This document shows positions 1 through 64,000 of a stretch of DNA of 64,000 bases, piece after piece (the first letter of the stretch is position 1; each line of letters starts with the position of its first letter). The notes beneath the pieces are model-generated. The model was not told the origin of the DNA and did not search any database. It saw only the letters and a program-made list of their open reading frames with translations. Position numbers and translations under genes: made by a program. The stretch is from Antitrichia curtipendula (Eukaryota; Streptophyta; Bryopsida; Hypnales; Leucodontaceae). The stretch is taken from positions 28,244,574 through 28,308,573 of the forward strand of contig OX579633.1 of the NCBI GenBank assembly GCA_951230915.1. Direction: 5' to 3'.

Positions 1-210
1 AAAAAAGAAGCTTTTTGTGCCATAACTTTTGCTCCCAAGCTCTGATTGAAATAAAAATTACATTTTCGGAAAGTTAATGTGTTGTTCTATCTTCTCAAAA
101 AGAAAATTCAGATGATCACAACAAATATTGAGACCATAGGAGCCTGGCCAAAACCCATTTTGTCCCCCAAGTGAAGGAGACAATGGGACTTTAGGGGTTA
201 CCACCTTTCT
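1..210. repeat. Fragment of the TTAA-flanked repeat family (R1)
   Basis: This stretch matches, in the other orientation, the left part of the element at 15048-15948; both share the phrases around 'CATAACTTTTGCTCCCAAG' and 'GACAATGGGACTTTAGGGG'. It ends at 'GGGACTTTAGGGGTTA', the terminal motif of the family. Only one end lies in the window. It encodes nothing recognisable. Confidence 0.6.
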
Positions 211-343
211 TTTGATGTGTGACGGAATTTTTCTGGGTGTACAAACCACCCCTGTCCTGTCATACTCTTCCTGCCCTCAGCGACATTCACCCTTTTGGTT
301 TCACGGTTTGCTTGTGCTGTTTGAAATCTTCTTCTCCTTTTAG

Positions 344-572
344 GTTAGAGAACATACGCAATGTGATTGATCATTGGAATGATAGCTTGCGGAATATTGA
401 CCTTGAGCAGTTACTATTTGAAGCCAAGATGAATCTGAAGTTGAGGTTTTTGGGAAAATCTAAAAGCACGTAGCCAGTTCATCCGCGTTGAACACATAGA
501 GCTGCTTTGTGACAACATTTTGGAAAGTTCAAGAAATGGCAGAACCATCGAATTTTTGAGTGCTGCTGGCAA
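344..572 (+). pseudogene. Exon-like coding relic, family not recognised
   Basis: After a pyrimidine-rich stretch ending in TTTTAG at 343, a frame opens that reads LENIRNVIDHWNDSLRN and continues for about 42 codons to a TAG at 471. A second open stretch in another frame (SQFIRVEHIELLCDNI) follows to about 572. The two together look like one coding segment broken by a short frameshift. I do not recognise the family. It lies just beyond the duplicated flank of the first lectin kinase and has no counterpart near the second copy. It could also be chance open sequence. Confidence 0.25.
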
Positions 573-584
573 CGTTGGGTAAAA

Positions 585-2138
585 CACTTCTTCTCTTGAC
601 CGTCATGGTTGGGTTTGTGATCAAGAGTATCAGTAATCCAAGACTCTTGGTATGGTTTTCGTTGGCAGAATCATGTAAGTCTGAAAACACATGAAGCTAT
701 TTTCTGAAACGTAGTTCTCAAAGAAATATGAATGGTCGATAGGCGGGCACGTTGTGTTCAAATTTGAGCTGCTTAATAAGTTCCGGATCTTAATCATCAT
801 TACTGTGAAGAAGTGTGGAGTTGACATTAAGTCTGTGTGAGGTTATATAGTTCTGTGTAACCGTAGTTATCCTTATTTTGTGTTGCTTTCACAGAGCATC
901 TAATCCGTGGCTTTCAAGAACTGGCCTGGTAGATGAAGGTATGATGTGTAATATAAATTTCAGATGACTCAGACTTACTACTGCTGTTCTTGAGATGATT
1001 GTAGGGTAAAGCAGTGAATCGGAGGCTTCACCATACGGCACTGCTGATTCATGTTGCTACCCCTCGATCTGACAAGGAGAGGTTTGAGAATTTTGGGATT
1101 ACGGTGGAGTCATGTGGTTAGGTCGAAAATCTTTCCATGGTTCATGTGGATAGCTCGATCTGCAAGCTAGTGAAGCAATCTCAAGTGACCTTGTCTACAA
1201 CTCCCACTGCAATGTAGCCAAAAGGTCTTACTAGTGATCATCTCACTTTGGGTGAACCATCTTAAGCTGTCCAGAGTCAATCATGATGTGGGTGGTCGTG
1301 CCTCTTGTGCAGTAGTGCAATAGCGTCAGTTTCGTTAAATTGGCGCTGTTCCACTGCTTTGGCACCTTTCAGAACACCTGTTCCAAATCAGAAATCCATA
1401 AACTGTCCTAAACTTTAGACCTTTTTATATATTTAAGTCACAATTTGGAGTTGGAATCGCCTCACTTTAACGAAATTGACGTTACAGTTCATAAACCTTT
1501 TTCGCTCCAACTAGAAATAGAACATCCACTTTGATTCATCATAGTGACATCTTATACTGTGAACCGTGGTTTCCTCTTTCTAGTGTAACTTTCTTTTATT
1601 AGCTTCCGCCTTTGAAACTTCCAAAATCATTCATTTCAAGTTCTCATTTTTAGTAAATTTAAGCATTTATGAGTTGACAAATCCAAATACGTGGACTTTA
1701 TACTAGGTATGGATCTGCATTAAGCAAAGTCGTAGTTACCGAAGCAGCTAGCCATTGTGCGCTCAACGAATCTTTCTGTTTTTGAGTTCAGAAATTGTTT
1801 CTTCAGTTTAAGGTTTAGTCTTTAAGGGTTTAGGGATCTTCGTGTAGAAACTCAACCAAATGGTGCATGCTCCTTCCCCACCAAATGATTGTGCTTAAGG
1901 ACCAATTAATATGTGCAACATATTCGTGCTTCATAATTGGACACGTACAGCTTTTCAACATTCCAAGATAAGATTCAATAACAACATGAACATGCTCTGA
2001 GAGAGATGATGAACAAGGAAGTGCAAGCTTTCATTCAAACGGAATGCAAGTGGATATGAAATTGACCAAGCTTGACTAATGAAGGTACATGCAGCAACAC
2101 AGATCTGTTGTTGCCAAGAATAAATCACTGGATTGAGC
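585..2138 (-). repeat. 3' flank of LecRK copy 1, duplicated at 49185-51270
   Basis: From 'CTTGACCGTCATGGTTGGG' onward this block is nearly identical for long stretches to 49185-51270, including about 400 bases around 890-1290 (copy 49670-50050). Differences: copy 2 carries about 170 bases at 49276-49445 that are missing here near 672, and a Stowaway-type MITE at 50322-50889 whose empty counterpart is near 1560. With the kinase genes it forms one duplicated block. Confidence 0.85.
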
Positions 2139-4445
2139 TTAGCGACCAGAATAAACCCAATGTGATGAAGAGACCGTAGCGATGGACGCCTGGATATTCG
2201 CATGCTCCCCGATTGAAGCATCCGCGGTAGGCAGAGTAGATTGGGATGATCCATGCCCAGCATGCTGGACGTTGTCAAAATTCAAAGACGTTGAAACCGA
2301 ACGTATCATTGGCATTTGAGAGAATCCAGGCCGAGAGTACAGCGCTTGCGGTTTACATCTTGGCAGAGGCGGCAGAGACATCTCCATATTCTCGGAAGCC
2401 TGCAGCCACTGGGACACGAGTCGCATGGATGGTCGATCTTCGGGATTAGGGTGACAGCACATAAGGCCCAAGTGAAGCAGATTCGTCACCATCTTCTGGT
2501 CTTCCATTGCCGCATTGAAAGTGTTCCTCGCCGAGTGGTTCAAATCAACCATTTCCTCTGAATGTAACAAGTCTGACGCCTCTTGCATCTCGATTCCGCC
2601 ATATGGATCTGCATCCGGAGGTGGAAATGTCCCAAGTTTTGGATCCGCCAACAGAAGAATGTTGCCAGATTCATGTGCATGCCAGATCCTGTCCACTAAT
2701 GCGCCATCCCCTCGCTCAATGGCGCTCACATCAAGCGGCCGCATCCCACACATCACTTCGAGCATCAGGACGCCGAAGCTGTACACGTCCGATTCCTTGG
2801 TGGCTCTCCCTGTGACTGTCATCTCCGGGGCCATGTAGCCCAAAGTTCCTGCCACCACGGTCGTCTTCTCCATCTTCTAGTGGTCAATGAGACGGGCAAG
2901 TCCAAAATCTCCCAAGTGCGCATTCAAGTCTTCATCCAACAAGACGTTGCTGGACTTGATGTCGCGATGCAACACGCATTGCTTGCATTCCTCGTGCAAG
3001 TATGCTAGCGCTGCGGCGACCCCACTGAGAATGGAGTGGCGTAGCATGAGAGGAAGGAACTCCGCCAAGCGCATTTGTAATGACCGAGCCTTACTATTTC
3101 GTTCAGGAAATTGGAAGAGCCACTCATCCAGACCGCCGTTGCGCATGAAGTCATACACAAGCATGAGCTGCTCCTCCTCCTGGCACCATCCTCGCAGCTG
3201 CACCAAATTCCTGTGCCGAATCTGGCTGAGACTGGCGGCTTCTGCTTGGAAACCCTCCTCGCTGTGCTTGCTCTCATGTCGCATCCGTTTCACTGCTACC
3301 AGGGCACCGGAGGGGAGAACCCCTTTGTACACCACTCCAAATCCACCGCTTCCAAGCACTTCACTTCTGCTGAAGTTCTTGGTCGCCTTGCTGAGCTCTT
3401 TGTACGAGAAAGCGCGCGGCACAAGGTTTTTGTCGACGAGATTAAACTTGGTACCTTGCTTGATGTGAGATGCTCTCCGTCGCCGCTTTGCAATTACTAT
3501 CCCTGCGAGCAGCAGCACTGCACCAACTCCCGCACAGACCCCAGCAATGATACCGACCTTTCTTCCACTTGAGGAGCTGGTACCGGAGTTTGTCTTTACA
3601 ACCACTTCAGGCAGTCCAGAGGTTGCAAACTTCCAAGCTTCAATCTGGTGAACCTGAACATTCGCACTTCCGGCAAAGCCAACGTACAAGTCATCCTCGA
3701 AAATGTCGGCTAAGGGTACTAATGCCTCGAAAATTGAATTATGCGGTTTGTTGTTTATCTGAGAACCATTCGCAAAGAACACCTCAAGCTTCTGGGAAGG
3801 ACTATCATAATCGATCCACGCAGTGAAGGAGCCACCGTCGACAAGATATGTGCAATTGACTAGCGTGCCTCCACAAAGATTGTAAACTAAATAGTTTGTG
3901 TTCACGCTGTTAACGTCGACGCCGATATGGTTGTTGCTGATGTCGCCGTACTCAGCGTTTTGGAAGGTGTCGAACTCTACGGCAAAGAACTGACTGTCGT
4001 TAGCCGTTTTCAAGAGGCATAAGCGTCCGTCCGGTTCCCCCACAACACTGTCGTTGTTCCTGCCAAATGTAAAAGACATTCCATCTGCATAGACCCATCC
4101 ATATTCATTAGTGTAGATGTTATGACCTGTGATGGAAAATGTGAAGCTGGTGTTAAAAGAAGCCACTGCACCAGATGCGGCATCCTTCATCCTCACTTTG
4201 TCTTTGTAGTACAACCTCCCGCAAGTGTGGACCGTTCCCCCCAGCGAGTATCCCCTCGGGTTCAACTGAAATGATTTTTTCTCTTCATTGTATTCAACAT
4301 CGCCCACCGGCGCGAAATTGTCTTGGGAGCTGAAGCTGAGGTAGCTGAAGTTGGTGTTTTGAGCTTCCACACGGAAGTAACTGCCATGAAGCATGCACAC
4401 TGTTACAATTAGGAGCGTGATCATAAGATGACCATACAAGCCCAT
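2139..4445 (-). pseudogene. L-type lectin receptor-like kinase, interrupted by one in-frame stop
   Basis: An intronless reading frame starts at ATG 4445. It encodes a signal peptide (1-28, ends VEA), a legume-lectin domain (about 30-275) with the metal-site signatures FAVEFDTF and NNHIGVDVN, a transmembrane helix (about 298-320) followed by KRRRR, and a Ser/Thr kinase domain with GSGGFGVV (365-372), Lys386 in VAVK, HRD (493-495) and DFG (513-515). Codon 523 is TAG (2877-2879). Without any frame change the protein then continues for 245 more codons with TLGYMAPE, DVYSFGVLMLEV and a C-terminal tail. The paralogue at 51902-54193 has CGG (Arg) at the stop position. As written, the product would lack the APE segment and the whole C-lobe, so it cannot be an active kinase; it might act as a membrane lectin decoy. 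Alternatives are a recent pseudogene, an allele, or a base error. Confidence 0.85.
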
Positions 4446-5136
4446 CGTCCTCGATCGATCGAATGTACACGGAGCTGGAGATTTCTTGTGTGATCGCGAT
4501 TCTATCCGCTATCTACCTCGTGGTGGCCAGAAGACCGAGCTTGATGAAGAGAAAATCTGGAAGCCTCGAACTGATGAGTTTTCGTTGAATTTCCCGAAAC
4601 AGATGAAAAAGAACTATGGATCGCCACATGCGAAGAAACTTGCACGTGTGGTTCTGACGGGGGGGGGGAGAAATCGCGTCGCCCACAAACGAGGTACGTC
4701 TACGCTAGTGAGGCTGCACTTTTTAAATCATGTGTCGGAGGATTCCTAGCTGTATTCGATATCTGCGATTTCTGCTAGCAGAGATTGAGACGTAAGCCAG
4801 AAGTAATCAAGACAGCAGCACCTGATGGAACTCCTGTACCGGATCCTGTACGAGCGGGCGAACGCGGCTGCGAGACTCAGCTCTCTGGGCAGGAAAGCAA
4901 TCGCTAAACTGATCAAGGACTTTGAAGTGTATGATATTTGGGAAGCCAGAGCTTACAATTTCGTAAGCTGGGATGCACTGGGGAGATACCAATCAACAAA
5001 AACATGCACACCGTAGACTACGTATAACACAATGCTATCAAAGCTCTGCTCTCCAGCAAGCGCAAAGAAGCGGAGACCGACTAATGCATGGATGTCACTA
5101 TACGAGAAGCAGCGGTGGCAGGAATTTGTGGACAGA
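4446..5136. other. 5' flank of LecRK copy 1, nothing recognised
   Basis: Holds the presumed promoter and 5' UTR of the lectin kinase. Similarity to the second copy stops within a few bases of the start codon, so the two promoters are unrelated. Contains a run of nine G near 4660. No convincing gene. Confidence 0.4.
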
Positions 5137-5781
5137 CACCCCACGCACATGTGCTGTGGGAAGCCCCCCACCCGCCCATCCGCCTGGCCAGGTGGCGCGG
5201 GCTGAGTGGGGGGGAGTGCACTCCAGTGCGCACATGCATCCCCTCCACGCCCTGCCGCGCCAGGCCCCCGGGGGTAAAAATGCAGAGTTTTAATTTTGCT
5301 AAGCTCAGGCTTTGTTAGTAATTTTGATTTAGGATTTATTTTAATTGCGTGAGCTCTTTCAAGTTATTGGTAGGACTTCAAGAAAATTTCAAATAGGGTT
5401 CATGGTTGAAGCATTTAAGTTAAATATTGAAGAACACCTTGTGGTGTTCTTTTATTTTTAATTTGTTCTTGTTTCTTAGGATCCTTAATTGTCTTTTAGC
5501 TTCCTTATAATTTAAAAAAAACATTGGTTTAGGGTTTAGGCATTGAAGAAAAATGGCTGACCACACCCTGTTGGTGTTTTATGCATTCCTTGTTGTGTGG
5601 TTGACCTTTTTTAGGCGTACATGATGACGTCGTCGTAATCGTGTAGTGCCCCTTGTTCCAATTCAAATTGAGGGAGGTTTAGGGATTAGACGTTTACTTT
5701 CGATAATTGCTGCTATGGTGTGGAGACAACGTTTTCCACGTCGCATGTGGTGGGTGGAGCCACGTCAATATATCCACCACG

Positions 5782-6863
5782 ATGTTGTTGAAGGCATTTG
5801 AAGCGTTAGTTGACTTATTAGTACCCTATTTACGTCCTACTACTATTACATTTGTTAGGCCCCCTATTCCAATTCGAAAACAAGTGAAACTTGTTTTATA
5901 TCGATTAGCACATGGTATAAGTAGTGCTAGGATGCACAACTTATATGGATGCGGTAAGTCTACTATTCGAAAATATACTATGATTGTTTGTCGAGCATTA
6001 GGAACTGGAGATGATGGTTTATTCTTTCAATTTATTCATACACCTCATGGCGATCGGCTTCAAAATATTATAGAAACGTTTAGGGACATCATTAGTTTAC
6101 CAAATATAGCTGGTGCAATTGATGGCTCTCATATCCCTCTCACGATCCAACCGAGCAGACGATACAGTTATAATCCCAGGCCACAAGATTTTTATAATCC
6201 CAGGCCCACAAGATTTTTATAATCGAAAAAATTTTCATAGCATTGTTTTACAAGGAGTGTATGATGCGAATAGGATGTTTTGGAATGTTTGTGTGGGCCA
6301 ACCTGGAGGTGTATATGATGCTGGGTAATTCGTTGTGTCTTCTATTGCTGCACAATTAAGCATAAGACAAATTTTAGCAAGGCCAGTCATCCACTTGGGT
6401 GGAATGGATATTAGGCCTTACTTGATTGGCGACACTGCTTATCCAAGCCGACCATATCTGCTCCGTAATTTCAAATTCGGTAATCCAACAATGGTGGATT
6501 ACAACAGGTATGTTTATTTTTTATATTTTATATTTGATTATTCAACATATTCTAAAATTTTCATTTTTATTGAAGTCTTTACTAAAAACATGTAATGTTT
6601 TGCGCAGATTTGATTCCTTTGTCAATAGTGGTAGAGTAGTTATTGAACAAGCCTTTGGAGCTTTGAAGAACCATTGGCAAATTCTTAAAGGGTTTAATAT
6701 GTCAGTTGATAAGGCTGCTCTTGTTACCCTAGCTTGTTGCGTTCTACATAACTATTGTGAGTTGAAGAGACAACGCGTGCCTATGCCTGTAGATGTTAGA
6801 TTGCAGCATAACCCTTATGTTGGGTTTCATGTTGGAAGGATGCAACTTCCTCGTGAGGTTTAG
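5782..6863 (+). pseudogene. PIF/Harbinger transposase (HARBI1-like, DDE_Tnp_4), broken
   Basis: The first in-frame ATG is at 5782. The frame reads through a helix-turn-helix-like region (LYGCGKSTIRKY) to GAIDGSHIPL, which carries the first catalytic Asp. A 24/25-base tandem microduplication at 6171-6219 then shifts the frame. The next segment (VYDANRMFWNVCVGQPGG) ends at TAA 6326, where the family has a polar residue before FxxSS. The frame goes on to LIGDTAYP (second Asp) and MVDYNR, then an intron 6508-6607 (GTATG...GCAG) restores NRFDS and VIEQAFGALKNHW (catalytic Glu), ending with LHNYCEL. All three catalytic residues survive, but a frameshift and a nonsense codon disable it. It would have cut and joined element ends in the nucleus together with the Myb-like partner at 7254-8123. 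Confidence 0.85.
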
Positions 6864-7253
6864 CAGCTAAATTGGAAGGAGAGGCAATGAGAGATGTATT
6901 GTTTGCATCATGGGTGGAACATAATCCACACTGAATTTTAGCCATGTTTCATTTATTTTCCATTGAATTATAAATTCAACCATCGTACTAGTAGTGTATA
7001 CTTATTTTAGAAATTGTGAGTTATATCCACATTATTATAAATAAATAAAAATTCAAACATGATTGAAAAATTGTGGGACAAATTATAGAAATATCATCCA
7101 AAAATTAAAAAAACATTAATGAAATGAAATAGCATTTATAGAAAAAAGGAAGTACAATGTAGTGAAATCAAAGTAATGTCAAAGCTATTCCTTATATTTT
7201 TTAATGGCATCTGCAAACATAGCTGTCATGCACTCACTACCAGCCTGCTGCAA

Positions 7254-8123
7254 TTAAAACAATTCTAGCTCCAATCTCCTATTCTCCTCATTTTCCATTC
7301 GATGTTTTGCTTGGTTCTCCTTGTGCATATTCACGGAAGCTTCAATCCGTTGCTTTTCTATTCCTGTTGTAGTATCATTTAGCTTCTCCAAGATATCCAT
7401 CAAGCTCCTATCAATTCGGGACTTCTTACCAGGTTTTGAAGAAGTTCCTTTGCCACGGCAACCAACCAAATTAGCTGCACGTGTTCGTGGACTAATTCCA
7501 CTACTGTCATGGGCGGTGCCAGCAGATGAACCTGGAACGACACGTGACGGTGATTGCAAATGAGGTGACTGATGAACGTCATCATGCTCTTTGGAGAGAT
7601 CAACAAGAGCATTTGAAGTCCCCGTTCCTGGCATTGCTACACCTTGGTCCATTCCTCCCGGTACTCCGTTGGCTTTCACCGTGAAGCTCAGAATCTCATC
7701 AATTTGATCATACCAAATGAACTTTGCACCATCGTCTCTCGCACCGGTCCCTGTCTGGTTCCTCGATTTCTTAATCTTGGAATAATTGCTCCGCAACTTC
7801 TTCCACTTGTCTAAGAGAGACTTCACCTTTCATCCACGCTCAGCATGGAATTGTGCAATGAGAAGCTCGTGAATCCTCTTCCATTGATGTTGTTGCACTG
7901 TCACAGTGCTGTGAATCTCCACGTGTTCCTTGCATTGGGAAAATAAAAACCTAATTGCGGCGTTGCTCCAATATCGCTCTTGTGGTGCCGCCTGTGCACC
8001 TACGGGTGGAGGGGGATCTGTAGGGATTGAAAAAACAGGAGGAGAAGCTTGAGAATTTGGTCCAGCCGATGACGGCATTGAAATACTTGAAAGAGCCAAT
8101 TGCAAAGATCTCTCTTCTTCCAT
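7254..8123 (-). pseudogene. Harbinger Myb/SANT-like DNA-binding protein, one in-frame stop
   Basis: Starts at ATG 8123 (MEEERSLQL). After a Ser/Pro-rich stretch comes a trihelix/Myb-like segment beginning ERYWSNAAIRFLFSQC and running through QWKRIHELLIAQF to KSLLDKWKKLRSNYSKIKK, the usual W-rich spacing. The frame is cut by TGA (7830-7832) between HAERG and KVKSLL, where this family usually has Trp or Cys, so TGG to TGA is the simplest reading. Downstream lies a low-complexity linker, a nuclear-type basic patch (GKGTSSKPGKKSRID) and a coiled helix (NMHKENQAKHRMENEENRRLELEL). This second protein of PIF/Harbinger binds the element ends and brings the transposase to the nucleus (family knowledge). 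Confidence 0.75.
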
Positions 8124-8642
8124 GCTCACAAAACTCTGACAAAACAACTTCAAAACAATGATATTTCAAAAATTGAAAAAAATAAATCCAAAGCCCAACA
8201 AGTCTTGTTCCTTGCAAACCCTTTTCTAGAACCCTAAAGCTTATTTGAAACAAAATATTGAAACATAAAACCAAAATACAAAACCAAAAATCAAAACACA
8301 ACACAAAATAAAAAATAAAAACACAAAATATAAAATAAAAACATAAAACACAAAACCAAAACATGACATACAAAACCAAAATACAACAACAACAAAAACA
8401 AAGGATGGCGGGTTAAGCACCTGTCTTGCAACTAATCCTTGTTGTGCGTGAGGTGACTGGTAGTTTTTCCCCCAATTCACCAAAACCCTCCTTTTTCAAT
8501 CCAGGAGGGGGGGGATAAAAAAGGCCACTCCGCTAGCCCTGGCAGTGGTCAAGTCTGCTAGGGCTCCCACCGCTGGTCTGCCAGGCGGATCCTGGAAGAC
8601 TCCGCCAACCCCCGCTACCAAAATGAGCATGTGCGTGGGGTG

Positions 8643-11087
8643 AGAGACGTAAGTTATTGCACAAAACAACTGTCACTACTAGTTGCATAATTATCTAGTA
8701 AAAATAAAAATTCTTTAACTTCGTGCATAACATTTTTTCTGCATTTCTAGATAGCTCCCAAGTCAATTAGAAGAGGCAGAATGTTTTGCCACTTCAAATA
8801 ATTATTCAAGTGGTGAAAATTTAGCCAACAAGGAAAGGGTGCGTGTACAAGAAATTGCCCTTCAGAAATGGACGGTAAGGTAACTACACCTAAAATTGCA
8901 CAAATAAGCAATTCTGCATGGTTGCCATGATTATATTGAAAAACTTCTGGTGGGATCATGTTGGAAGCCAAAAGAGAATTCTAGATTCTCTAAAAATGCA
9001 TTTTTTGGACACCACATGAATAAACTACAAATTTTCAAAGTGCTGAATTAAGGATTTAGGATAACCAACCATAGACTCTTATGAATAGTGGAAGTACATT
9101 TTAGACAGAAATCTAGCATGTGCGGTTTTAGAAAGCGTGCAATTTAAGGTGTAGTTATCTTATTAGAAGAATTTGTAAGGGACGACTAGCAATAAGCTAG
9201 TTACTGAAGAGTTGGGCCATACAATCACACAAAGAGAAAAACTAATGTGATAATCTAATCAACTGTTCAAGTAAAAATTCAAGTAAAAATTACCTTTTGT
9301 TGCATGGGCACAAGGACACCCCAACCTTATTCCTAAATTTGTTTTGTACTTTGAAATTTGTATCATTATGATTATAACTTAGCTTTGTACAAATGGAACT
9401 AAATCTTGGTATCAATAGAATCATTAATCAATACTATTGGAGATTTGGAGTATTCTATTGTAATAAATACAAATTAATTTTAGTGAAAAGGAAAAAAAAA
9501 TCACAATTTTGGTTCATTTTAAGGTGGAGGCCATAAAACTTAAATCTATTTCAAAGTGTCCTAAATTTTATAGCTCTGTTCACTCAAAGGGCAGAATTTC
9601 TATTCTCTAAATAGAACCAACATTAAAAAAAAATAGAATTAGAATACTAACTTAGTTAAAGTAGCTCATATTTTTCACTACAAATTTAGTCTACAATTTT
9701 TTTTAAATAGATTCAAATTAAGGTTATTAATTTGATTATTTAGTTTCCATTGATGAAGTAAACAATTGTTAGTGTTGTTCCTATCCATGTTAGAATCTTG
9801 ATCCATGCAATAGGAAATAATTAGTGTTCTTGCACCAATTGAATAAACTTGTGTAGTAGTAAATTGAATTACAAAATGTCAATTAAATCTCAAAAATTGT
9901 CACATTTGTGTGCAAATTCGGGGAGTTCACTTAGAGTGTCCATTAGAAATCATGTGCAAACAAAACTTTGGACCCCTATATACTTTTTGAATTTTAAATA
10001 AAATAAAATGTAAAAAATATGAATAGATTTTCCTACTTTGAAAGTTTATGTTTTGAATTATTGATATTTTTATTTGTTAATAATAATTAGTTACAAATTT
10101 TTGAAGTAAAAAAATACACTGTAGAACTAAAAAGTAACTTTCATACCCCTATAGTCTATAAGAAAAAATTATTTAAAAAATGAACCAAAAATTTATAAAA
10201 ATAAATCTCTATTGAAAGCTCATTTTGAATTGAATATTGATTCAGTGATCATCTAAATGTGTTCTCTATAATTATTTTAATTGAAAAACATGCCATTTTA
10301 GTTCATTTTCAACCTCTTCTAGAAATCATTTCATATTTTATTTGAGTTGAAAATTTTGGCAATAGAAACCTATAGTCATTATTAACCAATGCTCAAAATT
10401 TTAGGTTGAAATTATAATTTCTTAGAAACCTCATGTTCACACATGGACACATGGTTTGTTGTAGTAGAACTAAGTGCACTCCCACCCCCCACCCGAGTTT
10501 GCAAATCAACTCCAAACCATCCATCCAACTTATATAGTAGAACCACTCATTCCCAACCAAGAACCCATACCCAATTTGTAGGGTGCAACCATTTCCAACC
10601 AATACTAGAACAAATTTACAACCAAAGCTTGGAAAGTTTTTCACTTCTTTTCAAAGTTGGAACTAATAAGGTCATGACACATGTCCTGAAGTAGAGAGCA
10701 AGAAAGTAGGAAGTAGCTAGTGAGCAGGAAGTAGTTTTTGAATGATTGAACTAGAAGACTCTACCCATAAGTATAGGCTCAAACCAACTTTTGGCTTTGA
10801 AAATTTATAGTAATTTCAAGGCGTCAAATTACTAAAAAATTTGCAATCATTGTGATTTCTATCTTTTTTGCATGGCAAAAAATGTACATTATCTTATATT
10901 GCTCCAAAATATGGGTGGAATTGCTTAAGTGATTGACTATGGGTAGTTCTATCATAAACATCTTTAGAAACCTTCAAACCAAGAATTTGGGATTGAATAC
11001 ATCACCATCTCACAATCCATGTTAGGAAAGATAATGAAAGAGCTCCAAATTTGCCTAAGCTACTCTCAGAATCTTCTTGTCCTATGA
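8643..11087. other. AT-rich noncoding stretch (apart from the MITE at 8878-9160)
   Basis: Except for the MITE listed separately I see no gene and no clear repeat boundary here. 9300-10390 is very AT-rich with many short poly-A and poly-T runs. Confidence 0.4.
8878..9160 (+). mobile_element. MITE, TA-flanked, AGRTAACTACACC ends (family M1, copy 1)
   Basis: 283 bases with terminal inverted repeats of about 24 bases beginning AGGTAACTACACC (left) and AGATAACTACACC (right end, reversed). A TA dinucleotide lies outside each end (8876-8877, 9161-9162). A second copy in inverted orientation lies at 18133-18413. No coding capacity. Confidence 0.75.
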
Positions 11088-11667
11088 GGGAGGCAAGCCA
11101 TTTCTGACCATTTAAGTAGTTACACATATCCACTACAAGAAAAAGGGGTGTTTAAAGTAGTGTCCTAGACATCACGTCTTTTAAGTAAGGTTTTAAGTAA
11201 AATTTTACTAAAAAGATAGTCTTTTTAGTAAAATTTTACTTAAAACCTTACTTAAAAGACGTTACTTAAAAGACGTGATGTCTAGGACACTACTTAAAAC
11301 ACCCTTTTTTCTTGTAGTGATCTACAAGACAATTTTCTTGAGTGGGAAATTTTTTGCGTGTGCAGAAATAGAGTTTTGAAGGATTCTATAATTTTTCTGG
11401 TTTTTATTTCTCAAAACATAATTACTATAAAAAAAAATTAGTTGAAGATTTTGTTTGACCCATATCGGTTGTATAGACTTTCCTATTTCCGACCAAAGGC
11501 TGGTTGCAAAATCCAACAAGGGCTAGTCGCAATATTGAGAGTCTTGTAGCCAATCATAATGCGCCACAACTATGTCATAATTTACCAGTGCTCATTACTT
11601 CCTGGATGGAAAGAGAACAGTCTACATTGCCAGAATGAGGGGCTGATCAGGAATGGGTTGCCTCCCT
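11088..11667 (+). repeat. Repeat R4, copy 1 (GGGAGGCAA ends)
   Basis: The same roughly 400-base sequence occurs at 21255-22608 and 57271-57643. The ends are imperfectly inverted: GGGAGGCAAGCCATTTCTGA on the left, AGGAATGGGTTGCCTCCC on the right. Shared inner text includes 'TTTCTCAAAACATAATTACT'. This copy is interrupted by the CACTA-type hairpin at 11131-11319. Confidence 0.65.
11131..11319. mobile_element. CACTA-type hairpin MITE with ATC target duplication
   Basis: Begins CACTACAAGAAAA and ends with its complement, the canonical terminal repeat of plant CACTA (En/Spm) elements. ATC lies directly outside both ends (11128-11130 and 11320-11322), the 3-bp duplication expected. Nearly the whole 189 bases form one hairpin around about 11220; the right arm carries an extra 15 or so bases (a repeated TTACTTAAAAGACG). 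Two related R4 copies show the uninterrupted site with a single ATC. The inverted arms would give a long double-stranded RNA if transcribed. Confidence 0.9.
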
Positions 11668-11689
11668 TACTCCAAGACTGATCATTTCA

Positions 11690-12900
11690 ACACATAAAAT
11701 TCAAGAGCTGTGAGAGCAGCTGCCCTCCCTCTAACGGAATGATGTGGAATATTCCACACCCAACATTAGCTAATAAGCCACGCCTCAATAATGTCAGACT
11801 TCTGCTCAATGCCAAGGTCATGACTGCACAACCGCGTTACTGGGGGTGGTAGGAGGTAGAACAAAATATACAAACAAATAATTATAAGGATAGATGGTCT
11901 GTCAAAACCCAAAGAATTCATTGAGTAATATATCAATGAAATCTAACCATTTGCCATCAATAACTTAATTTGATCTTTTAAGGAAAGAGAATCTCTTTAT
12001 GTACATATGGGGTGGTAGGAGGTAGAACAACCCATGTGGGATATGTAATTTAGAGTTTGTAATTTCTCAACCGCTCATAGTTAAGTCTAAAGTAGGAATT
12101 GTGTTAAAACTATAATTTCAGACCTCATTTAAGTATAGTAAAATAAATTTTTCCAAAATACTTTGAACTAAAATAAGTTGTAAAATCAAGTTAAATTTCA
12201 TCTCCAAAAATCCGTTTGAGATTTTATTCTTCCACTCAAAAGTTATAGACAAATTTCATAGAGGGGTTTGAATGGATTTTTTTTTGACATTTTCATACAT
12301 CCTCTCTGAAATTTGTCCATAACTTTTGAGTGGGAGATCTAAATCTAAAAAGGATTTTTGGAGATGAAACTTGGCTTTATTCCACAACTTTTTTTAGTTC
12401 AAATTCTTTTGAAAAAAGGTATTCCACTATGCCTAAATGAGGTCTGAAATTATAGTTTTAACACAATTCCTACTTTAGACTTAACTATGAGCGGTTGAGA
12501 AATTACAAACTCTAAATTACATATCCCACATGGGTTGTTCTACCTCCTACCACTCCATATATACATAAAGAGTTTCTCTTTTCTACAAAAACTCAAAACA
12601 AGTTATTGATAACAAATGATTAGATTTCATTGGTATAATACTCAATGAATTCTTTGGATTTTGACAGACCATCTGTCTCTATAATTATTCGTTTGTATAT
12701 TTTGTCCTAAAATTAGCCAAAAAAGTATATCGCACCATAAATGTACTGCCATTGTCTCGGTCCTGAAGCTTACATTAATAATATGTGGATGCATTTTGTG
12801 GATGAAGACTTCAGAGAGGCAAAAGCAGCCTCTCTGAAGGCTCTTGAATGTTATATAGACAGACAATCATCTGGAATGAATTTGCAAATTGCAACGCGTG
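11690..12900 (+). repeat. Repeat block R5, copy 1, with 845-bp foldback element
   Basis: Shares its left part (GATGTGGAATATTCCACACC), foldback core and right part with 27240-28390 plus 46010-46125. At 12753-12756 it preserves the unoccupied target (TGTC) of the 17.6-kb element that sits in the other copy. Confidence 0.75.
11861..12705. mobile_element. Long foldback (inverted-arm) element, copy 1
   Basis: Two arms of about 405 bases (11861-12266 and 12297-12705) are inverted copies of each other around a short loop near 12280. Arm landmarks are ACAAAATATACAAAC, CAAAGAATTCATTGAGTA and CATGTGGGAT. The inner half is shared with the foldback at 27650-28220. No coding capacity. Confidence 0.8.
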
Positions 12901-13141
12901 ATTTCGTGCAAACATGTTTTGTGTGAAGAAATCAATTAAAAAAAACAGTGAAAGACACTTGGCCAGGAGGCCGTGCATTGAACAGGACGGACTTCCTGGT
13001 CATGAGAGGTTGCCGTGATGTGGTAGACTCGTGTGCATCCCACTTCCTCGTATTCCAAAGCTACGACAAATGGATCACACATACAATTTAATGATTTTAA
13101 AGACACTAAGACTTTTGAGTTGGGGATTCGGTAGCTGAATA

Positions 13142-13514
13142 GTGGTAGTCACAGCTTGTTCACCGTGATGGTGAACAATGAGCAATGAACAATGGAAAGT
13201 GCTTTGAGGGGCCAATGAGAAGTGACGAATATTGAACAAGCCGTGACCACCCTTTTTGTTCAAATGTTGAGAATGAACAATGGAGGATGGATAATGGCGA
13301 GATGGACGGATGTAATTGAAAGTTAAGAGAACAAAGGAATAAACTTAGCGGAACATTGATTGTTCACTCCCAACATCCACCTCCGGAGGTGGATGTTGGA
13401 AGTGAACAATCAATGTTCCGCTATGAATATTCCGTAGAAAGCAAGCCAACCCTACGCCGCCACCACTTCAATGTTCATTGTTCACCATCACGGTGAACAA
13501 GCTGTGACTACCAC
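13142..13514. mobile_element. MITE with 50-bp terminal inverted repeats, TA-flanked
   Basis: Left end GTGGTAGTCACAGCTTG, right end its complement; the inverted arms reach about 50 bases and include TTCACCGTGATGGTGAA. TA stands outside both ends (13140-13141, 13515-13516). Inside is a 76-base near-perfect palindrome at 13347-13422. Related short hairpins occur near 46585-46625 (TGTTCACCACTAATGATGAA). Confidence 0.75.
13347..13422. repeat. 76-bp palindrome inside the MITE
   Basis: Centre CCTCCGGAGG at 13384/13385; arms of 38 bases with about one mismatch (GGATGTTGGAAGTGAAC against GTTCACTCCCAACATCC). Confidence 0.85.
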
Positions 13515-13516
13515 TA

Positions 13517-14449
13517 ATGTGAAAAGACCAGCTCCTTGGTTCACATAGTCAAACAGTCATCATTTCCAAATTTCAGTTGGCCTTCTCATAAAATAATTAT
13601 ATGAGAGTTTCATTTCTAAAGTAGATCAAATTGTTGATCTTCTTGCATGTGGTCATTTCTTTTGATCTAGATAAACCGTATTCTAATATAGATAGTTGTA
13701 TAAGTTAGAAAGCTTCAAGAAAGATAGCTAAATACACTAATGGAAAGAGGAAATCATGTTCTCTATTTATAAATAGCAAAAAAACATGTTTTGGAAGTTA
13801 TTGTGCTTACATGTGGGCTTCCTGAGTGTAATTGATATCTATGTTTTGGGCACTAACTAAGGTGATATATTTTTTTTAAATGACAATTAAAACTACAAAA
13901 TATTTCAAAGAGATTTTTTGCCAAGTACACTAAAAGACATTAGAAGCAAATGTGTTGTTTCTCACAAGCAGCTGGCATAAAAAATTTGGATCCACCTACA
14001 ATATGTTGAAGAACCAATTAACTGCATGTTATGTATCATCTAGATACTAATTCAAGTCACATGTTTGAAAAAAATCGAATTGCTTTTATTGTTGTGTTTG
14101 TAGCTCCTATGTTATAAAGACAAGGTCAATGCTCCTTGCACCAACACAATTCAAACTTTTGTCAATTAAAGCTTCATATATGGAGCTGCAACAACCTCTC
14201 AATGCTAAACATACTTGGGCCAAGCAATGTGGTAGCTTGTAGATACATTGTGTGTGTTTGGGTGAGTAGATGCACTTCTAGAGATTGAAACAAATTGTGT
14301 GAGATTGTAGATGTTCTTGATTATAACAAGTGACTTCAATGGGGGTATAAGGTGTATTGTAGAGCTATGAAGATTAAACATAATTAGAAGAATGTAATAA
14401 GGAAAGATGAATCTTCATTCAAAACAAGAAAAAATTGAGGTAAGTAAAG
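13517..14449. other. Noncoding, nothing recognised
   Basis: No gene or repeat boundary seen. The last 300 bases may contain further decayed remains of the Tc1-like gene that follows. Confidence 0.3.
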
Positions 14450-14970
14450 GTATGACAATAGTTGCACAAACATTTATCTTTGAATTGTTTAGCACCATCT
14501 CTTAAATTTGGTCATTCATCAATGATGATATGGGGTGCGACAGTGCATACACCAATTTCAACAAGTGTTTTCTTGTTATATTGCCACCAAATAGATGAAG
14601 AGGTAGGGTCTTTGTTGATGTAGTCTATGAAAGTCAATTAAATAGCTTCTATTTTCTCCACAATCATCCTAAAACACTTTTACCCATAGAAGATGGCACT
14701 TTGGTGCACCATAGCAAGGAGTCAAGTGATTGGAGGCAAGCGCATGGCATGAGAAAGATTTCATGGCCTACAAACTCTTATGACTTAAATTCCATCAAAA
14801 ATATATGGAAAATTGTTAAAGACACCATTCAAAATGAGGTGCTATTGCAAAACAAAGAAGAAATAGTCAAACCATTCCAAGAACACCGGAAGAAGTGTCT
14901 CTAGAGATGATTGAAGTTCTCCTTGCTAGCATGCCTTACCATATGAAGGTCATAATCAAAGCTAATGGTG
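14450..14970 (+). pseudogene. Tc1-like (DDE_3) transposase relic
   Basis: One short frame reads NCLAPSLKFGHSSMMIWGA at 14484-14540, the family segment ending in a 'vMvWG' motif. Farther on, 14701-14904 reads VHHSKESSDWRQAHGM, then WPTNSYDLNSIKNIWKI, the classic WPxxSPDLNPIEnlW motif that carries the last catalytic acidic position. The part between is frameshifted and contains stops. About the C-terminal half of a Tc1/mariner-superfamily transposase is visible; the DNA-binding N-terminus is not. No inverted repeats were found around it. DDE_3-type Tc1 genes are better known from fungi and animals than from flowering plants. Confidence 0.7.
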
Positions 14971-15047
14971 GTAGCACTAGATGGTAGATAGTTTGTCATA
15001 AAATATTATATTTATATATAATTTCACAAGTTTTTATAAATGCTTAG

Positions 15048-15948
15048 TCCCATTGTCTCCTCGAGGGACAAAATGGATTTCGGGCAAGCTCCTATGGTCT
15101 CAATATTTGTCGTGATTTTTTGAATTTTTTTTGAGAAGATAGGAAAGCACATTTCATTTCCAAAAATATAGTTTTTATTTCAATCAAAGACCGGGAGCAA
15201 AAGTTATGGCACAAAAAACCCTTTTTTTGAGTTCGGCGGCAAAAAAAAACTTCAAAAAAACTTATTATAAACTAAAATATTTAAATTTTAAAATTTATAA
15301 ATATTACATTTTTTTGTATATGGGAAGCTTTGACTCATTCCATTTGGATTTGTTATGTGAAAGTTATGGACAATCTTGTTTTGGGGGCATTTAGAGCATC
15401 TTTTAGAAAAAATAACTTGTAGGATTTATTTCTAACCTCAATTTTCACAATTTAAAAAAAAAATTCATAAGGTTAAGATCTTTTGCTAGAACAATCTCAC
15501 CATTAAGATTAGTGTATTTTGATTCCATCTTAGAATTATTAACAATTTAGATTTTTCTTCAATCTTGAACTTCCTTCTACTTAACAATTTTTTAGTGAGT
15601 GAAAACTAAGTTTATTTTTTCTTAATTTTTTTTCCTAGATTCTCAATTCAATTTTTTATTACACAAATTAAAAATTTTAAAACATTAGAGAAAAAATTAT
15701 AAGTTATGAATGTTCAAAGCCATTAAAATGTAGTTGAACAAGGTGCCAAAAAACTTGTTTCTTTCACTTTAAATGCAAATATCTTGCAATCTGCATAGGC
15801 AATGTTTTTGAAATTTCTTCCACACATTCTTATAGTAATCTAGCACAAGATTCTAGGGTTAGATATGCAATAAAAACATTAATTTCTTCTTCTCTTTGCT
15901 AAAAAAATGATAGTTTTGAGTGGTTTAGAGGCCTTGGGACTTTAGGGG
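15048..15948 (+). mobile_element. TTAA-flanked element, family R1
   Basis: The right end reads GGCCTTGGGACTTTAGGGG followed by TTAA (15949-15952); the left end is followed inward by the inverted GTCCCATTG and preceded by TTAG (15044-15047), probably a mutated TTAA. Homologous elements lie at 1-210, 18680-19160, 20293-21208, 21541-22504, 59381-60946 and 61140-62614. No open reading frame of note. Confidence 0.6.
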
Positions 15949-16051
15949 TTAATACATTAGTAAAATAGACTTGATTATCTTTCCAACGCACTTTGCGGTT
16001 TATGATTTGGATCATTTTTTAGCATGTGGTGGCAATTAAAAATTAAAAATA

Positions 16052-16465
16052 AGGTAGGAGGCTTGAAATTGCTTGGGCACTAAGAACCGCCCCTATAATT
16101 AACTCTAAAATGGATATGATTGAAATGGTCCTTAAATTGACCTCTGTAGTCAATGAATGGATCAAGAAATAAGTGTTATGTATTGCTAGAGACAATCATT
16201 CTCCTTGTTTTCCGCATGTCTCTTTACAAGTTGCAAGTGAACGGATTATAGAAGACCTAGGGTCATAACTAGGGGCCTACAACACACAACTTGTTTGAAA
16301 ATTCATAAGTAATTTAATAATGCTTCAAAAAATATGAAACCACTTGAGTTATATTTTGCATCTATTTTTCTTTGTCTGAAAAATGAGCTAAAAATATTCC
16401 CATCCAAAGAAACATATAAAGAAGACAAACCGACCTTAAATGAGTGGTTTTCAAGCCTCCTACCT
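16052..16465 (-). mobile_element. MITE family M3, copy 1 (AGGTAGGAGGCTT ends)
   Basis: Left end AGGTAGGAGGCTTGAAA, right end TTTTCAAGCCTCCTACCT. Inner sequence is the reverse of the copies at 16837-17247 and 57658-58133. TA precedes the left end; the right side has TG. Copies 1 and 2 face each other 370 bases apart. Confidence 0.75.
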
Positions 16466-16836
16466 TGTGCACTTTATTTTTGTAGATTGAATTGCTCTAA
16501 ACATAATTTATTGTTGACTTGGTCAACACTGTACTCACTGAATGGGCTCCATTGAGGTTATGCCGGTAGCCTTGCATCCAATGAACTCAACAAGTGAACC
16601 CCACTTGTGAGGTCAGTGTACACCAATTTCCACCAACTTGAACTTTGGGCATTTCATGTCAGTTACGTGCGAGGCTTCTTTGGAGCTTCCAGGCATCCCA
16701 ATAGTCCAAGTATTCCTTTTCATAGATAGACCTAGATGATCTATTATGCTACAAAAGCTAGAAAACACTTATTTATATTCTACAAACAGTATAAGCTCTC
16801 TGCAAGGGAAGGAGTGTGAGCGATCAAACAGCTATA
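16466..16836. other. Spacer between two opposed M3 elements, nothing recognised
   Basis: No gene and no repeat match seen. Confidence 0.3.
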
Positions 16837-17247
16837 AGGTAGGAGGCTCTGAAAGCGAGCATCTAAGGGCTGGTCTGCCTTTTTCATGTGGTTTCTTGTA
16901 TGAGATTATTATTAGCTCATTTTTCAGACAAAGAAAAATAGATTGTGATTGTAACACAAGTCGTTTCATATTTTTTGAAGCATTTTTGAATTACTTATGA
17001 ATTTTCAAACGTAATGAGTCATAGGTCCCTATTTATGACCCTAGGTCTTCCATAAACCGTTCAGATGCAATTTCAAAAGAGAAATGGGAAAACAAAGAGA
17101 ATGATTGGCTCTTGCAATAAATAATATTTCTTTTACGGATCCATTCAGTGACTACAGAAGATCCATTTAAAGACCACCTTATGTCCATTTCAGGCGAGTC
17201 TACATGAGCAATTCTAAATGCCCGCTTGCTTTCAGAGCCTCCTACCT
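16837..17247 (+). mobile_element. MITE family M3, copy 2, intact ends and TA duplication
   Basis: 411 bases with ends AGGTAGGAGGCTCTGAAAGC and its near-complement; TA on both sides (16835-16836, 17248-17249). Inner landmarks shared with the other copies: GGTCTGCCTTTTTC, AATGATTGGCTCTTGCAAT. Confidence 0.8.
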
Positions 17248-18132
17248 TAAGGTAGAACTATCCATTACCACCCTGATTCGCAATCTAACTATATTGGGGC
17301 CAACTCTAGGAAAGACACATATTTTTTCAGAGGTGTGCTTTTGTTTCAGGAGTCAAACCTAAGTGGAATTATAATTTTTTGATAAAAATTGTAATTTCTG
17401 TGAATTTCTGAAGTGAAATTGCACAACCGCTACTAGACTGGATTCATAAACATCCTCTTACAACTCAATACCGCTTTCCAATGTATCTAATAGCACTTGA
17501 AGATCCACCAATCATTAATTGACACGTTATCTTTTAATAGCATTAATAAACTACTGTTGTCAGAATCTAAAGCGGATTTGTATTTTTTTTCTGACGGAAT
17601 TGGGACAAAGTTGTAGACCACAGATTTGAATCACTGACGGAATTGGATAATTCTACCTTACTTCACAGCGTTGAAAATTAATAAAACAGGTCATCAGAGT
17701 TTAGACACATAAATCTGGGGTTGTGTTTTGCAACAAATGGATGAGAAATTGTGCAAATGAAAACATGATGGAATGATGCAATCATGACACAATTTGCAAT
17801 TTTTTAATATAAGAGATTCACTTGAATTTCATTAAATTGTCCACAATTTAAGGATTTAAATAAAAATAAAATTTAATCCCAGCATTACAATTGGATGAAT
17901 GGAAAACCATTTGGACAAAACACAATCCTAAAGTATTATGTTCATCATCCAAAACATGGACTTAAGAGCGCTTAGTATGAACTAAAAGAGCACAACTAGT
18001 TTTATGATGGCCATGAGAGCATTGTGGCACTGATATCACTGCAAAATCTTGAAGGCTATAAAACTATTTAAGCTTAATTCAAAAATTGATGTCAAACAAA
18101 GCATATACAAGTATCAATAAATTGCTCTTCTA
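17248..18132. other. Noncoding, nothing recognised
   Basis: AT-rich; the phrase CTGACGGAATTGG occurs twice (17591, 17634) as a short direct repeat. No gene. Confidence 0.3.
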
Positions 18133-18413
18133 AGATAACTACACCTTAAATCGCATGCTTTCTAAATTGCACAAGCTAGATTCTTGCTTGAAATGTACTT
18201 CTACTATTCATGAGAGTCTATGGTTGGTTACCCTAAATCCTATTTTAGTACTTTGAAAACTCCTAATTTATTCATATTGTGTCCAAGAAATGCATTCTTA
18301 AAGAATCTAGAAACCCTTTCTAGCTTCCAACAAGATCCTACCAAAACAAATTCAATAAAATAATAGCAACCATATTGAATTGCTTATTTGTGCGATTTTA
18401 GGTGTAGTTACTT
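18133..18413 (-). mobile_element. MITE family M1, copy 2
   Basis: 281 bases, inverted relative to 8878-9160, with ends AGATAACTACACC and GGTGTAGTTACTT; TA on both sides (18131-18132, 18414-18415). Confidence 0.75.
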
Positions 18414-18679
18414 TACCATGAAATTCAGTTATGCATCAATGACTCCGCACAACTACCAGGGAATTGTAGCAATGCTTCTTTTTTGTGCAAATTTCACCAA
18501 CTCTGATTATTTTGAGCTTGTTAAACTAAGTCCATATACAATTGCATCGGTGCTTTCGAGGCTTGGGACAAGTACTATTCCAAAAAAACCCTGTTGGATT
18601 GCAATCATTGCACTATAAGAAATTGAGAACCACATGTACACGTGACTCATAAAATTGTAACACTCTCCAACTTGTTTAG

Positions 18680-19160
18680 CCTCTAAAGTCCCAAAGTATT
18701 TTTTCATAAACCCCCCCCTCAAAACTGCCATTTCTATTGCAAAGAGCAAATAAGTTCTTAAATTTTTTTTTTTCATATCTAACTTCAAGATTGTAAACTA
18801 ACTAGTATACAAATGTGAGGAAGAAATTTCAAAACTTTTGAGAATGAAGATTGCAAAGATATTTGCAATTAGACTAAAAGAAATCTATTTTTTTGCACCT
18901 AGTCCGTGTCTAGATTATAAGACTTTGAATCTTCTTAATTAAATTTTTTGTACTATTAATTTTTTATGTTGAATTGAGATGAGAATTGAAGAAGAATCCA
19001 AAACAAACAAACTTAGTTTTCATTCTTTAAAAAATTATTTAAGTAAAAGTAGGTATTATTGAAGATAGAAGAAAAAACTAAATCATTAATAACTCTAAGA
19101 TGGAATTGAAAATCACTCATTCCAATGGTGAGATTGTTTAGTAAGAAAATTAAAACATGT
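18680..19160 (+). repeat. Truncated R1 element
   Basis: Begins CCTCTAAAGTCCCAAAG after TTAG and follows the R1 sequence (AAAACTGCCATTTCTATTGC, later CTAAGATGGAATTGAAAA) before breaking off near 19160. The right end is missing. Confidence 0.55.
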
Positions 19161-20288
19161 GAACCCATATAAAACTAAACAATATAGAATAATGGCGCAC
19201 CCAGTGTTGAGTGCATTTTTTTACCAAGTCTTGTTATAGTGTATTGGTTGTCCAACCTACCCCTTGAATTGTTGGTAGTTCTAAATATTCATCCAATTTT
19301 TAGACATCCATCTACCATACACAAAATTTCATCCATATTATTATCTAAAATTAATAAAATTCATCCAAAATTCGGCAAATTTTGAATTTCTAATAGACGT
19401 TTTAGACAATTTCATCCAAATGTTTCTTATTTATTTCTAGTGTATTAGTAGTCACTACCAAAATGAGGTAAGATTTTTGCAAAATTTTCCAAAATCTTAA
19501 ATGTTGGTCATACTAATAGGGCAATGCTAAGAATGATGATTGCAATGATTGTACACTTGTGTAGTGCCCAAAAGAATGATTTAGAGGTGACTTAGTATTC
19601 ACATTAGTCATGTACTTTTTGGATGTAAAACCATCAAAGAAGATGAAAATTTAAGAGCCTTGGCAATATTGACATTATAGATAAATATTTTTGCCATTTT
19701 TGGAGAGAAGATGGTTACTATAGAATGATGTACTTCTTATTGATTCTAAAAGTGACTTAGTAGCATTTATAGATTTAAAAATAGATCACTTCAAAAATTT
19801 ATAAGAAATTTGTATTTTGTAAGCTCTTAACTAATAAGGGTACTCAAAACTATAATTTCTAATTAAAGTATAATTGTTCATTGAATGGACAATTGAATGT
19901 TTGGATAGATTTCTACAAAGTCAATTTAAAATAGATGTTTCTCAAATTTTAATTCAAGATGTGTATTGTGCGTTAGAGTTTCTACACTAACTACTCTGGT
20001 AGGAAGAAAAAATCTCCAATTGAATGCCCAAGTGAAGAATTATGTTTTCCCCCAAATTCCACCAATTCCATCAGTTTTGGCATCTTTGGGGCATCTCTTA
20101 CAAAACTCCTCATTGACTTTTGAAATTTGGCAAATATGTAAATGTAACTTGCAGGGAAAATATTTTTAGGCATCTGAAATCCATTAGAAAGGCTAACCAA
20201 CCCTTAAAAGGGTGCTTCAAGAGCCTTTTACCTTAAGCATAGAGAGTGCGGATTTTGTGGCAATGACATGTTGATTGTACACTCAGAA
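19161..20288. other. Noncoding, nothing recognised
   Basis: AT-rich, contains repeated short phrases such as TTCATCCAA and ATCCAAA around 19290-19430. No gene. Confidence 0.3.
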
Positions 20289-20292
20289 TTAA

Positions 20293-21208
20293 TCCCTTAA
20301 GTTCTTTGACTATGTTTTCACCAAAACGCTCCCAAACTGCCATTTCTAGTACAAGTACCCAATTTTTGTAAAAAACTTTTTTTCACACATGTAATCATAG
20401 GATCCTGTAGTATGCTGACTTGAAAACATGTGGTAAAAATTTCAGAAATTTCCACCGTGTGGATTGCAAGATATAAGCATTCAAATTCACTGAAATCATT
20501 CTTTTGGCCTTGCAAAAAACAGGGCAGCTGCACTTCACAAGCTCACTTTTCTATGAAAAAATGTCCAAAATGGTGGTGCTTTTTTTTCTTTTTCCTAGAC
20601 AAGTTGGCTACATGCTTAAAAAAATTCACATCATTTGGAATTGTAAAACATATAGGAAAAAATAGTAAAAGAAAGAAGTAGAGAATGATAAAAAATACAA
20701 AATTGTTAAGAATTTAATCACGGAATTGAAAAATGCCAATCCCAATGGTTGCAATGTATAATAAACAATCTACATCCTATGATTTTATTTTTTTCAAAAA
20801 ATATTGGAAATTGTATAAAATAAAGGACTTCAAAGTTTCTTTTAGAATAGAGAATTCATAGCTGCCCGCAAACTAAAACTTCTTATAACTTTTGACTCAT
20901 TGGTCAAAATGGAATGATTCAAAGCTTTCCACATATACTAAACTCTAGAAAATCAATTTCAAATTTTTGTTTTTGAAAAAAATGAATTTTTAATCTACCC
21001 AGACTACCCGCCCAGGAAACAAAAGTAGCATATTAGGCCATAACTTTTGACTCGTATTTCCAAATGTTAGGAAATTTAGTGCATATGAAAGATGTTCCTT
21101 GTGCACAAATTCTATTAAAATTTTAGCCCAAAATATGCAAATATCTAGTCATAGGTACTTGCCCAAAATTTCTATACTTCCAAAAAATGCATGTTGGTCC
21201 TTTAGAGG
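20293..21208 (+). mobile_element. TTAA-flanked element, family R1
   Basis: TTAA stands at both ends (20289-20292 and 21209-21212). Inside, the text follows the copy at 21541-22504 over its whole length (ACTGCCATTTCTAGTACAAG, GGGCAGCTGCACTTCACAAG, CCATAACTTTTGACTC). Length 916. No gene. Confidence 0.7.
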
Positions 21209-21254
21209 TTAATAGAGGTCTTGCATCAATGTCATAACCTTGTATAAAATGCTA

Positions 21255-22608
21255 AGGGAGCCAATCCATTTCCAACCACTTAAGCAATTGAAAGTATCTA
21301 GAGTGCACGTTTCTTGAGTGGGGAAATTTATTTGTGGAATGAAATGGAGTTTAGAATATTTTGTAATTTTTCATAATTTTTTTTTCTGAAAATATAAATA
21401 CTATGAATTTTCTAGCTAAAGATCATATTTGAGCCATAGTAGTTACATAGGTCTTTCTATTTTTGACTAAGGCCTCAAAACAAAATCGACCAAAGGTTGG
21501 TTGTAATATTGAGAAACTTGTAGTCCTAATTGTGCCTTAACCTCTAAAGGTCAGAGATTATGTTTTTACCAAAACCGCTCCAAAACTGCTATTTCTAATA
21601 CAAGTACCAAATTTTAGAATTTTTTTTTTTGAAAAATGTAACTGTAGGATCTGTAGTACGCTAATTTGAGAAGTTGTGGAAAAAAACCACAGATTTGGAT
21701 TGCACCATTTACCATGTGGATTGCAAGTTAATCCATCGTGTGGATTGCAAATTAATAGCATTTGAGTTGACAAAAATCCTTTTTTTGTCCCTGCGAAAAT
21801 CCGGGCAGCTGCACTTCACAAGGTCACATTGGTACAAAAAAACGTCCAAAATGGTGGTTACTCTTTGGATTCATTCTTCAAGGCAAATTGACTACATGTT
21901 TGAAAATTTTCAGATCATTTGGAAATGTAAAACTTATAGGAAAAAACAGTAAGTAGAAGGAGGTAGAGAATGATTCAAAACACTAAATTGTTAAGAATTT
22001 AAATATGAAACTGAAAAATGCCAATCCCAACAATTGTAATGTTGTTATAAACAATCAACACTATGTTTTTATTTTTTTTTCAAGAATTTCAAAAATTGAG
22101 TTAAATAAAAGACTTCAAAAATTATTTTAGAGTAGAGATTCCATAACTACCCTGAAACTAAGACTCCTCATAACTTTCATCTCATTAATCAAAATGGGAT
22201 GATTCAAAGTTTTCCCACGTATATATAAATCTAAAGAACCAATTTCAAATTTTTATTTTTTTAAAAAGTGATTTTTAAAGAAGTTTTTTCAACTACCCGA
22301 GCTACCCGCCGGCCAATGAAAATGACATATCATGTAATAGCTTTTTAATTATGTAGTCAAAAGTTATGAAATTGTTGTGCTTTAAAGCTACTCCTTGAGC
22401 ACATCTTATGTGAAAATTTCAAAAAATAAAAATAAAAATTTTGTTCGGAGTGAACTGCCCCAAATCCCTATGTTGTCAAAAAGCGGTGTTTGGTCTTTTA
22501 GGGTTTAACTGGTCACTATTCATCTTTATTTGCATGAAAAGAGAGCAATCTACACTATAGAAATGTCGAGAGAAATGGATGGGTGATCAGAATTGGGTTG
22601 GCTACCAT
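21255..22608 (+). repeat. Repeat R4, copy 2, split by an R1 element
   Basis: The left part (21255-21536) and right part (22509-22608) align to R4 copies at 11088-11667 and 57271-57643; the R1 element 21541-22504 is inserted between them. Confidence 0.65.
21541..22504 (+). mobile_element. TTAA-flanked element, family R1, nested in R4
   Basis: Ends CCTCTAAAGGTC and GGTCTTTTAGGGT; TTAA at 21537-21540 and 22505-22508. Its insertion into R4 is shown by the two uninterrupted R4 copies. Confidence 0.7.
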
Positions 22609-23054
22609 ATAGCCAACCAATAATAAGTTATCACTATTAAATATAAAGTGTTTCACATCCACTTAATAGACAATTTTTTTTGAGCTAGGGTCTATTCAAC
22701 AACTTAGATCCAAATTAAAATTTTGAAATGCTAGAAATTTAGTCATAATTTTTGAAAGTGAAAGCTACCATTAGAATATTTTTGGATTCAAGAAGTGTCC
22801 CTTAAGGAGTTTGAATTGGATACCTTCGTTTTGATTTAAATTCAAACTTTGCTTATGAAGGTTGTGGCATTCTTTTATTTTTGTCTTTAGATGTTAGTCT
22901 CAATCAAAGTGTGGGCTTGTGAGTTGATTGGTTTAGGTTGTTGGTCTATCAAAGATAGAAGACCATATAAACGGGAAAATGCGAGGAAGGCTTTTAAAAT
23001 ATTCTCTAGTGGTGCTAGAAAGGATTCTAGGAAATCCTAGGAGTCTCTCACCCT
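22609..23054. other. Noncoding, nothing recognised
   Basis: AT-rich spacer with no gene. Confidence 0.3.
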
Positions 23055-23058
23055 TTAA

Positions 23059-23462
23059 TCCATTAAGGACCGTGGTTGATTTGGGGGGTGGACAATCCTT
23101 TGTATGGCCAATTGGGAGCAATTTTAAAACTTTTGAATACAAGTGCCTATCGGAGATTTGACCGTACGGATGGAAGTGTTGCGCATAATATAGGTTTTAG
23201 CATTGAAATTTTGGTGAAGGTGCGTGGTAAAGTAGAAATTTTTAGCAAATCTTGGTGTAATTTCAGCCCCTGTTGTCTTGGTTTTTTCAACCCTCTAGCC
23301 ACATGCCACCTTAGATTGGCCTAGTTATTGTCCTAAACTCTTCACTTCCCAATTCCCTAGACCCGTCCCCTTTGCCAAGTCATCAAATTCATTGACATGC
23401 TCTTTCTACAAACCAAAAAGGACCCAAATCAACCACAGAATGGTTGACCGGTCCTTAATGGG
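23059..23462. mobile_element. TTAA-flanked MITE with CCATTAAGGACC ends
   Basis: Left TCCATTAAGGACCG, right CGGTCCTTAATGGG, each preceded or followed by TTAA (23055-23058, 23463-23466). A second inner inverted match is GTGGTTGATTTGGG against CCCAAATCAACCAC. Different sequence from R1 but the same TTAA target and outward CC-type end. Confidence 0.6.
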
Positions 23463-23466
23463 TTAA

Positions 23467-24299
23467 ATAAGATTTTTCATGTCACTAGATCTTGCTTCTT
23501 CTTGCATGTTTTTGCCTACATCCTTGACAATTTCATAGATGACTAGTGTGCCTTGTGCCATTGTCAAAGCCAAAAAGAAAGTAATTTTGTAACTTTTTAA
23601 CTCATAAAAACTTTGAAATTCAATAACTTTCACTTAGTAGGTCCAAGTGTTACAAAACAAAGCCCGTGCACCCCTCCTTGCTAAGGACTTTCCGACGGCA
23701 TCAAGCATGTGACCAAAGGACGCAAAGTCCAAGAGATCTCAACGTGACAAACAAAACAAAACAAACAACAACTATCTTAAAGGATGGATACCACTACTTT
23801 GCACACGTCCTATGACTCCAAAAGTACATTTTGAACATGACATTTATTTTCACAATGATACCAAAATTAGAGGACACAAGTTTCTTGAGTCCAAAAACTT
23901 TCTAATGTTTAATTCATAGGTGGTGTAGTAATCACATGCATTAGAAGGGATTCAACCCCCGTGGAGGGCTGCGGGTTCCCTTGCATTCCCAGACTGTGGG
24001 AACGCAGGGGCAGCATCAGACTACAACGGTTTGACGTGGCCGAAGTCAGACAATAAAAAAATATACAAAATGAATTATCACTACGACACTTCTGCCAAGC
24101 CGATAAAACTAACCTTGTGACATTCACCACCTTTCATGCTGAACAACACCACTATGGATCATCTGACCACAATGGGCTGTTCTATCTTATATGTTGAAAT
24201 GTCATACCCCGGAGTAACGCCCTGCCAGTGTCCCTGTGCACCTTTCCTGCTGAAAAACACTGTGCATGGTTCCTAGCTGAAAATCCAAATTTGCCAAAG
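23467..24299. other. Noncoding, nothing recognised
   Basis: Downstream of the F-box/LRR fragment on the minus strand. The LRR frame runs into a stop shortly below 24300, so any further exons here are unrecognisable. Confidence 0.3.
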
Positions 24300-24430
24300 A
24301 GTATCCAAGAACGTTAATTCTAGGCACGACTCGGCCACTTTCTTAAGTCCCACGGCAGTTACACCATTGCATCCATTGATCTTGAGTTCCTTCAAGCAAC
24401 TCCGACCCAGCGTGAGAGTCTTGAAGCCAC
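24300..24430 (-). pseudogene. F-box/LRR gene fragment, second exon
   Basis: Reading right to left, an acceptor (CTTTCTGCTCACTGCCAG) at 24431 precedes a frame reading GFKTLTLGRSCLKELKING, then CNGVTAVGLKKVAESCLELT, the repeated pattern of cysteine-containing leucine-rich repeats (AMN1/RNI type). It joins in phase to the donor at 25776, giving NCKGGFKTL. After LELTFLD the homology ends and a stop follows, so the gene is truncated. Confidence 0.6.
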
Positions 24431-24929
24431 CTGGCAGTGAGCAGAAAGTAACAACTGATGTTTAGAACTTCCAGAATCAAACAATTGGAGAAGATGGACT
24501 TAACCCCAAAGTGACATTCAATTTCTGGGGTTCAAAAACATCATTGCTTTTGAAGCTTTATGGATCTAAATGTCTTCAAGTTATACAAATCTCAATTGTA
24601 CAAACGTGTAGTGTACATGTTGTAGATGACATGTACGAAATTTGAAGTCAATTGGCTACATAGATTGCAAGATCATAATGTTTTAGTGTTGAAAATGGAT
24701 GCTGAAATTTTCCCAAAAACACATTTGGAGGTGAAATTTGATTTCTAAACCTACTCAAATGAAAAACCTTTACATTACAAAATGATTCAAAACTAGTATA
24801 CAAACACATTGGTGGAAAAAAACCCCATTCAATTGACTCATTGTGTCTACAAAACGGCTTTGAAATGTCAAAAATCAGCAAGAAAAATTGCAAAAAATAG
24901 ATCTAAAGCTGAACCTCCTTCTACTAGAA

Positions 24930-25430
24930 TGCTTCTCTGTCACTCATTAATTCTTGGATTAACATGAAATTTTAGCCACACAAACTAGACTAGTATGCGC
25001 AATTTTTCCAAAAAGAATTATTGAAAATGGACTCTGCATGAAGAAGAAACAAGTCGCCGAAGTTCACTATACTCCAAAAATGGCAGGATTTGGAACTTCG
25101 AATTGCTCCCAAACATTCAAAACAACTTGGATTGACATGAAAACTTTGCCACAATAACTATACTTCAAGGGGAACAAAACCCAATTTTTTTTTATTGAAA
25201 ATAAGCAATGGATGAAGGAGATACAAGGCCCCGAAGTTGCAGCCCTAAAATACAATTTGGTGAACTCAAATTGAAGTTGTGAACTTCGATTGGCTTCCAA
25301 AAAATCAATAAGCCTTGGATTAATCTGAAAATTTTACTACACAAACTAGAGGGGAGAACGCAACTTTTCCAACAAGTTTTATTGAATTTGGACCTTGGAT
25401 GCAAAAGTTACAGCACTTTGAACTGGACTT
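24930..25430. repeat. Degenerate tandem repeat, about 180-bp period
   Basis: Three diverged units share, in order, CTTGGATTRAYMTGAAA, an ACACAAACTAGA-like phrase, a CAATTTTTCC-like phrase and TTATTGAA. CTTGGATT occurs at 24953, 25126 and 25314 (spacing 173 and 188). It lies inside what would be the intron of the F-box/LRR fragment. Confidence 0.55.
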
Positions 25431-25775
25431 GAAATTGTGTGAGGACACTTTCCGTCCTCTTTGTCACTTTGGGGTTAATGCTGGTGTCAGTCAACTGCTC
25501 TTGCAAGGAGGTGAGGGTGTTGTGTTTTCTGAAGTGAGCATCGAGAGCAAGGTTGCTCAAAAGTCAACAAACCGCCAAAGAGAAACTCCTTGGGGAACTT
25601 AGTTAAAATGGTGCTATTCCGCAACTTTGGCACTTTTACAATTTAGACCACATGGTCTAAAATAGGATATGAAATATGACATTTTAATGAAATTTCCTAT
25701 TATTCAAAAAGTAAGCTAGTGTTCCAATTATTATAAGTTTAAATCCTGAAGTAGATTATTTAGAAGGACACAAAC

Positions 25776-26085
25776 CTTTGCAGTTGTTGAGGTTCAAATG
25801 TTCCAGCTGTTGAAAGCTATGCATCACTAAGTTGAGGTTGCCGTCCTTCCAATCAAGGTAAAAGGACCATCTAGCATGTTCGGACATGTCCAGGTTGGTC
25901 AAGGAGGAGAAGCGAGCTACAACTCGTTTTAGCATGAGAGGCCCTAAACGCAAACACATGCTCTTCTTGCCACTGTCTTAGATGGACTTCCATTGCTCGC
26001 ACACAACCGCACAAGCATCTCTATCATACAAGAATTTCAGCTTTGACAAGACTGGTTGTAGGTTGTCATCTGGGAGTTTTGCATT
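25776..26085 (-). pseudogene. F-box domain exon of the F-box/LRR fragment
   Basis: Minus-strand frame reads NAKLPDDNLQPVLSKLKFLY then DRDACAVVCEQWKSI, a clear F-box (LPDDxLxxILxKL, VCxxW), then a TAA at 25978-25980, then RFSSLTNLDMSEHARW and HLNLNNCKG as the first leucine-rich repeats, ending at a donor (AAAG|GTTTG). F-box/LRR proteins are the substrate-recognition part of SCF ubiquitin ligases. The stop sits where the family has a polar residue. The exon is cut on its upstream side by the MITE at 26088-26873, beyond which the frame seems to continue (26876-26925: PKNEATEPNI). Confidence 0.6.
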
Positions 26086-26087
26086 TA

Positions 26088-26873
26088 AGGTAGGCACCCC
26101 CAAAATGGCACTTGACCTTAAAGCGCCATCTACAAGTTATGTACATTTCCAAAATCAGTTAAGGTAAACCAGCCTATGACAGGCAGAATGACTGATTTGG
26201 TATGTTGTCATTAGCAAAATAAAATCAGATTTTTTTCTAGCAGAGACAACTTTGAGAAATGAAAGAAGCAGTTAAAATTTTAGTTTTTGGACAAAATAGG
26301 AATTTGTTATGAATTTTTTAAGTATTTTTCCAAAACAGTCTGTAGACTATCTGAAATCAATAAAATATGTCTTCATGATGGTCATCTTACCACCTAATGC
26401 AGTCTTCAGATTTCCTAACACAACCACAAGAATTTTTAATGTGGCCATCACACAAAGGAATAAAAAAAAACTTCTTTATGATGAGTTTACACTCACAATG
26501 TGTAAGTGTCCTATGACAGTCATTACTAATTCTATCACAATCACCTAATGCACTAATGTGGTCCACTAACCAACCTAATTAAATTGTAGAAGCAAAAATC
26601 TGAAATGGATTGTAATGGGGGGTTATGTAGATGTCTGCATTAGACAGTTGGCCTGTCATAGGCTGGTTTACCTTATGTACCTATTTGGATGGAGCGCTTT
26701 CAGAAACAAACTTTGACCCTTAATAACTTTTGCATACAGTGTCCAAATGCCACGTTCTCTGGTGCGTTGGAACCTCCTTTCACTTGCCAATAAGAATATA
26801 TGAAAATTTGACCAGTCTAATAGCAATAACTAGGCTCAGTAGCAAAAAGTGGCGGTTTTGGGTGTACCCACCT
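26088..26873 (+). mobile_element. MITE with AGGTAGGCACCC ends (family M5), inserted in the F-box exon
   Basis: Left AGGTAGGCACCCCC, right GGGTGTACCCACCT, TA on both sides (26086-26087, 26874-26875). A partial copy is at 62868-63130 (shared phrase ACTTTGACCCTTAATAACTT). This copy contains another MITE at 26162-26673. Confidence 0.7.
26162..26673. mobile_element. MITE family M4 (AGGTAAACC ends), nested in M5
   Basis: Ends AGGTAAACCAGCCTATGACA and its complement, with a TA on both sides (26160-26161, 26674-26675). The related M5 copy at 62930-62950 reads CAGTTATGTACC, the uninterrupted site with one TA. A second M4 copy is at 63271-63816. Confidence 0.85.
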
Positions 26874-26925
26874 TATATTGGGCTCTGTTGCTTCATTCTT
26901 TGGAAAGTAGAAAACAGGACATCAT

Positions 26926-27239
26926 CTGGGACCATTGCCCAACTATGAAAATACTTGACACAATGAACTACATTGATAATTGCCATAGTAAATGTTTTGT
27001 CATATTGTAGGAGCTATCATGTTAGTTGATACATTATTAATTATTGAATTTGTGTGCCACATGTCACCACATTGTCAATGACTTGGAGAAAAGCTGACCT
27101 AGGAAAGATATGTTGTACCATTTCCATTTTGATGCGATGAACCAGATGGCCCATTATGGTAGTCCAAAGGGGAAGGAGAAACAGAACGACACGCCAATAA
27201 GGTTACCATGTAGAATTACGAGATTCAGTCAGTTGGAAG
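26926..27239. other. Noncoding, nothing recognised
   Basis: No gene. Possibly the upstream part of the F-box/LRR gene, but no conserved segment was seen. Confidence 0.3.
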
Positions 27240-27649
27240 GAAGGACATAACATTCAGTAGCAGAGGGAAGGGCTGCCTTCCCCCTCACAGAATGGTGTGG
27301 AATATTTCACACCATTTCATCCGCCGGATGATATGGTGTGGAATATTCCACACCATCAGTAGCTATGGGGACACGCGTCGAAATTTGTCAGAGGGTAAGT
27401 CAGTTGGCTGCAACTGTACAACAATCATTAAAAATTATAACAAAACCAATGTCCCGACACCCATTAAATCAAACACACAATAATCAGCATTCTACACCTA
27501 TAAATTGCATGTTTTGAAAACTTAAAACATCATTGGTTTTGTATGAATGCAAGCCAAAAGCATGATTCATTATTTTTCTAACTTTTGGCTTGCATTCATG
27601 TAAAACAAATACTATATTGAGTTTCCGATGGTAAAGAAAGCTATATATA

Positions 27650-28220
27650 TACACTTGGAGTGGTATGAGGTAGAACAGCCCATGTGGGATAAACAAGTTA
27701 GAATTTGTTGTTTGTGAAGCACTCATAGTTAAGTCAAAAACAAATAATTTTGTTAAAATTGAAATTTTAGACCTTATTTAGGCATAGTAGAATGATTCTT
27801 CTCAAAAAACTTTGAACTAAAAGAAGTTGGTAAGTGAAGATAAGTTTCACCTCCAAAAATCCGTTTGGAATTTTGAATATCCAATCAAAAGTTATGGACA
27901 AACTTGAGAGAGGGGCTGGAATGGACAATTTCTTTAACATTTTTCCAACCCCTCTCTCAAATTTGTCCATAACTTTTGATTGGATATTCAAAATGCCAAA
28001 CGGATTTTTGGAGGTGAAACTTATCTTCACTTAACAACTTCTTTTAGTTTAAAGTTTTTTGAGAAGAATCATTCTACTATGCCTAAATGAGGTCTGAAAT
28101 TTCACTTTTAACAAAATTATTTGTTTTTGACTTAACTATGAGTGCTTCACAAACAAACAAATTCTAACTTGTTTATCCCACATGATTTGTTCTACCTCCT
28201 ACTAACCCATGTGTATATAA
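27650..28220. mobile_element. Foldback element, copy 2
   Basis: Two arms of about 275 bases meet near 27935. The arms are so alike that both strands encode the same short peptide (KISFTSKNPFGILNIQSK). Landmarks: CCTCCAAAAATCCGTTTGG, CATAGTTAAGTC, CATGTGGGATAA. Confidence 0.85.
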
Positions 28221-28386
28221 AGAGTGTCTTCTCACTAAGAATTTCAAAATGAGTTATTGATGGCAAATGGTAAGATTACAATAGTGTATTACTCATTAGA
28301 TTTTTAGTGTTTTTGGCAAACTAGATTTGTATGTTTGGTCCTAAAATTAACAAAAGAAAGTGGAGAATATCATAATTTACTGTCAC

Positions 28387-28390
28387 TATC
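28387..28390. repeat. Target-site duplication TATC, left copy
   Basis: TATC here and at 46010-46013. The unoccupied related site at 12753-12756 reads TGTC once, in an otherwise gap-free 34-base alignment. Confidence 0.85.
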
Positions 28391-28418
28391 AACACCGAAT
28401 CAGACATTCTTGCACTTG
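28391..28418 (+). repeat. Left terminal inverted repeat and subterminal CAAGTGCAA motifs
   Basis: AACACCGAATCAGACATTCT continues to CTTGCACTTG. Directly inside, CCAAGTGCAATG makes a small inverted pair with the TIR end, then CGTACG follows. Such repeated motifs are candidate transposase binding sites. Confidence 0.8.
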
Positions 28419-28912
28419 ACCAAGTGCAATGACCGTACGCAACACTATTTATTGAAAATTGATTTTCAAAAAATTGGGTAGCTCCCATTTTTTCAGGAAC
28501 ACCTTTTTTATGTTACATCATGCAATATTTCAATTTAGCATAGGAATTTTTTACAAAGGTGCATTTAAGTGTTTTTTTTTGTTCAACGAATTACAAACAC
28601 ATCTTTATGACATCTCAATCACTTTTTTATCTTTCATGTACCAATCTCTGAACAATGTATCCTACAATTACATAATTATTCAACCATTTTCATAGCAACA
28701 TCACATGTACACCGTTTATCATTATAAATAATGAAAGATTTATTTAGAAAACCAAATTTCACATTGAAGGATTGACAACTACCTTCACATTTCCAAAACA
28801 CAGGTTCACACCAAACAAAAAATGTTCACTCCAATATCCTACTTTGGTTTTATAAACTAACACACACTACTTGCATTCTCACATACCCTACACTACCATT
28901 GCAGGTAATGCA

Positions 28913-31900
28913 CTACGCTTGTTCTAGTACTGCTTCATCCGGTGTCTCCAATACTTGTGCAGATGATTGTGTCAATTCTTTTCCTTCCCTTCCATCAGCT
29001 GCCTCTGCTTCTTCAACAACACTTGGTCCACCAACTTCATTCACTAAAACTGAAGTTGTGTATTGCAGCGTCCTATCCACCATAGCACTCGCAACGGGCG
29101 TTGACACTCCTTCTGATAAAGTTGGCGATAAGGTAGGGCCTTCTAGGATAGAAACTTGGCGGTGGAACACATACTGTCTTTCTTCACCAGTCCGAATATA
29201 TCGTACGTGCTCTCTGTCATAAAAATATCCGTCTTCACTGGATACCAAATTCATGGAGTCCATCATGTTAAATGTAGATAACGCTGACATGGGTTCCATT
29301 GATGCTGGTGTAACTTCAATTTCTCTCATGACAACTGCAACACCTTCCACTTCTACATTCTCCACATCATCAGTATTTCTTGTTGGAACATAATTATGAT
29401 CTTCTTCCATTTCAATGGGAGTCCGCTCCATCCCCACGCACTTCATCCATGGCATTTGTGTCTACAGAACCTAGACTTTGGCCACCACTAGGTAAATCGT
29501 CTGAGTGCGTTCTTTCAGACTCTGTATCAACTGATGAGGCTCCCGAATCAATTGCAGTCTGCTTGCCCTTCCGTTTGTCCCGTATAGACACTTGAAATCT
29601 CGCTCGTTCCTCTGATGACTCCTTCAATGGTTGCAGGATCCTTCTTGAATCACCACGTGGTACTCTCACATTCGCTTCGGGATGACTTTGATTAGGTGAT
29701 TCGTTTGTGGTATTCAACACTTGCGAAATTCTACGTTCGGCTGCTGTACTCACTGTATTCACCATTGACATTTTATCCCCGTACACCAACTGCAATGTGT
29801 TATACACAAATTGCGTTCGAGCGGTTGCTCCTTCTATAATTATAATTTCATTGCCCACGAATCCACTCTCCAGAATCCCCGGCACTGCCATGGTGATGCC
29901 CAATATCACCAGTCCCTAATTTTGTGGCAGGTACATCTGCACCATCTTCTTCAACAATGTTGGGGTCCTCTCCAACTTATCCTCCGCTCGAGGCATGATT
30001 TTTGCACTCCAAGAATCTTGAAATACCACATCCAAATCGTCTGCACTACTTGGAAGGTTCTCCATGGACCCACTCTCTTCGGGATATTGCATGATGATGA
30101 CAACGTCGCCTACAAGTTGAACTCCACGCTTTTGTTCTTCACCATGACGGAGATCATGCACATATGAAGACACAGTTTGTCGCTTAAATATTCAAGAACC
30201 CTCTAATACGTGACAACCCTATGGCACTGCCATCTTGGATTGCATTTCTTCATCAAAATACACGCCTGCCGGAAAAATGAACACAGCATTCCACCGTAAA
30301 ATTAAAGACATCCAACTCTGAAGTTGTTGCATAACCTTGCTGTAGTCTTCATCTGACCATTCCACTTCCTCCCCTCCCGAACCTCCCCATCTACAATCGA
30401 AAATCCATAAACACGGTTTTCCAAGTTCAATATACTCATTCTTGAAGAACCCTTCCCGACACCTGACGTGCAGTAATGCTTCAACATTTCCGTGTTGGAC
30501 TCCAGAGAGGGAAACTTGCCAATTCCATCGAGCATTTGATACGTCCTCCACATCCCGACCATAGCCCGCATATCCTTTGCGACCCGCTCGGATATCCACA
30601 AAGTGCTGCCGAACAAATGTTGGGATAAGTTTCTCAAAAGTGTTCAACATTTGCACCGTTTTCACTGCAGGCGAGCACCATAAAGTCTTTGCATCATTAT
30701 CCAATGTCTTCCCCATTAGAATGAACTGTCTCCCACGAGAATCTCCGTATTTGCTTGCATTTATGGCGAAGAAATCTTGTACAGATGATGGATTTACTTC
30801 TCCTGCTTGCACCATCAAGAAACGGACTTGATTTCTAACCGCATCCTTCCATTGTAATCGATCCACCACATATGCTACTGTGCCTTTCGATGGGTTTGGA
30901 GAAGCAACACTATTGAAATAGTAATGTTGCGATTCTCGCTTCCCTCCTATCACATCTTTGACAGCCATTTGCTTGACCACACGTAAATAATTCTCTGTTG
31001 AAATCCTGCTCAAAGGCCTGAACCAAGTCTTCTCCATCCTCTTCCTCTTTGAGCTTCCATCCACAGTGACATCAAGATTTTGCTCCCTTGCCATCTTCTT
31101 CCACCTCACCTCCGCCTTCTTGCTAAAAAATAATTTCCCTTCTTCATAGTCTTTGCTTCGGTAAATCTTGACTTCAATGTAACGCACTCACCGCCATTGT
31201 CAATGCCTTGGCTCTATGTACATCATCAGATCGAGTTGTTACACTTGGACTTCCACATGCTTTTCAAATGTCACGCAGCTTGATTAGATTCTTGTAATGC
31301 GTTGTGAAGAACTTGCGATCGAACTCTCTTGCATTTATTCTGACAGATGCTTCAATGTAGAACTGTGGGTTGTTGTACACCACAAACTTCGCTCTTCGTC
31401 TTTCAAATTGCGCATAGTACTCCATATCAGACAAGTTACCTCCTCTCCTTTCGCATTGTGCTCGTTTATATGCACCAATAATGTGTTGTCCGTCAACTGG
31501 CTCCCACACAATATTGTCTTCCATCCACCGCTTTCTAACCGCAGCATTTGATATAGATGGATCAGATTGACAATGCTTCAAAAAAGCGGCTTCAAATTCT
31601 CGTGCCGCATCCTCTTGACTGAAAGGAACCTCCACCATCTCCGTTTCGCCCTGCAAATCCAGATTTCTGTAGCAATAAGCTACGGGACGAAGTGTTATTG
31701 CACTAACTTCATGAGCTTCCGAACCCCTTAAGCACTCATACATTTCATTCACTTGCCATTCCATTAGCACTTTGTGATTTGTCCCCGCATTCTTCACGCT
31801 ACGAATGTTATTGATGTCCGCATTAAAGAACTCATTGTGGCCCCATATATACCCCGCTTTGTATTCACTCTCTGTTGGAAATACCACAGGGGCTTTAGGA

Positions 31901-33184
31901 ACACTTTTTAACAATGCCCGTGTACGTATCTGCTCCGGCTCCCCCTCTGAAGAATCATCATCGGAAACTGCTTCTTGCCCATCATTTCCTTGTGGAGGAC
32001 GTTCTTGTCTAGCAGCTATTTGACGACGTATTTGAGCTAATGTTCGTTTAGAAATCCTTCTCTTCTCTATTGGCCTTGTTTCAAAAGTGCTATGGTGTTC
32101 TTGAGCTTGTGAGACCTCTTCTTGTTCCGGATGACGTTGCACTCGAGTTCTTCCATGTCCTCTACCAACAATATGTCTTGTTGCAACGTCAGATCCTCGA
32201 GCCTCCATATTGGCCACTACAACACGTGACCTGTATATTTGTTTACCTGAGGCCACTCTTGGACGTATCAATCCTGATGCAACCTCTGTGACTGTTACAG
32301 GAGCTCCAACTTCACCTTCGTTTTCAAGCTCTTGGAACACTACTGCTGCATCTGGTATGGGGGGGTGCAGATGTAGTCTCCACAAGTTCCAACGATTCCC
32401 CTCCAACTTCCACCTCCACTGACGATGGCATAGTTTGGGCGTTCCCTTGTACTACTACCTCATCATGCCTCCCAACTTCAGTATCTCCCGTGGGCTCAGC
32501 AACAACATTAGATGTTGCAGACTGCAGACGCTGACGTTGAGTTCTTTGCCTTCGAGGAACTTCTTCCTCCTCTGCAAGGCTTGCTATTCCCTCCTCAATA
32601 TCAGCTCGCTTCCAGTTTCGTTTGTTCGAAGAAATCCAACTGTCATTTACCGGAACAGCTGCATCTCGATAAACTTCATTTGTGTCTTCCGGATCTCTAG
32701 ATATAAGATGCTCATTGACAACGTCAGGATTCTCTCTCGATACTTCTTCATGACTCCGAATCTCTCTATATCGAGTGCGTGCGGCGTGCAGCTGCTGAAG
32801 GGTCATCTCCTTGAACTTATGAACTGATGCTTCTCTGTGTACCCGTAGTTCTTCAGGCACATTCTTCCAATACTTTGCCAAGGTCTTCAAGCCATGGATT
32901 GGTAACATTAGTGAAAGGGGCTTTGGTGGAATTGGAGCCATCATGAGCGACTTCTTCAATTTATACTTCTCCAATGCCGTTTCAGTATTACTCACTGATA
33001 CAGTGAGCCCTCCATCTGCAATGCCTGTAAGGCCCTCAATAACTCCAAAAAAAGTCCCCAATGCAGCCCAGTAACGCCCTTCCTCGATTGGAAAATCTAT
33101 GACCCACAAAAAAATCTCCTCTGTGCCCTCCGCTACAATCCACCATCCATGCTCCAACCACTTTGAATGAACCTTCGGAGCCAT
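28913..33184 (-). pseudogene. Large element-encoded protein: ParB/DGQHR-like plus possible permuted methyltransferase-like segment
   Basis: Starts at ATG 33184 (MAPKVHSKWLEHGWW), preceded by an acceptor-like TTATTTGTAG. The frame runs to about 32350, where a run of seven G on the plus strand shifts it by one base; dropping one base joins ETTSAPP to IPDAAVVFQELE. A middle segment has NIVWEPVDGQHIIGAYKRA followed by FVVYNNPQFYIEASVRINA, resembling the DGQHR/ParB-type nucleotide-binding fold. After TGA 31264 and a one-base shift near 31190 comes KPCLWIFDCRWGG (about 30400), then ERTPTLLKKMVQMYL and LVILGITMAVPG...EIIIIEGA (29835-29990). Their order resembles motif IV, then X, then I of beta-class amino-methyltransferases, but the DPPY-type core is degenerate. 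Further stops lie at 30219, about 30192 and 29916, and a shift near 29420. The C-terminus is acidic and low in complexity. The domain assignments are inference. Confidence 0.45.
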
Positions 33185-36100
33185 GTTGACCTACAAATAA
33201 TTGAACATCAACATTTTCGTATGAGACGATGTCTTTCAACGCTCTCAAAGTTATATGCAGAAGTTTAAGACTGTATCTTCAATTATACAAAGCACAGAGA
33301 AAACACGCTACCGTTGTGGTGAGGTAAAAAACCGATCCAAATGAAGTGAAGGCCTCTAAGTAAACTAAATGTTCATGAAAGACAGACAATAATGAATATT
33401 CCAACATAAAAAATTTATACACCAAAACAATTTCTAGAAGTACATGTAGCTATATGTGAAACATCTAATGTTGTATATATGTATACAAAACAGAATACCA
33501 GTTCAGTTTCATCAAATGCACTATACTTTCAATACATAACACTATTAATATATGAAAATGTAATATATCTCTTCTCAATAAAACATAACATAAATTTTCT
33601 CACTATTATCTTAATATAATATTTTTTGTCCACCATACAAATTAAAAAAAATCTCCAAAAGTAACAAGATAAAGTACATGTTAACTTACGAGTAACCACC
33701 TAGCAACGTTTGAACTACTTAGCTCCTATTACATCACTACTATTAAAACTTTAAAATGTTCTTTTTGAAGTAATATACGGATACTGAAAGTCTGAAACAA
33801 CACCTTGCTACAGTATAATATAAGTACATGAACACTGTAATGGACAATTGCATTGAATGTCCACATCGTTTATGGATCAAAGCTATACCAAGTGCACTTG
33901 ATGGACATGACATTCAAGTGCATTTGACGGACATTAGAACTTCGCGATCAAAATTAAATAGGAAAATCACAATCAATCATTTATGAAATGAGTTATTTTA
34001 TTATAAACATGTATTACAAAGTTGATTTCTAAATATAGAATTTTACACAAACTCTAACTTCCTTTGTTTTTTTTTAAATTCCAATAGCAATTCAAGTGAA
34101 GTTGCCACCAACCTATTATCCTACGAACACTTACGAATAAAAAACTAAGATCTAAAACAAAATTTATGTAGTACAACCTAAATTAATTAAAAATTGTATT
34201 TACTTTTGTTGTCTTTAAACTTAAAACTCTTTCAATCTCTTCCGTTCATTCTTGGCAAATTTTTTCGGATACTAAACCCAAAAATAATAATTCAATGACA
34301 TGTTGAACAACATTATACAAGAGTGAGGACAAAAACCTGATGCAAATGCTATTGTTGATTTAGTCTCCAAAAACTAACATTGTATGCACGTTTGTGAAAC
34401 GCCCTCTCTTTGTTGTTTCGCCATGGTCCGTGTGTTGTTCTGCAAAAAGTACCACATCCAAAACTAATGTCAACATCTTCAACAATGCCTCACTCTATTA
34501 CCCTTACGTACATTGTGAAATTTGTTTTACTTTCCATTTACATGCTCAAGAGATACATGAAATTGTCGAATTCTCTATTTTTTTAAAAGTACAGAATACC
34601 ATTATAGAGAAATTGGCCACTCTAATTTTCAATTACCTAAAGAAAAATTATAAAATGAACAATAACATCAATTAGAATTTGAAGAACTCTTTGCAACCAC
34701 AATTTGAAGGCATAGTTCTAAATAAAATTAAAGTCAAGGTAACAAGTTGTACGTACTATTCTTCAAGCAATCACGCACTGCAATGTTCATTTGATCTAAA
34801 TCAATGAACAAGCATATGTCCTACTAAATATATGATTACAGTGGCACTCGTCATTCACGTTCATGCATGTGCACTATTATATGTTCTGAAGAAACAATAA
34901 TTGCAGTTAACAAAACCTCGTGAAAAAATTATACCTATTTGTATACTCTTGAAATGATTTTAAGCTCAAGAAAATCCTTTGATAGGGGGACAAGTAGCAT
35001 TCCTAGTTTCTACCAAAAAATTCAAAATTGTTCAATAAATACTTTCAGTGCAAGCTGTAACAAATCTAGAATAACAAAGTACTAGGTGTTCAGATCCGCA
35101 TTCTCTTCTATATACTCAAAACTCTATAGTACGAAGTTGAAAAAAAGTCTATGCATTTTATGTTTCCTATACAGAGGAACCACTTTGCAGACAATTATTA
35201 AAATGACATATACTATAGAGGCAAGGGAATTCTTTTATGACGTTGAAATTTGTAATGGACCTCATCAAGACATTTGGAATTCAGAACTTAAGAGATTTTA
35301 ACATCTACTACGTTCCATCAGAGTTCCGTTTAGATGACATTATACCTAAGTGAAGACATTGTAAATTCAAGTACTCTATTACTTGCTTATTCTTCAAAAT
35401 TTAGTTTGAAGGGTTCAAAATAATTTTGAGTTAAATTCTAGCTAATAGTCTACACACGACTAAAAAGTGCAATTTGCAATGTATGACACGTGCTCCAAAA
35501 TCTTGATATTCTACTAGATACCTTCTGTTCCGTTTTGATTATTATTGCAGAATGAATTCAAATCCACTACAAGTTTTAGACTCATGATTCATCCTGCTCT
35601 ACAGTAAAAGGCTCCAACATAGTTCTAGCATTAAAAACCATTTACCAGTAAGATGTACACGATTGGTTCATGAAGTTTTTTCATAGCCTCCAATGATGTT
35701 CAAACTATGTACATTTCAAGGGTGGACTAGTTTGGAGCCCTATGCCAGATCCACTTCAAAATTTCATAACTAATTCCACAAAGCTCCAAAAAGTACTAAT
35801 CGACTTGGGTTACATGCCAAATCTACTGTTCTTTAAGGAGAATTTACTCAAAAATATTTCAAAAAGTTTCTTCTCCCCCAATTTCAATTCCAGTCCTTTA
35901 TTGGGCAATTTATGAACCTCCTACCTTATATATGACTTATTTTTCGACATGAGAATTTTTCATTGGTGGCAGCATTTGTCACATCTTGATGTATATTACT
36001 TCATTGTGCAAGATAATCTTTCAGCCTCAAAATTATTTTTTGACATGGGGCACATGGCAAATTTCAGTACGGTGGTGCAATTCCAGTAGGGTTGCGGAGT

Positions 36101-36590
36101 TTCAGTTGCTTGGCTGAGAGTTTGAGACATCCAATTTGTACGCAACCTTGGGTACACAGTTTGGAAACTAGTTTCCAACCGTAGCCCAGAGATTTGGGCA
36201 CTACAATGTGACTTTTTTGGCGTCACCGAAGCCTGCTATTTTAACGAATGTTATCATTTAACCTAATCGCTGAACTGAGGTCAAAAAATTCCAGGTATGG
36301 GATGTCCAGGACATTTTGTCCATCAGTTGAAAAAAATATCTTGCTCAATCATGAATTCCATTTGACTCGATGTTTTGCATGTGTATTACACTCCCTGCTC
36401 CGTTTTATAGTGGTAAAGGTCATGTCCATCTTTAATCACGATTGTCGAGTTCACGATGAGATTAATGATTTAAATCACACTCAATCTTTACCAAATGAAA
36501 CCTGCTGAACTGAAAATGAAGTTTCACATGAGCACTCTACATTTAACCAATGCAAACAAATGCAAAATACTTAATGTGAACTAGTTGAAT
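33185..36590. other. Noncoding left part of the transposon centre
   Basis: AT-rich, upstream of the left gene. The first 150 bases presumably hold its promoter and 5' UTR. No gene seen; 35900-35935 contains a CCTCCTACCTTATA end like that of family M3. Confidence 0.4.
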
Positions 36591-37620
36591 TCAGAACTGC
36601 AAGGGGAAGAAGCCGCGGTACCCACCACCCAAAACGAAATCCCTCAAATTCCAGTCAGTATGAAGGCCAGCACTGTTCACAAACTTGCAAACAGACCCCT
36701 ACTAAACCCTAAACCAAGTGATGGCACAACACTCCCGTGAAGCTCCCCATAGGACAAAGTCAACACCAATTCTCAATACCTAAGCAGCCAACACCCATGA
36801 GGACAAAGTCAGCATCGTTCTCAAAATTCAAGTTGTGCCATCGAAATTGAAATTGCGCATCCTACTCGACATTGTGAGGACCCAAAGTCAGCCTTCTGGA
36901 CGACAAGAGGACGGCAAAATATCTAAAGCGACAACAACAACATCCACGAGGAGGTAAGTATACAAAAATCGACAGAACATTCTTTCCTAAAATTTCCTGC
37001 AATTGTGTTTGTGTAGTGTCTCATCCAACATTTCCAAAATTTTAAAATGAAAATGTGTTTTAGAATGTGCTCACTAGAGTCGCAGTGAACAATAGAAAAT
37101 AAAATCTGCGATGCTTGTGTACCCTGTCCTCGGATCGGCAGCCACGTCTATCGTGGTTCTAAGAACTACCTAGCACTAGCGAAAAACTTATGAAGCAATT
37201 TTGAATATCTGAAACTACCTAGATTGTTCAACTTCGAAGAAGCTCACAGTTTCTCTACCCTGTCCGTGCATTGCTAGCAGCGTCCATCCTGGTTCTAAGA
37301 ACTAGGTAGCACCAGCAGCAGTAGCACCCTCACTAAGCAATTCTGAAATTCTCAAAAAATCTTGACTGAGCAGCTAGGAAGTACCTGAAATCTTGAATTA
37401 CCTTGGAGGTTAACACATTAAACTGTGCAGGACACAACAAAACACAGCAGGTACCTTGTAGGTCAATTATCGAGCAGCGAAGAAGGTTTGATTCCTGTCG
37501 ACGCTTTCGAAGAAGGGCGACCTGAAGAACCGGGATTCTTCATCGTCTGGAAGACTGGAACACACCACCGAAATCTACAGTGTAAGCATTTGCAGCCTTC
37601 TCAAAACTGAACATTAATAA
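36591..37620 (+). other. Higher-GC noncoding or exon-like stretch
   Basis: Less AT-rich than its surroundings. A 60-base phrase occurs twice (37121-37180 and 37256-37316; both contain GGTTCTAAGAACTA). From an acceptor-like AACTGTGCAG at about 37430 a frame reads LVGQLSSSEEGLIPVDAF to about 37580, followed by GTAAGC. This may be an exon of a third, spliced gene of the element or of captured host DNA; I cannot identify it. Confidence 0.25.
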
Positions 37621-38751
37621 CATTCCTCACCGTAAATCCTCACCGCAAACCCTCTCACAACGAGCGCTCCAAAATGCTAACCCTAAATAACTAATTTCAA
37701 TTTAATTCACCAACTAAGTGATTTCTTGACTAAAAAATACCAATTGTATTTCACATTATGAATATTTCTTGGAATGACAGAGTAGGCAGTTTGTAACACT
37801 ATTGTACCCTAGTGTACCCAGATTCCAAATAGAATTGCCGTTATGTCTTTCGTTTTACTGCTTGGTGTACATGAATGTCACAACTGTGGCTCCCACAATC
37901 ACGCCAATCAAGCTAACGAAATTGACCATTCTTAAAAAGAATTCGTTGAACGTCCAGGTCCCTGGATCTTAATGTGCATGGCTCGACGATTTGAAGCGGA
38001 TCCTCTGGACGATTCCAACTCCAGGGCATGCTCACAATTAAGCATCATATTGAACACCACATGAGACAAATCTTAACTTCAAGGTATATACAACAAGCAT
38101 GGAGAGATTCATAAAAAATGACCGACGTAAATTTCATAATTGTCAAAACTGAGATGCGCAACCACTTCTTTCGTAAGTAGATGATCGAAAAACCAGGACA
38201 CGTCGAGATTTTCGTTGTATGGGTACAATCACTGAGAACTTTGCCAATAATGCTACTTGAATTAATACACCCTTCAGTTGCATTGAGCTAGCTAGCACCA
38301 CCAGAGGCAGATGATTCCAGCTTTGGTCTTAATTAGTGACGACAAAAAAGAAAAGGATCATGTGAGGTTGTGTACCATATTCTTTGAATTACTGTACAAT
38401 ATACTTTTATTATAGCTATTTCCTAGCAATTGATCGAGATGGTTTACTAGGGTTTCACTGTACTAAAACATAGTGTCTTTGCTCGTGATCGATACCTACA
38501 GATTCAATCGACAGCAGTACTTAGAAGGAGACCGGGTTGAAACAACAGAAACTCCTCACTCAGTCTTAAGTTACTTACAACTATGTTCCGATTTGAGTCC
38601 CCACATGTGTGGTGACGGGTGAGTACGTACGTCCCTTTCTGTTTTGGTTGCTTAAATTTGAATGTGTGCTTGACTGTCGAAATTTGAATGACTGTCGAAG
38701 TTCCTAGCTACTGTTGCAGACAACTAACACGTACATGTGTGTATCGCAGAG
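37621..38751. other. Noncoding centre, nothing recognised
   Basis: No gene or repeat boundary seen. Confidence 0.3.
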
Positions 38752-38911
38752 GCCGCAAAGGAGAGTCGACGCAGCTCCCACGGCTGCACAGCGTCTGCAG
38801 CAATCGGAGATTCTGCAGCCTCGACAGGAAACGCCGGTGTTCTCCAGCGGGAGCAGCTTGGCCGACAACGACCTGGAGAGACCGCACCGACGAAAGCGTC
38901 CGCAAAACAGG
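38752..38911 (+). other. GC-rich exon-like island with splice signals
   Basis: 160 bases much richer in GC than both sides, preceded by TGTGTATCGCAG and followed by GTAAATG after AAAACAG. All three frames are open for most of it, which is common for GC-rich segments and gives no family match. It could be an internal exon of captured host sequence. Confidence 0.3.
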
Positions 38912-38982
38912 TAAATGTTCGTTAGTTTGCGTTTTTTTTAAATTTTTATGAAATCAAAAAACGTCATTAAAAATCATAAACT

Positions 38983-39065
38983 ATTGTTCAATGAACAGTA
39001 ATTCCAATCAAACCCTCCGCGCGAGCGGAGGGTCTGATGGGAATTACTGTTCATCAAAGAACAAT
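38983..39065. repeat. 83-bp hairpin with GC-rich tip
   Basis: Arms contain ATTGTTC, TGAACAGTAATTCC and ACCCTCCGC with their complements around GCGAGC near 39023. A few mismatches; looks like a small MITE. Confidence 0.75.
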
Positions 39066-39594
39066 CCTTGTAGTTGCAAGGGGAAGTGAGCGGGGTCGAG
39101 AACTGACCTACGCAAGGAGCACCGGCCGAGCGGAAATGAAATTTTGAGCTGCAACATTGCCCTCTATAGCGCCTTCGTTGCGCCTCCTCAGTGATGTCGC
39201 AAACACTAATTGGCAATTCAAATTTTGCTGCAACGATAGAGTAGCAATTCCGCTCCGCAATACTGGAAGAGTGCTGCGTAGGGTTTGGTCGCCCGCCCGC
39301 AGCTCTCCCATGTGAGAGAGTAGTCGTTAATCGCGACTGCAGGCTTTGAAGTGTAGCACTGCATCCGACGGCTTGGATGCTTACAGATGCTTACACTGTG
39401 ACAGCTTTGATGACTCATCTGGATGTGACATCCTTTTGATGCACAAGGGTAGATTGGGAAATTATAAATTCGTATTTGCAATCATGAGTCCCAAATTTGC
39501 ATATTCCAGCCAATGAATACCATAAAACGTGGCACAAAATCCACAGTATTAGCTTTAATTTTTTACAATAAGGCAGTATGCTCTTAAAGTGACC

Positions 39595-39930
39595 ATTTAA
39601 GGGCTGATCCGCCTTTTTCACAGGCTTTAGTGGACAAAAATATTCTTAGATCATTTTTCAGAGAAAGAAAAATGGATGTGTTACCTAACAGAAGTGGTTT
39701 TGTATTTTTCCAAGCATTTTTAAAATTACTTACGAATTTTCAAAGATTCAGGACATAGGCACCTATTTGTGACCATAGGTCTTCCAAAATCTGTCCACTT
39801 GCAACTTGTAAAGAGATGTGCAGAAATCAAAGACAATGATTGGCTCTTGCAATAGAAAAATATTTTTTCCTCAATACATTCAATTGCTAAACTGGTCCAT
39901 TTAAGGATCACCCCATCTCCATTCTTTACC
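39595..39930 (+). repeat. Decayed M3 MITE inside the transposon
   Basis: Follows M3 internal sequence (CGCCTTTTTCACAGG, AATGATTGGCTCTTGCAAT), but the AGGTAGGAGG ends are lost. Adjacent 39950-40470 resembles 58990-59340 (CCCCCTACTTGTTGCCA against CCCCCTATTTTGTGCCA) and contains a 171-codon frame that I regard as chance. Confidence 0.5.
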
Positions 39931-40479
39931 TAAAAATAGGGTCGATTTCAAGAAGATGGGCGCTTTTAGAGCAAACTACCTTAGTTGGATCCATGGGAGA
40001 AATAACAATGTCAATCATCCTTGCTTTGGCAAGGGAGAAGGGAGAATGGACTATCTCATTGCCCCAAGTAAGGATAATTTAGAGAAATTGCCCCCTACTT
40101 GTTGCCATGATCTTTTTAATTTCGTTTCCTCTTCTCGCGAATATGGGGCCTTTGATTGCCAATATCAATTTAGAATTTCAAAGCTTTATGATGTACTGCA
40201 TTCCAAAAAAAATTTGTTTGCTTGTGTGGGTCATAGAGGGGGTCCATTCATTATAGCCTTGATTCCCCCGAGCCCTGATAGTTTACAGAAATTGCCCTCT
40301 ACTTTGTATCATGTTTTTGGGTATTTCTTCACCTCTACTTGCTACTCTCGGGCCTTTAATTGTGAAAATGAAATCAAATATTCCAAATTTTATGATGTGT
40401 CACAAATTAAAAATTACAAAGTTTGCCACAACGAGGCAACGAGGGGGCAATTCACCCTAGTCGCAAGATAGAGTGTGGT

Positions 40480-42488
40480 AGTGTCATTAGTAGAGAGTGT
40501 AGACCGAAATTGCTACAACTAATAGTTGAGTTACTAGAAAATGTCTTCCCTTTTTGATGGCATTGTTGATTTGTCTAGTTGGTTAACAATTTATGGATGA
40601 CATGTAGAGTCTTTGGAAACCATACAAGATTAGTTAAACCTACACAAAACCAACCTGTGATCAGTACAACTCGAGAAATTGGAATGATTATCAGAGTGTA
40701 TTATTAAATCGTAACTTACAACCAATTTATGATTTTCAATTTTTTTCGATTTAGAATAAAATTTCAGTGTAAGCCTTTTGGTCATTTTCTTTGAGCATCA
40801 GAGCCATGGATAAAGATGAAGCATATATTGGAACTATTAGACATTTTTAAGAGTTAAATTGTAGTTTCAAGATCTTTGACAAAAATTGTAGTTAATAGCA
40901 TTTGAACATGGGAATCTTTCAACATTTTTAAACACACTGGGGGGTGGAATAGGGTACAACTGCATGGGAAGGCATTCTTATGATTATAATGGCCACATGG
41001 AATGAAAAGAAAGAGTACCATTAATAGAGGGTGCAGTAGCGTGGGATAAAGTGGTAGTACTATGTAAACAATGCATCAGAAGAAGTAGTGACAGTTTCCC
41101 TCAATTTCAAAAAGATTATCGTTTGTCCTTCATAGTACTCTAGTACCACGGCCTTTTTGGCCATAAAATGGCAGGTGTTTCTTGCAACTACCCTATGCTC
41201 AAATTTTCAGTTTTGGGAGTTTCTTGAAACCGTTAGAGAAGAGTAAGAAATGTGGTTGATATAGGGGAAATGGCATTGATATTTCATATGCGATAGTCAT
41301 TGAATGTCTGTTTAGAAATATTTCAGGTATGTGATTGTTATGTTTTATTATGTAAATACTACAAAGTTTTAGTGCTTTGGAAGACCTCAATGTTAGCATT
41401 CAAGTGGAAAGAAAGGATTGAGAGATGCCATATGATTTTCACTTCAATAATGTTATATCTATGAAATATGTGTAGCAAAATTTCACTGCATGAAGGAAGT
41501 GAATTTTGGTGTAATTAATGTGTACTATAAAACATATGACAAAAGGATTTGTATTGTACCAGATATGAAAGGTTATTTTTGAAATTTTTTTTTTTGCATA
41601 TTTTTTTTCTGCTAGTGATATGTACAATCCAAAGAGTCTTCGGAAAGACATTTTGCATTTAAAAATTAGCAATTCACATGAGTAGACAACAGTGGGAGAA
41701 CTTTTGCATAATTAAATGTAGAAGAATATTGAGCGTTTGCACTGTTTCCAATTGTGTCTAGCGTAGTACAAAATGTTATTCTTTTAATTTTGTCAGTTTG
41801 TGACTCTATTTGTGTACAAATGATTATTTAAGGAAGTAAAACAGTTGCCAATTTGAAGTACTTCATTTTAGTTATCACTGTACTGTTGAAGAGGGAATAA
41901 AAAATTCATAGAGGATGTTATTTTTATAGTCATTATGTATAGTGTACTAGCGTTTTGAAGGTCATAGAGGTGGACAAAATGATTAGTTAAATTAAGTAGT
42001 CTTCATATAGCGGAAGTTGCAGATGCAATATGCAATGGTTGTTGAAATTCTATTGTCTACTATATGTGTTTAGCGTAGTTCAAGCAAAATAAGTGAAGAA
42101 GAGTAGAACAAAATTGCTTATGTTTGTTGTAATGTTATGTACCAAGGATGGCAGTAGTTGTTGTTTTTTGTTTCCTTCTCTATTATTTTTTTTTTTAACA
42201 ATGGACCTTTTTTTTATTTTTTTGGCACACAGTAGTAAGAGAAGGAAACATCAAAGGATTGTTGCGCATACAATGGAATGAAAAGACCGGGGAACTCAAA
42301 GGAGTTTGTACAATTTTGTATGGTTTTCTGTTAACAATTTGTAGTTATTTGAAGAAAAGAGGAGTAGGTTTTTAATGTTGGTTTTTGCAATTGATGTGCG
42401 GCGTGCAGGTCTCTAGTTTCCCAAGAAAGTCTATTCACAAAGTTATGTATCAAGAACGGTACTCATGAAGAAGCAATAATTGAAGAAA
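40480..42488. other. Noncoding right part of the transposon centre
   Basis: Upstream of the right gene; the last few hundred bases must hold its promoter. AT-rich, no gene seen. Confidence 0.4.
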
Positions 42489-45400
42489 ATGGCAGCAGAA
42501 GCGTTTGGAAGTCTAGTGGTATTTAATGCAACTGGAGCAACAGTGGTTTCCACAGAGCGAAGAACCGTAGGGCAAAGATTGGCACGTGTGGTGCGAGTCA
42601 GACTATTCCAAGAAGAAGACAATGCAGTTGTTGCTAGGCAACCGCAATCTACCAATGGCATGGTTAAACTTATTGGAAATGATGGTTGTGTGGTGGCATT
42701 TGGCATGGTGGATTCTAGCTTGACATGCGGTGATGAACTCCACTCTGTGAAATTACGCCCTTTTGAAATTGCGATTCGTATTGCACATGTTGTGCGATAA
42801 ACAGAATGGATTGGTGAATTGGTAGGGGAGTATATGGGAGATTGTGTAGAGAAAGTCATACGATGGCGTCATGCTTTTGTTCGTTGGCCAAGTCCCGCAG
42901 AAGTGAGAACAACAAGCAGGACTTCAGGAGAGGGAAATAATTTTTCTTTTCCCCCGGTCAATGCACCTCAATTTGATTTTAATGATGCAGAGGACATCCC
43001 GAGCACTTCACAGATGACATCGCCGAGTACTGGTGGAAGAAACACACCAGAGAGAAGTTTTGCTCATACGCAATGTTCCATAGGTAGCACTGCAAATTTC
43101 AACAGAGGAGGAGGATTAGCGCCACATACTCAGAGGAGGAGTTATTCAATGGAAAATCGAAGGGCTCGAGTGAGAAGCCCTAGAGAAAGGGGGGAGTCAG
43201 CAAGTCATAAAGTTACCCTTGATAGTGTTATGTGCGCAAAGGAGAAAGGAGCATGTAAACGGAATTGCTTGCGTGATGTAGATGCCAAGTACATATTGGA
43301 TCAGCGGTATATGGCATGGGGGCAAAAGTACGAAGCGCGTGCAACCTGGATAATGCAAATGCTGAATGCCTTCTAGACTCGCACCGATGGCTCCATAAAA
43401 GACAAGTACGTGACAAAATTAGACGGTGCAGTTGTTTGTAATGCATGTTACGCCGCTGCGTTGGATTATTCTCAGAGGTGTTTGAAACAATTGAAGACAG
43501 CACATGTTGTATACGGCAGAGTGGTAGCCATTCATGGAAATACTTGTAAAGGAAGGGAAAGTGCTAAAATGTCAACGGCAAGGGAAAGCCTTGACGTTTT
43601 TGTGAATGAAGCTGGATGTCAGCAACCGCATCGATCAGTACGCAGGAAAAAGGACAATGCGGTGTTACCACTGATTCTGTTGCCAATGAATACGAGCAAA
43701 TTGGATGTTTTCCGATATGTGAATGAAGAAGTGAAGAAACTAATGGACGGATCGAAATTGTCTATGAGCTCATTCAATCGACTTTGGCGGAAGGAGTTTC
43801 CGCATGTGCAGATTCCACCTTTCTCCAGATTCTCCAAGTGCTATCACTGTTGGGAGTACAAGTGTGGAATGGAATCCACGACAAATGCACTAGCAAAGGT
43901 GAAGATAAAAGAGTTGTATATGTTGCACATCCAATATCAGATGGAGGAGAGGCGAGATTATTGGATATTCAAGAGATCAGCAATGATCACTCCAGATTTT
44001 TTTATGTGCTTGATTGTGGATGGTATGGATTAAAATACAACCATAATACCGAAGATGAGGCAAACCGTGAAGAACATCGAATTTCGATTCGTGAAGACTC
44101 ATTTGTGTGGTGTACTTGTGCACGGGAACGGTTTGTATGCAGATGTGTGGATAGATGCTCATCACAAGTACGATAGCAATCAAGTCATAACATCAGTGAT
44201 GAATGTAATATGTGACGTCAAGCGAAGGAAGGGATGTTTGCCACCGACGTTGAGGATTCAAGCGGATAACACCACCAGAGAAAACAAGAACATTTACATG
44301 TTTGTCATGTGTGCTGCATTGGTTGGGTTGGGTTTCTTCAAGGAAGTGCATTCTTGTTTTTTGATAGTGGGCCACACTCATGAGGACATCGATCAGAGGT
44401 TCAGTGTCATCTCCAATGTATTGAAGAGGAAAAATATAGATACGTTGGACGAAATGTTGCAACTAGTGGAGAAAGGGACATCGTATAAGGAGTCTTTTGT
44501 GAGTGCTCGCAAGCTTGAGCACATCCGCGATTGGAAGGCATTTATCACACCTCATTTGTTAAGAGGGGGAGAGCAGTTGACGGGCATAACATTTCCGCAC
44601 CATATGAGGTTTTACGTGGAGAATGGTTTGGTCCGCGTGCAACACAAACTTTTTTGCTCAGATGAATGGGGCCCAGCAAGAGGACATTCATGTTTGAGTT
44701 CATTACCAAGCGTAGTAGAGAAACCGGACCTTGCACAGGTCTTTGCTGCTGATCAGAGAGAATTAAAAGCATTGGACGAGTTTGTTGCATACAAGGAGAA
44801 GATGGTGTTGAGAGGGAACAACCGCATCAGGGACATGGAAGTAGTAGATGAAACAAATCAATTCAAGGAATATTTGAAGGATTTTCCAAGATGAAGTAGA
44901 GAAGGCTTCCGTGATTTACCGTTTTAGCCGAGCGATGTTGTGAACCGAAATGAGATTGGTGGTACTACATCGAATGTGCAAGAAGCAGATACAGTTTCAA
45001 ATGGAACAGACAATGCAAATGGGACAGAAGTAGAGAGTGCAGCCGCGGACGTCATTCTGGCAACCATGCCAAATCCTGAGAGGAGGGGTTACTTTGGACC
45101 CCGCAGAGACAGACCCGAACAACAAGCATCACGGAGAGTGACTGGAGGGAGGAGGAGAGGCAGAAGAAATGCAGTTTTATCAGAAGTAACACAAGATGCA
45201 AACGAAGATGCATTTCCACCATTCAATCCAGATAACGATATTGTTGTGGGTCAATATGTAGCTCTTACAGTTGAGCTAACAGAAGTAAGAGAAGGGGTAC
45301 CTTTTTTCATAGGGAAGGTGCTCGAATATGGTCAAAGGACATGGGCATCAAAGATGAAGATTTTGTGGTATTGGCCTACAATGAGAGCTGGAACAGAAGG

Positions 45401-45695
45401 TGAAGCAGGTGGTAACAGAGTGAGGTATCAGAACTGCATTGAATCTATATGGAAACCGTCTGGTGAGAGGTTCGCATGGATTGAGAAGAAAGACGCTATA
45501 TATTCTTGGGTGGATGTTCCACGTCGAGATAGAGGTGGTCACGTTTTACATTCAAACATTACGTTGTATGGTGTGCAAACAGAAGAGACCATTATCATCC
45601 CGTCCGAGGCGAAACCGCACCTTATAGAATATCTAGCGATGCAGATGGAGGACCTGGACGACGAACGCTTGCAGAATGATTTGAATATGTATTAG
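42489..45695 (+). pseudogene. DUF7869-like putative transposase of the 17.6-kb element, five in-frame stops
   Basis: One frame is conserved without any shift over 1,069 codons from ATG 42489, broken only by stops at 42798 (TAA), 43374 (TAG), 44031 (TAA), 44892 (TGA) and 44925 (TAG). Order of segments: an N-terminal part of unknown role; a Ser/Thr- and Arg-rich linker; a cysteine segment (CAKEKGACKRNC) and VVCNACYAAALDY, typical of the region before DUF7869; FSKCYHCWEYKC, a possible zinc site; then LIVDGMD, LRIQADNTTRENKN and VGHTHEDIDQRFS, which place acidic residues as in RNase H-fold nucleases; and a C-terminal domain with GQYVALTVEL, PFFIGKVLEYG and ILWYWP. Each stop could be CAA, CAG or CGA before a C-to-T change. 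As the only nuclease-like gene it is the likely transposase (inference). Confidence 0.75.
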
Positions 45696-45981
45696 TGGGT
45701 TATTATCCTATGTAGTATACTATCGGCCTTGTAGTTGTAGGCTTTAGATTTAGATGTATTTCAGTGTGCAGTTTAGAGTAGCATGCTTTTAAAGTAGTAT
45801 GGAGTGAAAAGTGTACTACCTATTCATGAAGTAATTATAAAATAAACAACATTTGAAAAATTTGCACTGAGCTTTTTTTCTTACAAAGAGAAAATGGTGA
45901 TTTTCATTAGCCTCTCCCCCCCCAACATTTGAAGATGACTATATTGACTATCGTACGAGGCAAGTGCAATGTCGCACCCCT

Positions 45982-46009
45982 CAAGTGCAAGAATGTCTAA
46001 TTCGGTGTT
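45982..46009 (-). repeat. Right terminal inverted repeat
   Basis: Complement of the left end with one mismatch (GTCTAATTCGGTGTT against the left AACACCGAATCAGAC). Just inside are two direct CAAGTGCAA motifs (45961 and 45982) and CGTACG (45952). Confidence 0.85.
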
Positions 46010-46125
46010 TATCCCGGTACCAAAGCTTGCATTAATGCTAAGAGGATGAATTCTGTGGATGAGGACTCCAGAGAGGAAAAGGCGCCTCTCTGAAAGCTAA
46101 TGAATGTTATGGAAGAGACACGCCA
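46010..46125 (+). repeat. Repeat block R5, copy 2, right of the insertion; starts with TATC duplication
   Basis: Continues the alignment to 12757-12870 (AAGCTTGCATTAAT, TCTGTGGATGAGGACT, GCCTCTCTGAAAGC). Confidence 0.75.
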
Positions 46126-46419
46126 AAACCAAAGAAATTTTGGCATTACACTTGCATTAGAAAAAAAAAAAGATCAGTAAGGAACTGTGAGTTCCCAGCC
46201 GCAGGGAACTCTGGCGACAAATTTTATTAAAAACAAACAGAAAAACAGCAAACTGTTGCGCCTATTTAATGTAGGACAGATCCAATAAACAGTTGAAAAA
46301 AATTTGAAATAACTGTAATAAAATTATTATTGAAATGAATTCACACTTACAGAATTTTGCAGCCTAATGTGGCACAAGGGCGACCACATCAGATTGCTTG
46401 TTTAAAAAATAAATAAACT

Positions 46420-46545
46420 TATTAATTATTATTAATTGTTATTAAATATATTTTTTAATTATTATTAATTGTTATTAAATATATTTTTTAATTATTATTA
46501 ATTGTTATTAAATATATTTTTTAATTATTATTAATTGTTTGAAAT
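46420..46545. repeat. 33-bp tandem repeat, about 3.7 copies
   Basis: The motif AATTGTT begins at 46434, 46467, 46500 and 46533, exactly 33 bases apart, with TATTAAATATATTTTTT in each full unit. Pure AT. Confidence 0.9.
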
Positions 46546-46639
46546 AGATTTTTTAATAAAATTAATTAATTAAAAATTTAATGCACTGGCTATTGTTCAC
46601 CACTAATGATGAACAGTGCATTAGTGGCCAGTTTCTCCC

Positions 46640-46775
46640 CAAAGGCAATGTTTAGGATTTTATGGTTAAGTATGCCCAAAAAATAAATTTCAAAGTTTTT
46701 TGCTCTTTGTAATAGAAATGGCAGTTTTAAGTGGTCTTTGATGAAAAAATGGCCTTGGGACTTTCGGGGTTAAGG
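46640..46775 (+). repeat. R1 fragment, right end only
   Basis: Carries AATAGAAATGGCAGTTTT and ends GGCCTTGGGACTTTCGGGG followed by TTAA. Confidence 0.55.
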
Positions 46776-49184
46776 GGATCAAAAAATTAAAGAGACTTAT
46801 TGTAAAAAAGTATAGTAGATGTTTGAAACATGATGTAGGCCCCCTAAATACTTTACTAACTATTGATGTACAACAAAGGTAGATATTTATATAGTGTGCA
46901 ATGTCGATAAATTAATATGGGTCCCCTTAAAAACCCTATTCAATGTACTTTCTATCACAATTAAAGATGTTTTGTGAGATGTAATATTCATAGATCAAGG
47001 ATAGTAGTGGCTTGTGATTGAACCTACTACTTCAAATGGGGAAAGACCAAAAAAAAAATTCCCATTCTCATAATGGAAACCACTCAGAACAGTGGAATGA
47101 TATGGGGATGGGTTCCCTACCTAATTTGCGAACCCTAAAATCATCACTCCAAACAAACCCTTGCAGTCTAACATCAGACCTGCCTCTTGCTATACTGGAG
47201 TTTTGCAAGCAAGGTATGAGAATATATCCATGACACCAGAACCATCCCTGTTTTCTATACAAAAACAGTTTAAAAAAACTGTAATTAATAAGATTCAAGG
47301 TAAGCAACGACAATCTGATCTCACGATATTTCACATTTCCAGAGACAATGCAAAACTCAAGAATGGGAAGATTAATGAGATTCAAGTGCACTGAATTGAT
47401 TGTCCCAAAACAGATACGTCCTCACAGGAGTCGCACACGATTGATGGAGACTAACGAAAGGAGAAGCAGCCACACCCAACATGGAGCATCACAAACACAG
47501 CCGATTGACCAACAAGTGATAGAAATCTCTAAAACCCACAATCATACCATTCTCGATCCTCTTGTAAAGTATCCACCTCTACGCTCTCAGCTTTGTCGAC
47601 CCTCATTCTTGCACTCCAGCACTGAATGCGCTCATTCGCTCAACCAGTGAAGATATGAACCATGCCATACTTCCCACACGGACAATTCCTGCTTCAGTCA
47701 GCTGTGGGTTCCAACAAAGAGGGTATCATCTCTGCAATTGCGGAAACAGAAAACGCACTCTGAGGTGAGTCCACACAGAATCTCAGGAAACCACAGCGGG
47801 CTTGCAGCATGCTCTTCTTCAAATAGCGCCTACGTCGGTGACATTGGAGCGTCACTCGGCGTCACTGGGCGTCACGATCAATTACAGTGATGCAGTGGAA
47901 GTATCTCCAGTGGCCCGTTAAAAATTCCTCTAGGCAAGACACCATGTCCAAGGTTTGGAATGTGGATTAACCCCACTCGTGCAACTTGCTATTTCAGCTT
48001 CTAGCCAATGGCACGTCTCTTAGTGTGTGAGAGCAAAAAGCATCTTACTATCGATGATGCCAATGAACTATTTTGAAGATGAAAAGTCAATGTACTATGT
48101 TGAAGGATTGGTTCAAAACAACAACAAAACTGTAGTTTATGTTGTGCCAAAGAGAATATTTTGACTTGAACATGTATTTGATGTTCAATTTTTCATCCTA
48201 GGACACTGGGGTGGGCTTACAAGTGTGACTACTATGAATGCTCTAACCCTTGCCAATAAATTTCACATTCATTTAGTTGCCTTGAAACATGAAAAATATT
48301 TCATGTCCCAAAAGTATTGATATGTACACTAAGATCGTTGATTTTGTTAAATTAACATGATTTCACATCTAAAATTGTGATTTACATCTATAAAAAAGAT
48401 ACCAATGACTTATTATATTTTTCTATTGTACTTTTGAGTATATTCTAGTCAATACATTGTGAAAAGTCTAATTATGCTTGACAAATGGAATGTCTACATT
48501 ATACACTGCTCTAAAAACTAGCATGAAAAATATAGATTTTATATTTCAAGTTGGAGGACCTAAAAAGTCCCCAAATAGAGGAACATCGCCAATTTAATAA
48601 AATTGACGTTCAAGTTCCCGCCTCAAATCAAAACTTTGACCGTTCCTTGAGAATGCGATTTGACCTCTTGATCAGAGCAATTTGTTGAGACTGCCTTGCC
48701 AACAAGTTCTTCGACATTCTTGCTCATTTTAGGTTTAGGTTTTGTACCGTGGCTGCCATAGCCGTCAAATGCGTGCTCTCTGCTTCTCCATTGCAGCTTG
48801 CCAGGTTCCTTTGAGATTAGCTGTTTTGGAATTTCTTTCTCAATCATTTTCTAAGGCTCATTTTGAATCAGTGGTGGCGAGATTTTTACCTTCTTGTCAG
48901 AAACTTAACGCACTTGCGCAATGAAAGTGATTTAAGTTCAAATGTTTGAAACATTGCGGGCGTTAGCTGAATGTGGTGTCCACTTACTTCATTAATTTTG
49001 ATGAATTGGAATGCCCCTGCTAATTTTCTCGAGGACAGTATTTTCTATTTTAACATCGCAGATTAAAATCACATGAAGTATCTTGATGAGATACTTAGGA
49101 ATTGATGCAAGTTATCCTACATACTCCTAGTTCTCTGAAGCTTTTCTTCTGAGATTTTCACCGACATGCATCAACTCTTAAGTA
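46776..49184. other. Noncoding, nothing firmly recognised
   Basis: 47040-47900 is less AT-rich and contains a 10-base tandem repeat (GGCGTCACTS, three units, 47848-47876). A minus-strand frame at 48623-48847 (KEPGKLQWRSREHAFDG) is open for 74 codons but resembles no family I know. 46126-46419 also holds nothing clear. Confidence 0.3.
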
Positions 49185-51270
49185 TCTTCTTCCCTTGACC
49201 GTCATGGTTGGGCTTGTGATCACTTAGAGTATCAGTAATCCAAGTTTCCTGGTATGGTTTTCGTTGACAGAATCCACAATCATCCTCGAATTACGTTACT
49301 TGAGAGCGCTCTATATGAACTTGAGCTAGATGTTGATTCCTCCATTTCCATTGACATTTCTACAGGCTTGAGCAGAAATCGGTTGAGGTCAAGATGGATA
49401 GAACATGTAAGGCTTCATCTGAAGCTGAAATTGTTTTTTTAAGCATGTAAGTCTGGAAGCCCATGAAGCTATTTTCTCAAAGGAAATATGAATTGTCGAT
49501 AGGCCGGCACGCTAAGTGCAAATTCGAGATGCTTAATCAGTTCCGGCTCTTCTCACGTAATCATCCGCATCATTCCTGTGAAGAAGTGTGGAGTTGACGT
49601 TAAGTCTGTGAGGTTATATAGTTCTGTGTAACCATAGTTATCCTTATTTTGTGTTGCTATCACAGAGCATCTAATCCGTGGCTTTCAAGAACTGGCCTGG
49701 TAGATGAAGGTATGATGTGTAATATAAATTTCAGATGACTCAGACTTACTACTGCTATTCTTGAGATGAAAGTAGGGTAAAGCAGTGAATCGGAGGCTTC
49801 ACCATACGGCACTGCTGATTCATGTTGCTACCCCTCGATCTGACAAGGAGAGGTTTGAGAATTTTGGGATTACGGTGGAGTCATGTGGTTAGGTCGAAAA
49901 TCTTTCCATGGTTCATGTGGATAGCTCGATCTGCAAGCTAGTGAAGCAATCTCAAGTGACCTTGTCTACAACTCCCACTGCAATGTAGCCAAAAGGTCTT
50001 ACTAGTGATCATCTCACTTTGGGTGAACCATCTTAAGCTGGAGTCAATCATCAATTTATGATGTGGGTGGTCATGCCTGTCGTGCAATTGTGCAATAGCA
50101 TCAATTTCGTTAAATTGGTGGTATTTGAATACTTTGACACCAATCATAAATCCATATTTGTCCTAAATTTAGACCTTTGTGTACATATAAGTCACAATTG
50201 GTGCTAGTATTGTCCCACTTTAGTGAAATTGGCATTGCATTTCTTAACTCTTAATTGCTACCACTAGAGATAGAACGTCCACTTTGATTTATCATAGTCA
50301 ATTATAGTGACTTCCAATATACTCCCTCCGTCCCAAAATGATCTTCCTATTGGCCTTCATTTTTTGTCCCAAAATTATCTTCCTGTTGTACTTTGTGAGC
50401 TGCAAATTGGTCAAATTTAACTTTTGGTTGTTCTCTAGGACTAACAAAACAATTCCAAGCGATAGTTCCCCCTCCATCTATGCAATCACTAATCAAAAGA
50501 CAAATAAAATGGTTGAAGGGGTCAATCAACACTTTTTGTTTTTATTTTTTGCATCTCTTTGAATATTATCTAATTGAAGGAGATGAAGGCTTTGGGAGGC
50601 AAAATATAGGTCCACATATGGTCTTTGACTTATACTAACTACCCACAAAATGACGACCTCACACTCAATAATTAAATAACCACTGGTGCCCCTTGAAAAT
50701 ATCCAAAAAATTTCACTTTTCAATAATCCAAAACTACACTTTAAAAAGGACTTCAAAACTCAAAGTTTCAAGGGCAATAGGAGTGCACCAAACTCTATAA
50801 GTAGTGCAAAACAGGCTTTAAAATTGTTATTTTTAGTCTTAATCCGGAACATTTTGTCTAACAAGAAGATTATTTTGGGATGGAGGGAGTATATTTTTGA
50901 TATCCAACAGTGTGAGACATGATTTCCTCTTTCTAGTGTTACGTTCTTGTCTACCACCTTTGAAACTTCCAAATTCAATCAATTTTAGTTCTATAGAATG
51001 ATATATAATTATTGCCCCCTTTAGTTAATTTAAGCACAAGTTATGGGTTGACAAATTTGAATATGTGGACTTCATCCTAGGTATGGATCTGCATTAAACA
51101 CAATCGTAGTCACCAAAGCAGCTAATCACTGTGCATTCAATGGTTCTTCTTTTTTTTTGGTGCATAAATTGTTTCTTGAGTTTACGGTTTAGTTTTGATG
51201 GATTAGGGATCTTCTTGCAAAAACTAAACCAAATGGTGCATGCTCCTCCCCCACAATATGATTTGCTGTC
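49185..51270 (-). repeat. 3' flank of LecRK copy 2, duplicate of 585-1900
   Basis: Aligned to 585-1900 as described there. Contains about 170 extra bases at 49276-49445 with an open frame (RITLLESALYELELDVD) followed by AT|GTAAGT. The MITE 50322-50889 is inserted in this copy only. Confidence 0.85.
50322..50889. mobile_element. Stowaway-type MITE
   Basis: Starts CTCCCTCCGTCCCAAAAT and ends ATTTTGGGATGGAGGGAG, the standard Stowaway (Tc1/mariner-type) terminus. TA on both sides (50320-50321, 50890-50891). Copy 1 of the duplicated flank has a single uninterrupted site near 1560. 568 bases, no gene. Confidence 0.9.
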
Positions 51271-51901
51271 ACATCTTCATTCAAGCACTGTGTTGTCATA
51301 ATGTTACAAAACTCCATATAATCACATACGGAATGAACATTCCCACTTCAAAAGACTCTCTACTCCCACTAATCAGAGTGTTAAAAGAAACCTCTATACA
51401 AATGTGACAACATGCAGGTGACAAGGGCACTAAAGGCTTAGAACCAACTTCGTCAGATTTCAAGCTCATATTCCAAATTGATGTCACTTTTTCATTCAAC
51501 GTCATGCTGTCTCGACGTAACAAAATTCCATGCTTTTGCTTATTCACGTGCATCTTGGGTCCCTAGCTGTGTGAGTGTGTAAGGAAAGCAACCAAGAGCG
51601 TAGCACAACATTCCTAAAGAGCAGTTTCAACTCCTTCAAAAATATTCTAGATTCATACTGTACAGTACTGTACACTCAGCCTTCAGCTCACCTCAACTGA
51701 GTGGGAAGAACCAAAAAACTAAAGAAAAATGACCTCTCGTTGAGCGCCATGCGTGCATTCTCACAGTGAATGTGAAAATATTGAGTGTTTTTTTTGGTAG
51801 CAATCTAGAATGGAGAGGGTCGTTCAGGGTTTACATTCTGAACTGCAGGGTTCGGGTTTAGGGTTGTCATCTGCCACAGAGAGAATGTTATCAGTGAGAG
51901 C
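51271..51901. other. 3' flank of LecRK copy 2, nothing recognised
   Basis: Presumed 3' UTR and terminator region of the lectin kinase; no polyadenylation signal can be assigned with confidence. Confidence 0.35.
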
Positions 51902-54193
51902 TTAACGACCTGACAAGACTGATGACGAGGTTGTGGCGAAGGACGTTTGCATGTTGGCTCGCTCTCCATCGGAAACACTGGATTGCGACGATAGTTGCTC
52001 TCCCTCTCGCACATTCTCAACACTTTGCGTTGTAGACAATGATCTGATCATGGCCATGTGCGAGAATCCCGGCCGAGAGTACCGCGCCTGCGGTTTACAT
52101 CTTGGCAAAGGAGGCAGAGACGATGTTGTAAACTCATTGGATTGCAGTAATTGGGACACGAGTCGCATTGATGGTCTATCCTCGGGATTAGGGTTACAAC
52201 ACAGAAGTCCCAAATGCAACAGATTTGCCACCATCTTCTTGTCTTCTATTGGTGGATCTCGAGTGTGAATTGTTGAAGAGTCGAATTCATGCACGATTGC
52301 TGCATCTTGCTCTTCGACATCACCTAAATGTGCAAACCAAGAAGGGAAAGTCCCAAGTCTTGAATCGGACACAAGGAGAAGATCACCCGCTTCGTGTGCG
52401 CGCCATGTCCTGTTCACTAACGTTCCGTCTCCTCGCTCGATGTTGTCCGTATCAAGCGGCCGTGTCCCGCTCATTACTTCAAGCATTAGGACGCCGAAGC
52501 TGTACACGTCTGATTCCTTGGTGGCTTTTCCTGTGTGCGGCATCTCTGGGGCCATGTAGCCCAAAGTTCCTGCCATTAAGGTCGTCTTCTCAATTTTCCG
52601 GTGGTCGATTAGTCGAGCAAGTCCAAAATCTCCCAAGTAGGCATTCAAGTCTTCGTCCAGCAAGACGTTGCTGGACTTGATGTCGCGATGCAACACACAT
52701 TGCTTGCATTCCTCATGTAAGTACGACAGCGCTGCGGCTACTCCGCTGAGAATGGAGTGGCGCAGTTGCAAAGGAAGTGCCTCCGCTGCATTCAATCTCA
52801 CTGGTCCCATTTGTTTTTGCTTAGCGAACTGGAAGAGCCACTCGTCCAAGCTGCCGTTGCACATGAAGTCATACACAAGCAACAGTTGCTCTTCTTCGTG
52901 ACACCATCCTCGCAGCTGCACCAAATTCCGGTGCCGAATCTGGCTGAGGCTCGCGGCCTCTGCTTGGAACCCCTCCTCCCCGTGCTTGCTCTCATTTCGC
53001 ATTCGTTTGACCGCCACCAGGGCACCCGAGGGGAGAATCCCTTTGTACACAGCTCCAAATCCACCGCTTCCAAGCAACTCACTTCTACTGAAGTTCTGAG
53101 TCGCCTTGCTGAGTTCCTTGTATGTGAACATGCGCGGCACAAGGTTCTGATCCACGAGATTAAACATGGTACCTTGCTTGGTGTAAGATGCTCTCCTCCG
53201 CCGCTTTGCAATTACTATCCCTGCAAGCAACAAGACTGCACCAACTCCAGCACAGACTCCAGTTATGATTTCGACTTTTCTTCGTGTACCAGAGGAATGT
53301 TGCATTTCCGGGTTCGTCGTCATTGGAGGTTGCAAAGTTACAATCTCTGGCATACCAGAGCTCGAGAACTGCCATGATTGAATGGCGTGAACCTCACTGA
53401 ACGATCCGGTGCTGGAGCTGAACCCCACATACATGAAATCGTCTAGAATGCCATCTAAACGAAGATTGAGAGCTTCGATCAAAGGCTTCGCAGGTTTGGG
53501 GATGCTGTTGTACAGAGAGCCATTAGCAAAATAGACCTCCAGCTTCTGAGATGGACTATCATAATCGATCCAAGCAGTGAAGGATCCACCGTTGGCAAGA
53601 TACGTGCAGTTGGGAATAGTGCCTCCACAGAGATTATGCGACCACGTCGAGTTCATGCCGTTAAGGTCGACGCCGATGTGGTTGTTGCTGGAGTCGTTGA
53701 ACCAATAGTTTAGGAAAGTGTCGAACTCGACTGCGAAGACGCGATTCGAATCCAGGCCACTGTCGGCCTCTTGTAGGAGGCACAACGACGAGCCCGGGCT
53801 TTGACCCAGCAAGGAGGTGTTTCTGGCGAAGGTGAAGGCCAGTCCGTCTGCATGAAGAAAGCCCGTTTTGTCGTACCAGTAGTCGAGACCCGTAATGGAG
53901 AATGTGAAGGCGGTCTGGAAGGAAGCCACTGCACCGGAAGTTGTGTCTTTCATCTTCACTTTGTCTTTGTACAGCAGCCTGCCGCAAGTTTTGGTGGAGA
54001 GGGAGTACCCCGTCGGATTCATCAGGAAGGACAAGTTGTTGGCGTTGTATTGGACATCGTCCACCATCTCGAAATTGTCGGGCGAGTTGAAGGAACGGTA
54101 GCTGAAGTTGGTGTTTTGAGCGGAACTGCCGGGGATTACGAACCCTGCTAGAACTAGCAGGCCCATTATCTTGAGATGCCCATGTAACTCCAT
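51902..54193 (-). CDS. L-type lectin receptor-like kinase, intact
   Basis: Single-exon gene of 763 residues from ATG 54193 to TGA... the stop at 51902. Order: signal peptide (1-25, ends GSSA), legume-lectin domain (27-277) with FAVEFDTF (153-160) and NNHIGVDLN (170-178) for metal binding, transmembrane helix (309-329) followed by KRRRR, and kinase domain (about 370-682) with GSGGFGAV (375-382), Lys396, HRD (502-504), DFG (522-524) and APE (548-550). It is an RD-type kinase with all catalytic residues present. The tail is Ser-rich. L-type LecRKs sit in the plasma membrane and link extracellular ligands to immune, wound and developmental signalling (family knowledge); the ligand of this one is unknown. 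Length and lack of introns fit the family. It is the paralogue of 2139-4445, same strand, 50 kb away. Several Asn-X-Ser/Thr sites occur in the lectin domain. Confidence 0.93.
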   Translation of the reverse strand: MELHGHLKIMGLLVLAGFVIPGSSAQNTNFSYRSFNSPDNFEMVDDVQYNANNLSFLMNPTGYSLSTKTCGRLLYKDKVKMKDTTSGAVASFQTAFTFSITGLDYWYDKTGFLHADGLAFTFARNTSLLGQSPGSSLCLLQEADSGLDSNRVFAVEFDTFLNYWFNDSSNNHIGVDLNGMNSTWSHNLCGGTIPNCTYLANGGSFTAWIDYDSPSQKLEVYFANGSLYNSIPKPAKPLIEALNLRLDGILDDFMYVGFSSSTGSFSEVHAIQSWQFSSSGMPEIVTLQPPMTTNPEMQHSSGTRRKVEIITGVCAGVGAVLLLAGIVIAKRRRRASYTKQGTMFNLVDQNLVPRMFTYKELSKATQNFSRSELLGSGGFGAVYKGILPSGALVAVKRMRNESKHGEEGFQAEAASLSQIRHRNLVQLRGWCHEEEQLLLVYDFMCNGSLDEWLFQFAKQKQMGPVRLNAAEALPLQLRHSILSGVAAALSYLHEECKQCVLHRDIKSSNVLLDEDLNAYLGDFGLARLIDHRKIEKTTLMAGTLGYMAPEMPHTGKATKESDVYSFGVLMLEVMSGTRPLDTDNIERGDGTLVNRTWRAHEAGDLLLVSDSRLGTFPSWFAHLGDVEEQDAAIVHEFDSSTIHTRDPPIEDKKMVANLLHLGLLCCNPNPEDRPSMRLVSQLLQSNEFTTSSLPPLPRCKPQARYSRPGFSHMAMIRSLSTTQSVENVREGEQLSSQSSVSDGERANMQTSFATTSSSVLSGR

Positions 54194-55609
54194 CGTCGAT
54201 GTTTCAATTGACCGTCCGCGGGAAAAAAACTAACATAAAATAAATCTCGTCTTGCGCCTAGTATCTTCAACACTGCGAAACTTTGAACATTCTCAAACGT
54301 ACAGCAACGTGCTCACTACCCGCCTCTTGTGTTTCCTTCTAATCCATCAACTCTAAGAACGACCTCCTAGACAAGCTCTAATCCAAACCACTCACCGGCG
54401 CGCGCGCCACTCATAGGAGCCCTATCGATCATGTTCCAATTGCAATCATGCTTCGATCTCCTTGCCAACGAACCCTTTCTGATCGCTTAATTCCGGATCA
54501 GAAACATCTCGTACTAACTTTTCCCAATCTTGGAAAACAAAATAAGACTGGAATGTTGCAGTTAAGTATGGCTACATGCAAGTAATTCTCTATCGCTATA
54601 TGCTAACTTTTGTAAAGATATAAACCACCAAAGTTGGAGTTTAGACCGACTGGCCTGGACTCAATCTGCTGTAGGTTCTCACAGACAAATATATATCCCC
54701 AATGTCAGATCTTTCCTTGGTTTTAATTTGCAGATCGGGAGGGCACTGAACGCCAGCGAAGAATGTTAAAGTCAAGCCAGTTTCCAATGCAGCTGCAAGA
54801 AACTTTGGGAGCATGCAAGACATTCAAACGATTCCGACCGCGACCTTCGATTCTATATATTGTATGACAATCAGCTAGCAACCTCGAAGCTAATACTACA
54901 CGTGTAGTTACACAGTGCTATCTTACATTGTCTCGTTCTGACTTCTGAATGAGGTGTCCCGAATATGGGCAATCTAAAATTGCACTTGCATCAAATAGAA
55001 GTGTGAGACATTTCATTTTATGCACGGTGGAACGAAGGAAACGGTAGCATGCATCCCGAGACAGATAGCCAATATCTTACAATCTCTGTGAAAGTTCTGA
55101 TTCGATGTTGATTTCTGAGCCCGTAACAGAGTCGCCTGACCTTAGACGCGCATTTCAATCAGTGTTGTACATACAGACACTTAGTAGACACACAATTCAT
55201 GCGTCAACAGACAGATGACCTACACAGGTAGGTGCAACCTTTTCAACCTTTTAGTCCCCAGGGACAGCCATTCTAGGCTATGTTGTGCAAAATTCTTGGA
55301 TTGTGGATTTTTTTGTTCCCTACCAAGTTGAAATTTGGACTTATTGTAATATAACTTTTGTATGGTTGCAAAAAAGACCAACTATTTTTTGTAGTGCTTT
55401 GCCAATAACTAGATTTCAGAAGCTGATAACCATTAGTACTTTGTTGTGAAACAAATTCAAATTTTCAACCACTATTGAAAAAATCAACAACTAGAAATAC
55501 TTTTACAAGTGTTGTGGACTACTTGGCTACTTGCAAGTACTAAAACAATTCCTTTGTATAAAAAAGACAATTTGTCAAAAAAAAATAGATACAATAAAGT
55601 ATAAATTAA
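54194..55609. other. 5' flank of LecRK copy 2, nothing recognised
   Basis: Presumed promoter and 5' UTR of the lectin kinase on its first few hundred bases. No TATA box can be assigned with confidence. Less AT-rich than the repeats; contains GGCGCGCGCGCC-like text near 54397. No gene. Confidence 0.35.
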
Positions 55610-56030
55610 TAATAAATAAAAAATCATCAACAAAGAAACCTAAAAGTTTCCAATTTGTGAGGACTTGATGGTGATCAAATTTTACCAAAAGAAGTCAACC
55701 ATTTTCAATATGCATAAGTGTACATGCCAAGGAGCCCTATTTGCACAAATATGAAGGACATAAAATAGTGCATTTTTAGATGCCCCTTAGTAAGGTGGGC
55801 ATATAAAAATACACTATTGGATACTCCCACCTATTCAAAAATCCTAAACCTCAAAGTATGACAAATTAACAAAATTGAATTTTTAATATTAAATTTTAAA
55901 CAAGGGATATACTTACAATTAAGTTAGCCATTTCCAATAAATAAAAATTTAATTCATTGAGCTCATGCTTCAAAAATTATAGTAGATGACAACTCCGTCA
56001 CTCTCAATCTGGTCTTTCTTGAATTCACCC
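55610..56030 (+). repeat. Partial copy of the GGGTGAATKC element (R2)
   Basis: Aligns to the right part of 59821-60497 and ends GGTCTTTCTTGAATTCACCC. The left end was not found. Followed to about 56220 by an R1 fragment (CAACTGAAATAAAATTAAT, GAAATCCATTTTCCCC). Confidence 0.5.
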
Positions 56031-56220
56031 TTTTGCTCCTGAGCACCAACTGAAATAAAATTAATTCCTAGAAAGCTAGTAAATTTTTCTATCATACAAG
56101 GGTGTGTTTTTTTAATAAAATTTGCCAAAAATTGTACTCATAGGAACCCACTTGAAATCCATTTTCCCCGCAGAGATAGTGGGCATTTTAGGAATAAATG
56201 ATAATTCTAAACATTGACTA

Positions 56221-57270
56221 AGATTTACTTCACAATTATTTATTACATTGGTGTATTTTAGTGAAAACAATCCAATTTCACTTCCCCTTGAGAAATCTTC
56301 AGTCAAATGTCTATGATTATGTTTGACCTTCTCTAAAATGACCTTCTAAAATATCATCTATTCCAACCTTTTTGATTGATATCATTTTTTTTAATTGCCA
56401 AACTATCTTAACCTTGTAAAGAAGTTGTGGACTAGAATGGTTCCATCAATGACAGAGAATCCTTCTATGTAAGACAGAAGTGCATATGTTCATCCTTTAA
56501 ATTTTGTGTGAAAAGAGAAGTTTTGCATAGTAGTTTGACCTCCAATGATTGATCTTTTTTTTTTTAAGGAAATGATTTATACTACCATACCCATAGGGTA
56601 GGATCAACAAAAAATAATTATTTTCAAGAATGCCAAAAAATTAAAAAATTAAATTGCAGAATTCAGAAAGAATTAAATGACCAAGTTGTTGTAAGAAAAT
56701 AAAATTTCCATTATAAGTCAAAATGTCTAAAGACCATTTACCATCAAGTAAATTTTCGATGACAAAGTGAAGGAAATTCTACATTGACATTTAGTAGGAA
56801 TGGAGGGTGGAGAGGTTGTTTTTATAATGAAATTCATTGTCCACCATGAACCTTCAAAGGATATGGAATAATTTGAAGATTGAGCTTCTACTAATCCTAA
56901 CCATTCAATTGATATAAAGAGCTTGTCTTCCTCAATTTCACACACATCTATGTGAGTGACTTTTGGAGCTTGGTGCCATAAATTTTGAATTTTTTTCAAT
57001 ATAATGTCAAATTTTTAAAATTTAAATTCGAATTGCCAAAGCTACTTTGAAACTTTAATTAAATACTTGGCATCAATGTGCCGACCTTTGCCCTATGAGT
57101 GTGGTATACCAAAAAGGATCAAATTTCCATAGTGATTAGCCTGTTTGTGTATGGCCTTAAGTTCACATATAATAGATTTATTTCACATTTAAATGTTCTT
57201 TGTCATAGTGAAAGAATTGAACCCAATTAAGTGGGAATAAATTTCAAAGGTATTGGAAACTAAAACTGAT
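56221..57270. other. Noncoding, nothing recognised
   Basis: AT-rich spacer, no gene. Confidence 0.3.
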
Positions 57271-57643
57271 GAAGGCAACCCATTTCTAACCACTTAAGTA
57301 GTTATAAGTATCTTCATGGTGGGTTTCTTCAGTGGGAGAAATGGAATTAAGAAGGTTTCTATAATTTTCAGATTTTTATTTCTCAAAACATAATTACTAT
57401 AATATTTTTAGCTGAAGATTCTATTTGAACCATATTGGTTATATAGACCTTCCTATTTCCAACCATGGTTGGTTGAAAAATCCACCAAAATAATGCAATA
57501 TTGAGAGTATTGTAGCCAATCATGATGCACCACAAATGAAAATTGTCCCATAATTGATTAGTATTCATCTTTCAGTCCTACATGGAAAAAAAGCAACCTA
57601 TATTGTCACAATGGAAGGGTGATTAGGAATGGGTTACTTCCCA
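57271..57643 (+). repeat. Repeat R4, copy 3, uninterrupted
   Basis: Reads GAAGGCAACCCATTTCTAAC to GAATGGGTTACTTCCC without the insertions seen in the copies at 11 and 21 kb, so it serves as the empty-site reference for both. Confidence 0.65.
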
Positions 57644-57657
57644 TACCAATGGTCCTA

Positions 57658-58133
57658 AGGTAGGAGGCTTAGAAATGGCACATCTAAGGAGTGGTCTGCC
57701 TTTTTCGTGTATTTCATTGGACGGGAATAATTTTAGCTCATTTTTTAGACAAAGAGAAATAGATGAGGAATCTAATCTAAGTGGTTTTGTATTTTCCAAG
57801 CATTTTTGAATTGCTTTTGAATTTTCTAATGAGTTGGGTCATAGGTCCCTATTTATGATTATAGGTCTTTTATAAACAAGTTCACTTGCAGCTCTAAAGA
57901 AAGATGGGGAAAGCAAAGCAACTGATTGGCTCTTGCAATTGATAATGTTTTTTTCCTTGATTCATTCAATGACTATACATGTCAATTTCAAAACCAACTC
58001 ATGTTTATTTCACAACCAACTCATGTCCATTTCACAATCAACTCATGTCCATTTCACAACCAACTCATGTCCATTTCACAACCATTTGTAGGGTCCGTTC
58101 TTAATGCCCGTTCCATTTCAAAGCCTCCTACCT
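57658..58133 (+). mobile_element. MITE family M3, copy 3, with internal 22-bp tandem repeat
   Basis: Ends AGGTAGGAGGCTTAGAAATG and CATTTCAAAGCCTCCTACCT. At 57982-58085 a 22-base unit (CCAACTCATGTCCATTTCAC) is repeated about 4.5 times, an expansion absent from the other M3 copies and accounting for most of the extra length. Confidence 0.8.
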
Positions 58134-58760
58134 TCGTTTTTTTGTTTTTTGACACAAATAAAAGGGAATTTCATTGCAAAGGGGTAAAGTACGACACCTC
58201 CAGCCACAAGTGGCCTGGTGGTAATCCTAGTTTCCAAGAGACCAAGACTCCTGAGACAGCCAGGCCACTTGTGTTTGTTTGTTTGTTTTTGGAAACAAAT
58301 GAAACTGCTGCTAGTTTTCTATTTCACCCTTCAGTCAGTCGGTTTCAGTTTGCAATGAAATTCCGTTTCATTTGTTTATAAATAAATAAATTGAACAGTC
58401 TGTAGTCTCTACATAGAACATCACCTGTTCAACTGACACGTGTAGTACAGTGTGAAGTGCAGTGTGAAGCGCGACAGTGGGTGGGACTGTTTACGGATTA
58501 CAGACAAAACGGCATTAGCTAATTGGTAGAAAGCATTCAAAGTCCACACTTCACACCGTCATGGAGGTACTGAAATTGTTGACAGGGTACTTATGACGCT
58601 GCCGTGCTGTCAGTCCAAAATTGGTGCATCAATAAGTTTGGCAATCAATCAGTCTTTCCATCTGAAACAAGATACCGACAACTGGTGTCTCCGGATGGGG
58701 ATGGATGGGGATGCGTCACTGTATGATAAGAGTAAATTTCAACAGGATGCTGACGGAACC
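58134..58760. other. Noncoding with a partly inverted stretch
   Basis: GGAATTTCATTGCAAA (58167) and TTTGCAATGAAATTCC (58350) form an inverted pair, and CCACAAGTGGCCTGG (58203) pairs with CCAGGCCACTTGTG (58260). This may be a decayed MITE; ends and duplication were not found. Confidence 0.35.
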
Positions 58761-58771
58761 CGTCCCACGGG

Positions 58772-58983
58772 CCGGGGTGGATTGACCCCCTCGCTCGGCC
58801 CTGCGGGCAAACCCTGTTTTTTGCACATGATTTTTTTGCAAATTTTGAATTTGTATTTGCAATTAGAGACCCCCAATTTTTGGAATGAAGCCAAAAATAT
58901 ACCTTGGAACGGCCCAAAATAGGGGGCTTTTTTTTTACATGCACCCCTTGTAAGTCCGAGTGAGGGGGTCAATCCACCCCGAT
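58772..58983. mobile_element. Small TIR element flanked by an 11-bp direct repeat
   Basis: Inverted ends of 26 bases, CGGGGTGGATTGACCCCCTC at the left and its complement at the right, with one or two mismatches. CGTCCCACGGG stands on both sides (58761-58771, 58984-58994), a length close to the 9-11 bases of Mutator-like insertions. 212 bases, no gene. Confidence 0.6.
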
Positions 58984-58994
58984 CGTCCCACGGG

Positions 58995-59376
58995 AGTGGG
59001 CCAGGGAAGATTGACCCCTTATTGCCCCCAAGGATAAATGTAAAAATCGCCCCCTATTTTGTGCCACATAATTTTGTATTCGTACTTACCTAATTTGGTG
59101 CCTTCAATTGCAAAAATGATTTCATAATTTACAAATTTTATCATGGATAGAAAATAAAAAATTTCAGTGTTTTCTCCATGAATAAAATATGTGGCAATAA
59201 GGGAGGCAATCCTCCTTGGACCACACATGGTAAGTTTATACTTGGATAAAAATATAAGAATTTTTTATTTACAACTCATGATAAAATTTGAAATTCATAT
59301 TTGTAATCAGAGGCCCCGAATTAGCTAGGAGAGGTGAAAAATACAAAATTTATGTGGCACAAAATAGGAGGCTTTT
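58995..59376. other. Noncoding repeat-like stretch
   Basis: Resembles 39990-40470 (CCCCCTATTTTGTGCCAC). No gene. Confidence 0.35.
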
Positions 59377-59380
59377 TTAA

Positions 59381-60946
59381 CCCCTAAAGTCCTAAGGCCA
59401 TTTTTCTATCAAAAAACACTCAAAATTGCCATTTCTACTACATTTGTGTAAGAAAACAATAAAGATAACTTTTTAAGAATCTAACCATAAAATCTTGTAT
59501 TTGACTTGTCTTAGATCATATGATAAAAATTTCATAAAGTTTGACCATGCAATTTGGAAAATATTAGCATTCAAAGTTGGAAAAATATGTTTTTTTGAAT
59601 TTTGACCTACAATTTCAAATGACTTTGAACGCCATTTGTGGAATTTTTTGAACTATGCACTTTGAATTAAAAATTTATTACGTTGAAGAATTGAATTGAA
59701 AATCTATGAAATTAAAACAAACAAATAAATGATTTTCATTCTTTAAAAAGTTGTTAAGTAGAAGTAAGTCTAAGATTAAAAGAAAGACTAAACTGTTAAT
59801 ACCTCTAAGATGAAACTGAAGGGTGAATGCAAGAAAGACCGTCCACTTTGCGTAGCGTTTTCCACAGTACTCATGTTTTCAATGTAAACACCTTTAAGAA
59901 GAAGTTACCCTAGGAAGGAAAAGCATAGAAAAATTCTCTAAGTATGAGAACTGAAAAAGTGCAAAATCTCATGAAAATAGGTATTTTCACATTTTAATTT
60001 GTAAAAAATAGGAAAAATAATTTTTAAGGAAACTAAAAATTGTCCATTTGGGAGGACTTTATAGGAAAGACATTTCACCAAAAAAATGATCTTGAAACAA
60101 TTTTGAATGTTCAGAACTACGCGCGTAAGGGAGTCTTGTTTGCACGTATGTGGAGGGCATAAAATAAAATATTTTTAAATTTCCTTTGGTAGATACATGA
60201 CTTCCTACTATGGGAATAGACCATAGAAATTTCAGATCTAGATCATTAAGTTTGGATTCTCCCCAGTACTAAAAACCCCTAAACTGCAAAGTATGACAAA
60301 TTAGCTAAATTGAAATTTAAATATAAAATGATTTTAAAATATTTTTGAAAAATAAGGGATCTAAACAAGATTAGGTTAGCCATCTCCAAGAAAAAATTTC
60401 AAGTTAATTGGATTCATTCTTCAAAAATTATAGCCGATAACAAGTCCGACACGTCAAGTGTGACAAAAAATAGTACTAGTCTTTCTTGCATTCACCCTGA
60501 AACACAATAATCCCAACGGTAAGATTTTTCTAGCAAGCATACGCTTGTCTAATAAAAAAATGTGAAAAAATGTGAAAACTACATTCAAAAAATAAATTTT
60601 GTAAGCTAATTTTTAAAGAAGATGCTTAGATTGCCCCCAAAACAAGATTGTCCATAACTTTCTCATCACTAGTCCAAATATAATGAATCAAAGCTTCACA
60701 TGTAGACAAAAATATAATATTTTAGGAAAAAAAAAAAATTGAGATTAAAATTTGACTTTTTGTGATTTTTTAAAGGTTGCCAGCCAACCTTCATTTTTGG
60801 CTAATTGTGCTATAACTTTTGTTCCCAAGTACTAATTGAAATAAAAATTATAATCCCATGAAGCTTATATATTTTTAGGTTTACAAAAAGTTTCAAAAAA
60901 TGACAATGAATACTAAGATTATATTAGCCTATCTGAGGTTGAGGGG
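59381..60946 (+). mobile_element. TTAA-flanked element, family R1, with nested element
   Basis: Left CCCCTAAAGTCCTAAGGCC, right GAGGTTGAGGGG, TTAA on both sides (59377-59380, 60947-60950). The insertion 59821-60497 splits it; without that it is about 890 bases, like the other copies. Confidence 0.7.
59821..60497. mobile_element. TIR element R2 (GGGTGAATGCAAGAAAGAC ends), TGAA duplication
   Basis: Ends GGGTGAATGCAAGAAAGAC and GTCTTTCTTGCATTCACCC; TGAA on both sides (59817-59820, 60498-60501). Related R1 copies run through this position. A partial copy is at 55610-56030. No gene. Confidence 0.75.
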
Positions 60947-61139
60947 TTAAAGGACACAAAATTCACCTTATGTGGCCCACTTTGTTGGATGGACTAAGAG
61001 TCTTGGTAAGTTTTATATAGTTGGATGTCAATAAAAAAAAACCCAATGCTACTATATAAAGACACTTAAGTCTATGGAGCCGATTGCTTGACTCAATTGC
61101 AATGAATTAACTATTTCCACAAACATTTAAGTATTTTAA

Positions 61140-62614
61140 ACCCTAAGGCCCATTGTTCCCTTCGGAGACAAAAAATAGATTTTGGGCAAGTTCCTGTGAC
61201 CTCAATTTTTAGTGAAACTTTTTGAAACTTTTCCATAAGATAGAAAAAATTATTAGCTTCATGGGAATATAATTTTTATTTCAATTGGTTCCTTGGTAGC
61301 AAAAGTTATACTACAAAAAGCTCAAATTTTCATTTGGCAAGCAAAAAAAGAAATTTACAAAAACTTGAAATTAAATTTTTAAATTTTTATTTCTTATAGA
61401 TTATCTTTTTGTCTATATGTAGAGCTTTGATTCATTTTGTTTGGATTAGTGATGTGAAAGTTATGAATAATCTTGTTTTGGAGGCAATCTAAGCATCATC
61501 TTGAAAAAATGACATATAGGATTCATTTTTTAATGCAATTTTCACAATTTTTCAAAATCAATTCTTTGCTTTCTAGAATAATCTCATGGTTGAGATTATT
61601 GTGTTTCAATCCCATCTTTGAGCTATTAACAACTTAGTTTTTCTTTCAATCTTGAACCTACTTCCACTTAATAATTTTTTTAAGAATAAAAATTAAGTGT
61701 GTGTTTTTGAATTTTTTTTCTAGACTTTCAATTCAATTCTTCAAGACAAAAAATTTAGATTCAAAGTCCATAGTGCAAATTTTGTCCATAAATGGCGGTC
61801 AAAGTCATTTGAAATTGTAGAGTAGTGTTCAAAAAAGTACTTTTTTTTCCAACTTTGAATGCTAATACTCTCTTTGTCCCACTAAAAAACTCTCCAAACT
61901 TTCCTCTTGAGGGGGTAATTATTTTTTTAGTCTTTGTGCCAATGATACATACATTCATAAACTAGTAACCCATTCCCTACATCTATGAAGAATCTCCAGC
62001 TTAGGCGCTGTTGTTTAGGCACCCAAAATCTATGCGGAAATTATCAAATCTGAGCATCATTTGTAAATGCTGCCAACTCGTCATTCCTGATGATTTAAAT
62101 GTTGGTGGCAATAATGGGATTGTAGAAATATATACTCCCAACCTAAATAACGCAACTAGGAAATATAGCCCCCTTTATGAACAAATCTGCATAGCACCCA
62201 AGTAATCACCAAATAATTGTCAACACAACTATTTGAGGAAGTAGCAAGTACAAGGTGCTTCATATAGGCAAAGTGAAGCTTGTTAGGAGAGGAATGCTCC
62301 TTGATTGCTTGCCACTAACTTCCACAAGGTCATACAATACAACCAACGCTTAGTCAATAATTGAAATTAGTAAACAAAGGTTTTTAGTAGGACATAAATT
62401 GTGCTTGATTTGGAGGTTTTTAGTGAAATAGAAGGAATATCTCTCAATCTGTGTGGTCAAACTTTATGAAATTTTTATCACTTAATCTCAAACAAGTAAA
62501 TTACAAGATCCAGTGGTTAGATTCTTAAAAAAAAAATTGTTTTCTTAGATGAACGTAGCAGAAATGGTATTTTTGAGTGTTTTTTGATAGAATAATGGCC
62601 TTAGGCCTTACGGA
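61140..62614 (+). mobile_element. TTAA-flanked element, family R1, with nested Stowaway-like MITE
   Basis: Starts ACCCTAAGGCCCATTG after TTAA (61136-61139), ends GGCCTTAGGCCTTACGGA before TTAA (62615-62618). A 570-base insertion at 61868-62437 interrupts the R1 phrase GAATGCTAATA. Confidence 0.65.
61868..62437. mobile_element. Diverged Stowaway-like MITE
   Basis: Left CTCTCTTTGTCCCACTAAAA; right end, reversed, TTCCTTCTATTTCACTAAAA; TA on both sides (61866-61867, 62438-62439). The ends are older versions of the CTCCCTCCGTCCCA terminus. Confidence 0.7.
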
Positions 62615-62867
62615 TTAATCCCTACAATCCCAATGTCCTCTTGAGGGACTGTAGATAGACTATTTGGATGTTATTTTTTTCTTAATTTTTAATGTGTATT
62701 TATTTTTATTTTTTATTATTATTTTTAGATTGTTTCAAAGTATATTTCTAAATTGGTAGTTTTAAGGATATTTTTCCGAATTGAAAATGCAGTTTTTGGG
62801 TCTGGTTTTGGGGAGATGTTATAGTAAATTTCAAATAGGAGTCCTAGTGGTTTCCAAATCAGGTTTA

Positions 62868-63130
62868 AGGTAGGCACCCCAAAATGGCACCTGACCTTAA
62901 AGCATCATCTACAGGTTGTGTACATTTTCAAAATCAGTTATGTACCTAATTGAATGGAGCGCTTTCAAAAACAAACTTTGACCCTTAATAACTTTTGCAT
63001 ATGGTGTCCAAATGCCACGTGTTCTGGTGCGTTGGAACCTCCTTTCACTTGCCAACAAGAATATATGAAAATTTGACCAGTCTAATAGTAGTAACTAGGC
63101 TCAGTAGCAAAAAGTGGCGGTTTTGGGTGG
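62868..63130 (+). repeat. MITE family M5, copy 2, right end missing
   Basis: Follows 26088-26161 and 26676-26860 closely, without the M4 insertion. After GTGGCGGTTTTGGGTG it breaks off. Confidence 0.7.
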
Positions 63131-63270
63131 ACAAAAAATTGATCAAAAATTGACCTGTGAGGTGTCAGTCTTAGTTGGCAATTAGCTTGGAGTACAATCA
63201 AGTTGGAAGTGATTGTGGAAGTTGGGACAGTTAATTTGGAGTAAGGTTCCAAGTCGTCAGTTTGGGTGTA

Positions 63271-63816
63271 AGGTAAACTTGCCTATGATAGGCAAAATAA
63301 TTGATTTGTCATGTTGCCATTACCAAAAAAACATTGATTTTTTTTCATACAAAGACAAATCTGAGAAATGAAGGAAGTAACTGGAATTTTATTTCTTGGA
63401 CAAAGTATGAATTTTTAATGAATTTTTGAAATGTGCTGTCTAGTTGGCCCAAATGAGTCTATAGACTACCCCAAATCAGCAAAAAAGTGTTTCTAAGTGG
63501 TCATCTTGTCACCTAAATCAGTCGTGCAACATTTTCTAACATGGCTACAAGATTTCCTATCATAGACATGACATTGAAGGAATAAAAAAATAACTTATTA
63601 CTACCAATTTACACTAGAAAGGTGTAAATGTCCTATGATAGTTACTAATAACTCCATGACCATCTCCCAAGGCTTTAATTATGGTCACAAATCAACTTAA
63701 TGTAGTCCTAATTCCAATTATTAGAAAAAGTCTGTCATGAGTTAATATTAGACTGTAATGGACAATTTCCTAGGTGCCTGTCATGGGAGATTTGCTTGTC
63801 ATAGGCAGGTTTACCT
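63271..63816. mobile_element. MITE family M4, copy 2
   Basis: Ends AGGTAAACTTGCCTATGATA and the near-complement; TA on both sides (63269-63270, 63817-63818). Inner text matches 26162-26673. Confidence 0.8.
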
Positions 63817-63818
63817 TA

Positions 63819-64000
63819 CTTCATCCCCGAATCTCACACATGACCATTTCCAACTAGGACACAATCATCTTCACACTTCACAACATACTGACACACCCTC
63901 CATCTCTGAACACATAGACACACTCACCTGATCACCTTCTTACAGAATCTCACCAACTTGAACACACACATCTCCATCAACCGATTAGGACACATTCACA
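63819..64000. other. Noncoding, C-rich plus strand, nothing recognised
   Basis: The plus strand is unusually poor in G here, with repeated ACACA and CATCT phrases. No gene. Confidence 0.35.

What the first reader, a model, noticed from the sequence alone, without database searches (positions are those of the whole stretch)
28391..46009. A 17.6-kb DNA transposon of unassigned type with 4-bp TATC duplication and two outward-facing genes
Twenty-eight-base inverted repeats (one mismatch), a perfect TATC flanking repeat, and shared subterminal CAAGTGCAA and CGTACG motifs define the ends. The two genes point outward from a 9.3-kb centre. The size, the 4-bp duplication and a DUF7869-type nuclease-like gene with a second very large gene do not match the plant superfamilies I know (hAT, MULE, CACTA, Harbinger, mariner). 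This is the best candidate in the window for an undescribed system.
Basis: partly seen in the sequence, partly recalled or inferred. Interest (0 to 1): 0.93.

Follow-up and report, generated by a model that had tools for sequence, protein, structure and literature searches.

The report
Giant Sola-like plant DNA transposon family
This is a real 17.6-kb jumping gene with many relatives in the same genome, carrying a cut-and-paste enzyme and a second large protein, and it most resembles giant Sola-type transposons already known from algae rather than a wholly new system.

Summary
The element at 28391-46009 is real: 29-bp inverted ends (one mismatch) and a TATC duplication. The ends co-occur elsewhere in the same genome. 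Of 22 left/right pairs that I matched, 17 have an exact 4-bp duplication of varied sequence; chance would give about 0.1. The terminal 28-mer (up to 2 mismatches) occurs 258 times, the control 0.

The two outward genes belong together: 78 of 87 scored left-gene copies have an outward-facing right-gene match within 45 kb (random: mean 1.0).

The right gene (DUF7869) is predicted to be an RNase H-fold DDD transposase. The left gene is predicted to be a ParB-like domain plus a DNA-methyltransferase fold whose catalytic motif is replaced by DCRR.

The window copy is broken in both genes. Open copies of each gene exist, but no listed copy had both open.

Size, 4-bp duplication, DDD enzyme and an opposite-strand ParB-methyltransferase gene match a giant Sola1 element of Ectocarpus in print, and Sola is reported from moss (passages). 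So 'undescribed system' is unlikely. Membership could not be tested against a Sola reference sequence.

The parts
28387..28390 (.). left copy of the 4-bp target duplication, TATC
28391..28419 (+). left 29-bp terminal inverted repeat
   Evidence: the same 28-mer, up to 2 mismatches, occurs 258 times in the genome, control 0
28410..28429 (.). TTGCACTTG (28410-28418) and CAAGTGCAA (28421-28429), end repeats at +20 and +31
   Evidence: same positions in the three copies read whole
28913..33184 (-). gene L, decayed here (frameshift at a run of C, premature stops, a small deletion); open frames of 1,457 and 1,475 aa in other copies; predicted ParB-like domain plus methyltransferase fold
29790..30530 (-). 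approximate stretch of gene L with the methyltransferase-like fold (DCRR where DPPY is expected)
   Evidence: window limits approximate
31264..31900 (-). approximate stretch of gene L with the ParB-like region (LRP ... VDGQHI)
   Evidence: window limits approximate
33185..42488 (.). 9.3-kb centre between the genes; mostly not alignable with the distant group
42489..45695 (+). gene R, predicted DDD transposase; one frame with five stops inside here; open at 1,071 aa in the copy read whole
44088..44660 (+). DUF7869 (PF25273) match in gene R
   Evidence: E 2.9e-50
45961..45990 (.). CAAGTGCAA at 45961-45969 and 45982-45990, end repeats at -49 and -28
45981..46009 (-). right 29-bp terminal inverted repeat
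46010..46013 (.). right copy of the 4-bp target duplication, TATC

Best explanation
A decayed copy of a giant two-gene cut-and-paste DNA transposon, probably of the Sola (Sola1-like) kind. Gene R makes an RNase H-fold DDD transposase that pairs the 29-bp ends, cuts the element out and joins it to a target with a 4-bp stagger (the 4-bp duplication is shown; the fold is predicted; cutting and joining are inferred). Gene L makes an accessory protein with a ParB-like domain and a methyltransferase fold that has lost the usual catalytic motif; it probably binds the element's own DNA, perhaps the CAAGTGCAA repeats at the ends, to help assemble the ends or to counter silencing, rather than methylating it (inferred). 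The 9-kb centre is probably a two-way regulatory spacer (inferred). The window copy can make neither protein whole and would depend on proteins made by other copies (inferred).
For: Shared ends and varied 4-bp duplications, 17 of 22 exact, plus TAAC in the distant copy. 258 terminal 28-mers against 0 control. Gene pair: 78 of 87 left genes with an outward right-gene match, random mean 1.0, maximum 4. Between the two groups dN/dS is 0.15 and 0.17 (two parts of R) and 0.22 (L), so both proteins were under selection. RNase H order in the model; DDE enzymes fill most of the listed rows; three conserved Asp (27 of 27, 37 of 41, 46 of 47). ParB and amino-methyltransferase folds for gene L. Same architecture and size as Sola1-1_Ec32 (PMC12477816, passages); Sola has 4-bp duplications, DDD transposase, members over 15 kb, and is reported from moss (PMC10741241, passage).
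Confidence: 0.78

Rival explanations
1. A DNA transposon superfamily of its own, defined by a DUF7869 DDE transposase and a ParB/pseudo-methyltransferase partner, that resembles Sola only in size and duplication length.
For: DUF7869 is named in 0 papers of the held library; gene R matches nothing in Pfam but DUF7869; the methyltransferase motif is DCRR in 14 of 14 sequences, whereas the Ectocarpus protein is described as predicted to make N4mC or N6mA.
Against: The same two-gene architecture, size class and accessory type are in print for a Sola1 element, and Sola is reported from moss with 4-bp duplications. Absence of a name in papers says little about Repbase, which was not searched.
Confidence: 0.17
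2. Two separate nested elements whose ends happen to face each other, with the left and right genes belonging to different elements.
For: The centre is poorly conserved and copy lengths vary from 10.5 to 35.5 kb.
Against: Left and right ends share duplications in 17 of 22 pairs. Left and right genes pair in 78 of 87 cases in two diverged groups, at a median of 14.2 kb, against a random mean of 1.0.
Confidence: 0.01
3. A virus-like or self-synthesizing (Polinton-type) integrated element.
For: Large size; a DDE core close in fold to retroviral integrases.
Against: 4-bp, not 6-bp, duplications (6 bp for Polinton: PMC10045372 passage). No polymerase or capsid match in the 12 ORFs of the element given to Pfam. 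No relative on viral contigs at tblastn level. Viral fold matches weak, best E 0.0074.
Confidence: 0.02

Closest known systems
Sola1-1_Ec32, giant Sola1 transposon of the brown alga Ectocarpus (PMC12477816; passages seen)
   Same: About 20 kb; a transposase gene and, on the opposite strand, a large gene for a ParB-like plus DNA-methyltransferase protein (1104 aa there).
   Different: Here the methyltransferase catalytic motif appears lost (DCRR); the protein is longer (open frames 1,457-1,475 aa).
Sola superfamily in general (PMC10741241, passage; PMC4455052, passages)
   Same: 4-bp duplications, terminal inverted repeats, DDD transposase, some members over 15 kb, reported from the moss Physcomitrella.
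   Different: Most Sola elements are given as 2-9 kb. Similarity of the transposase, by which Repbase assigns superfamilies, was not testable here.
Ginger1/Ginger2 and IS481EU (PMC10045372, passages)
   Same: 4-bp (Ginger1), 4-5-bp (Ginger2) or about 4-bp (some IS481EU) duplications; DDE enzymes related to integrases.
   Different: Gene R has no integrase match in Pfam, only DUF7869. The ends are AAC...GTT, while IS481EU ends are given as TGT...ACA or TNT...AYA.
KDZ, CACTA/EnSpm, MULE, hAT, Harbinger, Tc1/mariner, piggyBac, Kolobok, Polinton
   Same: Cut-and-paste DNA transposons; KDZ and EnSpm also include giant members (PMC12477816 passage).
   Different: Duplication lengths or sequences differ: 8 bp Zisupton, 7-12 bp Mutator and TA for Tc1/mariner, TTAA for Kolobok and piggyBac, 6 bp Polinton.

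Membership tests
Sola (Sola1) | 4-bp target-site duplications | tested here: met
   17 of 22 pairs exact; TAAC in the distant copy
Sola (Sola1) | terminal inverted repeats (11-1124 bp reported) | tested here: met
   29 bp; range from PMC10741241 passage
Sola (Sola1) | DDD transposase | tested here: met
   predicted RNase H fold and conserved Asp 121, 204, 246; predicted, not assayed
Sola (Sola1) | transposase sequence converges with Sola references | not testable with these tools
   no Sola sequence held; the founding paper is not held
Sola (Sola1) | opposite-strand ParB plus methyltransferase gene, as in Sola1-1_Ec32 (an accessory, not a defining feature of all Sola) | tested here: inconclusive
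   fold level only; no sequence-level match
Kolobok / piggyBac | TTAA duplications | tested here: not met
   none of the 17 exact duplications is TTAA
Zisupton (KDZ) | 8-bp duplications | tested here: not met
   4 bp; 8 bp from PMC12730594 passage
Polinton/Maverick | 6-bp duplications | tested here: not met
   4 bp; 6 bp from PMC10045372 passage
Ginger | integrase (rve-type) transposase by sequence | tested here: not met
   the open gene R matches only DUF7869 in Pfam at E up to 5
beta-class DNA amino-methyltransferase (gene L) | fold | tested here: met
beta-class DNA amino-methyltransferase (gene L) | catalytic (D/N/S)PP(Y/F/W) motif (recalled) | tested here: not met
   DCRR in 14 of 14 sequences covering it, 8 of them copies from this genome; position inferred from strand order, not from a residue superposition
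ParB (gene L) | ParB fold and ParB sequence family | tested here: inconclusive

The most novel reading that the evidence does not exclude
A separate superfamily of giant plant DNA transposons in which a DUF7869 DDD transposase works with a dedicated ParB-like protein whose methyltransferase domain has become a non-catalytic reader of DNA or of DNA methylation, used to hold together, mark or shield the element's own ends.
Probability: 0.17. Interest if true: 0.75.

Novelty: new member of a known kind. Interest (0 to 1): 0.5.

Why it matters
It puts a likely function (DDD transposase) on Pfam's 'unknown' DUF7869. It shows a giant DNA transposon with at least 258 near-identical termini in one plant-like genome. 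It also gives a clean two-gene family in which the role of the ParB-methyltransferase accessory proteins of giant transposons could be tested. If the methyltransferase part is inactive, such accessories may bind rather than modify DNA, at odds with the suggestion in print (PMC12477816 passage).

Tried and rejected
Nested separate elements: rejected.

Viral origin: 31 and 49 pattern stretches on IMG/VR contigs, none encoding a relative by tblastn; weak viral fold matches; no phage match for P0131.

RNA genes: none in the window above Rfam gathering scores.

A third gene in the centre: the two longest centre ORFs have no Pfam match at 0.001; two short tandem repeats; the centre is mostly unalignable with the distant group. 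An unusual or spliced gene there is not excluded.

Short (MITE-like) derivatives: of the 258 ends only 100, all exact matches, were listed; among them 27 convergent pairs span 14.4-35.6 kb and 46 ends stayed single. The other 158 were not seen, so short copies are not excluded. One 14.7-kb copy is a deletion derivative.

Sequence-level support for ParB or methyltransferase: none found.

Methylation-decay signature: in the part of gene R that could be compared, 23 of 35 window-specific changes are C>T or G>A, but so are 14 of 31 changes specific to the open copy; weak, not pursued.

End pairing: of the 40 left matches, 22 were paired with a right match within 36 kb. One further candidate pair, 52 kb apart on C4, was not tested; the other 17 had no scored right partner.

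Papers: searches (2 papers; 34 held the terms, 20 listed; 41, 30 listed; 4; 8; 14; 66, 15 listed; 6) were seen as listings. Passages were read in PMC9587614, PMC10045372, PMC12730594, PMC12477816, PMC10741241, PMC4455052, PMC10294476 and PMC7466625. PMC8226300 and PMC6431247 hold none of the terms asked. No paper was read whole.

Full report
Observation. The window element at 28391-46009 has 29-bp inverted ends with one mismatch and TATC on both sides. Two legume-lectin receptor kinases in the window make a land plant likely (inference).

Ends in other copies. The first and last 210 bases were searched in the same genome: 40 left matches (40 of 145 candidates scored) and 41 right matches (40 of 151 candidates scored). 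I matched 22 left/right pairs on one strand, 10.5-35.5 kb apart, the window copy included. In 17 the 4-bp duplication is exact: TATC, ATAT, TTAG, CTTT, ACAA, AATA, TAAC, AGCT, TGTA, TTTT, CCGT, AATA, CTTG, CTAC, AAAT, AATG, TATA. Of the other five, read by eye from the same output, one is exact (CTCA) once a changed terminal base is counted in, three are off by one base or position, and the 10.5-kb pair has none. Chance would give 22/256, about 0.1. The terminal 28-mer with up to 2 mismatches occurs 258 times in the genome (132 + 126), its reversed control 0 times. Among the 100 ends listed there, 27 convergent pairs span 14.4-35.6 kb.

Genes. DUF7869 in this genome: 150 matches scored of 1,609 candidates; eight rows list frames of 1,067-1,072 aa with no stop; 0 of 14 control genomes match. 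Gene L: 87 matches scored of 224 candidates, in two groups (82-100% and 67-76% identity to the query piece), with stop-free frames of 1,457 aa (C2:29442615) and 1,475 aa (C1:12905946) among them. Of the 87 left genes, 78 have a DUF7869 match on the other strand, facing outward, within 45 kb (median 14.2 kb): 33 of 39 in the near group, 45 of 48 in the far group. One right-gene match within 45 kb lay in another arrangement. With the 150 right-gene matches put at random positions, the mean was 1.0 and the maximum 4 in 200 trials (the lengths of three contigs were approximated).

Copies read whole. A copy on C1 (18,471 bp) has gene R open at 1,071 aa, gene L split into three frames, and aligns with the window over both ends and much of the interior. 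A far-group copy on C1 (18,874 bp) has the same 28-bp ends, TAAC on both sides, gene L open at 1,475 aa and gene R with one stop; its centre is mostly unalignable with the window's. Between the groups dN/dS is 0.15 and 0.17 for two parts of R and 0.22 for L, with dS 0.83-1.16: both proteins have been under selection. I saw no single copy with both genes wholly open in the rows or in these two copies, so a fully autonomous copy is not shown.

State of the window copy. Gene R has five stops in frame. Gene L is broken by a frameshift at a run of C, premature stops and a small deletion (with P0122 for comparison).

Ends. CAAGTGCAA/TTGCACTTG stands at +20, +31, -49 and -28 in all three copies read whole, which makes it a candidate binding site for R or L (inference).

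Relatives elsewhere. The gene L relative P0121 and the DUF7869 protein P0091 are both on contigs of 457,206 bases, which suggests the same pair in another genome.

What is known. Sola is described with DDD transposase, 4-bp duplications, mostly 2-9 kb but some over 15 kb, present in Physcomitrella (PMC10741241, passage). [quoted passage not shown] The element here works like that one and is best filed as a probable Sola1-like giant element; the defining sequence comparison could not be run. Duplication length alone does not decide: Ginger1 and some IS481EU also have about 4 bp (PMC10045372, passages). 'DUF7869' is in 0 papers of the held library; ParB with moss and transposable element gave 8 papers, none relevant by title. 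This does not show absence from print elsewhere.

Verdict. Observation confirmed. One transposon with both genes: supported. 'Undescribed system': not supported, though not excluded (about 17%).

Noticed in passing
own genome, e.g. G000:C3:4101062-4101547 and C1:1530947-1531432: A second DUF7869 type: many rows with stop-free frames of 643 aa (and two of 958 aa) that match only about positions 35-192 of the model; probably another, perhaps recently active, transposon family. Its DNA could not be fetched.
   Followed up: no
window 27518-28224: Long near-perfect inverted repeats (214-nt arms, 96%, plus 69-nt and 43-nt arms) just left of the element: a foldback or MITE-like insert.
   Followed up: no
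window 2877-4508 and 51902-54229, minus strand: Two legume-lectin (PF00139) receptor-kinase ORFs on either side of the element.
   Followed up: partly
window 46410-46572: AT-rich 33-base tandem repeat just right of the element.
   Followed up: no
window 38984-39061: A 37-nt inverted repeat with a 4-base loop inside the centre, possibly a small nested insert.
   Followed up: no
G000:C10:21613612-21628292 (L005, L014): A 14.7-kb copy in which the left part jumps from about position 277 to 4593 of the window element: a deletion derivative lacking most of gene L that keeps both ends.
   Followed up: partly
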